Source: Hyphomicrobiales bacterium
Lineage (GTDB): Bacteria; Pseudomonadota; Alphaproteobacteria; Rhizobiales; Aestuariivirgaceae
NCBI GenBank assembly: GCA_016185245.1
Contig: JACPNZ010000018.1
Coordinates: forward strand, 186,001-250,000
Direction: 5' to 3'
DNA length: 64,000 nucleotides
Both the position numbers and the translations under genes were made by a program. Within the stretch, counting starts at the first letter, position 1. Each line of letters begins with the position of its first letter. The notes under the pieces were generated by a model. That model ran no database searches, was not told the origin of the DNA, and worked only from the letters and a program-made list of their open reading frames with translations. This document shows, in pieces, positions 1 to 64,000 of the stretch.

Positions 1-1
1 G

Positions 2-49
2 GAGACCATGAATCCCGGCGGTGGCGGCGACCTCAAGAAGGCAGCCTGA
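2..49 (+). CDS. 3' end of an upstream CDS (partial)
   Basis: The last 15 codons of a frame that enters from the left edge and stops with TGA at 47-49, seven bases before the fliM start. The visible tail is short, glycine-rich and ends in two Lys and two Ala. The spacing suggests it is the gene upstream of fliM in the same operon. In rhizobial flagellar clusters that position is often motA, but nothing in these 15 residues identifies it. Confidence 0.4.
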   Translation, partial: ETMNPGGGGDLKKAA

Positions 50-55
50 TAGGCG

Positions 56-922
56 ATGAGTATTCCGAAGTCACCCGGCCGCCGACCGGTCACCGCCGCG
101 CTCTTCCGGTCGCTGACCGAAGTTCCGGTGTCGGGCCGGCCGGAGGTGGTCAAGCTCTTCGACGGCCTTTCGGCATTGATTTTCGAGGAGCTTGCCAGCT
201 TCGCCACGATCACCCCACGCATCGACCTCGACGAAATTGCCGAAAATCTGACGCCGGCCACCGATGCCCTGGCTCTTATGCTGGTCTCGCAACGCGGGCG
301 CTTCGGGGTCTGGGTCGACTGCGATCGCCGCTTCGTGCTGGCCCTTGCCGAAATGTCCTTCGGCGGCAGCGGCAACGAGCCCGCCTTCGAGCTGGAGGAC
401 CGGCCGCCGTCGAAAATCGAAGCAAGGCTGCGCGAACATTTTCTTGCCGGCCTCGCGGCCAAGCTGCCAGAGGTCCTTGCCGAGGCCCTTGGCCAAACCT
501 TTCGGCCACCCGCCGATGATACGAAGGAGGACGCCACGACAGCGCCACCGGTTTGCGTCGGCGGCAGCTTTCTGGTCAATATCTTCGGTTACAGTAGCGA
601 GATTCGTGTCCTGCTCAATCGGCGCGATCTCGCCGCGATCCTTCCACGCCGAAGCACTGGTTACAAAGCCGCGGAACCGGTATTCGCGTCGAACGTGCGA
701 TTGGACGAGCCGGCGCGGCAAGCCCTGGTCGAAGTCAAGGTGCTGCTGTCGCCGGAGACGCTGTCGGTCGGCGAAATTGGCGCCCTCCGACCGGGCCAGC
801 TTATCAGGCTTGCCTGCACCGCCCATACGCCCGTGCGTATCGTCAGCGAGAACGTTGCGGTCTGTTCCGGCTCGCTGACGGCCGCCGACGGCTTCATCGC
901 CGTGCGCATCGAAAACCCATAG
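56..922 (+). CDS. fliM: Flagellar motor switch protein FliM
   Basis: Component of the flagellar C-ring at the cytoplasmic face of the motor, which sets rotation direction or speed. The 288-residue protein carries a SpoA/surface-presentation domain at about residues 214-288, matching the following FliN. The N-terminal part is diverged, as is usual for rhizobial FliM, and an obvious CheY-binding LSQxEIDALL-type motif is missing at the N terminus. The family is named mainly from the SpoA end and from the fliN-fliG-flhB genes downstream. The start lies 6 bp after the preceding stop, with an AGGCG just upstream. Confidence 0.85.
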   Translation: MSIPKSPGRRPVTAALFRSLTEVPVSGRPEVVKLFDGLSALIFEELASFATITPRIDLDEIAENLTPATDALALMLVSQRGRFGVWVDCDRRFVLALAEMSFGGSGNEPAFELEDRPPSKIEARLREHFLAGLAAKLPEVLAEALGQTFRPPADDTKEDATTAPPVCVGGSFLVNIFGYSSEIRVLLNRRDLAAILPRRSTGYKAAEPVFASNVRLDEPARQALVEVKVLLSPETLSVGEIGALRPGQLIRLACTAHTPVRIVSENVAVCSGSLTAADGFIAVRIENP

Positions 923-1002
923 TCGTTTCACGCAATCTTCCCGCAAGTTGAAGAGGATTAGACTGGGCGGGCATCGTGAAGGATTGGCAGGCCGGTGAGT
1001 AT

Positions 1003-1362
1003 ATGAATGATCCTCTTGGCAGGACTCTCGAGGAAGAGTCGCCTATCGACGTCGGAGCAGGATCGGCCCCACTCGATGCCCTGGCACCCGTCATGCCTGC
1101 CGTCGCCGAGTCCATACTGCAGATTCCGCTGACCCTGCAGGTGGTCATCGGAACGACGCGGCTGCCGTTGTCGCGGCTCGCCGAACTTCGCCCGGGCTCG
1201 ATGGTGGAACTCGATCAGCGCCTCGGCACCGCCGCCGCCATCCTGGTAAACGGCAGGGAGGTCGCCCGAGGCGAACTCTTTGTTCTCGAGGGCGAGGATT
1301 CACGGCTCGGCCTGTCAATCACCGAGGTCTTTTCCGGCGAGCGATCCGCCGGGGGTCCATGA
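1003..1362 (+). CDS. fliN: Flagellar motor switch protein FliN
   Basis: C-ring subunit that stacks with FliM. The protein is 119 residues from the ATG at 1003, with a SpoA domain over roughly residues 40-113: a hydrophobic strand, an L-x-x-L-x-x-L-x-P-G turn, then NGxxVARGEL, the typical FliN ending. An in-frame GTG at 976 would add nine residues, but GGTGAG at 994-999 places a Shine-Dalgarno properly only for 1003. The stop overlaps the fliG start in an ATGA, so the two are probably translationally coupled. Confidence 0.9.
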   Translation: MNDPLGRTLEEESPIDVGAGSAPLDALAPVMPAVAESILQIPLTLQVVIGTTRLPLSRLAELRPGSMVELDQRLGTAAAILVNGREVARGELFVLEGEDSRLGLSITEVFSGERSAGGP

Positions 1363-2396
1363 ACGCCGCACCGGAAGGCCAGTTCGACACGGTGCTGGAA
1401 GGCCTCGCCCGGCCGCCGTTGCGAAGCGTCGAAGAGAAGGTTGCCATTCTTCTCCTGGCGCTTGGCAACCCGCTCGGCACCAAGCTGCTGCAGAGCTTCG
1501 ATCCCCGGGACCTCAGGGCGATCATGAACTCGGCTTCAACCATAGGTCCGGTCGAGCGCGACGATCTCGAACTGCTGGTCGACGATTTTGCTGCCCAGTT
1601 TGCTAAGACCCTCGGCATCAACACCAGTTCCGACCACATTCGCAGTTTTGTCGAACAGGCCTTTCCGCCCGACCAGCTCAACTCGTTACTGGGACATGGC
1701 AACCGCGCCGCTGCCGAACCGGTCTGGCGGAAATTCTCCGAGGGGAGCGAGAACGCCCTGGTGCCCTATCTCCTCGACCAGCACCCGCAGACTACCGCTT
1801 TCGTCCTGTCGAACCTTGAGTCGGATCTGGCCGCCCGCTGCCTGTCCATGCTGCCGCGCGAGCTTCGCGATGCTGCGGCGCGGCGACTCCTCAAGCTTCA
1901 GCCGGTCAAGGACGTGCCGGCACAGCACCTGCGACAATGCCTGGAAGAAGACTTGCTGGCCAAAGCGGACCTCAACCTTGAGAATGAAGGCCGCAGCCGG
2001 CTGGCCAGCCTGATGAACAAGCTCGAGCGCGAACAGTCGGCGGCGATCATCGAGAGCCTTGCCGCAACCTGGCCGGAGGATGCCAAGCGGCTGCGCGGTA
2101 TGATCTTCTCCTTCGAGGATATCGACAAATTGGCGCAGCCCGCCCGCCTGGCGTTGTTCGACAAGATCCCGACCGAACAGGTCATTCCGGCGCTCAGGGG
2201 TATGCCCCCCGACTTCAAGGAAGCCGTCCTGTCGTCGATGGGAGCGAGGGCCCGCCGTATGGTCGAGGCCGAGCTTAGCAACGATAGCGGGCAGGTCGGC
2301 AAGGAGGGACAGGCGGCGCGCCGGGCGATTGCCGATGCAGCGCTTGCCATGGCGCAGCGTGGCGAAATTCTCCTGCCCGCGGCCGAAGACGGCTGA
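1359..2396 (+). CDS. fliG: Flagellar motor switch protein FliG
   Basis: Rotor protein that couples the C-ring to the MS-ring and contacts the MotA stator. The 345 residues match the usual FliG length and three-domain layout. The middle domain has the EHPQ-type surface motif in the form QHPQ, followed by T-x-A-x-x-L. The C-terminal torque helix region shows charged residues around F-x-D-I-D-K-L and R-x-A-L-F-D-K. The start overlaps the fliN stop by 4 bp and flhB follows after 15 bp. FliG shares one transcript with its neighbours by arrangement. Confidence 0.93.
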   Translation: MNAAPEGQFDTVLEGLARPPLRSVEEKVAILLLALGNPLGTKLLQSFDPRDLRAIMNSASTIGPVERDDLELLVDDFAAQFAKTLGINTSSDHIRSFVEQAFPPDQLNSLLGHGNRAAAEPVWRKFSEGSENALVPYLLDQHPQTTAFVLSNLESDLAARCLSMLPRELRDAAARRLLKLQPVKDVPAQHLRQCLEEDLLAKADLNLENEGRSRLASLMNKLEREQSAAIIESLAATWPEDAKRLRGMIFSFEDIDKLAQPARLALFDKIPTEQVIPALRGMPPDFKEAVLSSMGARARRMVEAELSNDSGQVGKEGQAARRAIADAALAMAQRGEILLPAAEDG

Positions 2397-2411
2397 TCGC
2401 GACTTGCGGCC

Positions 2412-3500
2412 ATGGCCGAAGACCAGGATCGCGAAAATCGCACCGAGGAGCCCACCGAAAAACGCATCTCGGATGCGCTGGAGCGGGGCAATGTGCCGTT
2501 CTCCCGGGAAGCGGTGGCACTTGGCTCGCTTCTCGGCATCCTCGTTGCCCTCAAATTCGTCCTGGCCTGGTCGGGCAGCCGCATCGGCGCCGGGCTCGCG
2601 TCGCTGCTCGATGGCGCCGGCAGCATTCGCCTCGAAGGCCATCCCGATACGTCAATCCTCCTAACTCGCACCGCATTCGACATCGGCATGGCGGCGATTC
2701 CGGTCTTTGCCGTTCTGGGGCTCGCCGGGCTTGCCGCTTCGCTCTTTCAGAACACGCCACAGGCAAGTCTCGAACGCATCACGCCGAAGCTTTCGCGGAT
2801 TTCTCCCATCGGCGGCTGGCGGCGCTTGTTCGGTATCGGGGCGCTGGTCGAATTCGGCAAGTCGGTCGGCAAGATCGTCGCTGTCGCAGCCATTGCCGGT
2901 CTAGTCCTGAAATCCCAGGTCGGAGCGACGATCAATGTGCTGCAGGTCGATCCGCTGCACCTGCCGGCAACCATCGCCGACCTCCTGATCGAGATCGTAC
3001 TTCCCCTCTGCGCCGTATCGGTGGGGCTCGCCGCCGCCGATATCGCCTGGTCGCGTTACCGCTGGCGCCGCGACCTGCGGATGACCCGCCAGGAACTGAA
3101 GGACGAACACCGCCAGGCCGAAGGCGATGTCCAGATCAAGCTACGCATTCGCGCCATCGCCCGCCAGCGCGTGTCGCGGCGCATGATGGCGAGACTTCCG
3201 ACGGCAACCGTGGTGATCGCCAACCCCACGCATTTCGCCGTCGCCCTTCGTTACCTTCGCGGCGAGGGCGGCGCTCCCCTAGTCATCGCTAAGGGCGTCG
3301 ATCACCTGGCCCTGCGCATCCGCGAACTGGCGGAAGCGCATGAGATTCCGGTGGTCGAGAATCAGCCGCTGGCAAGATCGCTCTACGAGAAGGTCGAACT
3401 CGACCAGGCAATTCCGGCGGAGTTCTACCGGGCGGTCGCCGAAATCATCCACTTCCTGCAGGTGCGCCGCATGTATACGGCACCGGCCACCAGACAGTGA
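2412..3500 (+). CDS. flhB: Flagellar type III export protein FlhB
   Basis: Inner-membrane component of the flagellar export gate that switches substrate specificity from rod/hook to filament. It has 362 residues: a charged N terminus with the family E-x-P-T-x-K-R pattern, about four membrane segments between residues 30 and 210, then a cytoplasmic domain. The autocleavage motif NPTH lies at residues 271-274 and is intact. It is the last gene of the flagellar block. Its TGA ends 2 bp before the convergent agmatinase-family gene, leaving no room for an intergenic terminator. Confidence 0.95.
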   Translation: MAEDQDRENRTEEPTEKRISDALERGNVPFSREAVALGSLLGILVALKFVLAWSGSRIGAGLASLLDGAGSIRLEGHPDTSILLTRTAFDIGMAAIPVFAVLGLAGLAASLFQNTPQASLERITPKLSRISPIGGWRRLFGIGALVEFGKSVGKIVAVAAIAGLVLKSQVGATINVLQVDPLHLPATIADLLIEIVLPLCAVSVGLAAADIAWSRYRWRRDLRMTRQELKDEHRQAEGDVQIKLRIRAIARQRVSRRMMARLPTATVVIANPTHFAVALRYLRGEGGAPLVIAKGVDHLALRIRELAEAHEIPVVENQPLARSLYEKVELDQAIPAEFYRAVAEIIHFLQVRRMYTAPATRQ

Positions 3501-3502
3501 GC

Positions 3503-4465
3503 TCAACGCCGTCGTTTCGCCACGTCCTCGGCCATCGAGCACAGAATCTCGAACATCATGACGACACCGGCATAGGCCGTCAGGCCGGAGGGGTCGAAGG
3601 GCGGAGAGACTTCCACCACGTCGGCGCCGACGATATTCAGTCCACGGAGCTCTCGCAGCATCTGCTGGGCCTGGAAGGTGGTGAAGCCGCCGACCTCCGG
3701 CGTGCCGGTTCCCGGCGCATAGACCGGATCGAGCATGTCGATATCGAAGCTCACATAGACCGGCCCGTCGCCGACGATCCGGCGGGCCTCGGCCATGATC
3801 GCCTTCCCGCCCTTCTCCATCGCTTCCTCAATGCGGACGAGCCGGACACCCATCTTCTGGCCATAGGCAAAGTCGTCGAGATCGTACATGGAGCCGCGCA
3901 GGCCGATCTGGATGGTCCGCCGGGGGTCGAGCACGCCCTCTTCGATCGCCCGCCGGAACGGCGTGCCATGGGTGTATTTGAAACCGCCGAAATAGCCGTC
4001 ATAGAGGTCGGTGTGGGCATCGAAATGGATCATGCCGACCGGGCGCTTCCCGCCCACCGCCCGCAGCACCGGCAAAGAGCACAGATGATCGCCGCCCGCC
4101 GATAATGGCCGGATTCCCTTGCCGACGAGCTTCTTGAAGTAACCTTCGACCCGCTTCAGCCCGTCGTCGACATTGGCCGGGTTCACCGGGCAGTCGCCGA
4201 GGTCCGCCACATTGGCGAGATCATAGGGAACGATGTGCATGGTCTGGTGCATGCGCCGCACCATGGAGGACTGGTCGCGCATCTGGCGCGGCCCATGGCG
4301 CGGGCCTGGCCGGTTGGTGGTGCCGCCATCCCAGGGAATGCCGACGAGGCCGATGTCGATGTCCTTCGCCTGGTCGAGCGGCACATGCGGCATCCGCATG
4401 AAGGTGGCGATGCCGCCAAAGCGCGGGGTGACGAGGCCGGAAACGGGTTGGTTGAAGTCGCTCAT
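3503..4465 (-). CDS. speB: Agmatinase / guanidino-acid ureohydrolase
   Basis: Ureohydrolase of the arginase family, a cytoplasmic Mn-dependent enzyme that releases urea from a guanidino compound. All metal-binding motifs are present: GGDH at residues 124-127, DAHTD at 149-153 and S-F-D-I-D-x-x-D-P at 239-247. Length (320) fits agmatinases, guanidinobutyrases and guanidinopropionases equally, so the substrate is not settled. The gene starts 7 bp after the stop of the M24 enzyme upstream on the same strand, implying co-transcription and perhaps one catabolic route for nitrogenous solutes. Confidence 0.85.
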   Translation of the reverse strand: MSDFNQPVSGLVTPRFGGIATFMRMPHVPLDQAKDIDIGLVGIPWDGGTTNRPGPRHGPRQMRDQSSMVRRMHQTMHIVPYDLANVADLGDCPVNPANVDDGLKRVEGYFKKLVGKGIRPLSAGGDHLCSLPVLRAVGGKRPVGMIHFDAHTDLYDGYFGGFKYTHGTPFRRAIEEGVLDPRRTIQIGLRGSMYDLDDFAYGQKMGVRLVRIEEAMEKGGKAIMAEARRIVGDGPVYVSFDIDMLDPVYAPGTGTPEVGGFTTFQAQQMLRELRGLNIVGADVVEVSPPFDPSGLTAYAGVVMMFEILCSMAEDVAKRRR

Positions 4466-4472
4466 GGTGTCC

Positions 4473-5654
4473 TCAGGATTTGATCACCAGCTTGCGCGGC
4501 GTCGTGCACAGGCATTCGGCCCCGCGTGCCGTGATCAGGATGGTTTCCGACAGTTCAAGCCCGCCATCGTCGAGCCACAGGGCCGGCATGAAATGCAACG
4601 TCATGTTGGGTTCGAGCACGGTCTTGTCGCCACGCCTGATGGAGAGCGTGCGCTCACCCCAGTCGGGCGGATAGGAGAGGCCGATGGCATAACCGGCGCG
4701 TGAGTCCTTGTCGAATCCCAGGCGCTTCAAAGTACCGAAGAAGGCCTCGGCCACCTCGCCGCAGGTTCGGCCCGGCCGACAGAGGTCGAGCCCAGCCTCG
4801 GTTGCTTCCAGCACCGCCTTCTCGGCATCGAGGAATTTCCACGGCGGCTTTCCCAGATAGACGGTGCGCGACAAGGGCGCATGATAGCGCCGGTAGCAGC
4901 CGCCGAGCTCGAAGAAGGTGCCTTCGTTGTTCTGGAACGGCCGGTCGTCCCAGGTGAGATGGGGGGCCGTGGCATCGACCCCCGAGGGCAGCATGGGCAC
5001 GAATGCGGCATAGTCGCCCCAGTGGCCGCCGGCGCCCAGGATCGCCTGCTTCTGCACCTCTGCCACCAGTACATTCTTGGGCAGCCCCGGCTCGACCAAC
5101 TCGACCACCTTGGCATGCATGGCATCGACGATCTTCGCCGCACGGCGGATAAACTCGACTTCGTAGTCACTCTTCACGCCGCGCTGCCAGTTCACCAGGC
5201 CGGTGGTATCGTCGAATTGCGCGTTCTTGAGATGGGCGCGCAACGACTGGTTAGCCGCCGCCGAGAACCAGTAATTGTCCATCTCGACGCCGATCCGCGC
5301 GCTGGCCCAGCCCCGCGCCACGATCTCGGCCGCGAGGTGATCCATGGGATGGCGCTCGGCCGACTGCACGTAATGGTCGGGGTAGCCCACGATATTGCCG
5401 GGGTTCATGAACACCGTGCGCCGCGCGCCATTGGCATCCATGCCGCGGCCCCACCACAGGGGTTCGCCCTCGAGCCCGAGCAGCACCGCCTGATGGGTAT
5501 AGAAGGACCAGCCGTCATAGCCGGTGAGCCAGGCCATGTTCGAAGGGTCGGAAACGACCAGAAGTTCGAGATTTCGCCTGGCCATGGCGCCTCGGGTCTT
5601 GGCGATGCGGCGATGATATTCGGCGAGCGGGAAATGTAGCGTGACAGCGGTCAT
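4473..5654 (-). CDS. doeA: M24 family hydrolase, ectoine hydrolase (DoeA/EutD) type
   Basis: Creatinase/aminopeptidase-P fold enzyme. The 393-residue form starting at 5654 has an N-terminal creatinase-like domain and a C-terminal pita-bread domain. Stretches such as D-P-S-N-M-A-W-L-T-G-Y-D-G, W-W-G-R-G-M-D-A-N-G-A, Y-P-D-H-Y-V-Q-S and S-Y-P-P-D-W-G-E-R-T are, from memory, characteristic of ectoine hydrolases, which open the ectoine ring to N-acetyl-diaminobutyrate. The frame can extend to 5831, but the added 59 residues look non-coding. No other ectoine gene is nearby. It is divergent from the RpiR regulator and 7 bp upstream of the agmatinase-type gene. Function is by family resemblance only. 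Confidence 0.7.
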   Translation of the reverse strand: MTAVTLHFPLAEYHRRIAKTRGAMARRNLELLVVSDPSNMAWLTGYDGWSFYTHQAVLLGLEGEPLWWGRGMDANGARRTVFMNPGNIVGYPDHYVQSAERHPMDHLAAEIVARGWASARIGVEMDNYWFSAAANQSLRAHLKNAQFDDTTGLVNWQRGVKSDYEVEFIRRAAKIVDAMHAKVVELVEPGLPKNVLVAEVQKQAILGAGGHWGDYAAFVPMLPSGVDATAPHLTWDDRPFQNNEGTFFELGGCYRRYHAPLSRTVYLGKPPWKFLDAEKAVLEATEAGLDLCRPGRTCGEVAEAFFGTLKRLGFDKDSRAGYAIGLSYPPDWGERTLSIRRGDKTVLEPNMTLHFMPALWLDDGGLELSETILITARGAECLCTTPRKLVIKS

Positions 5655-5976
5655 GGCGGCGGCAGATTGGCCACTGTCGGCCTCCTGTGCAAGGGCCGGC
5701 TTGCCGGCGAGTCGCGGCTGGCCACAGGCCAGAATGGAAAAAATGTTGGATGGTGAAAAAATATGGAATGTGTATTCTGCGTATTCCGTGGGACCCGTGG
5801 GCGGGCGCGGAATTGGAGCCGGCACTGACATGCTGGAATGTTAGTCCAAATGATGATGATTCATTCGTCGACATGGATGGTGCAGGAATTGGCGCCGAAA
5901 ATCGCCGATTTGGCACCAGAAAGCGTGCTGTTGCCGTTGTGGTTCGCACCCTCGGCAACCTCGTTCGGGCTGCGCT
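5655..5976. promoter_or_regulatory. Divergent regulatory region between the M24 gene and the RpiR regulator
   Basis: A 322-bp gene-free stretch. Bases 5730-5790 are clearly AT-richer than the surroundings and contain direct repeats of ATGG followed by an A-run (near 5734 and 5750). An inverted repeat GGAAT (5765-5769) / ATTCC (5783-5787) also occurs here. Within it, 5765-5778 reads GGAA-N6-TTCT, one base off the GGAA-N6-TTCC operator known for the rhizobial RpiR-type inositol regulator. Another GGAAT lies at 5835. This looks like the control region for the doeA-like operon and perhaps for autoregulation of the RpiR gene. No convincing -10/-35 pair was found. Confidence 0.5.
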
Positions 5977-6816
5977 ATGGCTGAGATCGACACCCCGCCG
6001 AGAGACTTTGCCGGGCTCAAATCGCTCATCGTCGAGCGGGCCGCCAACCTGCCGAAGCGCCTCACCCAGATCGCCACCTATGCCGTCGAACACCCCGACG
6101 AGATCGCCTTCGGCACCGTCTCGTCGATTGCCGAGCAGGCCGAGGTGCAGCCCTCGACGCTGGTGCGTTTCTCCCAGGCCTTGGGCTACCAGGGCTTTTC
6201 CGAACTGCAGGAAGTGTTCCGCTCGCGCCTGCGCGACCGGGTTCTCAACTATGACGAACGCATCGAACAGCTGCGCCAGCACGCGCTCACCTCCTCGAAG
6301 CCCAACGTGATCTTCCACGGTTTCGGCGAGGCGGCCGAGAAATCCATTCTGGCGCTGCGCGAGAAACTGGAGCCCGGCGCCCTCGACCGTGCCGTGGACA
6401 TCCTGGCCAGGGCCGAGACCATCTATCTCATCGGCCTCCGGCGTTCGTTCCCGATTACCTCCTACATGGCCTATGCCTTCGGAAAGCTTGGTGTACGGAG
6501 TATCTTGATCGACGCCGTGGGCGGGCTCGCCGCCGAACAGCTTACTTTCGCCACCCGCAAGGACGTGGTCCTCGCCATCAGCTTCACGCCCTACGCCAGC
6601 GAGACGGTGGCCCTGACCCAGAACGCCGCTGCCCGTCAGGTTCCGGTGATAGCGGTTACCGACAGTCCGTTTTCGCCGCTGGCCCAGCTTGCCAGCTTGT
6701 GGATCGAAGTGGTCGAGGCCAATTTCGAGGGCTTCCGCTCCATGGCGGCAACCCTGACCCTTGCCATGACGCTGACCGTCGCCGTCGCCGAGCGCCGCGG
6801 ACCGGCAAGCGCCTGA
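5977..6816 (+). CDS. RpiR-family transcriptional regulator, probably IolR-like
   Basis: DNA-binding repressor/activator with an N-terminal helix-turn-helix (about residues 30-80, with the family S-S-I-A-E-x-A-x-V-x-P-S-T-L-V-R-F pattern) and a C-terminal SIS sugar-phosphate-binding domain (about 125-260). At 279 residues it has the normal family length. Rhizobial inositol catabolism is controlled by an RpiR-type protein (IolR) that binds GGAA-N6-TTCC. A perfect such site occurs in the iolG-iolC intergenic region 3.7 kb away and a near match lies just upstream of this gene. It could instead control only the divergent M24-agmatinase operon. IolR identity is inference. Confidence 0.75.
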   Translation: MAEIDTPPRDFAGLKSLIVERAANLPKRLTQIATYAVEHPDEIAFGTVSSIAEQAEVQPSTLVRFSQALGYQGFSELQEVFRSRLRDRVLNYDERIEQLRQHALTSSKPNVIFHGFGEAAEKSILALREKLEPGALDRAVDILARAETIYLIGLRRSFPITSYMAYAFGKLGVRSILIDAVGGLAAEQLTFATRKDVVLAISFTPYASETVALTQNAAARQVPVIAVTDSPFSPLAQLASLWIEVVEANFEGFRSMAATLTLAMTLTVAVAERRGPASA

Positions 6817-6829
6817 GGCGCGAGCCGCT

Positions 6830-7684
6830 TCAATCGTCCGGCAATTTCTCGCCGAAAAATAGGATCATCATGGTCTTGCTGATGATATTCAACAGGATGC
6901 CGAACAGGACAAGACCGAACAACATGGTGAAACTGGCGACCAGGCGGCCGCCTACGGTAACCGGATACATGTCGCCGTAGCCGGTTGTCGTCATGGTGGT
7001 CATGGACCACCACATGGCGGCGGGTATCGACGTGAAGAAGCGCTTGTCCTCGGCGATCGTCGCGCCACTCAGCGGATCAACGGGCATGTAGGTTGCGGGC
7101 CTCTGCCCGGCGGGCGTGGCCATGTCGATGGCGTCCTGGCCGGCCTGCAGCACATCGGGAGCATAGAGATAGCCCTCGACGAAATACATCGCGGTACTCG
7201 AAATCATCAGCACCGCAAAGAAGATGATGAAATAGATCTTGAGGTTTGCCAGAATCGGGTTGGTTTCGTGATGCTCGGCACCTTTGGCCTGGTCGGCGGC
7301 GGCACGGGCAAGCTTCAAAACGCGCAACACACGGGCGACGCGCAGGAGTCTGATGGTCTTGGTGCCGCGCACCGCCGTGAGGTTAAGCAGCATGAGATAG
7401 GACGGCGCCACCGAAATGATATCGATCAGGCCCCAGAAACTGAACACATAGCGCAACGGTCTCGGCGCAAATGCGATGTTGGCGACGGCGTCTGCGGTGA
7501 AGAAGGCGACGGTAATCCACTCCGACCAATTGAAGTATGAGCCATAGTTGTCGGACAGTGACTGCACGCTCTCCAGCGCCAGCGAGGCGCAGGAAGCAAA
7601 AATGAAGACCATCACGATATTGTGCCAGATGCGATAGCCGGAATAGTGCGGATCGGTGAAGATCCGGCGCAAGCTGGGTAGCAT
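6830..7684 (-). CDS. Voltage-gated potassium channel, Kv type
   Basis: Six-transmembrane channel subunit that conducts K+ across the inner membrane. S4 carries regularly spaced arginines (R-x-x-R-x-x-R-x-x-R-x-x-K pattern near residue 115-130). The pore has the selectivity filter T-T-T-G-Y-G-D. Between S5 and the pore helix sits an unusually long extracytoplasmic loop of about 42 residues. The C terminus ends soon after S6, with no RCK/TrkA domain. ATG at 7684 is preferred over an in-frame TTG at 7687 because AGGTG sits at good spacing. It lies convergent to the RpiR gene with 13 bp between stops. Confidence 0.88.
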
Positions 7685-7821
7685 CAATCACCTGAGAGAA
7701 GGTCTTGGCGACTCAAGCGGGAGCTTCGGACTGGCGGAAGGGTTAATGGCCGTCGGCGTTGTCGCGCAAGACATAAACGAAAATTAATGTGCCCTTATAT
7801 ACCGGGCTTAACCTGAGTCTC

Positions 7822-8649
7822 TCAGGACATCGCCGGCGGCTCGGCGCTGGCGTTTCCGGCGCCGATGACCTGCTGGTCGAAGTCGATGACCGAGCCGGTC
7901 ATCATGCCCGACTCCTCGCTCGAAAGGTAGGCAACGGCGCGGGCGACCTCGGCGGGCTTCAACAGGCGGCCGAAGGGCCGGCCGGCTTCAGCCTTCTTCA
8001 ACCAGTCGGGTTCGGCATCGTGGTAGGTTTTCATGATGCGGTCTTCGCCGGGCGTATCCATCCAGCCGATGTTGAGCGCATTGACGCGAATCTGATGGCG
8101 CATGACGCTGTAGGCGACGTTCTTGGTGAGGATGGCAAGCGCCCCCTTCGAGGCGCAGTAGGCGGTGATGAAGCTCTGTCCGCCACGGCCCGAGATCGAG
8201 GCGATGTTGACTATGGTGCCCTTGGTGCGGTTCTTCTTCATAATGTGCAGCGCATCCTGGATCAGGAAGAACGGAGCCCTGACATTGACGGCGAACATGC
8301 GGTCGAAGAGCTCGGGAGAGGTATCCCAGATGGTGCCGCGATCGGTAATTCCGGCGCTGTTGACGACGGCGTCGACGCGGCCAAACTCCTTGTCGGCCGC
8401 GGCGCCGAGCTTGCGCACATCGTCGACCTTGCCGAGATCAGCCTCGACAAAGACAGTCCTGACGCCCTTCTTGTCGAGGTCGGCCTTGACCCGGGCACCG
8501 TTGGCGGCGTTGCGGCCGGCAATCACCAGGCCTTTCACGCCGCGATCGGCAAAGAGATGGGCGATGGTCTCGCCCAGCCCTTGCGTCGAACCGGTGACGA
8601 TGGCGACCTTGCCGTCCATCGAAAGGTGGCGGAGCGAGTCGGCATTCAT
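7822..8649 (-). CDS. Short-chain dehydrogenase/reductase next to iolG
   Basis: Classical SDR of about 275 residues with the NAD(P) motif T-G-S-x-x-G-L-G near the N terminus, N-S-A-G, and the catalytic Y-C-A-S-K with its upstream serine (A-S-I-S). The start can be ATG at 8649, overlapping the iolG stop as TGATG, or GTG at 8652. Coupling to iolG suggests an inositol-related dehydrogenation, for example of another inositol stereoisomer or an inosose. The substrate cannot be told from the sequence. The 137 bp between it and the potassium channel gene hold no gene. Confidence 0.85.
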   Translation of the reverse strand: MNADSLRHLSMDGKVAIVTGSTQGLGETIAHLFADRGVKGLVIAGRNAANGARVKADLDKKGVRTVFVEADLGKVDDVRKLGAAADKEFGRVDAVVNSAGITDRGTIWDTSPELFDRMFAVNVRAPFFLIQDALHIMKKNRTKGTIVNIASISGRGGQSFITAYCASKGALAILTKNVAYSVMRHQIRVNALNIGWMDTPGEDRIMKTYHDAEPDWLKKAEAGRPFGRLLKPAEVARAVAYLSSEESGMMTGSVIDFDQQVIGAGNASAEPPAMS

Positions 8650-9641
8650 CACTGCACCTTCACCACCTTGCCGCTTTGCCAGGATTCGGTTGCCGCATCG
8701 GCGAGTTTCTGGGCCTGCAGGCCGTCGAAGCCATTGGGGCGCGGCGACTTGCCATCGGCTATGGCAGCAATGAAGGTGTTGACCTCATTGGCATAGGCCT
8801 GGCCGTAACGCTCGGTGAAGAAGTTGAGGACGGGATCGCCAAGGAAGCCGTGGCCGTTGGCCAATTCCACCGTGGTGTTGTGGACGTTGCCGGCGCGCAG
8901 CATGCCCTTGCTCCCATGCACTTCCATGCGCTGGTCGTAGCCGTAGGTGGCGCGGCGCGAATTGGTGATGACGGCGATCTTGCCCGACGCGGTCTGCATC
9001 TGGACCGATGCGGTATCGACGTCGCCGGCGGCACCGATCGCCTTGTCGACCAGCGAGGCGCCAAGCGCATGGACGGTGACGAATTCCTCGCCGACGAGGA
9101 AGCGGGCCATGTCGAAGTCATGGATCATCATGTCGCGATAGAGACCGCCCGAACCCTTGACATAATCGGCCGGCGGCGGTGCCGGATCGCGGCTGATGAT
9201 GGTGACGAGTTCGACCTCGCCGATGTCACCCTTGCGGATGCGCTGTTCGAGGGCGGCGAAATTTGGGTCGAAGCGGCGGTTGAAGCCGATCATCAGCACC
9301 GACTTGTTCTTGTCGACGGTCTTCAGACAGCTGACGATGCGCTCGACCGACAGGCTCACCGGCTTCTCGCAAAGAGCCGGCTTGCCGGCGTTGGAGGCGG
9401 CCTCGATCAGATCCGCATGAGTGCCGGTCGGCGTGGCGATGAGGATGGCATCGACGTCCTTGGCCTTGATGATGTCCTCGACCGAAGCGACCGTGGCACC
9501 GACCTCGGCGGCGAGGTCGGCCGCAGCTTTGGGCATGGCATCGGCCAGATAGGCCACCTTGGCCTTGCCGGAGGCGGCGATGATACGCGCGTGAACCTTG
9601 CCGATGCGGCCGGCACCGAGCACTCCGAATCTGATCATCAT
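8649..9641 (-). CDS. iolG: myo-Inositol 2-dehydrogenase (Gfo/Idh/MocA family)
   Basis: Oxidises myo-inositol to 2-keto-myo-inositol with NAD+, the first step of inositol catabolism. The 330-residue protein begins with a Rossmann G-x-G-x-x-G. It contains the family E-K-P motif (catalytic Lys), and a D-M-M-I-H-D-F-D segment supplying the Asp/His pair. The frame runs upstream to 9815, but the start at 9641 (or the adjacent ATG at 9638) follows GGGAGA and gives the family length. It is divergent from iolC across a short control region with an IolR-type operator. Confidence 0.92.
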   Translation of the reverse strand: MMIRFGVLGAGRIGKVHARIIAASGKAKVAYLADAMPKAAADLAAEVGATVASVEDIIKAKDVDAILIATPTGTHADLIEAASNAGKPALCEKPVSLSVERIVSCLKTVDKNKSVLMIGFNRRFDPNFAALEQRIRKGDIGEVELVTIISRDPAPPPADYVKGSGGLYRDMMIHDFDMARFLVGEEFVTVHALGASLVDKAIGAAGDVDTASVQMQTASGKIAVITNSRRATYGYDQRMEVHGSKGMLRAGNVHNTTVELANGHGFLGDPVLNFFTERYGQAYANEVNTFIAAIADGKSPRPNGFDGLQAQKLADAATESWQSGKVVKVQ

Positions 9642-9817
9642 CTGGTCTCCCTTGTCGCTTCGATTTCCGTTGATTTCCCGATGGCGGGTGGCAGCCTGAC
9701 ATTCTAGCATGGCAGAACGCAACTCACTCATGATTGTGGAACAAATATTCCGAATTGACTTTATTTTGGAATTGTTGTTTCGTCTTGTCAAGAACCCAAC
9801 GGCCACGGGAGGCATTC
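9642..9817. promoter_or_regulatory. Bidirectional iolG / iolC control region with IolR-type operators
   Basis: A 176-bp divergent spacer with an AT-rich core at 9730-9790. Bases 9738-9751 read GGAA-CAAATA-TTCC, a perfect GGAA-N6-TTCC palindrome. Bases 9768-9781 read GGAA-N6-TTTC, one mismatch, exactly 30 bp downstream and thus on the same helix face. TTGACT at 9755-9760 is a good -35-like hexamer for iolC, so both operators would flank or overlap that promoter, consistent with repression. GGGAGG at 9808-9812 region is the iolC ribosome site. Confidence 0.7.
9738..9751. promoter_or_regulatory. Perfect GGAA-N6-TTCC operator (IolR type)
   Basis: Palindrome with both arms intact. The same consensus has been described for the RpiR-type IolR repressor of inositol genes in Sinorhizobium. 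Its place between iolG and iolC, next to a one-mismatch copy at 9768-9781, supports the assignment. Binding itself is inferred. Confidence 0.7.
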
Positions 9818-11734
9818 ATGGCGTCGCATTCCAGCGAAACCCGCCGGCTTGACGTCATAACGGTCGGACGCTGCTCGGTCGATCTCTACGGGCAACAGAT
9901 CGGGTCGCGGCTTGAGGATGTCGCCTCCTTCGCCAAGTCGGTCGGAGGCTGTCCCGCCAATATCGCCATCGGAACGGCACGGCTTGGCCTGAAGTCCGGT
10001 CTCATTACCCGCGTCGGCGACGAGCAGATGGGGCGCTACGTCAAGGAGCAGATGGGGCGCGAGGGCGTGGCGCTCGATGGCATCGTCACCGATCCGGCCC
10101 GTTTCACCTCGCTGGTGTTGCTGTCGGTCGAAAACGACAAAACCTTCCCTCTTATCTTCTATCGTGACAATTGCGCCGACAGCGCCATGAGCGAAGCCGA
10201 CATCGACGAGGCCTTCATCGGCCGGGCGGCCTCGGTCTTGGTGACGGGCACGCATTTCTCCAAGCCCAATCTCGATGCGGCCCAGCGCAAGGCCATGCGG
10301 CTCGCCAAGGCGCGCGGCGCGAAGGTGATCCTCGACGTCGACTACCGGCCCAATCTCTGGGGCCTTGCCGGACTGGCAGCGGGCGAGGAACGCTACATCA
10401 AGTCGGACAAGGTTTCCGAGCACCTCAAGACCATCCTCCCCGGCTGCGACCTGATCGTCGGCACCGAAGAGGAAGTCCACATCGCCGCCGGCAGCGAGGA
10501 TACGCTCACGGCCCTCAGGACGATAAGGTCGCTGTCCAGGGCGACGATCGTGCTGAAGCGCGGCCCCATGGGCTGCGTGGTCTATCCGGACGCCATTCCC
10601 GATGCCATCGACAAGGGCATCGTGGGCAAGGGCTTTCCCATCGAAGTCTACAATGTATTGGGCGCCGGCGACGCCTTCCTGTCGGGTTTCCTGCGCGGCT
10701 GGCTCAAGGGCGAGCCGCTCACAACCAGTGCCACCTATGCCAATGCCTGCGGGGCCTTCGCGGTGTCGCGGCTCTTGTGTTCGCCCGAAATCCCGACTTG
10801 GGACGAGCTGCAATATTTCCTCAAGCACGGCAGTCCCCACAAGGCGCTGCGCCAGGACGAGGCGATCAATCACGTCCACTGGGCCACGACCCGGCGCAAG
10901 CAGGCCGACAAGCTCCTGGCGCTCGCCATCGACCACCGCATGCAGCTCGAGGATATGGCCGACAAAGTGGGGGCACCGCGCAGTCACATCTCCGCGTTCA
11001 AGCGTCTGGCCATCGCGGCGATCGGCGAGGTTTCGGCTGGCCAAGCCGGGTTCGGCACGCTGCTCGACGATACCTATGGCCGCGAGGCCATGTTCGATGC
11101 GGCGAAGCTCGGCCTGTGGGTAGGGCGGCCCCTGGAAAGGCCCGGCTCGCGGCCCCTCGAGTTCGAATTCACCCAGGACGTCGGCGCCCGCCTGGTCGAA
11201 TGGCCGGTCACTCACACCATCAAATGCCTGGCCTTCTATCACCCCGACGATCCGGCGGAGCTGAAGACCGGGCAGGCCCTGAAGCTTCGCACCCTTTACG
11301 AGGCGGCCCGCAAGGTGGGCCGCGAATTGCTGATCGAGATCATCGCCGGCAAGCATGGGGCGCTCACCGACGACACCATTCCGCGGGCGCTCGACGAGCT
11401 CTACGGGCTAGGCATCAAGCCCGACTGGTGGAAGCTCGAGCCGCAGGTGTCGGCTAAGGCCTGGGACAACATCGGGGCCACCTTGGCGCGGCATGATCCC
11501 TATTGTCGCGGCATTGTGCTGCTCGGGCTCGAAGCTCCGGAAGAAGACCTCGCCAAGGCCTTCGGCGCCATCAAGGGCCACGGTGCGGTCAAGGGTTTCG
11601 CCGTTGGCCGCACCATCTTCAACCTGGCGGCCCAGCAATGGCTGGACGGCAAGATGTCCGATGCCGCGGCAACCGCGGATATGGCCGAGCGCTTTGCCAG
11701 TCTTGTGGACTTGTGGAACAAGGCGCACGGCTGA
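9818..11734 (+). CDS. iolC: 5-Dehydro-2-deoxygluconokinase fused to DUF2090 (IolC-IolJ-type)
   Basis: Bifunctional inositol enzyme of 638 residues. The N-terminal half is a PfkB/ribokinase-family kinase with G-G-C-P-A-N-I-A near residue 45 and the catalytic G-A-G-D near residue 281. It phosphorylates 5-dehydro-2-deoxy-D-gluconate. The C-terminal half (about 345-638) is a DUF2090 domain, which in proteobacteria is annotated as the aldolase splitting the product to DHAP and malonate semialdehyde, so it replaces a separate iolJ. ATG at 9818 follows GGGAGG, and upstream codons to 9734 fall in the promoter. iolD follows after 27 bp. Confidence 0.93.
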   Translation: MASHSSETRRLDVITVGRCSVDLYGQQIGSRLEDVASFAKSVGGCPANIAIGTARLGLKSGLITRVGDEQMGRYVKEQMGREGVALDGIVTDPARFTSLVLLSVENDKTFPLIFYRDNCADSAMSEADIDEAFIGRAASVLVTGTHFSKPNLDAAQRKAMRLAKARGAKVILDVDYRPNLWGLAGLAAGEERYIKSDKVSEHLKTILPGCDLIVGTEEEVHIAAGSEDTLTALRTIRSLSRATIVLKRGPMGCVVYPDAIPDAIDKGIVGKGFPIEVYNVLGAGDAFLSGFLRGWLKGEPLTTSATYANACGAFAVSRLLCSPEIPTWDELQYFLKHGSPHKALRQDEAINHVHWATTRRKQADKLLALAIDHRMQLEDMADKVGAPRSHISAFKRLAIAAIGEVSAGQAGFGTLLDDTYGREAMFDAAKLGLWVGRPLERPGSRPLEFEFTQDVGARLVEWPVTHTIKCLAFYHPDDPAELKTGQALKLRTLYEAARKVGRELLIEIIAGKHGALTDDTIPRALDELYGLGIKPDWWKLEPQVSAKAWDNIGATLARHDPYCRGIVLLGLEAPEEDLAKAFGAIKGHGAVKGFAVGRTIFNLAAQQWLDGKMSDAAATADMAERFASLVDLWNKAHG

Positions 11735-11761
11735 GGCCGGCGGAAACATGGGAGTAGACCG

Positions 11762-13615
11762 ATGAGCAGGACCATCCGTCTCACGGCAGCGCAAGCCCTG
11801 GTGAAGTTTCTCACCCGGCAGATGACCACGGTCGACGGCAAGAAGGTGCCGATCTTCGCCGGCATGTGGGCGATCTTCGGCCACGGCAATGTTGCCGGCA
11901 TGGGCGAGGCGCTGTTCCAGCATCGCGACGAGCTGCCGACGCTCAGGGCCCAGAACGAACAGTCGATGGCCCACGCGGCAATCGCCTATGCCAAGACCAT
12001 GCGGCGGCGCCGGATGATGGCCTGCACCACATCCATCGGTCCGGGGGCGCTCAACATGGTGACGGCGGCGGCGGTCGCCCATGTCGACCGCCTTCCGCTG
12101 CTGCTCGTTCCCGGCGACATCTTCGCCAACCGCAAGCCCGATCCGGTGCTGCAGCAGATCGAGAATTTCGGCGACGGCACGGCCTCGGCCAATGACTGCT
12201 TCAAGGTGGTGTCGCGATTCTTCGACCGTATCATGCGGCCGGAACAACTGATCCCGGCCCTCAATCGCGCCATGACGGTGCTGACCGATCCGGCCGACTG
12301 CGGGCCGGTGACGCTAGCCTTCTGCCAGGACGTGCAGGCGGAAGCCTATGACTACCCCGAGAGCTTTTTCGCCGAGAAGCTGTGGTCGCAGCGCCGGGCG
12401 CGCCCGGACGAGACGGAACTTAGCGAAGCCGTCCGTGTACTGAGGAGTGCCAAGAAGCCGGTGATCGTGGCGGGCGGCGGCGTGCTTTACTCCGAGGCCT
12501 CGGAGGCGCTATCGGCCTTCGCCAGGCGCCACGGCATCCCGGTGGTCGAGACCCAGGGCGGTAAGTCGTCGCTGCCCTTCCTGCACGAGCTCAACCTGGG
12601 GGCGGTGGGGGTAACCGGCACCGGCGCTTCCAACCAGGTCTGCGCCGATGCCGACGTCGTGCTGGCGGTGGGTACCAGGTTGCAGGATTTCACCACTGGC
12701 TCCTGGTCACTGTTCCAGAATCCGGCCAAGGCCATCATCGGTCTCAATACCCAGATCTTCGATGCGACAAAGCACCGGGCCCTGCCGCTGATCGCCGACG
12801 CCAAGGTCGGCCTTGAAGAGCTTTCCGCCAATCTCGGTAACTGGTCCGCGCCCGAGGTCTGGACGAAATCGGCGAAGGACGGTTTCAAAGCCTGGATGAC
12901 CGAGGCCGACAAATTCACCGCCGCCGGCAACGCCGAGCGTCCCTCCGACGCCCAGGTGATCGGCAGCGTGCAGCGGGCCCTGGGCCGCGACATTTCGGTA
13001 CTGTGCGCCGCCGGCGGACTGCCGGGCGAGCTGCAGAAGCTGTGGCAGGCGAGCTATCCCTCGTCCTATCACCTCGAATACGGCTTCTCCTGCATGGGCT
13101 ACGAGATCGCCGGCGGGCTGGGAATGAAAATGGCCCAGCCATCCCGCGAGGTCGTCGTTATGGTGGGCGACGGCTCCTATATGATGATGAATTCGGAACT
13201 CGCCACATCGGTGATGCTGGGCATCAAATTGACCGTCGTGCTGCTCGACAATCGCGGCTACGGTTGCATCAACCGGCTGCAGCATGCCACTGGTGGCGAG
13301 CGTTTCAACAATCTCTACGACTACAATACCGTGCAGGAGGTTTCGCCGCAGATCGATTTCGTGATGCATGCCCGGAGCCAGGGGGCGATCGCCTCGAAGG
13401 CGGCATCGCTCGCCGACCTCGAAAAGGCCTTGGTCGCGGCGAAGGACAACGACCGGACCACGGTCATCGTCATCGACACGGACCCGATGATATCGACCGA
13501 TGCCGGCGGCAACTGGTGGGACGTGGCGGTGCCCGAGGTCTCGGTCAGGCCACAGGTTCAGGCGGCGCGCAAGAACTACGAAAGGGCGCTCATGTCGCAA
13601 CGGGTTGGCGATTGA
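11762..13615 (+). CDS. iolD: 3D-(3,5/4)-trihydroxycyclohexane-1,2-dione hydrolase
   Basis: ThDP-dependent enzyme that opens the cyclohexane ring in inositol catabolism. The 617 residues follow the acetolactate-synthase fold: N-terminal pyrimidine-binding domain, central Rossmann-like domain, and C-terminal ThDP domain with the G-D-G-S-Y followed about 25 residues later by the N-R-G-Y-G diphosphate/Mg motif. Length and order (iolC-iolD-iolB) match inositol operons. Its substrate is normally made by IolE, which is not encoded in this window. Confidence 0.93.
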   Translation: MSRTIRLTAAQALVKFLTRQMTTVDGKKVPIFAGMWAIFGHGNVAGMGEALFQHRDELPTLRAQNEQSMAHAAIAYAKTMRRRRMMACTTSIGPGALNMVTAAAVAHVDRLPLLLVPGDIFANRKPDPVLQQIENFGDGTASANDCFKVVSRFFDRIMRPEQLIPALNRAMTVLTDPADCGPVTLAFCQDVQAEAYDYPESFFAEKLWSQRRARPDETELSEAVRVLRSAKKPVIVAGGGVLYSEASEALSAFARRHGIPVVETQGGKSSLPFLHELNLGAVGVTGTGASNQVCADADVVLAVGTRLQDFTTGSWSLFQNPAKAIIGLNTQIFDATKHRALPLIADAKVGLEELSANLGNWSAPEVWTKSAKDGFKAWMTEADKFTAAGNAERPSDAQVIGSVQRALGRDISVLCAAGGLPGELQKLWQASYPSSYHLEYGFSCMGYEIAGGLGMKMAQPSREVVVMVGDGSYMMMNSELATSVMLGIKLTVVLLDNRGYGCINRLQHATGGERFNNLYDYNTVQEVSPQIDFVMHARSQGAIASKAASLADLEKALVAAKDNDRTTVIVIDTDPMISTDAGGNWWDVAVPEVSVRPQVQAARKNYERALMSQRVGD

Positions 13616-13689
13616 CGGGTGGCAGCATGGCAATCTGCAGCGGTGGCGAAAGCCTGGGAAGATTGCCAAGGACAACATAGGAGTTCGCC

Positions 13690-14484
13690 ATGTCGAAACT
13701 GTTGGTGAAGCCGAAACCGGGCGAAGGTCGGATTGCCCATGTGACGCCGGAAAACGCCGGCTGGAAGTATGTCGGCTTCGATCTGTGGAAGCTGAAGCCG
13801 AATGGCATCGCGGTTGGCAACGACTCGGATCGCGAAACCTGTCTGGTGTTCATCTCGGGCAAGGGGCAGGTCCATGCCGGCACGGCGGATTATGGCGTGA
13901 TCGGCGAGCGGACCTCGCCCTTCGAGGGCAACCCATGGTCGGTCTATGTTCCCGCCGGAATGACCTGGTCGGTGAAGGCCGCCGGCGATCTGGTGCTCGC
14001 CGTTTGCACGGCACCTGGCACGGGAAAGCTTCCGGCCCGCGTCATCCCGCCGGTGGGCCTGGTCAAGGAGACCCGCGGCAAGGGCAACAACATCCGCCAT
14101 GTGACCAACATCATTCCCGAATGGGATGCGGCCGAGAGCCTCCTCGTTGTCGAAGTGATTACGCCCGCCGGCAATACATCGTCCTATCCGCCGCACAAGC
14201 ACGATCAGGACAATCTCCCGCACGAATCGCTGCTCGAGGAGACCTACTACCATCGCATCAATCCGCCCCAGGGCTTCGCCTTCCAGCGCGTCTATACCGA
14301 CGACCGCTCGCTCGACGAGGCGATGGCGGTGGAGGACGGCGACGTGACGCTGGTGCCCAGAGGCTATCACCCCTGCGCCACCACCCATGGCTACGACCTC
14401 TATTATCTGAACGTGATGGCGGGCCCCAAGCGGACGTGGAAATTCCACAACGCTGCGGAACACGCCTGGTTGCTTACGGCTTGA
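13690..14484 (+). CDS. iolB: 5-Deoxy-glucuronate isomerase
   Basis: Converts 5-deoxy-D-glucuronate to 5-dehydro-2-deoxy-D-gluconate between the IolD and IolC steps. The 264-residue protein has the double-cupin layout of IolB. A metal-binding cluster occurs around residues 170-185 (P-x-H-K-H-D, then P-H-E-S-x-L-E-E), followed by G-Y-H-P in the C-terminal part. GGAG lies 7 bp upstream of the ATG. It ends the + strand iol run. Its last 11 bp overlap the convergent class II aldolase gene. Confidence 0.93.
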   Translation: MSKLLVKPKPGEGRIAHVTPENAGWKYVGFDLWKLKPNGIAVGNDSDRETCLVFISGKGQVHAGTADYGVIGERTSPFEGNPWSVYVPAGMTWSVKAAGDLVLAVCTAPGTGKLPARVIPPVGLVKETRGKGNNIRHVTNIIPEWDAAESLLVVEVITPAGNTSSYPPHKHDQDNLPHESLLEETYYHRINPPQGFAFQRVYTDDRSLDEAMAVEDGDVTLVPRGYHPCATTHGYDLYYLNVMAGPKRTWKFHNAAEHAWLLTA

Positions 14485-15454
14485 GCGTCTGCCGATATTT
14501 CTCGGCGTCCCAATTGACCAGCCGGTCGATGTCGTCGGCAGCGAGGGCAACGACCGGAGCGCCGGGCTCGACGCGGCGCAAGACATCGGCAAGGCAACGG
14601 CCCATGGGCTCGGTGGCGGGCTTGGCATCCCTGCGGATGACGACACCCTTGCCGGGCAAGGCCACAAGGGCTGCTCCGGAGCTCATGTCCGTGGCGACGC
14701 CAATTCCCAGGAAAACCACGTGGTCAGGATAGAATACGGCATCCTTGCCGCGTGACAGCGCCAGGCTGTCGGTGGCCAGTGCGTGAGTCTCGGTATCGGT
14801 GGCCGGGACATAGCCAGTCCACCGGCAGAGGCCGGCAAGGGTTTGGGCATCGTGCGGCACAGTGGTGCGGACGGGCCGGCGCAGGGCAGCCACGACGCGG
14901 CCGAGCAGGTCTTCGGCTTCGGCGACGCCTTCGGCGGCGACCACGAGGCCGTGATTGCCGAGAACCAGCACATCGACACCGGGGTGCAGGCGCCGCGCGA
15001 TTGCTCCCACCAGCGGTAGTCCCGGCCGGGCATAGGGAATGAAGGCCCAGTCGAAAGCGGCAAGCCTTTGCGAGAGTTGCCGTTCGGCATCGGCGCGGAT
15101 CGCCCAGGCGATAGTGTTGACGCAATGGACGTGGGCGACGACCCGTTGCGGCATGAGAGCATGAACGGTGGTCTCGATCGACGGTCGCAAGCCTCCGGCA
15201 TCGAGGTCGCGACGGAGGAATTCGGCGCAGGTCTCGCAGGCCGGGTCGTTCCTCGACAGCGCCGCCATCAGCCGCGAGTGATCGACCGGCACGAAGATGT
15301 CGCGGGTTGCGGCATCGCGGAGCCAGGTGCCGCTCGCCTTGATCCACATGACGCCGTCATGCTTCAGCGAAGTGTTGCCGCCGGCCGCCTGGACCAACAG
15401 GGGATCGTCGCCGACACGGGCCGAGAGGCGGCGAAGGGCTTCGAGTTCTACCAT
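14474..15454 (-). CDS. Class II aldolase/adducin family protein
   Basis: Zinc-dependent aldolase fold of 326 residues. The N terminus has the G-G-N-T-S phosphate-binding loop followed by W-I-K-A-S-G. The zinc ligands appear as H-V-H and, about 60 residues later, G-N-H-G. A Glu of S-I-E-T-T fits the catalytic acid. The N-terminal part resembles the aldolase half of rhamnulose-1-phosphate aldolase/dehydrogenase fusions, but no dehydrogenase domain follows; about 110 C-terminal residues are unassigned. It is the last gene of the six-gene operon and overlaps the HAD gene by 7 bp. It would be expected to split a ketose 1-phosphate into DHAP and an aldehyde. Confidence 0.82.
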   Translation of the reverse strand: MVELEALRRLSARVGDDPLLVQAAGGNTSLKHDGVMWIKASGTWLRDAATRDIFVPVDHSRLMAALSRNDPACETCAEFLRRDLDAGGLRPSIETTVHALMPQRVVAHVHCVNTIAWAIRADAERQLSQRLAAFDWAFIPYARPGLPLVGAIARRLHPGVDVLVLGNHGLVVAAEGVAEAEDLLGRVVAALRRPVRTTVPHDAQTLAGLCRWTGYVPATDTETHALATDSLALSRGKDAVFYPDHVVFLGIGVATDMSSGAALVALPGKGVVIRRDAKPATEPMGRCLADVLRRVEPGAPVVALAADDIDRLVNWDAEKYRQTLKP

Positions 15455-16212
15455 CGGAAGTCTTTCATCCAGAAATCGGGCTGCGGAGAGACGGCGGTGG
15501 GGTCGAGTCCCGCCGATACGCCGGTCATGACCAGGAGGGTCGAAAGACCGGCAGCCCTGCCGCCGGCCACGTCGTGCTCGGCGCTATCGCCGATGCATAG
15601 GATGTCCGCCGGATTGCCGATCAGATCGCAGGCGGCACTGTAGATGGCGGGATAGGGCTTCCCGATCCAGGTGACCTTGCCGCCCAGCTCCTCATAGAGG
15701 GACGCGATGGCTCCGGGGGCGGGCAGAAGTCCCCGGGGACTGAGCATCAACCGGTCGGGATTGCAGCAGATTGCCGGAACCGTCAGCCGACGGAGGAGCT
15801 CGCGGTAGTCGTCAAGCGTAGTCTTCGGCGCGTTGGTGCCGAGGATGAGAATCACCTCGGCATCCTCGGGACGTTCGACGAAGCCGACGCCGTCAAAACC
15901 ATAGTTCTCGCCATCCTTGCCGATGAGGTAGGCACGTTTGATGTCAAGCGACCGATAGGCCACTTCGCCGGAACTCACCGCATCGACGAACAGGTTGCGC
16001 GGAATTCCCATGCCTATGAGGCGCTGGCGATTAGCCTCGGCGCGCTTGCCGGAATTGGTCATCACCGCCACGGGTATGCTTCGTGCCTTCAATTCGCGCA
16101 GCACTTCGAGCGCGCCGGGATAAAGACTTTCGCCGTCATGGATGACGCCGAACTGGTCGATCAGCATGCCGCCGAAACGCGAAGCGATATTCGAGAGGCG
16201 GTCAATTCGCAT
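15448..16212 (-). CDS. HAD-IIA family hydrolase
   Basis: Predicted sugar- or polyol-phosphate phosphatase of 254 residues. The HAD nucleophile is D19 in L-I-D-Q-F-G-V; motif II is M-T-N-S near residue 52, and motifs III/IV are the lysine in G-K-P and G-D-S-x-x-x-D. The residue two after the nucleophile is Phe rather than the usual Asp general acid, as in the D-V-W-G subgroup of class IIA proteins. It overlaps the FGGY kinase upstream by 11 bp and the aldolase downstream by 7 bp. A phosphatase in a kinase operon could recycle a dead-end phosphate ester. Confidence 0.82.
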   Translation of the reverse strand: MRIDRLSNIASRFGGMLIDQFGVIHDGESLYPGALEVLRELKARSIPVAVMTNSGKRAEANRQRLIGMGIPRNLFVDAVSSGEVAYRSLDIKRAYLIGKDGENYGFDGVGFVERPEDAEVILILGTNAPKTTLDDYRELLRRLTVPAICCNPDRLMLSPRGLLPAPGAIASLYEELGGKVTWIGKPYPAIYSAACDLIGNPADILCIGDSAEHDVAGGRAAGLSTLLVMTGVSAGLDPTAVSPQPDFWMKDFRW

Positions 16213-17467
16213 GGCCGATGCCGCGCCAGGCCAGACGCGCCGTGCCGACGGCGGCGTGCTCGCTGAGAGAGGGCCTTTCCGGCACGCCGAGCATCCGCAG
16301 CCTTATCCTGGCCCAGGCCGTATTGCCGGCACCGCCGCCGGCGCTGCGGATCGAGGCGAGCGGCGAAGCGCCGAGTTCCGCCAGGCGGCGATAGCCCAGC
16401 GCTTCGATGGCGGCGATGCCTTCGAGCATGGCCTGGAAGAAGACGCGGTCGTCGTCAGGTCTCGGCGACAGGCGCGGGCGCAAGGCCGGGTCGTTGACCG
16501 GGAAGCGCTCGCCGGGTTTCGGCAAGGGGTAATAGTCGAGACTGGTCGAGCGATCGGGATCGAGCAACGGCGTGAGGCGCGCCATGTCGTCCCCGGAAAA
16601 ATACTTGGCGAGTACGTTGCCGCCGGAATTGGAAGCACCACCCGCCAGCCATCGATCGCCGATGCGATGGCTGTAGACACCGTATTGCGGCGCGAAGACC
16701 GGGCGGTCCGAGAGGAGCTTGAGGGTGAGTGTCGTGCCGAGCGACGTGACGCCGTCGCCGGGCTCGCTCGCCCCGCTCGCCAGGAACGCCGCACAGCCAT
16801 CGGTGGTGCCGGCAACGATGGTAACATCACGCGGCAGGCGGAAGCGCTCGGCAATATAAGGCAATATCGCTGCAATGCGTGTGCCCGCCGGCACGACGGC
16901 GGGAAACCGGCCCACGTCGAAACCGGTGCCGGCAATCCATCGGGGCCAGGCGCGGGCCACCGGATCGTAGCCCGATTTCAGCGCATTGCTCTCGTCGGTT
17001 ACATCGTATCGGCCGGAGAATCGGCCGGAGAGCCAGTCGGCCTGATGCAGAATGCGTGTGCCCCGGGTCGACAGCAGCAGGGCGCGGGCCAGCGGCGAAG
17101 TGGCACCCAGTGCTGCCGTCTCCCGCGGGGCGACCGCCACCACCACTGCCAGGTCGGCCGCTTCGGCCACGTCATTGTACATGGAGGCAAGGCCTTCGGC
17201 CGCGCCATCGGCCGCGATGGGCAGGATGGTGCCCGAGGTGCCGTCGACGGCGAGGGCGCGGACCCTGAGGTTCGTCAAGTCAAGCGCGTCGAGGGCTTGG
17301 GCGACGGCCTGCCACCAAAGGGCCGGATCCTGCTGACTGCGCAATCCGTCGGTGATCGGAGCGGGGATAGCTGCCTGCGACAGGGCCTTGAGTTGACTTC
17401 CGGCGTCGACGGCGGCAATGCGCGCGCCCGATGTGCCGACGTCGATGCCGAGGACCACGTCGGTCAT
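16202..17467 (-). CDS. FGGY carbohydrate kinase, compact SePSK/ribulokinase-like
   Basis: Sugar or polyol kinase of 421 residues, shorter than typical xylulokinases (about 490). The N terminus has the D-V-G-T-S-G-A-R phosphate-1 loop and V-D-G-T-S-G, resembling the compact group of cyanobacterial/plant D-ribulose kinases. The central G-T-T-D-G-C catalytic Asp and the C-terminal S-A-G-G-G-A adenosine motif are intact, so it looks active. It is the fourth gene of the operon, 15 bp after the GpsA paralogue stop and overlapping the HAD gene by 11 bp. Confidence 0.85.
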   Translation of the reverse strand: MTDVVLGIDVGTSGARIAAVDAGSQLKALSQAAIPAPITDGLRSQQDPALWWQAVAQALDALDLTNLRVRALAVDGTSGTILPIAADGAAEGLASMYNDVAEAADLAVVVAVAPRETAALGATSPLARALLLSTRGTRILHQADWLSGRFSGRYDVTDESNALKSGYDPVARAWPRWIAGTGFDVGRFPAVVPAGTRIAAILPYIAERFRLPRDVTIVAGTTDGCAAFLASGASEPGDGVTSLGTTLTLKLLSDRPVFAPQYGVYSHRIGDRWLAGGASNSGGNVLAKYFSGDDMARLTPLLDPDRSTSLDYYPLPKPGERFPVNDPALRPRLSPRPDDDRVFFQAMLEGIAAIEALGYRRLAELGASPLASIRSAGGGAGNTAWARIRLRMLGVPERPSLSEHAAVGTARLAWRGIGHAN

Positions 17468-17482
17468 CGGTTGCCCCCGCCC

Positions 17483-18541
17483 TCATGCCGGGCCATGAAA
17501 CTCCGCCCACGGAATATCGAGCGGTCGGTCGTCGACCAGCGCCGAAAGAAGAGCGCGGGTGAGAGGCAGCGCGGAAGCCTCGAGCCGGCCCTCACGCATC
17601 ATCGCGGCAAGTGTGGACGCCACCGCCACTCCCAGCTCGGCGCCTTCGATGGTATCGCCCCGCATCGGCCCGTCCTTGGTCTGGCGATAGGTTAGGCCGC
17701 GGCCCAGATTGTGGCCGAGCCGGGAATTGCGGCCGGCTTGGCAGGTGACATAAAGATCGCCGGCGCCCGGCATTCCCCAGACGCTCGCCTCGCTGCCGCC
17801 CAGAGCCCCGGTCAGCCGCGACAACTCGATGATCGCTTGGTCGAAAACGATCGCCGCAGCATTGTGATTGAAGGCCTGGTTCTCGCTAGCCGCCATGGTT
17901 TCGAGGCGGCCGGCGGCCCAGCCCACGGCGATGGCGAAGAAGTTCTTGAAGGCGGCGCAGACCTCGACACCGATCAGGTCGGCCGAGGCGCGTGGGTGAT
18001 AGTAATCGCCCGCCAGCATCGCGCACAGGCGTTCGGCGAAGGCAAGATCGCGCGAAGCGATGACGGTTCCGGTGTGGCGCCGCACCGCCAGCTCGCCGGC
18101 GATGCATGGGCCGCCGATGGCGGCGATCGGCAGTGCGAGGCCGGTGCGGCGTTTCACTTGCGCCGCGACATGGTCGGGGAGGGTGGTGAGCGTTGCTTCT
18201 TCCGCAAACATACCCTTGGTGATCATCACCACCGGGATGGGGACCTTGAGGGTCTCGCACAGGCGCTCGATGGCCCAGCCGATGCCGGCCGAACTGACGC
18301 CGAGGACAATCAGATCGGTGTCGTCGCCCAAGGCTTCGGCGAAGCCGTCGTGATGGAAAGCCGCAACACCGTCGGGAAGCGTGACGTTGAGGCGCGGATG
18401 GCAGCTCATCGCCTTGACGTTGTCGATGATGTCGCGGTCGAGATGGGTGCCGACCAGACGCACCGCATGGTCCCGGTCACGGGCCGGCAGGCACATGGCC
18501 GAGCCCATGACGCCGGCGCCGAGAATGGCGATGGTACTCAC
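17483..18541 (-). CDS. NAD(P)H-dependent glycerol-3-phosphate dehydrogenase paralogue (GpsA-like)
   Basis: Dehydrogenase of 352 residues. The N-terminal dinucleotide fold has G-A-G-V-M-G-S-A, then K-G-M-F, G-G-P-C-I-A-x-E and the catalytic-lysine segment A-A-F-K-N-F, all as in GpsA. The ending G-D-L-Y-V-T-C and R-N-S-R-L-G-x-x-L-G is also family-like. GTG at 18541, behind AGGGGCGA, is preferred over the upstream frame limit at 18595, which would overlap the preceding gene. Its operon context points to a catabolic substrate rather than housekeeping phospholipid synthesis. Confidence 0.82.
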   Translation of the reverse strand: MSTIAILGAGVMGSAMCLPARDRDHAVRLVGTHLDRDIIDNVKAMSCHPRLNVTLPDGVAAFHHDGFAEALGDDTDLIVLGVSSAGIGWAIERLCETLKVPIPVVMITKGMFAEEATLTTLPDHVAAQVKRRTGLALPIAAIGGPCIAGELAVRRHTGTVIASRDLAFAERLCAMLAGDYYHPRASADLIGVEVCAAFKNFFAIAVGWAAGRLETMAASENQAFNHNAAAIVFDQAIIELSRLTGALGGSEASVWGMPGAGDLYVTCQAGRNSRLGHNLGRGLTYRQTKDGPMRGDTIEGAELGVAVASTLAAMMREGRLEASALPLTRALLSALVDDRPLDIPWAEFHGPA

Positions 18542-18551
18542 GCGATCGCCC

Positions 18552-19871
18552 CTATTGCCGGTCTCTGGCGAGGAAGTCGTCGAGCAGACCCGCATCGTCG
18601 GCGAGGTCGAGGAAGGACCAGCGGTTGCGCACGTCGCGGGCGTATTTCATGGCATCGCGCCAGAGCTTGCGCGACAGCCCGAGCTCGGTCGCAGTGGTCG
18701 GGCCACCGGCGGCGGCCAGGGTTGACTGCATCGCAACCGGGTCCATGACGAAGCTCCCAAGCTCCTGGCGAAGCTCCGGCCACAGGGCGCGAAGCTTCTC
18801 GTTGAAGGCGGCGGCACCGGTCCGGTCGAAGGATTTCTTCTTGGCCTCGGCATAGCACATGCGGCCGATCGCCTCGCCGTAGCGGGCGACGAATTCAGTC
18901 TCGACGATATGGGTGGGCCGGATGTCCGGCGGCTGGTCGAGGGCCAGAAGCTCGCACTGCAGCCGGGCGATGGCCAGCGAGGCCACCCCCACCTGCTGGC
19001 CATGGGTGGTGCCAGGATGGGCGCTGCCGGCAAACATGTCGAGCCAGTGCGACACCTGGTGCTCGCCCATGGAGCCGTGATGAGACACGCCAGTGAAGCA
19101 CACGCCGAGGCCGCAAAGTGTCAGCACGCGGTGCAGACGGCCGTTGGCCTCCACCGAGTGCTTGGCCAGATCGGCTGCCGACTTGAGCATCGCCGGCTCG
19201 TCGTTGGCGATCAGGGCATAGGGAACGCTCGAGTAGAAGGTATCGAACAGCCGGTGCGAGGCCCACCAGTCGATCTGGGCGGTGGAGCGGCAGAGCGAAT
19301 CGCCCAATCCGGCGGCCGACAGCCAGGTGGGGGCCGTGGCCGAAATCTTGAGATCGATGAAGATGCCGCGCGGGGCGTGCGCCGGCAGCGAGGTCTTGTA
19401 GCCGTTGGCGAGGGTGACCGAAGCGGTCGATGCGGCGTAACCGTTCATCGAGGCGGCGGTGGCGAAGACGGCATATTTGCGGCCGTCCTTGAAAGTTGTG
19501 TACTTGCATGTGTCCGAGAGCGTGCCGGAGCCCACCGCGACGACGGCATCGGCGTGGCGAGTCCTTTCCCGCACCATGGCGATGGTCGGCTCGTCGCATT
19601 CGAGATCGCCGGGGAGAACGATCTCCTCGACGGCGGCGAGGCCCTTGAGATGCTTGGCCACCCGCCGGCCCATGGCCTCGTGAGTATTGGCGTCGCTCAC
19701 CACCGCCAGGCGCTTGCCAAGCTTCAAAGGCGCCAGCATATCGGCTTCGCCGCCATCGAGGGTTTCCTCGATGCGGATAGCTTCGAAGGGCACCTTGGCG
19801 GCGGCACCGGTTTCGGGAGTCCTCCAGTTGCCGGCGACAATGTCGTCGATCAGGCTATTCCAGTCGGTCAT
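18552..19871 (-). CDS. sn-Glycerol-1-phosphate dehydrogenase family protein (AraM/EgsA-like)
   Basis: Metal-dependent polyol-phosphate dehydrogenase of 439 residues in the dehydroquinate-synthase-like/iron-alcohol-dehydrogenase superfamily. It has the NAD-binding G-S-G-T-L-S-D-T loop, A-A-S-M-N-G-Y, and candidate metal ligands Asp (G-L-G-D), His (G-E-H-Q-V-S-H) and His (H-P-G-T-T-H-G). Family members reduce DHAP to sn-glycerol-1-phosphate (the archaeal lipid headgroup enantiomer) or oxidise related phosphorylated polyols. Start overlaps the upstream kinase stop by 4 bp (ATGA). Substrate unknown. Confidence 0.85.
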   Translation of the reverse strand: MTDWNSLIDDIVAGNWRTPETGAAAKVPFEAIRIEETLDGGEADMLAPLKLGKRLAVVSDANTHEAMGRRVAKHLKGLAAVEEIVLPGDLECDEPTIAMVRERTRHADAVVAVGSGTLSDTCKYTTFKDGRKYAVFATAASMNGYAASTASVTLANGYKTSLPAHAPRGIFIDLKISATAPTWLSAAGLGDSLCRSTAQIDWWASHRLFDTFYSSVPYALIANDEPAMLKSAADLAKHSVEANGRLHRVLTLCGLGVCFTGVSHHGSMGEHQVSHWLDMFAGSAHPGTTHGQQVGVASLAIARLQCELLALDQPPDIRPTHIVETEFVARYGEAIGRMCYAEAKKKSFDRTGAAAFNEKLRALWPELRQELGSFVMDPVAMQSTLAAAGGPTTATELGLSRKLWRDAMKYARDVRNRWSFLDLADDAGLLDDFLARDRQ

Positions 19872-21394
19872 GCTTGTGCTTTCGCGGCAAATGCGGTGAG
19901 CCTGGCATTCCAGGCGGAAAGCTGCGGCCAGAGATCGCGATAGACGGCGAGCAGCTCAGCGTAGCGGCGATGGGCGGCCGTCCGTGGACGAAAGGTCCTG
20001 GCTGGACGGCCGGCCATGGCGGCAGCAGCCTCCGGCACGGTGGCAAACCATTGGGCCGCCTTGGCCGCCGCCATGGCAGCGCCCAGCGCCGAAGCCTCGA
20101 CGGTTTCCAGCCGTTTCACCGGGCGGCCCGAAGCATCGGCGACGATCTGGCACCAGAGATCGGATTTGGCACCGCCCCCCATGATGACGAAATGGTCGAT
20201 TGGCGCGGTGGCTGCAGCGACCCCGTCGCTCATCATGGTCTGTTCGAGAGCGACACCCTCGAGGATGGCGCGATAGGCGTCGCCGCGCCGGTGATTGCCG
20301 GAAAGGCCGGCGATCAGACCGCGCGCCCCCGTATCCCAGTAGGGTGTCATACAGCCCGACCAGTAGGGCACCAACAGCAGGCCATTGCTGCCGATGGGGG
20401 CGGCCGCGGCTTCCCGCTCGAGGGTCGCGAAGATCCCCGAATGCCGTGCCGGATCGAGGTTGAACAGATGCTGCACCAGCCAGTTCACCAGAAAGGTGCC
20501 GGTGCGGATCGCCGTTTCGTGGATGTAGCCCTCGTCGGCGACGGCACCCATGGTGCGGAACACCGGATTGAAAGCGTAGGTCCTGCCGAAACTGCCCGAC
20601 ACGGCGGCCGTACCGAGATTGAGATAGGCGCGGCCTTTCACAAAGACGTTGGCGCCGGTGCCGGCGCACTGGCCATCGCCGCCGCCGGCAACGACCGGCG
20701 TTCCGGGCCTGAGACCGGTGAGCCTCGCTGCGGCCGGCGAGACCTCACCCATGATTTCGCCGGGCCGGACCAGTACCGGAAGCTGGCCGCGGCTCAAACC
20801 AACGGCACCGATCAGCCGGTCCGACCAGTCATAGGCGGCCATGTCGATGAGGCCCATGGGATCGGCGGAGGCGGTGGAGGTTTTCCACTCGCCGGTGAGG
20901 AAATGGCCGAGCACGCCGTGGACTTCGGCGGTCATGGCGGTCTTCTTCCACATGGCGGGCATGCGCTTGGCGAACCAGCGGCAGCGGGCGATGCAGGGCG
21001 TCACGTCGGAGGGCTTGCCGGAAATGCGATGAAGTTCATTGGCCCCGATCAAGGCGGCGAGTTCTCGTGCCTCGGCGTGGGAGCGCTCGTCGAGCCACAC
21101 TGTGCCGGGGCGCAAGGCCCGGCCTTTCGCGTCGAACTGGGCGAAGCTCTCGCGCTGGTTGGAAATGGCAAGAGCCGCCACCCGCTGCGGCGATACCTTC
21201 CTCAGAAGCTGGCGGAGAGCCTTGGCAAGCGCCCCGGTCCAGTCGGCCACGTCCTGTTCGAACCAACCGGGCTTCGGCAGCGACATCGGCACGGCGGCGC
21301 GGGCTTCGGCGACGGCGCGGCCGCGGCGATCCCAGGCGATGGCCTTGGTCGCCGTGGTCGAGGAGTCGATACCGATTACCAGGTCGCCGGTCAT
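19868..21394 (-). CDS. FGGY carbohydrate kinase, xylulokinase-like
   Basis: First gene of the six-gene operon; 508 residues, normal xylulokinase/glycerol-kinase length. Features: I-D-S-S-T-T-A-T-K phosphate loop at the N terminus, S-N-Q-R-E-S, P-G-W-F-E-Q-D, catalytic Asp in G-G-G-D-G-Q, and a C-terminal M-G-G-G-A-K adenosine motif. All catalytic signatures are present. The upstream 103 bp to the RTX protease stop should hold the operon promoter, but no hexamers stand out. The sugar or polyol is unknown. Confidence 0.88.
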   Translation of the reverse strand: MTGDLVIGIDSSTTATKAIAWDRRGRAVAEARAAVPMSLPKPGWFEQDVADWTGALAKALRQLLRKVSPQRVAALAISNQRESFAQFDAKGRALRPGTVWLDERSHAEARELAALIGANELHRISGKPSDVTPCIARCRWFAKRMPAMWKKTAMTAEVHGVLGHFLTGEWKTSTASADPMGLIDMAAYDWSDRLIGAVGLSRGQLPVLVRPGEIMGEVSPAAARLTGLRPGTPVVAGGGDGQCAGTGANVFVKGRAYLNLGTAAVSGSFGRTYAFNPVFRTMGAVADEGYIHETAIRTGTFLVNWLVQHLFNLDPARHSGIFATLEREAAAAPIGSNGLLLVPYWSGCMTPYWDTGARGLIAGLSGNHRRGDAYRAILEGVALEQTMMSDGVAAATAPIDHFVIMGGGAKSDLWCQIVADASGRPVKRLETVEASALGAAMAAAKAAQWFATVPEAAAAMAGRPARTFRPRTAAHRRYAELLAVYRDLWPQLSAWNARLTAFAAKAQA

Positions 21395-21497
21395 GTGAAC
21401 TCAAGTGGGTGAGCCCGGAACCTAGTTGGCAGGCGCCCACTGTGCAAGCATCGGGGAATGATTGTCAGCCGGCAATCGCTCCGGCGTGCTGGCGGGC

Positions 21498-22835
21498 CTA
21501 AAGGATGAAATCGCTCGCCGTGAGGGCGATCTGGCCGGTGAAGCCAACCTCGAAATCGGGCTTGCCATCGCCATTGACGTCGCCCTCGACCAGGGTTTCG
21601 GCCAAACCTGACAGCACGATCAGCTGGCCGGCGAGACCGGTGAAGGCCGCCACCAATTGGAAGGCATTGTCGCTGCCGCCGGAAACTGCGTCGATCAAGG
21701 CCAGCGAGACATGATCGATTCCGTGGACGAAATCGGTGATGACGTCATGGATCGAAGCCACCGGAGCATCCGATAGCGACTTGAACAGAAACGTATCGGC
21801 GCCTGTGCCGCCGGTCATGCGGTCGGCGCCGCCATCGCCAAGGATCCGGTCGTTTCCGGCCCCACCCGACAGGGTATCGCGGCCGGCTCCACCCCGCAGG
21901 ACATTGGCGAGACCGTTGCCGGTAATGCTGTCGTTGCCGCCGCCGCCAATGGCATTCTCGATGTCGGTGGAGAAGGCGATGGCGATGTTGTCGGTCATGC
22001 CGTCGCTGTCGGAAAAAGTACCGGGATTAAGGTCGATGCGCGAGGGAGTCGAAAATCCCGACAGGTCGAGGGTGTCCTTGCCACCGCCATCCCAGATGGT
22101 GAGGATGGGGTGAGGGTTGCTGGCGAAGTCGAAGACCGGACTGGCGAAACTGGCGTGGAAGCCATAGCGAGTATCGCCGGTCCTGGTTGCGAAGTCGGCG
22201 CCATAGAGCTGCTGCATGGCGAGGACATCGTGCAGCATCGGCGTCTGCGGATAGTATTCGCGACCGTTGCTGGCGATCCAGTCGGCGCCGGTGTTGGAGC
22301 CGTCGAAATAGGACATCACCGTGTACATCAGGCTGTCCTGGGCATAGGGGGCATCGGTGGCGTAGGTCGGATTACCGCCATTGTAGTTGCCCGGGTGCTC
22401 GAGGCCGAAGGCGTGTCCCATCTCATGGATATAGGCGAGGAAGCCCCAGGCGCCGACCTTCGGCGTCACCAGATCGTTGGTGCCGCTGCTCGAATTGTAT
22501 TGCGGATTGAGCCATATGGAGCCGGATGGGCCGCCGCCGCCGGGGAGATAGGCCTGGGCGTAGCCGATGCTGGTCGTGGTGTTCTGGACGGTGATCTCCG
22601 GAGATAGGGCGGTCTCAACCAGCTTCGGTGCGATGAGGTCGTCCCACAGCGAGATGGCGAGGCGGGCGGCCGTCTGCTGGGAAGCGACGGCCTGGGAAAA
22701 GCCCTGGCCTTCGGCCGACAATGACCAGGTGGGTGCCGTCGCCGGAAAGCCGAAGGAAATGGTGTCGCCGCTCCAGCCCACTCCGGCCCTGAGCAGATTG
22801 CTGACGATGTGGCTGGTGGTCCAACTTATCGGCAT
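21498..22835 (-). CDS. Serralysin-type zinc metalloprotease with RTX repeats
   Basis: Predicted secreted M10B protease of 445 residues. The zinc site H-E-M-G-H-A-F-G-L-E-H-P lies near residues 138-149, and the Met-turn is M-S-Y-F about 45 residues later. RTX nonapeptides (G-G-A-G-x-D-x-L-x-G-G-A-G-N-D type) occupy about residues 290-345. The M10-type C-terminal module follows and ends in D-F-I-L, typical of type I secretion signals. No N-terminal signal peptide is visible, as expected for ABC-exported proteins. No type I secretion genes occur in the window. Pairs with the CAP-RTX gene directly upstream. Confidence 0.92.
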   Translation of the reverse strand: MPISWTTSHIVSNLLRAGVGWSGDTISFGFPATAPTWSLSAEGQGFSQAVASQQTAARLAISLWDDLIAPKLVETALSPEITVQNTTTSIGYAQAYLPGGGGPSGSIWLNPQYNSSSGTNDLVTPKVGAWGFLAYIHEMGHAFGLEHPGNYNGGNPTYATDAPYAQDSLMYTVMSYFDGSNTGADWIASNGREYYPQTPMLHDVLAMQQLYGADFATRTGDTRYGFHASFASPVFDFASNPHPILTIWDGGGKDTLDLSGFSTPSRIDLNPGTFSDSDGMTDNIAIAFSTDIENAIGGGGNDSITGNGLANVLRGGAGRDTLSGGAGNDRILGDGGADRMTGGTGADTFLFKSLSDAPVASIHDVITDFVHGIDHVSLALIDAVSGGSDNAFQLVAAFTGLAGQLIVLSGLAETLVEGDVNGDGKPDFEVGFTGQIALTASDFIL

Positions 22836-22917
22836 GGGATTCGGGATCTTGCAGGGGGCGCCTGCACCAATCTTGCCGCAATTGGTGGGTCGCCGATAGG
22901 GGATAATGACGCTTCAA

Positions 22918-24255
22918 TCATAGAATGAAATCGATTGCAGTCAGGGCATGGCTGCCCGTGAGCGACAGGTGAAGATCGGCGATGCCGTCACCGTTGACAT
23001 CGGCTTCGACGATGGTCTGGGTTGGCGAGACCTGTAAGCGAAGTTCGCCGGCACTGGATGTGAAGGTCCCGGTGCCACCGCCAGCGGTGAAGTGGAAAGC
23101 ATCGTCCGTGCCGCCGGTGATGGCGTCGATGCGCGACAGGTCGATCCGGTCGATGCCGTCCTGGTAGTCGGCGATCGTATCGCCGGCGGCGCGCGAGTCG
23201 GTCACCGCCTTGTAGATGAACCGGTCGGCACCGCCACCGCCGGTCAGCGTGTCGTTGCCGGCCCCGCCGATTAGCTTGTCGTTGCCGAGGCCGCCCGACA
23301 GGATGTCGTTGCCGCCGGCGCCGATGAGGGCGTTGTTGCCGCTGTTGCCGGTCAATGTATTGGCAAAAGTGTTGCCCTGGCCGTTGACGTTGTCGATGCC
23401 GATCAGCCGCAAACCGAGCGAAGACTGGGTGAGCGTGGTTGTGACATTGCTGAAAATCGTGTTGCCGTTGACCAGGTCGATCTTCACATTGCTGCCGGCG
23501 AGCGCGATGGCCGCGCCCATGGTCGCGGCAAGGCCGCCGCCGGAGAATTGCACCTCCACATTGCCGGTTGCCAGGGTGCCCAGGGCATAGCCGCCGACCG
23601 TGCCGGTGGAGGCCGTTCCGATCACCGAGGAATTCTGCAGCAGCGATACGGTGCGGCCGCCTGCCCCCTCACCGATCGAGTAGAACTTGTCGGCGTCGGT
23701 GTCGGTATAGTTGACGCCGGTGACGAACACGGTGGTGCCCGACTTGGCGAAATCCTCGGTGGTCATCAGGCTGTTGTAGGTGGTGCCGCCGGACGTGAAG
23801 GGGCCGGTGAGGCTGCCGAGGCCAACTTCGCGGAACGTGCCGTTGAGGATGTTTTCCCGGTGCCCGGCGCTCAGGAACAGCATCTGATGGTGATAGACCA
23901 CTTGTTTATCGCCATCGATGGCACCGGTCGAGCCGTTCCAGACGATGTTCTCCCCCCAGGTCCACGAGCCCGAGAAAACATAGCCGGCACTCGTCATGCG
24001 GCCGCCGGGCGAGGAGCCGCCGGCACCGGTGTGGGAAAACGTGTCGGTGTCGAGCATCCATTGGCTGTGAGCGTCGGCGGCGGCATTGAGCAGGGGATTG
24101 AAGGCGAGAACCTGCTTGGGGCTCGCCGCGATGGTGCCGGCGGCCAGACCCTGATTGAGATCGATGCCATAGCGCTTGGCTTCGCCGGCGGGGTCCATCC
24201 GCGCCCGGTTGATCAGTTCGAGGAGCAATTGCTCGCGTGCCGTGGCTTCGGCCAA
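22918..24255 (-). CDS. CAP-domain protein with RTX repeats
   Basis: Predicted secreted protein of 445 residues. Residues about 5-170 form a CAP/SCP domain with F-S-H-T, W-G-E-N-I and G-H-R-E-N-I-L. A Gly/Thr-rich linker follows, then RTX nonapeptides at about 300-345, and a C-terminal module nearly parallel to that of the neighbouring protease, including E-A-D-V-N-G-D-G and the final D-F-I-L. The start appears to be TTG at 24255 behind AGGAG; no ATG gives a better start. Function of CAP domains in bacteria is poorly defined. Confidence 0.9.
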   Translation of the reverse strand: MAEATAREQLLLELINRARMDPAGEAKRYGIDLNQGLAAGTIAASPKQVLAFNPLLNAAADAHSQWMLDTDTFSHTGAGGSSPGGRMTSAGYVFSGSWTWGENIVWNGSTGAIDGDKQVVYHHQMLFLSAGHRENILNGTFREVGLGSLTGPFTSGGTTYNSLMTTEDFAKSGTTVFVTGVNYTDTDADKFYSIGEGAGGRTVSLLQNSSVIGTASTGTVGGYALGTLATGNVEVQFSGGGLAATMGAAIALAGSNVKIDLVNGNTIFSNVTTTLTQSSLGLRLIGIDNVNGQGNTFANTLTGNSGNNALIGAGGNDILSGGLGNDKLIGGAGNDTLTGGGGADRFIYKAVTDSRAAGDTIADYQDGIDRIDLSRIDAITGGTDDAFHFTAGGGTGTFTSSAGELRLQVSPTQTIVEADVNGDGIADLHLSLTGSHALTAIDFIL

Positions 24256-24341
24256 TGTGCTGTCTCCTGCTACTGCCGCGGCAAGATTAGGCAGCCAAAG
24301 GTTTGTCAGCGGTAAACCGCCGGCTTCACATTCGAATCACT

Positions 24342-25625
24342 TCACGGTGGGGCATAGTCGGCGCCGTTAACCTGAACCGGGCGGCCGTCGAGATGCAGCA
24401 GGCTGAGGCGCTCGGGGGTTTCGGCGATGACCTTGCCGGCCCGCACCACCTTGAGCCGGTTGGCGCGCAGCCTGATCGCCTCGATCGGGTCCTTGGCCTG
24501 CAGCAGCACGAAATCGGCCCGGCAGCCCTTGTCGAGGCCATAGCCGTCGAGTTGCATGGCCTTGGCCGGATTCACGGTTACCGCGTCGAAGGCCCAGCGC
24601 ATGGCCTCGCGGCTGGTCATCGGTGCTGCATGAATGCCCATCGACGCCACCTCCAGCATGCAGCCCTGACCCAGCGGATACCACGGGTCCATGACGCAGT
24701 CGTGGCCGAAGGAGACGTTGATGCCGGCGGCGCGAAGTTCCGGCACGCGGGTCATGCCACGGCGTTTGGGGTAGGTATCGTGGCGGCCCTGCAAGGTGAT
24801 GTTGATCAGCGGATTGGGGGTGGCATGCAGCCCCGCCTCGGCCAGCAGCGGAATGAGCTTTGACACATAATAGTTATCCATGGAATGCATGGAGGTAAGG
24901 TGCGAGCCGACGACGCGGCCTTCGAGGCCGAGTCTCCGGGTTTCGTAGGCCAGGGCCTCGACATGACGCGACAGGGGATCGTCGGTTTCGTCGCAATGGA
25001 TATCGACGAGCAGGCCGCGGTCCGCGGCAATCTCGCAAAGCTCCTTCAGGCTGGCAGCGCCGTCGGCCATGGTGCGCTCGAAATGCGGGATGCCGCCCAC
25101 CACGTCGACCCCCATGTCGAGGGCGCGAATCAGATTCTGCCGCGCCGTCTTCGACCGGTAGAACCCATCCTGCGGAAAAGCGACGATCTGCAGATCGAGG
25201 TAGGGCGCGATCTTCTTCTTCACTTCGAGCAGGGCCTCGACGCAGAGCAGCCGGTCATCGCAAACATCGACGTGGGTGCGGATCGCCCCCATGCCCTGGG
25301 TTACCGCCAGGTCGCAATAGCGCAGGGCCCGCGCGACGACCGCTTCGTGAGTCAACAGCGGCTTGAGTTCGCCCCACAGTTTAATGCCTTCGAGCAGGGT
25401 TCCCGACAGGTTGAGGCGCGGGATGCCCAGCGACAGGGTGGCATCCATGTGGAAATGCGAATCGATGAAGGGTGGCGACAACAGATAGCCCCGGCCGTCG
25501 ATGATCTGGCGGGCCTCGCCTATGACGCCGCTGCCGATTTCGACAATCCGATCGTGACGGCAGGCGACATCAAGTCCTGTGCGGCCATCGGGAAGCGTGA
25601 CGTTACGGACGAGGAGGTCGAACAT
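24342..25625 (-). CDS. codA: Cytosine deaminase-type amidohydrolase
   Basis: Metal-dependent amidohydrolase of 427 residues. The N-terminal metal site F-I-D-S-H-F-H-M-D, the H-C-D-E-T-D-D segment and the C-terminal G-H-D-C-V-M-D-P-W-Y-P-L-G match E. coli CodA closely, favouring cytosine deaminase over other subfamilies; isocytosine or creatinine-like substrates remain possible. No codB permease lies beside it. It is divergent from the capsule genes, and 86 bp separate its stop from the CAP-RTX gene. Confidence 0.85.
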   Translation of the reverse strand: MFDLLVRNVTLPDGRTGLDVACRHDRIVEIGSGVIGEARQIIDGRGYLLSPPFIDSHFHMDATLSLGIPRLNLSGTLLEGIKLWGELKPLLTHEAVVARALRYCDLAVTQGMGAIRTHVDVCDDRLLCVEALLEVKKKIAPYLDLQIVAFPQDGFYRSKTARQNLIRALDMGVDVVGGIPHFERTMADGAASLKELCEIAADRGLLVDIHCDETDDPLSRHVEALAYETRRLGLEGRVVGSHLTSMHSMDNYYVSKLIPLLAEAGLHATPNPLINITLQGRHDTYPKRRGMTRVPELRAAGINVSFGHDCVMDPWYPLGQGCMLEVASMGIHAAPMTSREAMRWAFDAVTVNPAKAMQLDGYGLDKGCRADFVLLQAKDPIEAIRLRANRLKVVRAGKVIAETPERLSLLHLDGRPVQVNGADYAPP

Positions 25626-25852
25626 CGGGGCCTCAGTTGCAGCGGGTACCGTTAACCTTCGCTTAACCTATGTTACGGCAATATTGAATCTTAAGGTTGG
25701 CGAAGGGGACGTCCGTTTAAAGTCAGCCGACTAACGTTAAGAGTCAAGGTTGAGGGGAGCCGAATGCTTGCCTGACTGCGTTTGCGGCTGTTATAGACGC
25801 AAGCGACTCACTGGGGCGGGTGGGTCGGCGATTCGACAGGATGGAAGTCTTA
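25626..25852. promoter_or_regulatory. Divergent control region between codA and kpsS
   Basis: An AT-rich 227-bp spacer with several TTAA-containing motifs (GTTAACC near 25650, CTTAACC near 25662, the palindrome TAACGTTA at 25732-25739). A candidate sigma-70 promoter for the kps operon is TTGCCT at 25768-25773, an 18-bp spacer, and TATAGA at 25792-25797, giving a leader of roughly 50 bases. The palindrome just upstream may be an operator. No experimental support. Confidence 0.4.
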
Positions 25853-27160
25853 ATGTCTGGTGCAAGACCGGACCGGTGGGATTCTGCTCTAGCCGGGGAA
25901 GTGCGACACTTTCTGCTTTTGCAAGGGCCGTGTGGGGGATTCTTCCGGCATTTGCAACGAACCTTGATCAGGCGAGGCCAGCGCTGCACCCGGGTGGTGT
26001 TCAATGGCGGCGATCTGACCGACGCCCGCTTTGGAAACAAGCTCATCTACCGGCGCTCGCTAGCCGACTGGCCGGACTGGATCAGGACTGCGGCCAAGCA
26101 CCATGAGATCACCGATCTGGTGCTGTATGGCGACTGCCGGCCCTATCATCGCCTGGCCATCGAACAGGCGCGGCATCTCGGCATTCGTGTGCATGTGATG
26201 GAGGAGGGCTATCTCCGGCCCAACTGGGTGACCTGCGAGCCTGACGGGGTCAACGGCAATTCGAGTCTGACCAAACTCGATCTCGACCAATTTGGTGGAT
26301 CGCCGATCCAGCATTCGCAGCTTGGCCAGGAAGTCGACATCCGCAGCGACCTTAGCAACTACATGGTGGCCGGTTTCGCCTACTATTTCTGGACGGCACT
26401 GCTGACCGTGGCGTTCCCGCGCTATATCTCGCACCGCGACCTCGACATTCTCGGCGAAGCCTCGCTGTGGCTTTCCCGCACCTTCACCTGGCCCATTCGC
26501 CGCAGACGGACGAAGCGGGCACTGCGCGCCATCGAAGCGCTTCACAAGCCGGTTCACCTGGTACTCCTCCAGCTCAACGGCGATTCGCAGATCAAGGAGC
26601 ACAGCAGCTTCAGTTCGGTGCGGCATTTCGTCGAACACTGCATCGGCGAATTTGTCGCCTCGCGCACCGCCGAGTCGCTCCTTGTCTTCAAGAATCATCC
26701 GCTCGACAACGGCGTGGTCAATCTGGCGCGGCTGATCGCCGAGGAGGCGCGCCGGCACAACCTCTCGGAGCGCATCTTCTTCGTCGAGACCGGCAAGCTG
26801 GTGCCGCTGCTCGAACGCTCGATCTCAGTGACCGCGGTCAACTCCACCGCCTGCCATCAGGCCCTGCGGCGCGGCATTCCGACCATGGTGCTGGGCCGTG
26901 CGGTGTTCAATCATCCGCAAATCGTGCCGCGCATGCGGCTTGCCGATTTCTTCCGGCTGCGGCCGCGCCGCAACATCTCCGACTACGAAAAGCTGGTAAA
27001 CCTTTTGCGTCTCACCAGCCAGTTCAACGGCGGCTTCTACAGCTGGCGGGGCAGGGCGGCACTGCTGCCGGCGCTGGTCGACCGGTTGATCGGCGGCCCG
27101 GTTCCGGCCGACGCCTTCCGGCGCAGCGGCGAAATTGAGCGCATGGCGCGGGCCGTCTGA
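25853..27160 (+). CDS. kpsS: Capsule polysaccharide Kdo-transferase KpsS
   Basis: Cytoplasmic glycosyltransferase that starts the poly-Kdo linker on the phosphatidylglycerol anchor of group-2 capsules. The N terminus has L-L-L-Q-G-P-x-G-x-F-F, then V-V-F-N-G-G-D, as in E. coli KpsS, and V-M-E-E-G-Y-L-R-P further in. F-K-N-H-P-L-D and the S-x-x-x-x-H-Q-A-L segment toward the C terminus are also typical. ATG at 25853 follows GGAAG; an ATG at 25841 and a GTG at 25820 are in frame. Length is 435 residues. First gene of a five-gene export block. Confidence 0.9.
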   Translation: MSGARPDRWDSALAGEVRHFLLLQGPCGGFFRHLQRTLIRRGQRCTRVVFNGGDLTDARFGNKLIYRRSLADWPDWIRTAAKHHEITDLVLYGDCRPYHRLAIEQARHLGIRVHVMEEGYLRPNWVTCEPDGVNGNSSLTKLDLDQFGGSPIQHSQLGQEVDIRSDLSNYMVAGFAYYFWTALLTVAFPRYISHRDLDILGEASLWLSRTFTWPIRRRRTKRALRAIEALHKPVHLVLLQLNGDSQIKEHSSFSSVRHFVEHCIGEFVASRTAESLLVFKNHPLDNGVVNLARLIAEEARRHNLSERIFFVETGKLVPLLERSISVTAVNSTACHQALRRGIPTMVLGRAVFNHPQIVPRMRLADFFRLRPRRNISDYEKLVNLLRLTSQFNGGFYSWRGRAALLPALVDRLIGGPVPADAFRRSGEIERMARAV

Positions 27161-27258
27161 ACCGGGTTTTGCCGGGTCTCCGCACCAGCCCTCTTGCGAA
27201 GCACCGGCCAAGGGCCCATCCGGGTGCCGTCGATAACCACCACCGGACCCTGCAGGGC

Positions 27259-29337
27259 ATGAGCGAGCCCGTCCATATCTTTTCCTCCGGCCTGTGGCGC
27301 CTGCGGGAAGAAGTTGCCGCGCTCACCGGTCTCGAGCCGTGCCGGGCCTTCCTCTCGGCCGGCACAACCGGTGCCGTGGCCGGTTGGGGGTATCGGCCGA
27401 CGGCGGAAAGGGCGCAAGCCGCTGCCCAACGACGCGGTCTTCCCTATATCGCCATCGAGGACGGTTTCCTGCGCTCGCTCAAGCCCGGTCCGGCCCAGCG
27501 GCCCTCTTCCATGGTGCTCGACCGGAGCGGCATCTACTACGACGCCCATGGGCCGAGCGATCTCGAAACCCTGCTCGCCACCGCGAATTTCAGCGAGGCC
27601 GAACGGTCCGAAGCGCGCGGGCTCCTGGCCGAGATCGCGGCGCGGCGCCTGTCGAAATACAATCACGGCCGCGACAGTCTGCCGCCGGAGCTTGTCGGCA
27701 GCCGGCCGCTGGTGCTGGCAATCGACCAGACGGCCGGGGACCAATCCATCCGCGGCGGCCTCGCCGATGGTTCGAGTTTTGCCCGGATGCTCGATGCGGC
27801 GATTGCCGAGAACCCCGGCGCAACCGTCGTTGCCAAGCTGCATCCGGAGGTGATCGGCGGCGTCAAGGCCGGATACCTTGGCGAACTTGCTCGGCAACGG
27901 GCGGGAGTTATGCTGCTCGGCGAAAACATTAATCCCTGGGCGCTCCTCGATCGCCGCCCGCGGGTCTACACGGTGTCGAGCCAGTTCGGCTTCGAGGCTG
28001 CCATGGCCGGCCTGCAGGTCACCTGCTTCGGGGCACCCTTCTATGCCGGATGGGGGCTCACCGACGACCGTATCGCCGTGGCGAGGCGCGGCCGCCGGCT
28101 CAGCCGTGAAGATCTCGCCGCGGCTCTCTATCTGCGTTACAGCCGCTACTTCGACATCTGGCGGCGCCATGTGGTTTCGGCCCTCGAAGCCATCGAGCAA
28201 CTGGGCTTTCAGCGCCACCATTACCTGGGTAATGGCCGCCGGATTGTCTGCCTGGGGATCGCACGGTGGAAACGACGGGCGGTTGCCGCCATGCTCGACG
28301 GTCCTAACGGCCCGCCCTCCTTCATCGGCAAGCCGGGCGCGGCCATCGCGGCGGCAAAAGCACAAGGTGCCGACCTGGCGGCCTGGGGTGCCGCGGCGCT
28401 GTCGCTCAGGCCCGAGCTGGCCCAACAGGGAATTGCCACCATCGCCATCGAGGACGGTTTCATCCGCTCGGCGGGACTCGGTGCCGCGCTGGTCGAACCC
28501 ATGTCGCTGGTCTTCGACCGGACCGGCCTCTACTATGATTCACGGGGGCCCAGCGATCTCGAAAACGATCTCGCCGGCGGCGACTTCGAGGCGGCGCTGC
28601 TGGCGCGCGCTGCAAGACTGCGGCTGCGCCTGGTGGCGGAAAAGGTGAGCAAATACAATCTTGCCACCGCCCCTGTGCTTCCAGCCATCCCGGCGGACCG
28701 CAAGCGCATCCTGGTGCCGGGACAGGTGGCCGACGACTGGGCGGTAAGGCTCGGCGGCACTGCGGCACCTTTGGTGGGCGGCAACGTCAATGCGGCACTT
28801 CTCGCCGCCGTCCGCCAGCGCAATCCCTCGGCATATGTCATATTTAAGCCACATCCCGATGTTGAACAGCTGGGCCGCGCCGGAGCGCTTGCAGTGGATC
28901 GGCTGCGGAAGCTTGCCGATCTCACGGTTCGCGCGGCATCTCTGGAACCCTTTTTTGGCGCGGCAGACGGTATTGAAACCCTTTCATCCTTGGCCGGCTT
29001 CGAGGCCCTGTTGCGCGGGCTGCCGGTGACGGTTCACGGTCTTCCCTTCTACGCCGGCTGGGGCCTCACGACCGATCTCGCTCACACGCCGCGGCGCGGC
29101 CGCCGCCGCAGCATCGACGAACTGGTGGCGGCGTGCCTGATCCGCTATCCTCGCTACTGGGATCCGCAATCGGGCCTAGCCTGTCCGCCGGAGGTTGTCC
29201 TCGACCGGTTGCGGGAGATGCGCCACCGGCCTCCGTCAGCCAAGGACAGGGCGTTGCGTCTGGCGGGGCGGGTTGTAATCTCCTGGCGACGCGCCCTGAG
29301 TCGCCTCCCAGGCCGGGTTGGAAAGGTAGAAATCTAA
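27259..29337 (+). CDS. kpsC: Capsule polysaccharide Kdo-transferase KpsC
   Basis: Dual-module beta-Kdo transferase extending the Kdo linker together with KpsS. The 692-residue protein is an internal duplication: both halves contain A-I-E-D-G-F, Y-Y-D-x-x-G-P-S-D-L-E, S-K-Y-N, an H-P segment, G-F-E-A and P-F-Y-A-G-W-G-L-T. The ATG at 27259 follows CAGGG and begins the conserved region; 30 upstream codons in frame look non-coding. It lies 98 bp after kpsS and 3 bp before kpsM. Confidence 0.95.
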   Translation: MSEPVHIFSSGLWRLREEVAALTGLEPCRAFLSAGTTGAVAGWGYRPTAERAQAAAQRRGLPYIAIEDGFLRSLKPGPAQRPSSMVLDRSGIYYDAHGPSDLETLLATANFSEAERSEARGLLAEIAARRLSKYNHGRDSLPPELVGSRPLVLAIDQTAGDQSIRGGLADGSSFARMLDAAIAENPGATVVAKLHPEVIGGVKAGYLGELARQRAGVMLLGENINPWALLDRRPRVYTVSSQFGFEAAMAGLQVTCFGAPFYAGWGLTDDRIAVARRGRRLSREDLAAALYLRYSRYFDIWRRHVVSALEAIEQLGFQRHHYLGNGRRIVCLGIARWKRRAVAAMLDGPNGPPSFIGKPGAAIAAAKAQGADLAAWGAAALSLRPELAQQGIATIAIEDGFIRSAGLGAALVEPMSLVFDRTGLYYDSRGPSDLENDLAGGDFEAALLARAARLRLRLVAEKVSKYNLATAPVLPAIPADRKRILVPGQVADDWAVRLGGTAAPLVGGNVNAALLAAVRQRNPSAYVIFKPHPDVEQLGRAGALAVDRLRKLADLTVRAASLEPFFGAADGIETLSSLAGFEALLRGLPVTVHGLPFYAGWGLTTDLAHTPRRGRRRSIDELVAACLIRYPRYWDPQSGLACPPEVVLDRLREMRHRPPSAKDRALRLAGRVVISWRRALSRLPGRVGKVEI

Positions 29338-29340
29338 ACG

Positions 29341-30174
29341 ATGTCCCAGGTCAAGGAAGCTTCCGAAACGGCTCTTGGTCGCTTCCTGCACGAGCTGAGC
29401 GAGGGTGTGCGCCGCCAGGGCAACGTCATCTTCGCCCTGGTCTTCAAGGACTTCAAGACCAAGTCGCGGCGCGACAGCATCGTCGAACTGCTGTGGGTGC
29501 TGGCCGAGCCGGGCGTCAATACCATGGTCCTGGCGGCCTTCTGGTACGTGGTGCGCCGCCAGCAGATCGGTGGCGTCAATGTCGCCCTCTTCTTGCTGGT
29601 GAGCTTCGGCATCTACACGCTGGTGCAGCACGGCATCTCGGGCCCGGCCAAGATCATTAAGGCCAACCGGGGATACTACAATTTTCAGCAGGTCAAACCG
29701 ATCGACGCGATCATCGCGCGCTATCTGCTCGACTGGCTGCTGCTGTTCACCGGATCGCTCATCGCGCTGTTCCTGCTGGGCTGGTTCGGCGGCCTCTATG
29801 TCAGGCACGACCGGCTGCTGGAATTCACCGGCATGCTGGCGATGGCGACCACCATGGGTTTCGGCCTGTCGCTGGCCATCGGCACCTATGCGGCGATCTA
29901 CGACATCATCGGCAAGGTTTTCAGCATGTTCACCAAGATCCTGCTGTTCGTATCCTTGGTCATTTTCGACGGCAACGATCTGCCGACCGCGGCCCGTTAC
30001 TTCATCAGCTGGAATCCGATCGCCCAGATCGAGGAGTACGGGCGCTACTACCTTCTGGGCGTCAAGCTGTTTCCGGAAGCCAATCTCGCCTATGCCCAGT
30101 TGTGGACAATCATCACCCTGTTCTTCGGGTTGTTGGCCTACTATGCCAACCGGCAGCGGCTGTACGCGCAATGA
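29341..30174 (+). CDS. kpsM: Capsule polysaccharide ABC exporter permease KpsM
   Basis: ABC-2 type permease of 277 residues that moves the capsular glycolipid across the inner membrane with KpsT. Six hydrophobic segments follow a cytoplasmic N-terminal tail; the first membrane segment starts after a K-D-F-K-T-K-S-R-R interface region. Starts 3 bp after kpsC and overlaps kpsT by 4 bp (ATGA). Confidence 0.92.
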   Translation: MSQVKEASETALGRFLHELSEGVRRQGNVIFALVFKDFKTKSRRDSIVELLWVLAEPGVNTMVLAAFWYVVRRQQIGGVNVALFLLVSFGIYTLVQHGISGPAKIIKANRGYYNFQQVKPIDAIIARYLLDWLLLFTGSLIALFLLGWFGGLYVRHDRLLEFTGMLAMATTMGFGLSLAIGTYAAIYDIIGKVFSMFTKILLFVSLVIFDGNDLPTAARYFISWNPIAQIEEYGRYYLLGVKLFPEANLAYAQLWTIITLFFGLLAYYANRQRLYAQ

Positions 30175-31253
30175 TCGAGCTGATTCGAGCCAGCAAGTAT
30201 TTCCCGACCGAGCATGGCCGGCACTACGTATTTCAGGACGTCTCGCTGCAGCTGCCGGTCAATATCAACATCGGTGTAATTGGACCCAATGGCGCCGGCA
30301 AGTCGACCTTTCTCCGGCTGATCGGCGGCGGCGATATTCCAAGCTCCGGACGCATCGTGCGCACCAGCCGGGTTTCCTGGCCGATGGGGCTGACCCCCGG
30401 CGTCTTGGCAAATCTGAGCGGCGGCGAAAATACCCGCTTCGCCTGCCGCATCTACGGAATGACGGCGGGCGAGATCAGGGAAACCATCGAACGGGTCCGC
30501 GAGCTGGCCGACATCGGCAAATTCTTCGACATGCCGGTCGGTACCTATTCATCGGGCATGCGCCAGCGCCTGTCCTTTGCCATCACCATGTCGATGAAAT
30601 TCGACTATTACCTGTTCGACGAAATCAGCGCCGGCGGCGATCTGGGCTTTCAGAAGCAGGCCCGCGACATGGTGCAGGAACGGCTCAACCAGTCGAACTT
30701 CATCCTGGTATCGCATTCGCTCCCCGAAATCCTCAGGCATTGCCAGTCGGCGATCCTGCTGGGCGGCGGCGAACTCAAGTTTTTCGACGATGCGCGCGAG
30801 GCGATCGAGGCCTATGTCCTGGCCCACGGCACGCCGGAAGACTTGACCAATCTGAAGAGCAATGCGGCAAAGTCAAGGGTAGCATTCGACAACAACTTGG
30901 CGCCGCCGCCAGCCGCGCCCGGCGAGGTCAGGGCGGAGACGGCCGTTCCGCTCAAGCCGGCGCCGGGCCGCCAACAGCGCGAAGCCCTGCGCAAGGAGCA
31001 GGAAGCTATCCGCCAGGTTCGCGAGGAGATGCGGGCCGAAAGACGCAGGCAGCGCGGGCTGACGGCGAGCGGGAATGTTGACGAGGCGGGCGCCCCTGCG
31101 TCGCCGGCGGGTGCCCTTGCCGGCCCGGACGATGCCGGCGAGCACCAGGTTCTGCGGCAGGCGCGCCTGGAACGCCGCGCCAGAACGCTCAATCGGCGCA
31201 AGGTCTCAAGCCCGGCATCCGCCGCCGCAGCAGCCAGTCAACTGAAGCGATAA
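30171..31253 (+). CDS. kpsT: Capsule polysaccharide ABC exporter ATPase KpsT, extended
   Basis: ATP-binding subunit partner of KpsM. Residues 1 to about 225 form a KpsT-type ATPase with Walker A G-P-N-G-A-G-K-S-T, signature S-S-G-M-R-Q-R, Walker B Y-Y-L-F-D-E-I and the H-loop V-S-H-S. The true start is ATG at 30171 inside the end of kpsM; a longer frame from 30102 is not credible. The protein is 360 residues against about 220 usual: the extra 135 or so residues comprise a proline/alanine-rich linker, a highly charged predicted coiled coil (E-A-L-R-K-E-Q-E-A-I-R-Q-V) and a basic tail. The extension's role is unknown. Confidence 0.92.
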   Translation: MIELIRASKYFPTEHGRHYVFQDVSLQLPVNINIGVIGPNGAGKSTFLRLIGGGDIPSSGRIVRTSRVSWPMGLTPGVLANLSGGENTRFACRIYGMTAGEIRETIERVRELADIGKFFDMPVGTYSSGMRQRLSFAITMSMKFDYYLFDEISAGGDLGFQKQARDMVQERLNQSNFILVSHSLPEILRHCQSAILLGGGELKFFDDAREAIEAYVLAHGTPEDLTNLKSNAAKSRVAFDNNLAPPPAAPGEVRAETAVPLKPAPGRQQREALRKEQEAIRQVREEMRAERRRQRGLTASGNVDEAGAPASPAGALAGPDDAGEHQVLRQARLERRARTLNRRKVSSPASAAAAASQLKR

Positions 31254-31268
31254 CGGAAACCCCACGCC

Positions 31269-32351
31269 ATGCGCAGCCGCGTCAATCTGGTCCTGTTCCT
31301 GCTGCTCTTCGCTCTGCCGTTCATGGTGGTGACCGCCTACGAACTGCTTTACGCCACCGATCGCTACAACAGCGATGCGATGATCGAAATCACCCAGCAG
31401 AAGCCTGCGGCGATTGGCCTCGACCTGTCGGTGCTGGGGCTTCCGGCACCGGCCAACAATCAGGATCCGCTGATCGTCATTCAGTTCATCAACTCCCTCG
31501 ACATGCTGCAATATCTCGAGCAGCAGTTGCAAGTGCGCGAGCATTATTCGAGCGACTCGGTCGACTGGTGGTCCAGGCTGCCGGCTTCGGCCTCAGTCGA
31601 GGATTTTCACACCTATATGGCGAACTACATCGTCACCTCCTACGATTCCGATTCACAACTCATCTCCATACATGTCGAGGCGTTCAACCGCGAGTTTGCC
31701 CAGAAAGTGGTCAACGCCATCCTCAACCACAGTCAGGATTTCATCGACAAGCTCAACGCCAAGGTGACGGTCGAGCAGTCCAAGTTCCTCGAAATCCAGC
31801 TGGCCGAATCGGAAAAACGGCTGCGCGAAGTGACCGGACAGCTTCTGCAGTTTCAGCGCGACAACCGGCTGATGACCACCGACACCGAGGCAGCGCTCGT
31901 GTCCTCCAATATCAGCGACATCGAAAAGCAGTTGCTGACCAAGAAGGCCGATCTCGATGCGCAATCGAAAGGTCTGAGTACGGCCTCGCCGGTGCTGCAG
32001 ACATTGAAGTCGCAGATCGACACGCTCAAGGTTCAGCTGGCCCACGAAAAGGATCGCCTCGCCGGCACGACCACCGGGGCGGTCAGCGAGCTTTCCGCCA
32101 GGTACAAGGAAATCTCGATGAACCTTGATTTCGTCACCAACATCTACAAGTCGAACCTCACTCAGCTCGAGACGGCGCGTATCGACGCTATCCAGCGTCT
32201 CAAGTATCTGGTCGTGGTGACCCAGCCAAGTATCGCCGACGAGTCGCTCTATCCCAACCGGCCGTGGATCCTCGGCACCGCCGCCATGGTGCTGCTGATG
32301 ATCTATTTCATCGTGTCGCTGATCGTGGCGATCATCCGCGAACACACGTAG
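31269..32351 (+). CDS. kpsE: Capsule polysaccharide export inner-membrane protein KpsE
   Basis: Polysaccharide co-polymerase family protein of 360 residues spanning the periplasm between the KpsMT exporter and the outer-membrane channel. One membrane segment lies at residues 6-27 and another at about 330-352. Between them is a long alpha-helical periplasmic region with coiled-coil-like heptads at about 165-290. KpsD, the usual outer-membrane partner, is not in the window. The gene starts 15 bp after kpsT and is the last of the block. Confidence 0.9.
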   Translation: MRSRVNLVLFLLLFALPFMVVTAYELLYATDRYNSDAMIEITQQKPAAIGLDLSVLGLPAPANNQDPLIVIQFINSLDMLQYLEQQLQVREHYSSDSVDWWSRLPASASVEDFHTYMANYIVTSYDSDSQLISIHVEAFNREFAQKVVNAILNHSQDFIDKLNAKVTVEQSKFLEIQLAESEKRLREVTGQLLQFQRDNRLMTTDTEAALVSSNISDIEKQLLTKKADLDAQSKGLSTASPVLQTLKSQIDTLKVQLAHEKDRLAGTTTGAVSELSARYKEISMNLDFVTNIYKSNLTQLETARIDAIQRLKYLVVVTQPSIADESLYPNRPWILGTAAMVLLMIYFIVSLIVAIIREHT

Positions 32352-32368
32352 TAGGGGCAGCGACCGGC

Positions 32369-32711
32369 CTAGCGCAGCCGCTTCCGCACCTTGGCGGCAA
32401 AGCCCACGGTCACGCTGCCGTCGTCATGCTCGATGAGCGGCCGGCGGATGAAGTGAGGGGTTCCCGACGGCGAGCGCCACGGCCCTGGCTTCGGTGAGGT
32501 TGGCCGTCGCGGCGGGTGCAAGGCCGCGCCAGGTGTGGCCGGCCCGGTTGATCAGCTTCTCCCAGCGCCTTCGACCAGGCCACCACCTGCTCCCGGGTGA
32601 CGGGCCTTTCCTTGATGTCGGAAAGGCATGGGCGATCCTGGGCCCGTCGAGCCAGACAAACGCCTTTTGGCAGGTCGAACACTTCTTGAGACCATAAAGC
32701 TTGAGGGGCAT
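32369..32711 (-). pseudogene. ArsC/Spx-type (YffB-like) reductase, frameshifted
   Basis: Remains of a small ArsC-family protein of about 115 residues. It begins at 32711 with an intact L-Y-G-L-K-K-C-S-T-C-Q-K-A motif, 4 bp after the COG0523 stop. The reading then changes frame three times: an apparent 1-bp loss near 32621, an apparent 5-bp loss near 32562 (one copy of a short TGGGC tandem), and an apparent 1-bp gain near 32452. Joining the three frames restores a normal family sequence through R-R-P-L-I-E-H to a TAG at 32369-32371. Either a decaying gene or sequence errors; three independent indels favour decay. Confidence 0.82.
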
Positions 32712-32715
32712 CGGC

Positions 32716-33809
<1,094 letters not shown>

Positions 33810-33813
<4 letters not shown>

Positions 33814-34709
33814 GCCGGCACCGCCCTGCGGAAGCCAACGAGACTCGAGGCGACGATCGCCGCCAGCACCATGATCCCGCCGGCATACTGGTTGGCGGCC
33901 ATGCGCTCGCCAAGAAACAGGGCGGCGACCGCGGTCGCCACCATGGGCTCGAGGTTGAAGAATGGCGCTACCGCCGAAGCCGGGGCGTAGCGCAGCGACA
34001 GCATGTGGACGAGATAGGAGAAGATATAGAGCACCCCGACGGCCACCATGAAGGCATAGCCGGCGACGGTCACCCCGCCACCCGGCAGGATCCGCAGGTG
34101 ACCGCCACCGGCAACCAGGGCGATCGCCAGGGTGGCCGGCCAGATCGCCAGGTGAATCAGGCTGCCGAACACCGTGGGAGTCATGTGTTTCGAGATCGAG
34201 CGGCCGGAAAAGAACTGCAGGGTGCAGAACAGTGCCGCCGCCGCCGCCAGCAGGATGCCGCGCAGGTCGAGCTGCTTGAAGCTCGGGCCCACGGCGGTGG
34301 CCAGCCCGGCGAAGGCAAAGACGGCAATGAGCGTGCGCAGGACGCCGGGCGGGTGGCCCTCGACCAGGGGAGCCGCCAGCATGATGATAACCGGGAAGGT
34401 GAAAAAGATGATGACCGCAAGCCCCACCGGAATGAACTGTACCGAGGCGAGATAGCCCACCGAGATGATCAGCGTCGAGGTGGCCTGGCCGATGAAGCTC
34501 GTCATCGCTTCGCGCGGCACCACGATGCGTTCGCCCCGTGCGATTGCCAGAATGGCGAAGACCGTGGCGATGAGCGAGGTGCGGAAGAAGGTGCTTTCCA
34601 CCGGCGGCACGCCGTTCGCCAGGGCGCCGCGCACGACATTGGGAACGAGGCCATAGAGGCTCGCCGCCGCCAGCGCACAGGCGATACCCAGTCCCGTCCG
34701 GTAAATCAT
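33810..34709 (-). CDS. EamA/DMT-family transporter
   Basis: Integral membrane protein of 299 residues with about ten hydrophobic helices in two EamA repeats, the layout of drug/metabolite transporters. No substrate can be assigned. It starts 6 bp after the D,D-carboxypeptidase stop and is translationally coupled to the COG0523 GTPase downstream. Confidence 0.88.
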
Positions 34710-34715
34710 GATGGA

Positions 34716-35990
34716 TCAGTTCTCTCTGTCTGGCGCCTTGGCCTTGTTCCTGTCGTCGTCGGAGCCCTGCGCCTCGGGCCTGGTAGGACTGGGCTTGGGC
34801 GCCGGAGTGAGGGCGGCGATGGCGGCGATCGCCGCAGGCGTCATCACGTCGCAATAGGCCTTGTCGCCGCGATAGAGGGCACAAAGTGCGCCGCTGCGGG
34901 TCTGATCCAGATCCCACAACACGGCGGCATAGGCCGGCCGGTCGGGAATGCGCAGCACGCCGGCGCTGCCCCCGGCATCGCGGCCGCCGGGGCTCAGAAG
35001 GTAGCCACGCAGCGCCATGTCGGCTTTCTCGGCGCTGTCGTATTCGCCCAATGAGATGGCCCAGCCGGTCATCTCATTGGGGTCGGCGAGGTTGACGACT
35101 GCCTCCTGCTTGCACACGGTTTTCGACAGGTTGGCGGGCACCAGGCTTCCGAGCGGCGCATTGGCAATGTCGGCGAGTTGTTGCTTGGCCGGGCCCGGCG
35201 CCCTGGCGAAGCCATCGACCAGCAGCATCTGGGCCAGATCGGCGCGGGCCTTGCCCGACTGGGCGCCGAACACCACGGCCACCAGCTTGCGGCCATTGCG
35301 GGTGGCGGAGGCCACCAGGTTAAAGCCCGAATCGCAGACAAAGCCCGTTTTCATGCCGTCGGCCTCGGGCATCTGGCGGATCAGCGAGTTGCGGCTTGCC
35401 AGCCGGCGTTTGCCGACCTTCAGATAGGACTGGGAGAAGTAATGGGCGTATTCCGGGAAATCCCGCAGGATCGCCATGGCGAGCACCGCCATGTCGCGGG
35501 CGGTGGTGACCTGACGCGGTTCGAACAGGCCGTTGGGATTGACGAAATGGCTGCCGCTCATGCCGAGCTCGCGGGCCGTCGTATTCATCTCGGCGACGAA
35601 GGCCTGGGGAGTGCCGGAGGCCGCCTCGGCCAGCACATAGGCCATGTCATTGGCCGAGTAGACGAGCAGCGACTGCACGGCGAAATCGACCGAGACGGAT
35701 CCGCCGACCGGAACGCCGATCTTGCTCGGCGGCTGGGCGTAGGCGGTGGCGCTCACCGGAATCTTCTGGTCGAGCTTGAGTGCGCCCGTCTTCAGCTTGC
35801 GGAACACCAGATAGGAGGTCATCAGCTTGGTGATCGAGGCCGGATACCAGGGCTCGCCTGCCCGGTCGCTGGAGAGAACCTCGCCGGTTGCCGGGTCGAA
35901 CAGCAGCGACGGTCCCGCCGCTCCGGCCGTAGCGGCTGAACAGGCGATAAGCGTTGCGGCAACTATGAGCCTGCGAAGGAAAACCGGCAC
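34716..35990 (-). CDS. D-alanyl-D-alanine carboxypeptidase (S11)
   Basis: Periplasmic penicillin-binding protein that trims pentapeptide side chains of peptidoglycan. Active-site motifs are complete: S-I-T-K, S-A-N-D and K-T-G. A hydrophobic signal peptide precedes the mature domain (A-A-T-A-G-A-A-G region). The C-terminal 100 residues contain a SPOR-like segment with two cysteines and a charged, proline-rich tail. The start is likely GTG at 35990 behind GAGG; an in-frame ATG at 36062 adds a poor N terminus ahead of the signal peptide. About 424 residues. Confidence 0.88.
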   Translation of the reverse strand: MPVFLRRLIVAATLIACSAATAGAAGPSLLFDPATGEVLSSDRAGEPWYPASITKLMTSYLVFRKLKTGALKLDQKIPVSATAYAQPPSKIGVPVGGSVSVDFAVQSLLVYSANDMAYVLAEAASGTPQAFVAEMNTTARELGMSGSHFVNPNGLFEPRQVTTARDMAVLAMAILRDFPEYAHYFSQSYLKVGKRRLASRNSLIRQMPEADGMKTGFVCDSGFNLVASATRNGRKLVAVVFGAQSGKARADLAQMLLVDGFARAPGPAKQQLADIANAPLGSLVPANLSKTVCKQEAVVNLADPNEMTGWAISLGEYDSAEKADMALRGYLLSPGGRDAGGSAGVLRIPDRPAYAAVLWDLDQTRSGALCALYRGDKAYCDVMTPAAIAAIAALTPAPKPSPTRPEAQGSDDDRNKAKAPDREN

Positions 35991-36079
35991 TCTCAGACCT
36001 CTGGGCCCTCTAGACCATAGGGTTGGCCCAAGATCAACAGCGGCAAATTCCCGCAAAATCATGGCAGACCGGACAATTC

Positions 36080-36733
36080 TCAGGCAACCGCCTCGCCCAC
36101 TTCGCGCAGCAACTTGGCGGTCATGGCATCGGCGAAGGAGCGCGTGTCCTTGGCCGGCATGAGAAACGAGCCCGGTCCGCCGATCACCTGGTCGCGATAA
36201 TAGGGTTCGAGCTGGCGCGAGCCGTTGACGATCGGCAGGCCGTTGATGGTGATGCCGAGGCCGACGGCGAGGTCGCGGGCGCGCGCCGCGTTGCCTCCTT
36301 CATTGTCTTCGCCGTCGCCGGAAACGTCGATGACCCGGCGGGAAGCGACGGCCGGCAGGGAAGCAAGCAGTGCCGCGCTGAAGGCCACCGCCGCCGCAAG
36401 ACCGGTGCCGCCCGGCCGCCACTGGCGCTCGGCGGTTTCGGCCTGGCGCGCCATGGCTTCGACATCGGCACGGCCGGCGATCACCCGCCAGGCGATGGCG
36501 ATCGTCTGGCTGTCGCGGGTCGACCATTGCACCAGGGTGAGCGCGATCCGCCGGTGGGTGCCGGTGCGGATGGCATCGATCAGCGGCGGATTGCGGAGTG
36601 CGGCAGCGATGCCGTCCATCTGCATGCGGAAGTCGGCGGCATCGACGCTGCTCGAGCAGTCGACAGCCAGTACCAGGGCCAGGTCGAGAGCCAATCCGCC
36701 GCCTGGCGCGGCCGCAAGGCGAACTTTCTGCAT
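36080..36733 (-). CDS. DUF1194 / von Willebrand factor A-like protein
   Basis: Protein of 217 residues with a MIDAS-type metal motif D-C-S-S-S at residues 25-29, a second Thr in G-G-T-G near 110 and D-V-S-G-D-G-E-D-N around 137-145, the layout of DUF1194 VWA-like domains. No signal peptide is visible from this start. It sits just downstream (on -) of the tRNA-Leu gene and is followed by the carboxypeptidase. Function unknown. Confidence 0.8.
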   Translation of the reverse strand: MQKVRLAAAPGGGLALDLALVLAVDCSSSVDAADFRMQMDGIAAALRNPPLIDAIRTGTHRRIALTLVQWSTRDSQTIAIAWRVIAGRADVEAMARQAETAERQWRPGGTGLAAAVAFSAALLASLPAVASRRVIDVSGDGEDNEGGNAARARDLAVGLGITINGLPIVNGSRQLEPYYRDQVIGGPGSFLMPAKDTRSFADAMTAKLLREVGEAVA

Positions 36734-36800
36734 GGCACACCGGGAGCCAGTGAAAGGCCCATCTTAAAGCAATTCCAATGGCGCAAAAGTGGCGGCCGCC

Positions 36801-36886
36801 TGGTGCCCCAGGAGGGACTCGAACCCCCACGTCCTTGCGAACAACAGATTTTGAGTCTGCCGCGTCTACCATTCCGCCACTGGGGC
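36801..36886 (-). tRNA. tRNA-Leu (anticodon CAA)
   Basis: An 86-nt class II tRNA including an encoded CCA end. The acceptor stem GCCCCAG / CTGGGGC pairs fully, the T-arm has GGTTCGAGTCC, and a long variable arm is present. The anticodon loop reads CTCAAAA, giving anticodon CAA for UUG codons (bases 36851-36853). It lies between the DUF1194 gene and arfB. Confidence 0.97.
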
Positions 36887-36951
36887 AACCGGGCGCAGGA
36901 CATAGACGGCACCCGCTTGCGCCGTCAACCGGAAAGGCGGAGAAGGCTGGC

Positions 36952-37371
36952 ATGATCCGGATTACCGATTCCATTTCCGTCGATCCGCGCGACATCGTCG
37001 AGAGTTTCGTGCGCGCTTCGGGCCCAGGCGGGCAGAACGTCAACAAGGTCTCGACGGCGGTGGAATTGCGCTACGACGTGGCCCATGCCTTTCTGCCGGA
37101 CGATCTCAAGGCGCGGCTCAAGGGCCTGGCCGGACGCCTGCTCACCCAGGACGGCGTGCTGGTAATCTTTGCCCAGGAACACCGCTCGCAGGAGCGTAAT
37201 CGCCAGGCGGCCCTGGCCAAGCTGGTGCAGTTGCTGCGCCGCGCCGCGCTGCGTCCCAAGCGCCGCATCGCCACAAGGCCGACCAAGGCCTCGAAGACCC
37301 GGCGCCTCGAGTCGAAGACCAAGCGCTCGACCGTCAAGAAGCTCCGATCCGTCCGCCCCTCGCACGATTGA
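36952..37371 (+). CDS. arfB: Ribosome-rescue peptidyl-tRNA hydrolase ArfB
   Basis: Release-factor-like hydrolase of 139 residues that frees stalled ribosomes lacking a stop codon. It has the catalytic G-G-Q in S-G-P-G-G-Q-N-V-N-K near residue 26-31 and a lysine/arginine-rich C-terminal tail that would enter the mRNA channel, both family hallmarks. GGAGAAGG lies just upstream of the ATG. It is the first gene of a short + run with the YqaA-like gene and dsbB. Confidence 0.94.
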   Translation: MIRITDSISVDPRDIVESFVRASGPGGQNVNKVSTAVELRYDVAHAFLPDDLKARLKGLAGRLLTQDGVLVIFAQEHRSQERNRQAALAKLVQLLRRAALRPKRRIATRPTKASKTRRLESKTKRSTVKKLRSVRPSHD

Positions 37372-37380
37372 ACCCAGGCC

Positions 37381-37992
37381 ATGCTGCGCCGATCCTATCT
37401 CTGGACCCTGTCGCTGGCCGCCCGTCCCACGGCGGAAATCTGGCTCGCCGTCATCGCCGTCATCGAAAGCTCGGTGTTTCTCATTCCGGCCGATGTGCTG
37501 TTCCTGCCGATGGCGTTGGCCAGGCCGCGGCGGGCCTATCGCTATGCGGCAGTCGCCACCATCGCATCCACGGTGGGCGGCATCATCGGCTACTCCATCG
37601 GCATGTTCGCCTATCAGGCCTTCGCCGTGCCCATTCTCGAATTCTACGGCAAGCTGGCCGAATTCGAGCAGCTGAGGCGATGCGCTGGCGGCGACACGCT
37701 GCTGCTCTTGCTCGTCACCTCGGGGCTGGCGCACCTGCCGCCGATCAAGGTCGTCACCATCCTAGCCGGCGTTGCCAACATCAGTTTTGTCTTCTTCGTC
37801 GCATCCTGCGTCCTCGCCCGCGGCGCCCGTTTTTTCGCGTTGGCCGCAGCTTTGCGGCGCTGGGGCGAGCCGATCCGCGACTTCATCGAGCGCCGCCTCG
37901 GACTCATCGCCGGGCTTGCGGCACTTGTTCTCATCGCACTTTATCTGGCGCTGAAGTATCTGGGCGGCCAGGGAGCCCTGACCGCATGCTGA
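37381..37992 (+). CDS. YqaA-family (DedA-like) membrane protein
   Basis: Membrane protein of 203 residues with about five hydrophobic segments and the DedA/SNARE-associated core, including an E near the first membrane segment and a G-x-x-x-G-Y loop. YqaA-like proteins form a short branch of this family of lipid carriers. It starts 9 bp after arfB and overlaps dsbB by 7 bp. Confidence 0.85.
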   Translation: MLRRSYLWTLSLAARPTAEIWLAVIAVIESSVFLIPADVLFLPMALARPRRAYRYAAVATIASTVGGIIGYSIGMFAYQAFAVPILEFYGKLAEFEQLRRCAGGDTLLLLLVTSGLAHLPPIKVVTILAGVANISFVFFVASCVLARGARFFALAAALRRWGEPIRDFIERRLGLIAGLAALVLIALYLALKYLGGQGALTAC

Positions 37993-38474
37993 ACACCATC
38001 ACCCCGCAACGTGCCTTCCTGATCATTGCTGCGGTGGCCTTCGCCACCATCGCCGGCGCCTGGATCTTCGAATATTTCGGTTATGCCCCTTGCGAGCTCT
38101 GTTTGAAGCAGCGCTGGGCCTATTATGTGGGCGTTCCGCTGGCGCTGATCCTCGCCGCCATGGCTTCCGGGAATCCCGTCGCGGCGCGTTATGGCCTCAT
38201 GCTAATGGCGGCGCTGTGGATCGCCAGTGCCCTGTTCGGCGTCTACCACTCGGGGGTCGAGTGGAAGTGGTGGCCGGGTCCATCCTCCTGCACCGGCGGC
38301 GGCGGGCTCTCTGGGCTTCCCGATCTGTCGAAACCGATCGTGCTGTGCGACCGGCCGGCGATTCGCATCTTCGGCCTGTCGCTGGCCGGCTGGAATGCGG
38401 TGATCTCGGCGGCACTCGCCTTGCTCGCACTGAAAGTCCTGAAGTCTCAGGGATCGAGTTCGGTGTCCCAGTAG
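37986..38474 (+). CDS. dsbB: Disulfide bond formation protein DsbB
   Basis: Inner-membrane quinone oxidoreductase of 162 residues that reoxidises DsbA. Four membrane segments, a first periplasmic loop with C-E-L-C and a second with two Cys (S-S-C-T and V-L-C-D) give the two redox pairs. It starts inside the end of the YqaA-like gene, and its last 28 bp overlap the convergent HNH gene. Confidence 0.92.
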   Translation: MLNTITPQRAFLIIAAVAFATIAGAWIFEYFGYAPCELCLKQRWAYYVGVPLALILAAMASGNPVAARYGLMLMAALWIASALFGVYHSGVEWKWWPGPSSCTGGGGLSGLPDLSKPIVLCDRPAIRIFGLSLAGWNAVISAALALLALKVLKSQGSSSVSQ

Positions 38475-39013
38475 AGATAGTCCTGCCAGCTTTGATGCAG
38501 GTAGTTGGGCGGGAAGTGGCGGCCGTTGCTGTGCAGTTGCGCCACCGTGGGGCGGTGCGGCTTGTGGGCCGGGAACATCCTGGCCTTGTGCGGCAGGTGG
38601 CCGCCTTTCAGCAGGTTGCAGGGCGAACAGGCGGTGACGACGTTTTCCCAGGTGGTCTGGCCGCCCTTGGAGCGCGGCACCACATGGTCGAAGGTCAGGT
38701 CGCGGCGGTTGCCACAATACTGGCAGGAGAAGCGGTCGCGCAGGAACACGTTAAACCTGGTGAAGGCCGGGGTGCGCGACGGCCTCACATAGGTCTTGAG
38801 CGAGACGACGCTGGGCAGGCGGAACTCGAAGGTAGGGCTGCGCACCACCCGGTCATACTCGGAAACGATGTTGACCCGGTCGAGAAACACGGCCTTGATG
38901 GTGTCCTGCCAGCTCCACAGCGACAACGGATAGTAGCTCAACGGGCGAAAGTCCGCGTTGAGGACCAGGGCAGGGCAGGCTTCCGGCGCCACCGGCGCGA
39001 ATTGCAATATCAC
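38447..39013 (-). CDS. HNH endonuclease, alphaproteobacterial type
   Basis: Protein of about 188 residues with C-Q-Y-C ... T-F-D-H-V ... N-V-V-T-A-C-x-x-C-N, i.e. an HNH nuclease core with a CxxC/CxxC zinc site. It is conserved as a stand-alone gene in Hyphomicrobiales; role unknown. The start is unclear: the conserved region begins about 16 residues in, GTG at 39013 is the best option, and the frame continues open to 39265 with implausible sequence. Its stop lies inside the end of dsbB. Confidence 0.85.
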   Translation of the reverse strand: MILQFAPVAPEACPALVLNADFRPLSYYPLSLWSWQDTIKAVFLDRVNIVSEYDRVVRSPTFEFRLPSVVSLKTYVRPSRTPAFTRFNVFLRDRFSCQYCGNRRDLTFDHVVPRSKGGQTTWENVVTACSPCNLLKGGHLPHKARMFPAHKPHRPTVAQLHSNGRHFPPNYLHQSWQDYLYWDTELDP

Positions 39014-39077
39014 CTCGCAGGTTACGATACAGCTCTTACTATATATTGTGTGGCGCTTCTGTGAAGGGGCAAGACTT

Positions 39078-39728
39078 TCAAGTGACCGATTGGGACATGC
39101 CCTTGATGCCGCGATAGTGGCTCCACAGCAGCCTTGCGGCAACCGCCCGGTGTGGCCGCCAGGCTTCTGCAAGCGTTCGGAGTTGGTGCTGATCGGGACG
39201 GCTGCCGAGGCCCAGAAGGTCATGGGCTGCGGCCTGCAGGGCGAGATCGCCGGCGGGCCAGGCATCGGCCCTGCCCAGGCCCGAGAGAAGATAGATGTCG
39301 GCGGTCCACGGCCCGATGCCGGGCAGGATGGTCAATGTGGCCAAGACGTCATCGTCGGACTTTCGTTCCAGGACGGCTAAATCGAGGGTGCCATCGGCCA
39401 CCGCCTTCGCCACCGACTTGAAGCAGCGCGCCTTGGCTCCGGACAGGCCGAGCCGCATCAGGCTCGCTTCGCGCTTCCGGGCGAGCCTTACGGCATCGAA
39501 GGGAGCAAGCTCCGCCTCGATGCGGCGCCAGATGGCGGCCCCCGCCTTGAGCGAGATGAGCTGGTCGGTGACGATGCGGAGGAGCCCCGCAAGCCCAGCT
39601 TCAGAACGGCGAAGCGGTGGGGGGCCGTGGCGTTCGATCACCAGGGCAAAGCGCGGCTCGCGGCGCACGAGTTCGGTCACCGCTCGCGTCAGATCCTCTT
39701 CCGTGTCCAGTGTTTGACCTTTGCCCAC
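39078..39728 (-). CDS. DNA-3-methyladenine glycosylase (HhH-GPD family, AlkA-like)
   Basis: Base-excision repair glycosylase of about 216 residues removing alkylated purines. The helix-hairpin-helix segment L-P-G-I-G-P-W-T-A-D is followed 15-20 residues later by the catalytic Asp in P-A-G-D-L-A-L. The frame reaches an ATG at 39779, but that would run into the divergent gluQ gene. GTG at 39728, with GGA about 8 bp upstream, avoids this, and is chosen with moderate confidence. Confidence 0.88.
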   Translation of the reverse strand: MGKGQTLDTEEDLTRAVTELVRREPRFALVIERHGPPPLRRSEAGLAGLLRIVTDQLISLKAGAAIWRRIEAELAPFDAVRLARKREASLMRLGLSGAKARCFKSVAKAVADGTLDLAVLERKSDDDVLATLTILPGIGPWTADIYLLSGLGRADAWPAGDLALQAAAHDLLGLGSRPDQHQLRTLAEAWRPHRAVAARLLWSHYRGIKGMSQSVT

Positions 39729-39748
39729 CGGCGTTCCAATAGCAGGCC

Positions 39749-40540
39749 ATGGCGATCCCTGCATTCCGTTTTGCGCCAAGTCCCAATGGCGAGCTGCATC
39801 TGGGCCATGCCTATTCGGCGCTGCTCAATGTGCAGCTGGCGGCCGAGGCGGGCGGACGTTTCCTGGTCCGCATCGAGGACATCGACACCACCCGCTGCAC
39901 GCCCGAGCTTGCAGAAAAGGCGCTCGCCGATCTCGCCTGGCTGGGGCTTTCCTGGGAACAGCCGGTGCGGGTGCAGAGCCGCCATCTGGCCGACTACTCC
40001 CGTGTGCAGGAGCGGCTTGCCGGCATGGGACTGCTCTATCCCTGTTTCTGCTCGCGCCGTGAGATCGTCGCCAACGCCGATCCGGCGCGCCGCGATCCCG
40101 AAGGCCAGCCCCCCTATCCCGGCACCTGCCGGGCGCTGCCGTGCTCCGCAGTCGAAGCGAGGATCGCGTCGGGCGAACCCCATGCCTTGCGCCTCGATAT
40201 GGGCGCGGCAACGATCGATCCCGCAGCGCTTGCCTGGGGCGACGTGGTGCTGGTGCGCAAGGACATCGCCACCAGCTATCATGTGGCGGTGGTGACCGAC
40301 GATCATCTGCAAGGCATCAGCCATGTGGTGCGCGGCAAGGACCTGGAAGCGGCGACGGCGATCCATGTGGTGCTGCAGCGGCTCCTGGGATATGTCACGC
40401 CGCACTACCATCATCATGAGCTGATCGGCGACGAGACCGGGCGCAAGCTGTCGAAGAGCGAGGGTGCCTCATCGCTGTGCCGGCTGCGGGCCGAGGGTGT
40501 CACGCCAGCCGAGATCCGCCGGGCGCTTGGTTTTGCCTGA
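39749..40540 (+). CDS. gluQ: Glutamyl-Q tRNA(Asp) synthetase
   Basis: Truncated glutamyl-tRNA-synthetase paralogue of 263 residues that adds glutamate to queuosine at position 34 of tRNA(Asp). It has the HIGH-equivalent in F-A-P-S-P-N-G-x-L-H-L-G-H-A, E-D-I-D-T-T-R, a zinc site C-F-C ... C near residues 93-120 and the KMSKS-equivalent K-L-S-K-S. No anticodon-binding domain is present, as expected. Divergent from the glycosylase. Confidence 0.93.
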   Translation: MAIPAFRFAPSPNGELHLGHAYSALLNVQLAAEAGGRFLVRIEDIDTTRCTPELAEKALADLAWLGLSWEQPVRVQSRHLADYSRVQERLAGMGLLYPCFCSRREIVANADPARRDPEGQPPYPGTCRALPCSAVEARIASGEPHALRLDMGAATIDPAALAWGDVVLVRKDIATSYHVAVVTDDHLQGISHVVRGKDLEAATAIHVVLQRLLGYVTPHYHHHELIGDETGRKLSKSEGASSLCRLRAEGVTPAEIRRALGFA

Positions 40541-40543
40541 GTT

Positions 40544-40738
40544 TCAGAAATCGCTGGCGATGCCGTTCCGCTCCCAGTCGCCATAGCGGGTGGGTTCCGG
40601 TCCCTTGGGACCGTCCACTTCGCGAGGGCGCTCGCTTGCCGCGGCGGCCCGGCGGGCGGCGGCTTCCGCCAGGGCGCGGCGGGCTTCCGGGCTCAAGGAC
40701 TTGCCGTCTTTCTCCATGCGCATCATATGGAACGCCAT
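40544..40738 (-). CDS. DUF1674 protein (succinate dehydrogenase assembly factor 4-like)
   Basis: Small protein of up to 64 residues. After an Ala/Arg-rich helix it ends in [15 protein letters not shown]-x-S-D-F, the signature of DUF1674/SDHAF4, which helps flavinate SdhA. The start may be any of the Met codons at 40738, 40726, 40723 or 40717; none has a clear ribosome site. It is convergent with gluQ, 3 bp apart, and divergent from htpX. Confidence 0.88.
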
Positions 40739-40768
40739 GGAGCAATCGTTCAAGGAGAATTGCACCCC

Positions 40769-41674
40769 ATGAACACCCTCAGAACCGGCCTGTTGCTGGC
40801 GGCCCTGACCGGGCTGTTCATGGCGGTGGGCTATCTGATTGGCCGCGAGTCCGGCATGGCGATTGCCTTCCTGATCGCGGCGGGCATGAACTTCTTCGCC
40901 TATTGGAACGCCGACAAGATGGTGCTCCGCATGCACGGCGCGCGCCAGATCGGCCGCGACGAGGCGCCGGAATTCTACGATGTCATCGCCGGGCTTGCCG
41001 GCAATGCCGGCCTGCCCATGCCGCGGGTCTACCTGATGGACAATCCGCAGCCCAATGCTTTCGCCACCGGCCGCAATCCGCAGAACGCGGCGGTCGCGGC
41101 CACCACCGGTCTCCTGCGCCTGCTCAACCGCGACGAGCTCGCCGGCGTCATGGCCCATGAGCTCGCCCATGTGCGCCACCGCGACACGCTGGTGATGACC
41201 ATGACGGCGACCATTGCCGGCGCCATTTCGATGCTGGCCAACTTCGGCCTGTTCTTCGGCGGCTCGCGCGGCCGTAACAATCCGCTGGGCTTTGTCGGAG
41301 TCATTCTGATTGTCATCCTGGCGCCGCTCGCCGCCATGCTGGTGCAGATGGCGATCAGCCGCACCCGCGAATATGGCGCCGACCGGGGCGGGGCCGAGAT
41401 TTCCGGCAAGCCGCTGGCGCTCGCCTCGGCATTGCGGAAGATCTCGGGTGCCGCGAAGGCAATCGAGAACGACACGGCCGAAGCCAATCCGGCGACGGCG
41501 CATCTGTTCATCATCAATCCCCTGTCGGGCCAGCGCATGGACAATTTGTTCTCGACCCATCCCGATACCGACAACCGCATCGCCGAACTCGAGGCGATGG
41601 CGCGCCAGATGGGTGGCGGCACGACCACGATCCGCCGCGAAGCCACGGCGGTGCGGCGCGGGCCCTGGGGCTGA
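40769..41674 (+). CDS. htpX: Membrane zinc metalloprotease HtpX
   Basis: Inner-membrane M48 protease of 301 residues acting in membrane protein quality control. Two N-terminal membrane segments are followed by the zinc site H-E-L-A-H (V-M-A-H-E-L-A-H-V) and two further hydrophobic segments. AAGGAG lies 11 bp upstream. A weak heat-shock-like promoter (CTTG at 40700 with CATCATAT at 40721) can be drawn inside the start of the opposite DUF1674 gene, but it is far from consensus. Confidence 0.93.
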
Positions 41675-41688
41675 TTGATGATGCTCTC

Positions 41689-42984
41689 ATGACGGAGGAA
41701 GCGGCGGGCCTTGCTGCCCGAAAGGCAGCGCTCGATATTCTCGGCCGCATCCTCGGCGACGGCAAATCGCTCGATGAAGCCATGAGCGAAGTTCACTCGC
41801 TCGACCGGCTCGAGCCGCGCGACCGGGGCTTTGCCATGATATTGGTGCTGACCACGCTGCGCCGCAAGGGCGAAGCCGAGGCGGCGCTGGCGAAGTTCCT
41901 GGCAAAACCTCTGCCGCGCAAGGCGGGTGCCGCACCTCTCATCCTGCTCATCGGCGCAACAGAGCTCCTGTTCCTCGGCCAGCCGCCCCATGCGGTCATT
42001 GACATGGCAGTGCGTCTCGCCAAGGCCGACCAACATGCCCTGCATTTCTCAGGCCTCATCAACGCCGTGCTGCGCAAGCTGGCGGTCGAAGGTATCGCCG
42101 GCCTCGATGGAGCCCGCCTCAACACGCCCGACTGGCTGTGGCGGCGTTGGGCTAGGACCTACGGCGAGGCGGCGGCGCGGGCAATCGCCGAGGCCCATGC
42201 GAGCGAGCCACCGCTCGATCTCACGGTGAAGAAAGATGCCGAAGGCTGGGCAAAGCGGCTCGGCGGCATGTGCCTGCCCACCGGCAGCGTGCGGCTTAAG
42301 GGCAGCGGACCGGTCGACTCGCTTGCAGGGTATCCCGAAGGCGCTTGGTGGATTCAGGACGCTGCCGCGGCAATCCCCGCACGGCTCTTTGGCGACTTGG
42401 CGGGCAAGACCGCCCTCGATCTCTGTGCCGCTCCCGGCGGCAAGACCCTGCAGCTTTGCGCCGCGGGTGCGCGCGTCACCGCGGTCGACAGCTCAGTATC
42501 GCGCCTGGAATGGCTGCGCCACAACCTCGCCCGCACCGGGTTCGAAGCCGAGGTGGTGACCGCCGACGTCCTGTCTTTCGAGCCCGGCCACGGCTTCGAC
42601 GCCGTGTTGCTCGATGCCCCCTGTTCGGCGACCGGCACCATCCGCCGCCATCCGGACCTGCCCTATGTCAAATCGGCCGCGCAGATCGAACGGCTTGGCG
42701 AAACCCAGCGGCGGATGCTCGATCATGCGGCCAGGCTGGTGGTGCCCGGCGGCACTCTCATCTACTGCACCTGTTCGCTCGAACCGGCCGAGGGCGAGGA
42801 GCAGATCGCCGGCTTCCTCGCCCGCAATGGCGATTTCGCCTTGCGCCCGATTGGCGATGGCGAGGCGGGGATTCCGGCGCACATGATCGTCGGCGGTCAG
42901 TTGCGAACCCTCCCTCACCTGGCCCTGGGCGAGGCCTGCGGCCTCGACGGGTTCCATGCCGCCCGGTTGACCCGGCATTTCTGA
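41689..42984 (+). CDS. rsmB: rRNA cytosine-C5 methyltransferase, RsmB type
   Basis: SAM-dependent enzyme of 431 residues that methylates a cytosine of 16S rRNA. The N-terminal 140 residues resemble a NusB-like RNA-binding domain. The catalytic domain has D-L-C-A-A-P-G-G-K-T, then D-A-P-C-S-A-T-G with one catalytic Cys, and Y-C-T-C-S-L with the other. It starts 14 bp after htpX and is followed by the heparinase-like gene. Confidence 0.9.
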   Translation: MTEEAAGLAARKAALDILGRILGDGKSLDEAMSEVHSLDRLEPRDRGFAMILVLTTLRRKGEAEAALAKFLAKPLPRKAGAAPLILLIGATELLFLGQPPHAVIDMAVRLAKADQHALHFSGLINAVLRKLAVEGIAGLDGARLNTPDWLWRRWARTYGEAAARAIAEAHASEPPLDLTVKKDAEGWAKRLGGMCLPTGSVRLKGSGPVDSLAGYPEGAWWIQDAAAAIPARLFGDLAGKTALDLCAAPGGKTLQLCAAGARVTAVDSSVSRLEWLRHNLARTGFEAEVVTADVLSFEPGHGFDAVLLDAPCSATGTIRRHPDLPYVKSAAQIERLGETQRRMLDHAARLVVPGGTLIYCTCSLEPAEGEEQIAGFLARNGDFALRPIGDGEAGIPAHMIVGGQLRTLPHLALGEACGLDGFHAARLTRHF

Positions 42985-43055
42985 ATAAACGTTATCGAAT
43001 CCTTAACCAGGCCCTTCGCAAACTGTCGGCCGGACCCCGAATCCTCAGTTCCGGT

Positions 43056-44690
43056 ATGGCCTTATCCAGCAAGACATTTGGCGGCGAATTGCCGCGGTTC
43101 TTCCGCCAACTGCTCGATCTGCCCCTGGGGCGGACGAAGGGCGGCGGGCCAAACCTGGTATTCCGCGGACTGGCGCAGCCCCTGCCGCCGCCCGCCGACG
43201 GCGACGCCGCCATTGCCCAGGCGCTTTATCGCGGCACCTTCACCTTCGCCGGTATGACCGTCGAATGCCAGCCCTCCGAGGTCTTCTCGGTAGGGCCGCC
43301 CAATGAGGCTTGGGATGAGGCGCTGACCGGCTTTTCCTGGCTCACCCATCTGGCGGCGCCCGATCTCGCCCTCTACCGGGCCTTCGCCCGCAACCTGGTG
43401 CAATGCTATGCCGTCAGCCGGCGACGCTCGAGCTTTACGGCCTCGGCCCATCGGCTGGTGGCGCTCGCCCGCCATGCCGGCTTCCTGCTGAGCGGCGCCT
43501 CGGCCGGTTTTGAGACCTTCTACATGGAGCTTGCGGCGCGCGAGACCAGGCGATTTGCCGCCGCCACACCGCGAACCGTCCCGGTCCAACTTCTGCAAGC
43601 CGTGGCCCTACTCAATGCCGGGCTGGCTTTCCGCGGCGGCGAGTCGCTGCGCGACGAGGCGCTGGGTCTTTGCGCGGCGCTGACGCCGGCCCTCATACTT
43701 CCCGATGGCGGGCCGGCCGACCGCAACCCGGCCTCGCTGCTGGCATTTCTCAATGATTTCCTGCCGCTTCGCCTCAGCCTGGAGAGGCAGCGTGCCAGCC
43801 TGCCGCGCGAGCTTCACGGGGCGCTCGAGCGGGCCCTCCCGATGCTCCAGATGCTGTGCCACGGCGACGACGGTCTGGCCGTCTTCCAGGGTGTAACCCG
43901 TCCCGAAGCCAAGCTGGTGCGGACGACCCTGTCGCTCGATGCGGTGCAGGGGCGGCCGCTCGCCCATGCGCCCCAATCGGGCTACTGCCGCATGACGCAA
44001 GGGGGCTCCTGCGTCATCGCCGACTGCGGCAAGCCGGCCCAGTGCGATAGCGCGCTGGCCCTCGAGTTCTCCGACGGCCCCTATCGCGTCGTCACCTCCT
44101 GCGGCCTGCCGGAGGCGGCCTCGCCCGCCTGGAAGGCCGCCGCCTCGCTCCCCGCCGCCCATTCGACCCTGGTCCTCGGTGCTGGGGCCCGTGACCGCAT
44201 CCAGTCCTTCTTTACCCGCCGGGCCCGTCGGCTGCCGGCCGATCCGGTCGGCGCCGATGTCATCGCCTCGCCGCACGGCACTCTGCTCAAGGCCTGGAAT
44301 GCCCTGTCGGCGACGGCCTCCGGCCTCGTCCACCATCGGGAACTCTTCCTGGCAGCCGGCGGCCAGGATTTCCGCGGCGAAGACCGCCTGGAACGTTGCG
44401 ATCGGCGTGGCAGCGAATGGCCGGCGGCGAGCTTCGCCATCCGCTTTCACCTGCACCCGACGGTCAAGGCCTCGCTCGACCGCAAGGGCACTTCGGTGGC
44501 GCTCGTCCTCCCCAACCGCGATGTCTGGCAGTTCTCGGCCAGGGGCGGGGGCTTGAGCCTCGAGGACAGCATCTTTCTGGCAACCGGCGGAGCGGCGCGC
44601 GTCTGCGAGCAGATCGTCATTCGCGGTATGGCGGGCAGGCCCGAGCGGGTCAATTGGGCCTTCAAGAAACTGGCTGGCAACAGCCCCTGA
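43056..44690 (+). CDS. Heparinase II/III family protein
   Basis: Protein of 544 residues with an alpha-toroid-like N-terminal half and a beta-sandwich C-terminal heparinase II/III domain (H-H-R-E-L-F and R-F-H-L-H-P motifs around residues 425-470). No signal peptide is evident, and no polysaccharide-degradation genes accompany it. The gene is found between rsmB and purH in many Hyphomicrobiales, which suggests a housekeeping role. ATG at 43056 is the first plausible start; the frame is open upstream inside rsmB's other frame. Confidence 0.83.
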   Translation: MALSSKTFGGELPRFFRQLLDLPLGRTKGGGPNLVFRGLAQPLPPPADGDAAIAQALYRGTFTFAGMTVECQPSEVFSVGPPNEAWDEALTGFSWLTHLAAPDLALYRAFARNLVQCYAVSRRRSSFTASAHRLVALARHAGFLLSGASAGFETFYMELAARETRRFAAATPRTVPVQLLQAVALLNAGLAFRGGESLRDEALGLCAALTPALILPDGGPADRNPASLLAFLNDFLPLRLSLERQRASLPRELHGALERALPMLQMLCHGDDGLAVFQGVTRPEAKLVRTTLSLDAVQGRPLAHAPQSGYCRMTQGGSCVIADCGKPAQCDSALALEFSDGPYRVVTSCGLPEAASPAWKAAASLPAAHSTLVLGAGARDRIQSFFTRRARRLPADPVGADVIASPHGTLLKAWNALSATASGLVHHRELFLAAGGQDFRGEDRLERCDRRGSEWPAASFAIRFHLHPTVKASLDRKGTSVALVLPNRDVWQFSARGGGLSLEDSIFLATGGAARVCEQIVIRGMAGRPERVNWAFKKLAGNSP

Positions 44691-44776
44691 AACCGTCCGC
44701 CCGCGACCGAATGGCGGTTGCCCCGGCTGGCGATCGTGGGTAAGGGGCGACAGTCACGTCACCAGGGAAATGGCCC

Positions 44777-46360
44777 ATGGATCGGCCCATCCGCCGGGCG
44801 CTTTTGTCGGTCTCCGACAAGACCGGCCTCATCGATTTCGCTCGGGCGCTTGCCGCCCAGGGCGTTGACCTGATCTCGACCGGCGGCACGGCGGCGGCCC
44901 TGGCGGCGGCTGGTCTTCAAGTCACCGATGTCGCCTCGATCACCGGATTTCCGGAGATCATGGACGGGCGGGTGAAAACGCTGCACCCGAAGATCCACGG
45001 TGGGCTTCTGGCGGTGCGCGGGAATGCCGAGCACGAGAAGGCTCAGGCCCGGCACGGTATCGACGGCATCGACCTCCTGGCCGTCAATCTTTATCCCTTC
45101 GAGGCGACGGTGGCACGTCAGGCGTCCTTCGACGAAGCGATCGAGAATATCGACGTGGGCGGGCCGGCGATGATCCGGGCTGCCGCCAAGAACCATGACA
45201 GCGTCACGGTGATCGTCGAGGCCTCCGACTATGCCGCGGTGCTGGCGGAAATGGCAGCCCATGGCGGGGCCACGACGCTGGCCACCCGCCGCCGCCTTGC
45301 CGCCAAGGCCTTCGGCCGCACCGCCGCCTATGATGCGGCGATCTCCCAATGGTTCGGCCGCAGCCTGGGCGAGGCCCTGCCGGACTACTTCGCCATCGGC
45401 GGCAGAAAGCTTCAAACGCTGCGCTACGGCGAGAACCCGCACCAGCAGGCCGCCCTTTATTCGAGCCCGGACACCCGCTCCGGTGTCACCACAGCGCGGC
45501 AAGTGCAGGGCAAGGAGCTGTCCTACAACAATCTCAACGACACGGACGCGGCACTCGAATGCCTGGCCGAGTTCGGAACGGCGGCGGAGGCGGCCTGCGT
45601 CATCGTCAAACACGCCAATCCATGCGGAGTTGCTATCGACTCGATACCATTAATCGCCTATCGCAAGGCTTTGGCCTGCGATCCGGTCAGCGCCTTCGGC
45701 GGCATCATCGCCCTCAGTCGCCCACTCGATGCGGCCACCGCCGGTGAGATCGTGCAGCTCTTCACCGAAGTGATCGTCGCACCCGGCGCCGATGCCGAAG
45801 CCATTGCCATCGTGGCGGCCAAAAAGAACCTGCGCCTGTTGCTCATCGACGCGCTGGCAGCGCCCGATGCGCCCGGACTCTCGGTCAAGACCATCGCCGG
45901 CGGACTCCTGGTGCAGTCGCGCGACAATGCCACGGTCGATAGGTTGAGGCTCCGGACCGTAACTAAACGGCCCCCCACGCCCCGGGAACTGGCCGATCTC
46001 CGCTTCGCCTTTCGGGTGGCCAAGCACGTCAAGTCGAACGCCATCGTCTATGCCCGGGACGGCGTCACGGTCGGCATCGGGGCGGGCCAGATGTCGCGGG
46101 TCGATGCGGCCCGGATCGCGGTGCGCAAGAGCGAGGACGCAGCCAGGGCGGCTGGCCTGCCACATCCCCTGGTCAAAGGCTCGGTTGTGGCTTCCGACGC
46201 CTTCTTCCCCTTCCCGGACGGGCTCTTGCAGGCCGCCGAAGCAGGGGCGACGGCGGTGATCCAGCCCGGCGGATCGCTCAAGGATGACGAGGTGATCAAG
46301 GCAGCCGATGCGGCTGGTCTCGCTATGGTTTTCACTGGCTTCCGCCACTTTCGACATTAG
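44777..46360 (+). CDS. purH: Bifunctional AICAR formyltransferase / IMP cyclohydrolase
   Basis: Catalyses the last two steps of IMP synthesis. The 527 residues match PurH. The N-terminal cyclohydrolase domain begins [10 protein letters not shown] and has S-T-G-G-T. The formyltransferase domain carries K-H-A-N-P-C-G and ends in F-T-G-F-R-H-F-R-H, as PurH proteins do. An 86-bp gap separates it from the heparinase-like gene. Confidence 0.96.
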
Positions 46361-46380
46361 TTGGAAGCGAGTCGATACTA

Positions 46381-46827
46381 TTATGGTGGTGCCGCCTGAT
46401 AACCCGGGCCGACGACCAGCGGCTTGTCGGGCAGGCTCGACTGATCGACATCGGTCTTGAAGGTGCGCTCGTAACGGGCAAGTTCCCTGCCGCTACTATC
46501 GCGCACCAACAGCGTCACCTTGTAGGGGTGGTCCTTGACGATGCCGCGCAAGTTTCCGGTCTGGAAGACATATTGCAGCTGGCCGGGACGGCCATCCTGC
46601 ACCTGCACCTCCTCTCCGCCGGGCACCTCGAAATGGACCTCGATCTTGCTGCCTTCGGGCACCGGCTTCTTCTGGCGGGCGACGAATCCATAGAAATGGT
46701 TAGCGGAGCGGTAGTTGAAGACGAAGCCGCCGCCGGCGAACTCCAGATAGGGTGTGGTCGAATCGTCTCCACAGGCGGTCAGCACGAGCGCCGGGGCCAA
46801 TGCGAGCAGGATGCGGCGGGTGAGCAT
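46381..46827 (-). CDS. Putative lipoprotein
   Basis: Protein of 148 residues with a lipoprotein signal peptide and lipobox L-T-A-C near residue 19. The mature part is predicted beta-rich, without a domain I recognise. It starts 5 bp after the LivH-type permease stop, so the two are probably co-transcribed; convergent to purH with 20 bp between. Confidence 0.8.
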   Translation of the reverse strand: MLTRRILLALAPALVLTACGDDSTTPYLEFAGGGFVFNYRSANHFYGFVARQKKPVPEGSKIEVHFEVPGGEEVQVQDGRPGQLQYVFQTGNLRGIVKDHPYKVTLLVRDSSGRELARYERTFKTDVDQSSLPDKPLVVGPGYQAAPP

Positions 46828-46832
46828 CTGCC

Positions 46833-47768
46833 TCAGTCCTCACTGTCGCGGCGCTGCGAAACGCCAAGCAGGCCCTCGGGTTTAAGGACCAGGATGGCGA
46901 TAATGATAGCGAACACGGCCACATCGCGATAGGCCAGCGGCAGGGCCGCCGACCAGGCGGTTTCGACGAAGGCGAGGAAAATCCCCCCGGCGATAGCACC
47001 ACCGATGGTGCCGAAGCCGCCGATGATCGCCGCGAACATCGCCTTGAATCCCAGCACCAGTCCCATGGCGAAGCTGACGCCGCCATAGGTGACCGCGATC
47101 AGCCAGCCGGAGACCGCCGCCAGCATGCTGGCGGCGATGAACGACCAGCGGAACACCGCAGCGGTATCGACGCCTGAAAGCTGGGCCAGCCTGGCATTCT
47201 GGGCGGTCGCCCGCCACAGGCGCCCGGCGGCGGAATAGCGCATGACGGCGACGAGGCCCAAAACCGTCGTAGCGCTCACCGCCACGGCGCCAAGCCGGGC
47301 GTAGCCGACCAGCACCGGGTAGGCGCCCTGGCGCAGCACCATGGCATCGTCGATGAGCGGGGGCAGCCATTGGTCGCGAGCCCCGGTCTGCAGCCGCATC
47401 GTTTCCTGCAGCACGATCGACAGGCCGATCGAGGTGATCATCACCGCCTGGTTGGGCGAGCGGATCAAGGGGGCAAACACCAGGGAATGGCTGAGCCGGC
47501 CAAGGCCCGCCGACGCCGCCAAGGCGGCGATCAGGGCGAGCCCCATGACGGCAAAGCCCGCCGCGCCGTCGAGCAGCGCCCAGATGGCGACGTAGACGGC
47601 GGTCAGCGCCCCGAAGGTGGCAAAATCGCCGAACGACAGGATGATGCGGTTGGTGATGCCCTGGAGCAGGGCATAGGCGGTGGCGAGCGTTACATAAAGG
47701 CTGGCCAGAACTAGACCATTGACGGTCTGCTGCAGCCAATAGCCGGACAAGAGGTCGGGTGCGGACAG
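46833..47768 (-). CDS. Branched-chain amino acid ABC transporter permease (LivH type), orphan
   Basis: Inner-membrane permease of 311 residues with eight or so hydrophobic helices and the LivH pattern (G-L-V-L-A-S-L-Y near the N terminus; E-A-A-like cytoplasmic loop; G-G-F-G-T-I-G-G-A-I-A-G). No ATG occurs near the conserved start. A CTG at 47768 follows GGAGG by five bases and is the best start; a TTG at 47750 has no ribosome site and an ATG at 47885 adds 39 unlikely residues. Partner LivM/G/F/K genes are not nearby, so the transporter must be completed from elsewhere. Confidence 0.8.
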   Translation of the reverse strand: MSAPDLLSGYWLQQTVNGLVLASLYVTLATAYALLQGITNRIILSFGDFATFGALTAVYVAIWALLDGAAGFAVMGLALIAALAASAGLGRLSHSLVFAPLIRSPNQAVMITSIGLSIVLQETMRLQTGARDQWLPPLIDDAMVLRQGAYPVLVGYARLGAVAVSATTVLGLVAVMRYSAAGRLWRATAQNARLAQLSGVDTAAVFRWSFIAASMLAAVSGWLIAVTYGGVSFAMGLVLGFKAMFAAIIGGFGTIGGAIAGGIFLAFVETAWSAALPLAYRDVAVFAIIIAILVLKPEGLLGVSQRRDSED

Positions 47769-47883
47769 TTTCGCCTCCGGGGTTCGCCGGGTGGTTCTAG
47801 CACGAAGTTCCGCCGATAGCGTCTCCGGCCCGGCGCAAGTTTGGCGGGCGATTCTGGCGTCGATAGAAGCTGAGCCGGACCCC

Positions 47884-48366
47884 ATGCCGCAGCACCTGCC
47901 GCCCTTGTCCGACATTCTGCTCAAGATACTGTCGGTGATCCTGGCCGGCAGCTGTGCGGCGTTTGCAGGTGCCATGGTGCTCAGGCTCCAGTCGATGGAC
48001 AATCCGCCGGCCGACATGGGCCTCAATTTTCCCGATCCCCCCAAGCGCCATTCGACCGACAAGGCGGTGCTGGTCGATCCGGGTTCGACCGGATCGATCG
48101 ACCGGCCCGACATGGCGGCGCCATCGTTAGGAGAGCCGATACAGCCCTATCGCGCCGAAACGCCGCTCAGGGATTTCCGCCTGCTGACCGTCATCGACGG
48201 CATCGCCTTCGTCGAGGTGGCAACCCTCAAGGGCCGGGAGATCATGCCGCTCGGCATCGGCGCCACCCTGCCCGGCGCAGGCACGGTGGAGCGCATCGAC
48301 AAGGTCGGCGGCCGCTGGCAAGTGGTAGCCGGCAGCGAGACGATCGTCGCCGAGAGCCGTCAGTAA
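47884..48366 (+). CDS. Hypothetical membrane-anchored protein
   Basis: A 160-residue protein with an N-terminal membrane segment (about residues 9-30), a proline-rich linker and a small C-terminal domain with a G-x-x-I-M-P-L-G-I-G-x-x-L-P-G-A-G pattern resembling PilP-like or periplasmic adaptor folds. The likely start is ATG at 47884; an ATG at 47791 adds a poor N terminus. It is convergent and overlapping by 7 bp with the DUF4175 gene. I do not recognise a function. Confidence 0.65.
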   Translation: MPQHLPPLSDILLKILSVILAGSCAAFAGAMVLRLQSMDNPPADMGLNFPDPPKRHSTDKAVLVDPGSTGSIDRPDMAAPSLGEPIQPYRAETPLRDFRLLTVIDGIAFVEVATLKGREIMPLGIGATLPGAGTVERIDKVGGRWQVVAGSETIVAESRQ

Positions 48367-50873
48367 AGCCCGCGCAGCAGCCGGTCGATGTAATCGAGTT
48401 CGAGCCGCGGCCGGTCGGCTTCATTGGCGCGCGAGCGCAGTATGTCGAGAATCTCGCGGGCCCGGCGGATTGCCATTTCGGTGGGCAGCATGTTGCGCAA
48501 GGGACCGGTATCCTCGTTGCGGGTCGCCGTCGGCCGCCCGAGGGGATCGCGGTCGTCGCCGCGGGCCTCGCCATTGCGGCCGTAATTGCCCTGCTGGCCG
48601 AAGCCCTGTTGCAGCAGCTGACGGGCCATGCCCTGGGCGCCTTGGCGAAGCTTGACCATGGCATCGCCCTGGCGGCCCAAGGCGCCCTCGCGGTCGCTGC
48701 GGCGCAGCGAGCCTTCGGCTTCCTTCATGCTGCGGCCCGCCTGGCCGAGGGAATCGGGTGCATTGAGCCCGTTCTCGCCCAGCCGGCGCAGAAGTTCCGC
48801 CAGCCGATCCTCGAGACCCTTCTGCTGGCCGGCCAGTGCATCGGGCGAAATCTGCATGCCGGGATTATTCTGTTCGCCGCCATTCTGGCCCGGCGCGCCG
48901 TCCGGCGGCAGGCGCTGGGTATCGTCCATCAATTGCTGCTGGCGGCGCAGCAGTTCCGACAGCTGGTCGAGCATCTTGCCAAGCTGCTGGCCCTGCTGTG
49001 ACTGCATCTGGCCCTGTTGCTGGCCGGGTTTCAGATTGCGCAGGATGTCGTCGAGCTGCGACAGCATCTGGCGGGCGGCGTCATTGGCGCCGCTCTCCGC
49101 CAGTTTCTGGATGGTGTCGAGCATCTTCTTCAGGTCTTCCGGCGTCACCATCCGGCCCGGCAACTGGCGCTGGTCCTGCTGCTGGCCCTGGCGCATCCGC
49201 TTGTCGGTCTGGTTCATCAGCGACTGCATGTAGCGATCCATGGCCTGGCGCATCTTGTCCATGAGCTCGGCGATGCGTTCGGGAGAGGCGCCCTCGGCCA
49301 GTGCCCGCTCGAGTTCCTTGCGGATCGCCTCGAGATTGGCGCGGGCTTCCGCCATGGACCCGTCCTCGATGCCGACGGCGGTCTGCCATAACATGGCGAC
49401 GGCGGCGTCGATGTCGTCCTGGCCGGCGGCGGCGCGAAGCCTGGAGGCGATGGCGGCAATGGAAATGACCGCGCCACTGCCTTCGGTGAGGCCGTCGGGC
49501 CAAGCGATCAGGGCCTCGAGCATCTGCTCGACTTCGCCCGATCGGTCGGGCTGCAGGATGAGGTGCTTGCGCTGCTCGATCAGGGCCCGCGCCAAGGGCT
49601 TGATGAACAGCCGCTCGGGCATGCGGAAGGTGCGGGTTTCGCTGCGGCCCGTCTGGCCCGCGGCATCGGTCGCCTTGAGCTGCATCTCGACCATGAAGCC
49701 GGCCCATGGGTGTTCGGCGAGATCGGCGGTGGTGGCGCCGGCTTCCTCCTTGGCGGCGGCCCGGCGCAACGAGATCGGAAACTTCGGCGGCTGGTAGAGA
49801 AAGATGCCGTTGCCGGCGAAGCCCACGCCATCGTCCTGATTGTCGGCCAGCGACAGTTCCGCCGAAATGTCGGTGACGCCGTAATCGTCGGAGGCCTTCC
49901 ACTTGGCGGTCAGAGTTCCGGCCGAATCGCCGGCGGGCTCGGCGGCAAAGGCAATTTTCGGCGCGGCATCGGGAATGAGCGCCACCGGCCAGTGGGCCAG
50001 TTCGCGGCTACCATCGCTCACCCGGATATAGACCGGGCGGGTCAGCGTCACCTCGGCCTGGAACAGGTTCTTGTCGCGGCGAAGGCTGGGCTTGAGGTCC
50101 TTCACCTCCGCTCCGCCGCCGCCCGACGGCGACAGGCTCTCGAAAGCGATCTTGGCGTCCGCCGCACCGGTCAGGCGCAGGGCGAGCACGGCGTTTTGCG
50201 GGATGAGCAGAGGCTCGCCGTCCTTCAGTTTCTCGGTCATGGCCGGGCTCGTGAGCATGACCGGCGGCTTGCCGGTATAGGCGGGGGGCTTCAGCCAGGC
50301 ATCGAGCGCCAGGGTTTCGCTTGCCGGCGGTGCCTGTGCCACGGCAGCGGCAAGACTTTCGCTCGGGCTGCCACGGCCGAGAACAAGGCTTGCAACCAGC
50401 AGAAGGATGGCGGGAAGCCGCAGTGCCGCTGCATCGAGATCGCGCCAGCGCGATTGCGGCAATCCGGCCCTGAGGCCGACAAGGCCGGCAAGCTGGCGGC
50501 GCTTGTGCTCGAGCCAGATCGCCATGCGTTGCGGATCGTCGTCGCCGTCGGCGAGCCTGTCGGAGAGCCCCGAGACCGGGCGGTGGGGCAGTCCCGAGTA
50601 ACGCTCGATGCGCCGCATGGCGTCGATCTGAGACGGCAGTCGAAGCCGCAGCAGGGGGCCAAGCGATGCCAGGAAGGCCAGCGCTAGGCTGGCGAGGACC
50701 GCCAGCCGAAGGGCCGCCTGCAAGGATGGCAAAAGCCCCGAAAACAGCGCGGCCAAAGCCACTGAGGCTAACACCATTGGCCACAGCAGGGCCGCCCACA
50801 GGGCCTCGAAGGCCAAGGCCAGGCGGGCGGCCCTGATCTTGCCATCCAGCCTCTGGAGGGTCATGCCGGTCAT
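48360..50873 (-). CDS. DUF4175 / TIGR02302-family membrane protein
   Basis: Protein of 837 residues conserved in alphaproteobacteria. Two membrane helices lie near residues 25-75 and one near 150-170. A large soluble region follows, then a Gln/Met-rich helical segment (about 560-680) with many Q-Q and G-Q-Q-Q runs, predicted coiled or low complexity. Function unknown. It is the neighbour of lysA in many Hyphomicrobiales. Confidence 0.85.
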   Translation of the reverse strand: MTGMTLQRLDGKIRAARLALAFEALWAALLWPMVLASVALAALFSGLLPSLQAALRLAVLASLALAFLASLGPLLRLRLPSQIDAMRRIERYSGLPHRPVSGLSDRLADGDDDPQRMAIWLEHKRRQLAGLVGLRAGLPQSRWRDLDAAALRLPAILLLVASLVLGRGSPSESLAAAVAQAPPASETLALDAWLKPPAYTGKPPVMLTSPAMTEKLKDGEPLLIPQNAVLALRLTGAADAKIAFESLSPSGGGGAEVKDLKPSLRRDKNLFQAEVTLTRPVYIRVSDGSRELAHWPVALIPDAAPKIAFAAEPAGDSAGTLTAKWKASDDYGVTDISAELSLADNQDDGVGFAGNGIFLYQPPKFPISLRRAAAKEEAGATTADLAEHPWAGFMVEMQLKATDAAGQTGRSETRTFRMPERLFIKPLARALIEQRKHLILQPDRSGEVEQMLEALIAWPDGLTEGSGAVISIAAIASRLRAAAGQDDIDAAVAMLWQTAVGIEDGSMAEARANLEAIRKELERALAEGASPERIAELMDKMRQAMDRYMQSLMNQTDKRMRQGQQQDQRQLPGRMVTPEDLKKMLDTIQKLAESGANDAARQMLSQLDDILRNLKPGQQQGQMQSQQGQQLGKMLDQLSELLRRQQQLMDDTQRLPPDGAPGQNGGEQNNPGMQISPDALAGQQKGLEDRLAELLRRLGENGLNAPDSLGQAGRSMKEAEGSLRRSDREGALGRQGDAMVKLRQGAQGMARQLLQQGFGQQGNYGRNGEARGDDRDPLGRPTATRNEDTGPLRNMLPTEMAIRRAREILDILRSRANEADRPRLELDYIDRLLRGLY

Positions 50874-50935
50874 TGCGCCGAGAATGCTAGCACAGAAGGG
50901 CCAAATTGTGCCGCGGGGCTTCTTTCACGGTTACG

Positions 50936-52201
50936 TCAATGCTGCCAGCCGGCCAGCCGGTCGAGACCGAGCAATGCCTCATAGGTCTGGCGCGGCCGGA
51001 CCAGGGCCCAGTTGGCGCCGTTGACCAGGACTTCCGGCACCAGCGGCCGGCTGTTGTAGGTGCCGGCCTGGACCGCGCCATAGGCGCCGGCCGTCATGGT
51101 GGCGATGAGGTCGCCCGCGGCCAGCTTGGCAAGTCTCCGGTCGCGGGCCAGATAGTCGCCCGACTCGCATACCGGACCCACCACGTCGGCCACCATCATG
51201 GCATCGTCACCGGCTGCGGCGACGGGAACGATCTCGTGCCAGGCATCATAGAGCGTCGGGCGGATCAGATCGTTCATCGCCGCGTCCTGGATAATGAAGT
51301 GCTTGGCCTCGCCCTCCTTCACATAGATCACCCGCGACACCAGGATGCCGGCATTGCCGGCGATCATGCGGCCCGGCTCCAGCACATATTTGAGCCCGAG
51401 AGGCCCCAGGGTGCGCTTGACCATCGCGGCATATTCGTCCGGGTGCGGCGGCACATCATTGGTGCCGCGATAGGGAACGCCGAGCCCGCCGCCGAGATCG
51501 AGATGGCGGATATTGTGGCCGCGCGATTTGAGGTCACGGGCCAGCTCCGCCATCAGCCGGAAGGCCTGCTCGAAGGGTTCGAGCTCGGTGATCTGGCTGC
51601 CGATATGCATGTCGATCCCGGCCACGTCGAGGGCCGACAGGCTGGCGGCGCGGGCATAGACTTGCGGCGCCCTGGCAAAGGAGACGCCGAACTTATTTTC
51701 GGCCTTGCCGGTGGTAATTTTGTGGTGGGTCCGGGCATCGACGTCCGGGTTGACGCGGATCGACACCTTGGCGCGCTGGCCGGTGCGGTTGGCCACACCG
51801 GAGAGCAGTTCGAGTTCGGGCTCGGATTCGATGTTGAAGCAGGCAATGCCTTCCTTCAGCGCCAGCGCCATTTCATGGGCCGTCTTGCCCACCCCCGAGA
51901 ACACGATCTTGCGGGCCGGAACGCCGGCGGCAAGGGCCCGGCGCAACTCGCCTTCGGAGACCACATCCATGCCGGCGCCGAGATCGGCCATGGTCTTGAT
52001 CACCGCCTGGTTGGAATTGGCCTTCATGGCATAGCAGATCATGTGGTCGGTGCCGGCGAAGGCATCGGCCATGACCTTGTAGTGGTGGACGAGTGTGGCG
52101 GTCGAATAGCAGTAGAAGGGCGTGCCGATCTCCTCGGCGATGAGCCTCAGGTCGACATCCTCGGCATGGAGCCAGCCGTCGCGGTAGGCGAAATGATGCA
52201 T
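50936..52201 (-). CDS. lysA: Diaminopimelate decarboxylase
   Basis: PLP enzyme of 421 residues that makes L-lysine from meso-diaminopimelate. The PLP lysine is in Y-A-M-K-A-N, and H-I-G-S-Q, G-G-G-L-G-V-P-Y, E-P-G-R and C-E-S-G-D are all present. ATG at 52201 is 4 bp after the stop of the small LptM-like lipoprotein. The frame continues upstream to 52288 only because of that overlapping gene region. Confidence 0.96.
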   Translation of the reverse strand: MHHFAYRDGWLHAEDVDLRLIAEEIGTPFYCYSTATLVHHYKVMADAFAGTDHMICYAMKANSNQAVIKTMADLGAGMDVVSEGELRRALAAGVPARKIVFSGVGKTAHEMALALKEGIACFNIESEPELELLSGVANRTGQRAKVSIRVNPDVDARTHHKITTGKAENKFGVSFARAPQVYARAASLSALDVAGIDMHIGSQITELEPFEQAFRLMAELARDLKSRGHNIRHLDLGGGLGVPYRGTNDVPPHPDEYAAMVKRTLGPLGLKYVLEPGRMIAGNAGILVSRVIYVKEGEAKHFIIQDAAMNDLIRPTLYDAWHEIVPVAAAGDDAMMVADVVGPVCESGDYLARDRRLAKLAAGDLIATMTAGAYGAVQAGTYNSRPLVPEVLVNGANWALVRPRQTYEALLGLDRLAGWQH

Positions 52202-52205
52202 GGAA

Positions 52206-52316
52206 TTACTGGCTCTGGTCGGTCTTCTGGGCGCCGCCGGGAGGTTCCGGGTCGCCCCTGACGCCGCAAGCTGCAAGGCTGATCGCAACAGCTAGGATGA
52301 GGAGGAAGGTCTTCAT
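52206..52316 (-). CDS. lptM: Small lipoprotein, LptM-like
   Basis: A 36-residue protein: Met-Lys start, hydrophobic stretch, lipobox L-A-A-C with Cys at residue 17, then a short polar, Gly/Pro tail. It lies between argH (12 bp downstream of argH's stop) and lysA (4 bp before the start), the conserved place of LptM/YifL lipoproteins, which help assemble the LPS translocon LptD. GGATGAGGAGG-type purine sequence is not upstream; the ribosome site is weak. The very small size means it is easily missed by gene finders. Confidence 0.75.
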   Translation of the reverse strand: MKTFLLILAVAISLAACGVRGDPEPPGGAQKTDQSQ

Positions 52317-52328
52317 GTGGCCATCCTA

Positions 52329-53711
52329 TCAGGCTTCAAGGAGCTTGAGCCAGCGTTTTGCTTCGCGCCTCACGTTGGCCGGCGCGGTGCCGCCGAAGCT
52401 CCGGCGCGAGGCGACCGAGGCCTCGACGGTCAAGACTTTGTAAACGTCCCTAGTGATGCGTTTCTCGACTGTGCGCAGTTCGGCGAGCGAAAGCTCGGGC
52501 AGGCCGCAACCCTTTTTTTCCGCCAGCGCCACCAGGCTGCCGGTCACGTGATGAGCGTCGCGGAACGGCATCTTCAGTGTACGGACGAGCCAGTCGGCGA
52601 GATCGGTGGCGGTGGAGAAGCCGCCGGCCGCCGCCTGGCGCATCGTCTCGACGTTGGGGGTTAGGTCCTTCACCATGCCGGTGGTCGCGGCGATCGCCAG
52701 CGACAGATTGTCGAAGGCGTCGAAAGCCGGTTCCTTGTCCTCCTGCATGTCCTTGGAATAGGTGAGCGGCAGGCCCTTCATCACCACGAGCAGGGCGGTG
52801 AGCGCGCCGAGAATGCGGCCTGGCTTGGCCCGCACCAGTTCGGCGGCATCCGGGTTGCGCTTCTGCGGCATGATCGACGAGCCGGTGGTGAACTTGTCGG
52901 ACAATTTCACGAAACCGAACTGGCTGGTCGACCAGATGACGATCTCCTCGGCCAGCCGCGACAGATGGGTGGCACAAATGGCCGCGGCCGCAAGTGTTTC
53001 CAGCACGAAATCGCGGTCGGCAACCGAATCGAGGGAGTTGCGCGTCGGGCCATCGAAGCCGAGGGCCCTGGCGGTTGCGTGCCGGTCGATGGGGAAGGAG
53101 GTGCCGGCCAGGGCTGCTGCGCCCAGCGGACTTTGGTTCATGCGGCGTCTGGCGTCGACAAGCCGCGAGCGGTCGCGGGCCAGCATCTCGACATAGGCGA
53201 GGCAGTGATGGCCGAAGGTCACCGGCTGGGCCACCTGCAAATGGGTGAAGCCCGGCATGATGGTCGCCGCATGGGCCTGCGCCTTGGCGGCGAGGGCCCG
53301 CTGCAAGTCCTTCAACTGGCCATCGAGATGGTCGATTGCATCGCGCACATAGAGACGAAAATCGACCGCCACCTGGTCGTTGCGCGACCTTGCCGTGTGG
53401 AGCCGTCCCGCCGCCGGGCCGATCAATTCCTTGAGGCGGGATTCGACGTTGAGGTGAATGTCCTCCAGCGCCCGCGAAAACGTGAACTTGCCGGCCTCGA
53501 TCTCGGCTTGAACGGCGGCAAGCCCGCGCCTAATTCTGTTGGCATCGGCCTTGCTGATGATGCCCTGCTCGGCCAGCATGGCGACGTGGGCCGTGGAGCC
53601 GGCGATGTCCTGGAGGAAAAGCCTTCTGTCGAAACCGATCGAAGCGTTGATCTCCTCCATGATCGCGTCCGGCCCCGCCTGAAACCGCCCGCCCCACATC
53701 TTGTTGGTCAT
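52329..53711 (-). CDS. argH: Argininosuccinate lyase
   Basis: Last step of arginine synthesis, releasing fumarate. The 460-residue protein begins M-W-G-G-R-F and has the fumarase/aspartase signature [11 protein letters not shown] with the catalytic serine. The ATG at 53711 is the family start; the frame extends to 53816 only into the divergent tlpA region. First gene of argH-lptM-lysA. Confidence 0.96.
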
Positions 53712-53745
53712 CGAAAATCCCTTATTGCAAGTGAAAGCCCATTCC

Positions 53746-54372
53746 ATGAGCCCCAAGACCCGGTCGGCCACCGCCCTGATCCTCGTTCTCGCCGGCCTTG
53801 CCGTGGTGGCGGGCATTTACGGGTTTCGCGCCGGCGAACGCAAGGCCGCCAGTGCTGTGACAACGGCAGCCCCGGCCACCGCCATCACCCGCGCCATGGC
53901 GACCGGCAAGCTTGCGGCGTTTCTGGTGAAGCCGGAGCGGGTTGCCGTCGCCGACATCGAATTCCAGAACGGTGACGGCAAGCCGGTCAAGCTCAGCGAC
54001 TGGCGAGGCCGCATCGTCCTGGTCAATCTGTGGGCCACCTGGTGCGTGCCCTGCCGGAAAGAGATGCCGACCCTTGCCGCCCTTCAAGCGAAGCTCGGCT
54101 CGAAGGATTTCGAAGTCGTGGCGATCAGCGTCGACCGCAAGGGACTCGACGTGTCAGGCGCCTTCCTGAAGGAAATCGGCGCTACGGCGCTGAAACTCTA
54201 CGCCGAGCCCACGGCCCAAATCCTCAACGATTTGCAGGCCCTGGGCCTGCCCGCCACGCTCTTGATCGACCGCCAGGGCCGCGAGGTGGGAAGGCTTTTG
54301 GGAGCCGCCGAATGGGATAGCCCGGAAGCCGTGGCGCTGATCCAGGCGGCGCTCGCGGAGCCAAGCAGCTAG
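53746..54372 (+). CDS. tlpA: TlpA-family thiol:disulfide interchange protein
   Basis: Membrane-anchored thioredoxin-like protein of 208 residues acting in the periplasm, in cytochrome c or oxidase biogenesis. A single N-terminal membrane segment is followed by a thioredoxin fold with active site W-C-V-P-C near residue 100-104 and a cis-Pro in L-P-A-T. ATG at 53746 begins the family region. Divergent from argH, 34 bp apart. Confidence 0.92.
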
Positions 54373-54403
54373 CGCTGGATCATCTTTGATTGAAGCGACA
54401 CTT

Positions 54404-54427
54404 GTTCCCCTGCCACAAGGGGGAGGG
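54404..54427. repeat. Palindrome between convergent tlpA and hbd (REP-like / terminator-like)
   Basis: TTCCC at 54405-54409 pairs with GGGAA at 54424-54428, enclosing a C-rich and a G-rich arm. Such C-rich/G-rich intergenic palindromes recur in many alphaproteobacterial genomes. Placed between two convergent stops it may act as a bidirectional transcription end, though no T-run follows. Confidence 0.4.
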
Positions 54428-54463
54428 AAAGCAATTCAGCGTGTCACTTGGTCTGATAAGACT

Positions 54464-55339
54464 CTAGCGCGTCGGCACCGGCTTTTCGCCGCGATAGTCG
54501 TAGAAGCCGCGGTTGGACTTGCGGCCGAGCCAGCCGGCCTCGACATATTTGACCAGGAGCGGACAGGGCCGGTATTTGGAATCGGCAAGCCCATCATAGA
54601 GCACCTGCATCACCGACAGACAGGTATCGAGGCCGATGAAGTCGGCAAGTTCGAGCGGCCCCATGGGATGGCGCGCGCCCAACTTCATCGCCGTGTCGAT
54701 GGCTTCCACTCCGCCTACACCTTCATAGAGCGTATAGATCGCCTCGTTGATCATCGGCAGCAGAATGCGGTTGACGATGAAGGCGGGGAAATCCTCGGAG
54801 ACGGCGATGGTCTTGTGCAGGGTGGTGACGAATTCCTTCACCGCCGCGAAGGTCTGCTCTTCGGTGGCGATGCCGCGAATAAGCTCCACGAGCTCCATAA
54901 CCGGCACCGGGTTCATGAAGTGAATGCCCATGAAGCGTTCCGGCCGGTCGGTGGCCGAGGCAAGCCTGGTGATCGAGATCGACGAGGTGTTGGAGCCGAC
55001 AATGGCATCGGGCTTCAGATGCGGGCAGAGCGACTGGTAGATCTTGCGCTTGACCTGCTCGTCCTCAACCGCACTCTCGATCAGCAAATCGTAGTCGCCA
55101 AATCCGTCGAAGCTCGCCACCTTGCTGATGCGGGAGAGGGCGGCCTCGCGGTCGGCCTCGCTGAGCTTCCCCGATTTCACCCTTCGGGCAAGATTGCCGT
55201 TGATGGTCGCCAGCCCCGCCTCGATACGGTCCTTGCTGATGTCGTTCAAGCCAACCTGGAATCCGGCCTGGGCGCAGATCTGCGCAATGCCGGTTCCCAT
55301 CTGCCCGGCGCCGATGACGCCGACTTTCCTGATCTTCAT
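54464..55339 (-). CDS. hbd: 3-Hydroxybutyryl-CoA dehydrogenase
   Basis: NAD-dependent dehydrogenase of 291 residues interconverting acetoacetyl-CoA and 3-hydroxybutyryl-CoA. N-terminal G-A-G-Q-M-G-x-G-I-A, then S-N-T-S-S-I-x-I-T and H-F-M-N-P-V-P-V-M-x-L-V-E, with the catalytic His. Downstream of etfA on the same strand with 95 bp between; typical butanoate/fatty-acid neighbourhood. Confidence 0.95.
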   Translation of the reverse strand: MKIRKVGVIGAGQMGTGIAQICAQAGFQVGLNDISKDRIEAGLATINGNLARRVKSGKLSEADREAALSRISKVASFDGFGDYDLLIESAVEDEQVKRKIYQSLCPHLKPDAIVGSNTSSISITRLASATDRPERFMGIHFMNPVPVMELVELIRGIATEEQTFAAVKEFVTTLHKTIAVSEDFPAFIVNRILLPMINEAIYTLYEGVGGVEAIDTAMKLGARHPMGPLELADFIGLDTCLSVMQVLYDGLADSKYRPCPLLVKYVEAGWLGRKSNRGFYDYRGEKPVPTR

Positions 55340-55434
55340 ATTAGTCTAGTGTCCGCTTCATAAAGACAGCGGAGCCTATAACGCGCCCAAGCCGTGAGCA
55401 AGTGTATTTCGCATGTGCAGCAAAAGGGTAAGGG

Positions 55435-56376
55435 CTATTTCCCCAGCTTGGCCAGTTCCGCATCAAGCTCCGGCACCGCCTGGAACAGGTCGGCGACCAG
55501 GCCGAAGTCGGCCACCTGGAAGATCGGCGCCTCTTCGTCCTTGTTGATGGCGACGATCACCTTCGAATCCTTCATGCCGGCGAGATGCTGGATGGCGCCG
55601 GAAATGCCGACCGCGATATAGAGGTCGGGGGCGACCACCTTGCCGGTCTGGCCCACCTGATAGTCGTTGGGCACATAGCCCGCATCGACGGCGGCGCGGG
55701 AGGCGCCGACCGCGGCGTTGAGCTTCCGTGCGACCGAATCGAGGATCTTGAAGTTTTCGCCGTTCTGCATGCCGCGGCCGCCCGAGACGATGACCTTGGC
55801 GGAGGTGAGCTCGGGACGGTCGGATTTCGACAGGTTCTCGCTCTTGTAGGCAGAAAGCCCCGGATCGGCGGCGGCGTTCACTGTCTCGATCGGCGCGTTG
55901 CCGGTTTCAGCGGTCGCGGCAAAGGAAGCGGTGCGCACCGTCACCACCTTCACCTTGTCGCTCGACTGCACCGTCTGCACCGCATTGCCGGCATAGATCA
56001 AGCGCACGAACGTGTCGGGCGAGACCACTTCGGAAATGTCGGAGACCTGCATCACGTCGAGAAGGGCAGCGACGCGCGGCATGTAGTTCTTGCCGTTGGT
56101 GGTGGCGGCGGCGACGATGTGGCCATAGGCCGGGACCAGCGAGACGATCAAAGCCGCCATGGGCTCTGCCAGGGGCCGTTCGAGCGTTACGCTTTCGACA
56201 TGCAATACCTTGGCGACGCCGGCAAGCTTGGCGGCCTGGGCGGCAGCGCCTTGCGCCTTGTTGCCGGCGACCAGCACATGAACCTCGCCGCCCATCTTCG
56301 CGGCGGCGGTCAAGGCCTTGTGGGTGGCATCCTTGAGGTGGGCGTTGTCGTGTTCGGCGATCAAAAGGACGGTCAT
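55435..56376 (-). CDS. etfA: Electron transfer flavoprotein subunit alpha
   Basis: FAD-binding subunit of ETF, which carries electrons from acyl-CoA dehydrogenases to the quinone pool. The 313 residues have the C-terminal FAD domain with G-G-R-G-M, G-A-S-R-A, Q-V-G-Q-T-G and G-I-S-G-A-I-Q-H. Starts 1 bp after the etfB stop, so coupled. Confidence 0.96.
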
Positions 56377-56377
56377 T

Positions 56378-57124
56378 TCAAATGGCTCCCGCTTCCTTGA
56401 GTTTGGCCACGAGTTCGGCCGGCGATTTCACTTTGACGCCGGCCAAGCGCTTGGGCGGCTCCTCGGTCTTGATGACCTTGAGGCGCGGGGCGACGTCGGC
56501 CCCGTAATCGGCCGGAGTCTTCTCGTCGAGCGGCTTCTTCTTGGCCTTCATGATGTTGGGCAGCGAAGCATAGCGCGGCTGGTTGAGGCGGAGATCGGTC
56601 GTGACGATCAGCGGCATCTTGACGGTCAGGGTCTGCAAGCCGCCATCGATCTCGCGGGTGATGGTGGCCCAGCCGTCGCCGGGTTCGAGCTTGGAACAGA
56701 AGCTCGCCTGGGCCCAGCCGAGAAGGGCCGCCAGCATCTGGCCGGTCTGGTTGCAATCGTCGTCGATCGCCTGCTTGCCGAGAATGACGATTGCCGGCTT
56801 TTCGGCCTCGACCACGCCTTTCAGAATCTTGGCGACACCGAGGGGCTCGACATAGGCATCATGCTTGACCAGGATGGCCCGGTCGGCGCCCATGGCAAGG
56901 GCGGTGCGCAGCGTCTCCTGGGCCTGGGCCGGTCCCACCGACACAGCCACCACCTCGCTCGCCTTGCCCTGTTCCTTGAGCCTGATCGCCTCCTCGACGC
57001 CGATCTCGTCGAAGGGGTTCATCGACATCTTGACATTGGCCAGCTCGACCCCCGAGCCGTCGGCCTTCACGCGGATCTTGACGTTGTAGTCGACGACCCG
57101 CTTCACAGCGACCAGGACCTTCAT
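56378..57124 (-). CDS. etfB: Electron transfer flavoprotein subunit beta
   Basis: AMP-binding ETF subunit of 248 residues. It begins [12 protein letters not shown] and has D-E-I-G-V-E-E-A and the ETF-beta signature toward the C terminus (T-T-D-L-R-L-N-x-P-R-Y). ATG at 57124 is preferred over an in-frame start at 57151. First gene of etfB-etfA-hbd. Confidence 0.95.
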
Positions 57125-57232
57125 TTCTTCCCTCGATATGGCAGTGCACAAAATCGCGGCGGACCCTAGTGACCGGGACCCTCCAAGTCAATTCCATGAC
57201 CGGCAGGCCTGGGCCGAATGCGACGCGAGGTC

Positions 57233-57916
57233 TCAGTCGCCGATGCGGATCAACAGGCGCTGGCGGAGTGCCAGGGTGACCAGGGACCCGGTGACGAAGC
57301 CGCCGATATGGGCCCACAGCGCCACCTGCATGTCGGCCGCGGTGAAAAGAGTGAATACCTGGAGCAGGAACCAGCCGCCCAGCACCCATATGGCACCGAT
57401 CCTGAGCGGCAGGCGCATGAACAGCAGGATCCAGACGCGGGCTCGGGGGAACAAGACCGCATAGGCGCCGAGTACGCCCGACACCGCCCCCGAGGCGCCG
57501 ATCAGCGGATCGGCCGAGACCGGCGCCATCAGTACATGGGTGAGGGCTCCGGCAATGCCGCAGAACAGGTAGAAGAGCGCGAAGGCCCCATAACCATAGG
57601 CATCCTCGATATTGTCGGCGAAGACCCAGAGGAACAGCATGTTGCCGATCAGGTGCCACCAGCCGGCATGCAGGAACATATAGGTGACCAGCGTCAAGGG
57701 CCGGGGGATCGGCATCATCGCGTGCCAGGGGGTCGGGTTCCCAGTCAACTCGCCCGGCACCACGCCGTAGCCGGTGGCGATCGCGCCGATCACCCGGTCG
57801 GAAGTGAAGGCGCCGGTTGCCAGATAGACCGCGACATTGGCGAGGATGATGGCGATCGTCACATACTGGAAGCGGATCACCCGCAAGGGTGTGCCATCAT
57901 AGAGCGGCACGAACAT
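57233..57916 (-). CDS. Rhomboid-family intramembrane serine protease
   Basis: Membrane protease of 227 residues with six hydrophobic helices. The catalytic pair is Ser in G-A-S-G-A-V-S-G and His in A-H-I-G-G; the first-loop W-W-H-L-I-G-N-M motif with the oxyanion Asn is present. The start overlaps the adenosyltransferase stop by one base. Confidence 0.92.
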   Translation of the reverse strand: MFVPLYDGTPLRVIRFQYVTIAIILANVAVYLATGAFTSDRVIGAIATGYGVVPGELTGNPTPWHAMMPIPRPLTLVTYMFLHAGWWHLIGNMLFLWVFADNIEDAYGYGAFALFYLFCGIAGALTHVLMAPVSADPLIGASGAVSGVLGAYAVLFPRARVWILLFMRLPLRIGAIWVLGGWFLLQVFTLFTAADMQVALWAHIGGFVTGSLVTLALRQRLLIRIGD

Positions 57917-58500
57917 CAGCGGGTCTGGCCCGGCACCCAGAGCACATCGCCCTGCGACTTTGCGTTGGCCCAGCGGCTGGCGACGAACAGGAAATCGGAA
58001 AGGCGGTTGATATAGGCGATGGCGTTGTCGTTGACCTTTTCGCCCTCTTCCGCCGCCAGCTCGACGATCAGGCGCTCGGCCCGGCGGCAGACGGTGCGGG
58101 CGAGATGCAGGTGAGCCGCCGCCGGATCGCCGCCGGGCAGCACGAAGGAGCGCAGCGGTGCGAGATCGGCATTCAGCATGTCGATTTCCGCCTCAAGGCG
58201 CCCGGCCTGGTGCGGCAGGATGCGCAAGGGTTCGAAATCGGGCTTTTGGCTTCCCTCCGGCACGCACAGATCGGCGCCGAGATCGAACAGCTCGTTCTGG
58301 ATGCGGGCCAGCATGGTGTCGAGGGCGGCGAATTCGGCGGTCCTGGTGTAGAGGCGGACGACGCCGATCGCCGCATTGGTTTCATCGACGGTGCCATAGG
58401 CGTGAATGCGCCGATGGGCCTTGGAGACGCGGATGCCGGTGCCGAGCGAGGTCTCGCCGGTATCGCCGGTGCGGGTGTAGATGCGGTTGAGGACGACCAT
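57916..58500 (-). CDS. pduO: Cob(I)alamin adenosyltransferase, PduO type
   Basis: Transfers adenosyl from ATP to cobalamin. The 194-residue protein has the N-terminal T-R-T-G-D-x-G-x-T-S-L ATP loop, V-D-E-x-N-A-x-I-G, D-L-G-A-D-L and a C-terminal R-x-x-x-x-R-R-A-E-R-L, all PduO-type. It follows the ABC permease by 35 bp and is coupled to the rhomboid gene. Confidence 0.93.
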   Translation of the reverse strand: MVVLNRIYTRTGDTGETSLGTGIRVSKAHRRIHAYGTVDETNAAIGVVRLYTRTAEFAALDTMLARIQNELFDLGADLCVPEGSQKPDFEPLRILPHQAGRLEAEIDMLNADLAPLRSFVLPGGDPAAAHLHLARTVCRRAERLIVELAAEEGEKVNDNAIAYINRLSDFLFVASRWANAKSQGDVLWVPGQTR

Positions 58501-58535
58501 GCTTTCTTGTCCGCCGGGGTGCCCGAAGTGTCAAG

Positions 58536-61052
58536 CTACTCGTCGCGCAGGTATCGGGCGGGCCTCGCCGAAAGGGCACTCCAGGTGGTGGCAAGCCCTG
58601 CAACGATCGCCAGGGCCATGGCGATCGCCGCCGTCAGCGCCGCGGTTGCGAGATCGAAGCTCCACGGCATTTCGAGGATGAAGCGGGCGAGGAACCACGA
58701 GGCGAGCGAGCCCACCAGCAGGCCGAAAATCGCCGCCGCCGCCCCGAGGCAGGAATATTCGATGACGAAGGCGCCGATCAATTGGCCGCGCGTGGCGCCA
58801 TAGGTCTTGAGCACCACGGCTTCGTAAAGCCTTTCCGACAGGCCGGCGGCGAGGGCCCCCGCCAGCACCAGCACGCCGGTCATGAGCGTCATGACATTGG
58901 CGCCGCGGATGGCGGTCAGCATCTTCGCCAGAAGATCGGCGACAAGCCCGATGGCATCCTTGACCCTGACCGCCGTTACGCCCGGAAAGCGCCGCGCCAT
59001 GTCGTTCACCAGTTTCGCCTCGTCGCCGCCCGCCATGGTCACGGTGACGATATTGGCATGCGGCGCCGCGGCGAGTGTCGCCGGCGTGAACACCATGAGG
59101 AAATTGATGCCGAGGCTCCGCCAGTTCACCTCGCGAAAACTGGCGACCGTCGCCGTCACCTCGCGGCCCAGCACGTTGACGGTGATTGGGTCGCCGACGG
59201 CGAGGCCCAGCCCCCTGGCGACATCGCCGACGAGCGAGACGAGCGGTGGGCCCTCATAATCCTTCGGCCACCACTTGCCAGCGCTGAGGCGCGAGCCGGC
59301 GGGCAGTTCTTGCGAATAGGTGAGGCCGCGATCACCGCGGAGCGCCCAGGCCGAATCGGGAGACGCCTCGACCTTCTCGGCCGGCACATCCTTCACCTTG
59401 ACGATGCGACCTCTCATCATCGGCGCCGAACTCACTTCGGTCACGCCGGGCTCGGCCTTCACCGCCGCCATGAAGCTGTCGAGTTCGGCTGCCTTCACGT
59501 CGAGAAAGAAGAAGGCGGGTGCCCGGTCGGGGATACCGGAGCGTAGTTCGGCGGAAAGCGTGCGGTCGGTGAGCGCCAAGGTCACGAACAGGCTGAGGCC
59601 CAGGCCCAGCGCCAGGATGACCGAGGCGGCGGCACTCCCCGGGCGATGCACATTGGCGATGGCATGGCGCCAGATGGCCGAGCGTGGCGGCGGCAGGCGG
59701 CGGGCGGCCACTACGATCAACCGCGCAAGACCGATCAGCACGACGAAGGCGACGATTAATCCGGCGAGGAACCAGCCGGTGATGCGCGGCTCGCTGAGGC
59801 TTGCGAGCGCCACACCGGCAATGCCGGCAAAACTCGCGGCGATGGCGAGGAGGTCGGTCCAGGCCGGGCGCCCGGAGTGCGGCAAGGTCCGGTGGCGGAA
59901 CAGGCCCGCGGCCGAAGCCCGTCTGGTGCGCGACAGGGGCCAGACGGCAAAGGCGATGGTGGCAAGGAAACCCAGCACCCCGGCGACGACCAGTGGCACC
60001 GCTTCGATCGCCGCACTCACCGGCAGGGGAAGTATCCCGCCGAGAAGGCGTGCGGCGAGGGTCGGGGCTGCAGCCCCTGCGGCGAGGCCGATGGCGATGG
60101 CGAGCACGCCGACCAGCAGGATTTCGGTCAAATAGATGCCGAAGACATCGCGATTGACGGCGCCGAGGCATTTGAGCGTGGCAATGGACGAGGTGCGCCG
60201 GCCAACGAAGGCGGTGACCGCATTGGCAATGCCGGTGCCGCCGACGATCAGCGCCGCCAGCCCTACGAGCGTCATGAACGAGCCGATCCGCTGGATGAAA
60301 CGGTCGATGCCGGGGGCGGCGTTGTTACGCGTATGGGTCTGCCAGCCGGCGGCGGGAAAACGCTTGTCGGCCTCGGTCAAGGTGGCGCGGAGCTCGGCCA
60401 GGGTTGCACCCTTCGGCAGCTTCAGCCGGTAGTGCCAGGTGATCAGGCTTCCCGGCTGGATGAGGCCGGTGGCGGCAAGTGCCGTGCGGCTCATCAAGAG
60501 GCGCGGCCCGAGGAAGAACCCGTCGGAAACGCGATCCGGTTCCTGGGCAATGGTGCCGGCGAGCACAATATCGGCGCCGCCGATCTTCACATGATCTCCC
60601 GGCTTCAGGCCGAGACGGGCGAAGAGCAGCGGATCGGCGACGGCGCCCCAGGCGCTGCCCCGTGGCGCAATCGCCGCGCGGAAATCGCCGCCGCCTTCGA
60701 GCGCGAGAGAGCCATAGAGCGGATAGGCCTGATCGACGGCCTTGGCTTCGACGAGGGTTGCCGCGCCATTGGACTGGGCCATGGCGCGGAGCGTGGCGGT
60801 CACACCCACCTCGCCCTTGCGGTTGAGCCAGGCAAGCTCGTCGGCACTCGCCTCACGATGGATCAGGGAGAATTCGATATCGCCGCCCAAGAGCGGCTGG
60901 CCCTGCTCGGTCAAGCCCCGGTCGATGGCTGCGGCAAGGGAACCCACCACCGCGATCGCCGCCGTGCCCAAGGCGAGACAGGCGAGAAAAATCCAGAAGC
61001 CCTGCAATCCCGAACGCAGATCGCGGAGCGCGAAGCGTAACCACAGCCTCAT
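58536..61052 (-). CDS. FtsX-like ABC transporter permease (YbbP type)
   Basis: Large permease of 838 residues. One N-terminal membrane segment, a periplasmic domain, three membrane segments near residues 260-370, a second four-segment FtsX module at the C terminus and a second periplasmic domain between them: the YbbP/DUF214-type layout. With the ATPase upstream (overlap ATGA) it forms an exporter of unknown, perhaps lipophilic, substrate. The divergent tesA is the usual neighbour of this exporter. Confidence 0.92.
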   Translation of the reverse strand: MRLWLRFALRDLRSGLQGFWIFLACLALGTAAIAVVGSLAAAIDRGLTEQGQPLLGGDIEFSLIHREASADELAWLNRKGEVGVTATLRAMAQSNGAATLVEAKAVDQAYPLYGSLALEGGGDFRAAIAPRGSAWGAVADPLLFARLGLKPGDHVKIGGADIVLAGTIAQEPDRVSDGFFLGPRLLMSRTALAATGLIQPGSLITWHYRLKLPKGATLAELRATLTEADKRFPAAGWQTHTRNNAAPGIDRFIQRIGSFMTLVGLAALIVGGTGIANAVTAFVGRRTSSIATLKCLGAVNRDVFGIYLTEILLVGVLAIAIGLAAGAAAPTLAARLLGGILPLPVSAAIEAVPLVVAGVLGFLATIAFAVWPLSRTRRASAAGLFRHRTLPHSGRPAWTDLLAIAASFAGIAGVALASLSEPRITGWFLAGLIVAFVVLIGLARLIVVAARRLPPPRSAIWRHAIANVHRPGSAAASVILALGLGLSLFVTLALTDRTLSAELRSGIPDRAPAFFFLDVKAAELDSFMAAVKAEPGVTEVSSAPMMRGRIVKVKDVPAEKVEASPDSAWALRGDRGLTYSQELPAGSRLSAGKWWPKDYEGPPLVSLVGDVARGLGLAVGDPITVNVLGREVTATVASFREVNWRSLGINFLMVFTPATLAAAPHANIVTVTMAGGDEAKLVNDMARRFPGVTAVRVKDAIGLVADLLAKMLTAIRGANVMTLMTGVLVLAGALAAGLSERLYEAVVLKTYGATRGQLIGAFVIEYSCLGAAAAIFGLLVGSLASWFLARFILEMPWSFDLATAALTAAIAMALAIVAGLATTWSALSARPARYLRDE

Positions 61053-61732
61053 GGGGCGGCACCGGCTACGATGCGGCCGTCGCGCATTTCGGCCACCCGG
61101 TCGCAGCGCGAGGCCACAGCCCGGTCGTGGGTGACCAGCAGCAGGGTGGCACCATGATGTTCGCGCAGATCGAACAGCAGGCGGATGATCTCGCCGCCGG
61201 TTTCCTGGTCGAGATTGCCGGTGGGCTCGTCGGCGAGAATGATGCGGGCGCCGGAGGCAAGGGCGCGGGCGATCGCCACGCGCTGCTGCTCGCCACCCGA
61301 CAATTGCCCGGGATAGTGGCTGAGGCGGTGGCCGAGGCCGACACGGGCGAGTTCGTCACGGGCCCGCTCCGCCGCATCCGTCACCCCCCGGAACTCGAGC
61401 GGCACGGCGACGTTCTCCAGGGCCGTCAAAGTGGGAATGAGATGGAAGGACTGGAACACGATGCCGACATGGTCGCGGCGGAAGCGGGCGAGCGCATCCT
61501 CGCCCAGACCGTTGAGCGAGGCACCGGCCACCGTGATGTTGCCGCCGTTCACCGCCTCCAGTCCGGCGATCACCATGAGCAGCGAGGTCTTGCCGGAGCC
61601 CGAAGGCCCGACCAGCCCCACGGCCTCGCCGGTGGCCACCGCGAAATCGATGCCGCGCAGGATTTCGACCCGTCCGGCCCGGCTGGGCAGAGTCAATGTG
61701 ACATTGGCAAGGCTGATGGCGGGTGCGTTCAT
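61049..61732 (-). CDS. ABC transporter ATPase (YbbA type)
   Basis: ATPase of 227 residues of the LolD/YbbA class, partner of the FtsX-like permease. Walker [10 protein letters not shown], signature L-S-G-G-E-Q-Q-R, Walker [13 protein letters not shown] and the H-loop T-H-D are all intact. Overlaps the permease gene by 4 bp. Divergent from tesA across 82 bp. Confidence 0.94.
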
Positions 61733-61814
61733 CGGCGCAACATGGGTGGCGATCGGTGATTTGTCGAGTTACCGATGCTTGCCGGGGCGCCAAGTGTCTC
61801 CTACCTTCCCGGCC

Positions 61815-62441
61815 ATGGTACGATTGCTGGTGGCCGTTCTTGCCCTGATCGCCGGAGGAGCGCTGCCGGTTGCCGCGGCACCGGTGACTATCCTGGCTTT
61901 CGGCGACAGCCTGACGGCGGGCTATGGGCTTGCCCCTTCGGAGGCCTTCCCGGCACGGCTCGAGGCGGCGCTCAGGGCCAAAGGCCACGACGTCACAGTG
62001 GTCAACGGCGGGGTTTCCGGCGACACGGCGGCCGACGGGCTTGCCCGGCTCGACTGGGCTCTCGACGGCAGCGTTTCGGCGGTCGTCGTCGAGCTCGGCG
62101 CCAACGACGCGCTCCGCGGTCTGCCGCCGGCCCAGGTGGAAGCGGCGCTGGATCGGATTCTGGCGAAACTCGCGGCCCGCCGGCTGCCGGTCCTGGTCGC
62201 CGGCATGGCAGCGCCGCGCAACCTTGGTGCCGACTATGGCGCCGCCTTCGATCCCATCTACCGGAAGCTGGCGGAGAAGCACGGGGCGCTGCTCTATCCC
62301 TTCTTCCTCGACGGCGTTGCCGCCGATCCCGCCCTCAACCAGGAGGATGGAATCCATCCCAATGCCCGGGGGGTCGACGTGGTGGTTGCCCGCATATTGC
62401 CCAGCGTCGAGGCCCTGCTCGCCCGGGCTGCCGCAAAATAG
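61815..62441 (+). CDS. tesA: SGNH-family arylesterase / lysophospholipase TesA
   Basis: Periplasmic SGNH hydrolase of 208 residues with an N-terminal signal peptide (cleavage near V-A-A-A-P). Block I is F-G-D-S-L-T-A-G-Y-G with the catalytic Ser, block III G-A-N-D and block V D-G-I-H-P-N with the Asp-His pair. The upstream frame to 61431 lies antisense to the ABC ATPase and is not coding. Confidence 0.93.
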   Translation: MVRLLVAVLALIAGGALPVAAAPVTILAFGDSLTAGYGLAPSEAFPARLEAALRAKGHDVTVVNGGVSGDTAADGLARLDWALDGSVSAVVVELGANDALRGLPPAQVEAALDRILAKLAARRLPVLVAGMAAPRNLGADYGAAFDPIYRKLAEKHGALLYPFFLDGVAADPALNQEDGIHPNARGVDVVVARILPSVEALLARAAAK

Positions 62442-62521
62442 CCCTTGGCACCGGCTCGAATCAGGTTAGCCTATTGTTTACGCGTTCCGAGCAATCCTTA
62501 ATCCAACCGAGGAGGCCCGCC

Positions 62522-63064
62522 ATGCCGCGACTGTTCACCGGAGTTGAAATTCCTTCCGACGTGGCTTTCGACCTCGAACTGATGAAGGGGGGCATAGCGG
62601 GCGCGCGCTGGATAGATCGGGACTCCTTCCACCTCACCCTGCGCTTCATCGGCGATATCGACGAGCCCCTGGCCCGCGAGATCGCCTATGAGCTCGATGG
62701 TGTCGAGGCCAGGCCGTTCTCGCTCAGGCTCAAGGGTGTGGGCGTGTTCGGCGGCAACAAGCCCCACACCCTCTTTGCGGGGGTGGAGGAAAGTGCCGAT
62801 CTCCGCCGCTTGCAGTCGATCCACGAGCGCATCTGCCAGGTTCTCGGCCTCGACGCGGACCCACGCAAATTCACCCCCCACGTGACCCTGGCGCGGCTCA
62901 AGGAGGCCGACCACGGGGTGGTCCACCGCTATATCGCCGATCACAGCCTCTATAAGAGCCAGGTCTTCGAAGTGGACCGCTTCGTGCTCTTCTCCTCCCG
63001 GCCCAGCCGGGGCGGCGGCCCCTATGCGGTCGAAGAATCCTACCAACTGCAGGCCGGCGCATGA
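62522..63064 (+). CDS. thpR: RNA 2',3'-cyclic phosphodiesterase (2H family)
   Basis: Protein of 180 residues with the two H-x-T-x motifs H-L-T-L and H-V-T-L of the 2H phosphoesterases; also called LigT/ThpR. The start at 62522 follows GAGGAGG-like sequence. It overlaps the pterin dehydratase by 4 bp (ATGA). Confidence 0.93.
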
Positions 63065-63357
63065 CCGGCAAATCCCTGGTCGGGGTCGAACGGGCCAAGG
63101 CGCTGCACGAACTGCGCGGCTGGGGCGAGGCCAAGGGCCGCGACGCCATCACCAAGACCTTCCAGTTCAAGTCCTTTTCCCAGGCCTGGGGGTGGATGGG
63201 CCGGGTGGCGCTCTATGCCGAGAAGACCGATCACCATCCCGAATGGTTCAATGTCTACGGCCGGGTCGAAGTGACGCTCGCCACCCATTCGGCCGGAGGG
63301 GTCACCGAAAAAGATATCGCGCTCGCCCGCAAAATGGACGAATATGCCGGATACTGA
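63061..63357 (+). CDS. phhB: Pterin-4a-carbinolamine dehydratase
   Basis: Enzyme of 98 residues that recycles the pterin cofactor of aromatic amino acid hydroxylases. The core D-H-H-P-E-W with two catalytic histidines and the final T-x-H-x-x-G-G-x-T segment are family signatures. Coupled to thpR; no hydroxylase gene is in the window. Confidence 0.94.
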
Positions 63358-63400
63358 TAGGAATGGCGGGAATCGGCATTAAGGTCTTAAACGCCTGTAA

Positions 63401-63430
63401 CTTGAAGCTTGTGGCGGGACGTCCCATATG
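63401..63430 (+). promoter_or_regulatory. Heat-shock sigma factor (RpoH)-type promoter
   Basis: CTTGAAG at 63401-63407, a 15-bp spacer and CCCATATG at 63423-63430 match the RpoH consensus CTTGAA-N(11-16)-CCCATNT almost perfectly. The inferred transcription start is about 25 bases before the Bax-inhibitor-1 ATG at 63462. The strongest promoter-like match I found in the window. Confidence 0.72.
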
Positions 63431-63461
63431 AGGTTCCGCAGACTTTCCCGGAGGGAGTAAA

Positions 63462-64000
63462 ATGGCTGAAGTCAAGTATCAACCGCAGACCCAGACAAGC
63501 GCCCAGGTCGCCATCGACCAGGGGCTTCGGGCCTATATGCTGAGGGTCTACAACTACATGGCGGCCGGTCTCGCCATTACCGGCGTCACCGCCGTCGGCA
63601 CCTATCTGGCCGCCGTCGACACATCAAGCGGCACGACGCAGCTTACCGCCTTCGGCCAGGCCCTGTTCACCGGCCCGCTGATGTGGGTGCTGCTGCTTGG
63701 AACGCTGGGGCTCGTGTTCTTCCTGTCTTTCCGCATCAACAGCATGAGCGTCTCGGCCGCCCAGACGACCTTCTGGATCTACGCCGCCCTGGTGGGCGTC
63801 ACCTTCGCTTCCCTCGGGCTGGTCTATACCCAGGGCAGCATCGCCCGGGTGTTCCTGATCACGGCGGGAACCTTCGGCGCCATGAGCCTCTACGGCTATA
63901 CCACCAAGCGCGATCTCACCGGCATGGGCTCGTTCCTGTTCATGGGGTTGATCGGCATCATCATCGCCTCGCTGGTCAACATTTTCTTTCAAAGCTCGGC
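63462..64000 (+). CDS. Bax inhibitor-1 / YccA family membrane protein (partial)
   Basis: Integral membrane protein cut by the right edge after 179 residues; the full protein is expected at about 235-245. Five or so hydrophobic segments are visible, with a cytoplasmic N-terminal tail. Family members such as YccA modulate the FtsH protease, which fits the heat-shock-type promoter upstream. The ATG follows GGAGGGAG. Confidence 0.88.
   Translation, partial: MAEVKYQPQTQTSAQVAIDQGLRAYMLRVYNYMAAGLAITGVTAVGTYLAAVDTSSGTTQLTAFGQALFTGPLMWVLLLGTLGLVFFLSFRINSMSVSAAQTTFWIYAALVGVTFASLGLVYTQGSIARVFLITAGTFGAMSLYGYTTKRDLTGMGSFLFMGLIGIIIASLVNIFFQSS

Follow-up and report, generated by a model that had tools for sequence, protein, structure and literature searches.

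What could a bacterium do with two FGGY kinases, two dehydrogenases from glycerol-phosphate families, a HAD phosphatase and a class II aldolase encoded side by side, and why do these genes stand here apart from any importer? In the window, the 64,000-nucleotide stretch of Hyphomicrobiales DNA analysed here, positions 14474–21394 carry six intact minus-strand genes, free of internal stops in an ORF check and spaced by −11 to +15 bp. Specifically, these are KIN1, a xylulokinase/glycerol-kinase-like FGGY kinase (19868..21394, 508 aa; FGGY_N/C in Pfam/NCBIfam); a G1PDH-like dehydrogenase of the AraM/EgsA superfamily (18552..19871, 439 aa; Fe-ADH_2); a GpsA-like NAD(P) glycerol-3-phosphate dehydrogenase paralogue (17483..18541; NAD_Gly3P_dh_N/C); KIN2, an FGGY kinase close to SePSK (16202..17467, 421 aa; FGGY_N/C); a HAD-IIA phosphatase of the TIGR01459 family (15448..16212, 254 aa); and a RhaD-like class II aldolase (14474..15454, 326 aa; Aldolase_II). 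For the GpsA-like gene, GTG 18541 is the likeliest start rather than ATG 18595, because relatives begin at the matching VSTxxILGAGVMG; with this start, the gaps from KIN1 to the aldolase are −4, 10, 15, −11 and −7 bp. Convergent iol genes (an iolC-type fusion, iolD and iolB, the latter two named from synteny and translation) adjoin on the plus strand (9734..14484), and promoter and terminator scans gave no excess over shuffled sequences. An earlier note on this DNA had described six minus-strand genes overlapping or at most 15 bp apart; this layout stands, and Pfam and NCBIfam agree with its family assignments, with the equivalog cut-offs reached by none of the window proteins P0001, P0003, P0004, P0005 and P0006.

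The neighbourhood recurs in other genomes. We surveyed the best 80 of 524 confirmed stretches around the G1PDH-like gene, which represent nearest relatives rather than a census; 60 of these 80 exceed 18 kb, and genes were scored as present at 50% coverage and 33–45% identity in categories that pool several reference proteins. Among these 60 long loci (of the best 80 of 524), a KIN1-type kinase occurs in 59, an SBP in 57, a regulator in 56 and a HAD phosphatase in 55, while any aldolase and any glycerol-3-phosphate-dehydrogenase family are each found in 36. KIN1-type kinase, HAD, aldolase and glycerol-3-phosphate-dehydrogenase family were each absent (0/5) from five control stretches of 18–20 kb from the same genome, a small set in which two stretches overlap by 6 kb, three are stretches around weak SBP paralogues and three of the five contain an ABC ATPase. 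Co-occurrence around the G1PDH-like gene is thus more than chance, and in the named, mostly alphaproteobacterial loci the core consists of the G1PDH-like protein, an FGGY kinase, a regulator, an SBP and a HAD phosphatase. All five further enzyme families stand beside the G1PDH-like gene in five loci of the best 80 of 524, each of which also has SBP and ATPase genes. The earlier note had predicted one conserved neighbourhood, to be sought in other genomes, and it is found there; its exact six-gene set does not hold as the unit, as the operon of relatives adds an ABC importer and a regulator. The transporter type beside the genes, which the note proposed to record, is CUT1 ABC in 47 and CUT2 in 10 of the 60 long loci among the best 80 of 524. 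Literature searches returned no study of this gene cluster.

In the orthologous operon of same-genus genomes, two permeases and an SBP precede KIN1, an ABC ATPase follows the G1PDH-like gene and a SorC/DeoR-type regulator precedes KIN2. Close iol genes flank it in 12 of 21 same-genus stretches, and these shared flanks identify the locus as orthologous. None of the SBP, permeases, ATPase and regulator present in relatives was found at the window locus. Ahead of KIN1, where the SBP and both permeases lie in relatives, the window has a 103-bp gap (21395..21497, minus strand) and, upstream, an M10 peptidase gene; the ABC ATPase gene (~350 aa) of relatives corresponds to a 10-bp junction (18542..18551, minus strand), and the SorC/DeoR-type regulator gene (~330–350 aa) of most relatives to a 15-bp junction (17468..17482, minus strand). 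The permeases and ATPase were sought at the locus, the SBP and regulator both there and genome-wide, where queries with the proteins of a relative returned weak paralogues only and no close copy in the assembly. The SBP occurs in 24 of 37 genus genomes, the window's genome not among them, and in all 21 other genus genomes that have a close G1PDH orthologue. The best context among the weak SBP paralogues is a smo-like polyol locus elsewhere in the genome; considered as a replacement importer, it proved unspecific, since its SBP occurs in 29 of the 37 genus genomes. The six-gene set looks like an operon stripped of importer and regulator, an absence we infer to be a loss in this lineage.

Could the missing genes be an artefact of a draft genome in 58 contigs that is 97.2% complete? 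This is highly improbable, as the window lies inside a 314.6-kb contig, genes are missing separately from three sites, two of them tight junctions of 10 and 15 bp, and the cognate SBP and regulator are found nowhere else in the assembly. It is unlikely, too, that the operon is a non-functional remnant being lost after deletion of its importer, a scenario that the missing SBP, permeases, ATPase and regulator, and the lack of a close SBP or regulator copy in the assembly, would suit. The aldolase also leans this way: of 197 columns that are otherwise invariant it differs at 14, more than any other of the 10 sequences compared. Set against this are six intact frames with their short overlaps retained and only 0–6 private changes in each of the other five enzymes, with none in KIN1 at the 180 columns that do not vary among 19 other loci. 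These counts come from 20 same-genus or near loci after removal of sequences with <90% coverage, <55% identity or a stop, which left, window included, 20 sequences each for KIN1, the G1PDH-like and the GpsA-like protein, 16 for KIN2, 15 for the HAD enzyme and 10 for the aldolase. Likewise, terminal branches of 0.176 for five enzymes and 0.150 for iolB plus iolD give a ratio inside the range of relatives, in a comparison of eight rows (L060 and L106 are identical in sequence and apparently one genome) that leaves out the aldolase, absent in some taxa, and spans the time before and after the loss. By these measures, the window enzymes show no clear decay.

What the enzymes might act on is indicated, in part, by their closest families. 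KIN1 scores higher against xylulokinase XylB (278 bits, under the curated cut-off of 380) than against glycerol kinase GlpK (180 bits, far under 590), and in the CUT2 sister version of the operon in Shinella (L182) a kinase passes the xylulokinase cut-off (503 versus 380 bits). KIN2 is a strong full-length match to SePSK (304 bits) and has motifs matching its D8/T11/D221; SePSK has D-ribulose kinase activity according to the available portion of PMC4880283. KIN2 therefore resembles D-ribulose kinases of the SePSK type; it is present in 13 loci of the best 80 of 524 confirmed stretches. The accessible part of the FGGY family paper PMC3245297 contains no mention of glycerol-1-phosphate, AraM, EgsA or rhizobi- terms.

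The G1PDH-like protein reaches 134.6 bits, below the curated G1PDH equivalog cut-off of 413, and its predicted fold best matches AraM (9h4x), at 23% identity in the fold match. D191, H271 and H290, which we take to be metal ligands, are conserved at the same positions as in AraM and M. jannaschii G1PDH; predicted fold and ligand positions would place the protein with AraM/EgsA, and the equivalog score does not. Both the N and C domains of its family are present in the GpsA-like protein, whose best score of 149 bits falls short of the curated GpsA cut-off (257), and another family member elsewhere in the genome outscores it (181 versus 78 bits). Rhizobial and Shinella loci additionally encode a GlpD above the glycerol-3-phosphate dehydrogenase cut-off (776 and 704 versus 360 bits). 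Two same-genus genomes have an SBP–KIN1–ATPase–GpsA-like–regulator block without the G1PDH-like gene; flanking it instead are two genes of Zn-dependent-oxidoreductase type and one of tagaturonate-reductase type, as judged from a family scan of one genome of the pair.

The HAD-IIA protein passes the curated TIGR01459 cut-off (177 versus 103.75 bits). Two different HAD subfamilies occur in the neighbourhood (IIA in 10 and IIB in 49 of the 60 loci >18 kb among the best 80 of 524), suggesting that the pathway requires removal of a phosphate. The aldolase, at 65.2 bits above the Pfam cut-off of 22.2, has the HxH...H plus E motif, with H108, H110 and H168 as putative Zn ligands and E94 as the putative catalytic residue, roles that we assume from those known in FucA/RhaD. 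It falls outside the RhaD/short-chain dehydrogenase fusion family (65 of 567.75 bits), having no fused SDR domain, whereas the aldolase/SDR of rhizobia, a bifunctional protein, scores above two family cut-offs. FucA-like aldolases of relatives reach 168 and 167 of the 300 bits required for ribulose-1-phosphate aldolase and match L-fuculose-phosphate aldolase better. Given an aldolase in only 36 of the 60 long loci, and in 1 of 12 Mesorhizobium long loci within 10-kb flanks (all among the best 80 of 524), the pathway may be able to do without aldol cleavage.

Our preferred reading, with a probability of about 0.42, is that the window retains the enzymes of an alphaproteobacterial operon that, together with its ABC importer, serves to break down a polyol, perhaps one of five carbons (a pentitol), and that the importer and regulator were lost. 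KIN1 would phosphorylate the polyol at a terminal carbon, and the G1PDH-like and GpsA-like enzymes, joined by GlpD in rhizobia, would oxidise the carbinol adjoining the phosphate to a 2-keto-1-phosphate; since their families act on sn-glycerol-1-phosphate and sn-glycerol-3-phosphate, together they might accept either configuration at that carbon. The class II aldolase would then split the product into DHAP and a short aldehyde, KIN2 may phosphorylate a free ketopentose, for example D-ribulose, for the pentose phosphate pathway, and the HAD enzyme could strip phosphate from a dead-end or bisphosphorylated intermediate. Reactions, order and substrate are all conjectural here; an SDR of unassigned type, present in 39 of the 60 long loci (among the best 80 of 524), would be compatible with oxidation ahead of phosphorylation as well. 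If importer and regulator genes were lost in this lineage and the enzymes retained, the substrate would enter through another system or arise intracellularly. Polyol or sugar catabolism with DHAP-type aldol cleavage, as the earlier note had it, is the best fit found, with the substrate a candidate only.

Hints of a polyol come from KIN2, from the alternative dehydrogenases that seem to replace the G1PDH-like gene in two relatives, and from the SBP of relatives, whose nearest solved structure by both sequence and fold is 5IAI, a structure with ribitol in the consulted part of PMC8468352. Ribitol is only a hint, as identity in the fold match is ~24% and other nearby structures bind maltose, trehalose or sulfoquinovose. 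The recurring neighbourhood, the Shinella kinase above the xylulokinase cut-off and the ribulose-1-phosphate aldolase scores of FucA-like proteins in relatives count in favour of the preferred reading too. Glycerol-type and sugar substrates are possible, and glycerol compounds are also indicated by GlpD together with the same-genus importer ATPase, which passes the UgpC subfamily cut-off (504 versus 432 bits). A broader proposal, which we regard as doubtful, is that the G1PDH and GpsA/GlpD families serve in Alphaproteobacteria as stereo-complementary polyol-phosphate oxidisers supplying 2-keto-1-phosphates to FucA/RhaD-type aldolases, a set that would here have been freed from importer and regulator to act on an internal or differently imported polyol.

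Other substrates can be weighed on the same evidence. One alternative is a (deoxy)ketose phosphorylated at C1, which a FucA/RhaD-type aldolase would split into DHAP plus either lactaldehyde or glycolaldehyde, with the dehydrogenases reducing or oxidising the products. It would suit the aldolases, whose best-matching families are named for fuculose and rhamnulose, the cut-off-passing rhizobial bifunctional enzyme and the frequent use of ketoses by FGGY kinases. We consider it unlikely: no gene of the annotated loci read is labelled an isomerase (one plasmid gene table being incomplete), two or three glycerol-phosphate-dehydrogenase families are left unexplained, and the SBP and dehydrogenase hints favour polyols. 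The fact that every dehydrogenase family is a glycerol-phosphate family, together with the GlpD and UgpC-type matches, would instead favour a glycerol-containing substrate: glycerol itself, one of its glycosides or a glycerophosphodiester would be imported, KIN1 would act as a glycerol-type kinase, and the dehydrogenases would take sn-glycerol-1-phosphate and sn-glycerol-3-phosphate to DHAP. KIN1's low glycerol kinase score and its better one to xylulokinase, the sub-threshold GpsA-like and G1PDH-like proteins, and an aldolase, KIN2 and HAD enzyme superfluous for glycerol make this rather improbable; nor did a glycosidase or phosphodiesterase come to notice in passing.

A haloarchaea-like route has slimmer prospects still. 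In it, two kinases would yield a ketopentose bisphosphate, the HAD enzyme would remove the 5-phosphate, the aldolase would release DHAP and glycolaldehyde, and the Fe-ADH-type enzyme would reduce the latter; the superfamilies of the haloarchaeal phosphatase, FucA-type aldolase and glycolaldehyde reductase are all present here, but RuBP phosphatase scores 31 of 330 bits and glycolaldehyde reductase 25 of 550, and KIN2 was found in only those 13 loci of the best 80 of 524. We hold it very unlikely that the G1PDH-like gene serves archaeal-type or heterochiral lipids by forming or removing sn-glycerol-1-phosphate, even with superfamily, fold and metal-ligand positions shared with AraM and M. jannaschii G1PDH. 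Its G1PDH score is 134.6 of 413 bits, and in relatives it sits with importer, kinase and aldolase genes. PcrB, the G1P prenyltransferase, matches only ~44–56 residues, in 24 of 37 genus genomes, and its cut-off is barely passed in two of the 37, the window's genome not being one. Since bacterial PlsY and PlsC use both glycerol phosphate stereo-forms, as stated in the available text of PMC13400652, PcrB's absence does not settle the matter.

The operon can be set beside several known systems. The Bacillus subtilis ara operon encodes AraM with the AraB kinase, AraD, the HAD phosphatase AraL and an ABC importer. It thus shares with the present operon type a G1PDH-fold enzyme, an FGGY kinase, a class II aldolase/epimerase-type protein, a HAD-IIA phosphatase and an ABC importer, whereas the present type adds GpsA/GlpD-type enzymes and a SorC-type regulator, and its G1PDH-like protein is only 23% identical to AraM in the fold match and far below the equivalog cut-off. 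The placement of AraM in an ara operon is given in the accessible section of PMC5059525. The Sinorhizobium meliloti smo locus (SmoEFGK importer, SmoS, MtlK, SmoC) is alike in its polyol ABC importer, sugar-alcohol catabolism and EryD-similar DeoR-type regulator, according to the portion of PMC10433430 at hand. Its enzymes, however, oxidise the free polyol, whereas the present operon encodes kinases and glycerol-phosphate-type dehydrogenases. The erythritol (ery) pathway of Brucella and Rhizobium, compared by description, similarly has an FGGY polyol kinase act ahead of an enzyme of the glycerol-phosphate-dehydrogenase family, and it includes isomerases leading to erythrose-4-phosphate and an EryD-type regulator; to our knowledge it includes no G1PDH-like enzyme and no aldolase. 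The haloarchaeal non-carboxylating pentose bisphosphate pathway resembles the operon in having a HAD phosphatase together with an aldolase, there of FucA type and yielding DHAP and glycolaldehyde; a glycolaldehyde reductase also belongs to it in the consulted part of PMC9700705. It has an R1P kinase and an R15P isomerase, and window proteins score low against its families.

Debates on the lipid divide take bacterial genes labelled G1PDH into account, and EgsA/AraM is marked as present in Alphaproteobacteria in the available part of PMC5059525. Searches of 37 genus genomes yielded no clear PcrB-type G1P prenyltransferase, and by its neighbourhood the widespread, mostly alphaproteobacterial G1PDH-like clade belongs to an operon that is linked to an importer and probably catabolic. 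Strains of Sinorhizobium, Mesorhizobium and Rhizobium carry the locus, which makes the substrate question directly testable, and the window offers a clean case of a catabolic operon that seems to have shed its uptake and control genes while its enzymes stayed.

The stretch 14474–21394 on the minus strand is filled by six ORFs without internal stops, and Pfam and NCBIfam scans agree with an earlier note on the family of each. Comparison with relatives favours a GTG start at 18541 for the GpsA-like gene, giving gaps of −4, 10, 15, −11 and −7 bp along the operon. The genome encodes a second, higher-scoring PF07479 protein at another site (181 versus 78 bits), which makes the window GpsA-like protein a paralogue. 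Downstream, convergent with the operon, lie iolB and iolD (named by synteny and reading) and an iolC-type fusion (scan), with iolG (scan) beyond them; the same-strand genes upstream are those of an M10/RTX peptidase, one ORF and an amidohydrolase. Of the two neighbouring ORFs at 21498–24255, one is the M10 serralysin-like peptidase, and the C-terminus of the other, RTX-like, resembles it by eye. No importer gene occurs among the genes scanned or read near the operon (window up to about 27 kb).

Searches with the G1PDH-like (AraM/EgsA superfamily) protein gave matches at 1e-20 in 18 of 289 genomes at class level, and a match in 26 of 61 relatives, window genome counted in both. Stretches around this gene were read against reference genes from the window and its relatives, and 21 same-genus genomes with a close orthologue (64–82% identity) formed the comparison set. 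An ABC ATPase gene follows the G1PDH-like gene in all 21 (one clipped by a contig end), and the solute-binding protein (SBP) gene lies upstream of the first kinase gene, KIN1, in 20 and on a separate contig in G295. The regulator gene is present at ≥73% coverage in 16, as a fragment in G319, absent from G296 and hidden by contig ends in three. Some stretches being clipped, the second, SePSK-like kinase (KIN2) was found in 15 of 21 (one at 48% identity only), whereas 14 stretches showed the HAD-IIA gene and 10 an aldolase gene; close iol genes occur on 12 stretches, or 13 counting a distant (51%) iolD in G313.

None of these importer and regulator genes is in the window. As relatives branching on either side of the window genome in the tree carry them, their absence probably reflects loss in the window lineage. 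The cognate SBP (1e-60) is encoded by 24 of the 37 genus genomes, comprising all 21 others with a close G1PDH orthologue plus G290, G293 and G308, which have no close G1PDH match; the window genome, where a relative's SBP and regulator retrieved weak paralogues only, is thus alone among 22 in having the enzyme without its SBP. Many same-genus relatives (L053, L055–L061 and L085–L088 in part, L092, L187) also have, upstream of their importer genes, a third FGGY-type gene (FGGY_C_2) in divergent orientation next to one for a FucA-like aldolase; the window locus showed no such FGGY_C_2 gene. G298, G312, G313, G316, G317, G320, G322 and others encode an additional G1PDH-like protein that is only distantly related (about 30–34% identity), that of G313 (L083) near iol-like genes.

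At columns that are invariant in every other aligned sequence, window-specific changes number 0 of 180 in KIN1, 6 of 174 in the G1PDH-like protein, 1 of 119 in the GpsA-like protein, 5 of 165 in KIN2, 3 of 97 in the HAD phosphatase and 14 of 197 in the aldolase, the last being the highest among 10 sequences; other single genomes gave 0 to 18. The aldolase count speaks against that gene being fully constrained. The window terminal branch measures 0.176 for five enzymes versus 0.150 for iolB plus iolD, and this ratio spans 0.7 to 2.7 in other taxa (where neither branch is zero). The window retains the metal-ligand positions of the G1PDH-like protein, the KIN2 kinase motifs and the E and HxH...H of the aldolase, residues that, KIN2 aside, we take to have metal-ligand (G1PDH-like) and catalytic or ligand (aldolase) roles.

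In a wider scan, the best 80 of 524 loci, all from named genomes, include those of Mesorhizobium, Sinorhizobium, Rhizobium, Bradyrhizobium, Shinella, Aureimonas and Rhodobacteraceae, with a few MAGs named outside Alphaproteobacteria. One version (L133:10001–11299) sits in a MAG labelled Candidatus Eremiobacterota, by transfer or binning error. Among the 60 of these 80 loci longer than 18 kb, a KIN1-type kinase occurs in 59, an SBP in 57 (CUT1 47, CUT2 10), a regulator in 56, a HAD phosphatase in 55 (IIB 49, IIA 10), an ATPase in 51, an SDR in 39, any aldolase and any G3P-dehydrogenase family in 36 each and KIN2 in 9; five control stretches of 18–20 kb gave 0/5 for every category except ATPase (3/5). 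The G1PDH-like gene and all five further enzyme families co-occur in 5 of the best 80 loci (L097, L099, L100, L113, L122). The annotated rhizobial order, gapped in some records, runs kinase, regulator, G1PDH-like, HAD-IIB, GlpD, two permeases, SBP, SDR, ATPase, bifunctional aldolase/SDR and GpsA-like; annotated Shinella and Acidiphilium forms depart from it. A CUT2 sister version (L182, L135, L148, L155, L157, L158, L162, L170, L171, L173) combines the G1PDH-like gene with a CUT2 importer, a XylB-type kinase and a ribulokinase/pentulose-kinase-like gene; in most cases HAD-IIB and GlpD genes accompany the G1PDH-like one. Rhizobial copies in R. etli CFN 42 p42a (L178:13974–21118) and L131 seem much reduced: G1PDH-like, SDR, ATPase and aldolase genes are kept, permeases, HAD-IIB and GlpD were not detected, and the SBP of L131 was found as its C-terminal part only.

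Clues to the substrate point in more than one direction. The relatives' SBP is nearest, by sequence and by fold (model-based search, 24% identity), to 5IAI, a structure containing ribitol according to PMC8468352; this is a hint only, since lower fold matches bind maltose, trehalose and sulfoquinovose. KIN2 resembles SePSK, for which PMC4880283 describes D-ribulose kinase activity, and one kinase of the Shinella CUT2 version passes the xylulokinase cut-off. The relatives' FucA-type aldolases best match L-fuculose-phosphate aldolase, at 241 and 217 bits against a cut-off of 264, and reach 168 and 167 of 300 bits against ribulose-1-phosphate aldolase. A glycerol compound instead of a polyol is a live rival, because GlpD of R. 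leguminosarum and Shinella exceeds the glycerol-3-phosphate dehydrogenase cut-off and one same-genus importer ATPase that of the UgpC subfamily. G308 (L192:5171–16708) and G290 (L193:3113–14631) carry an SBP–KIN1–ATPase–GpsA-like–regulator block without the G1PDH-like gene, flanked by two Zn-dependent-oxidoreductase-type genes and one of tagaturonate-reductase type (G308 scanned; scores below cut-offs), dehydrogenases that we presume to be akin to sorbitol/xylitol dehydrogenases. On contig C2 the window genome has a smo-like polyol locus (L184:4572–12094) with a CUT1-type SBP, two permeases, an ATPase and an SDR (named by reading translations), plus a SorC/DeoR-type regulator and a fructuronate-reductase/arabinitol-dehydrogenase family enzyme (under cut-offs); its SBP occurs in 29 of 37 genus genomes.

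The glycerol-phosphate dehydrogenases EgsA, GpsA and GlpD oxidise the carbinol next to the phosphate. On a longer polyol 1-phosphate, the same oxidation would yield a 2-keto-1-phosphate, the kind of substrate that DHAP-type class II aldolases cleave, and sn-1 and sn-3 enzymes side by side would allow the pathway to take either configuration at the carbon beside the phosphate, a scheme suggested by family chemistry. Since the aldolase is undetected in 24 of the 60 long loci from the best 80 of 524, some versions may end differently or keep the aldolase gene elsewhere.

By profile and fold, the closest solved relative of the G1PDH-like protein is B. subtilis AraM, and the B. subtilis ara operon is presumably the closest known analogue of the gene set; the literature searched, mostly outside subscription journals, yielded no paper on the present cluster. 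The six-gene neighbourhood is real and conserved, but is not the whole unit that the earlier note took it for, the relatives' operon being larger by an importer and a regulator. The six-gene form is probably a derived variant without the importer; its family members and general logic are familiar, and the pathway would be new.
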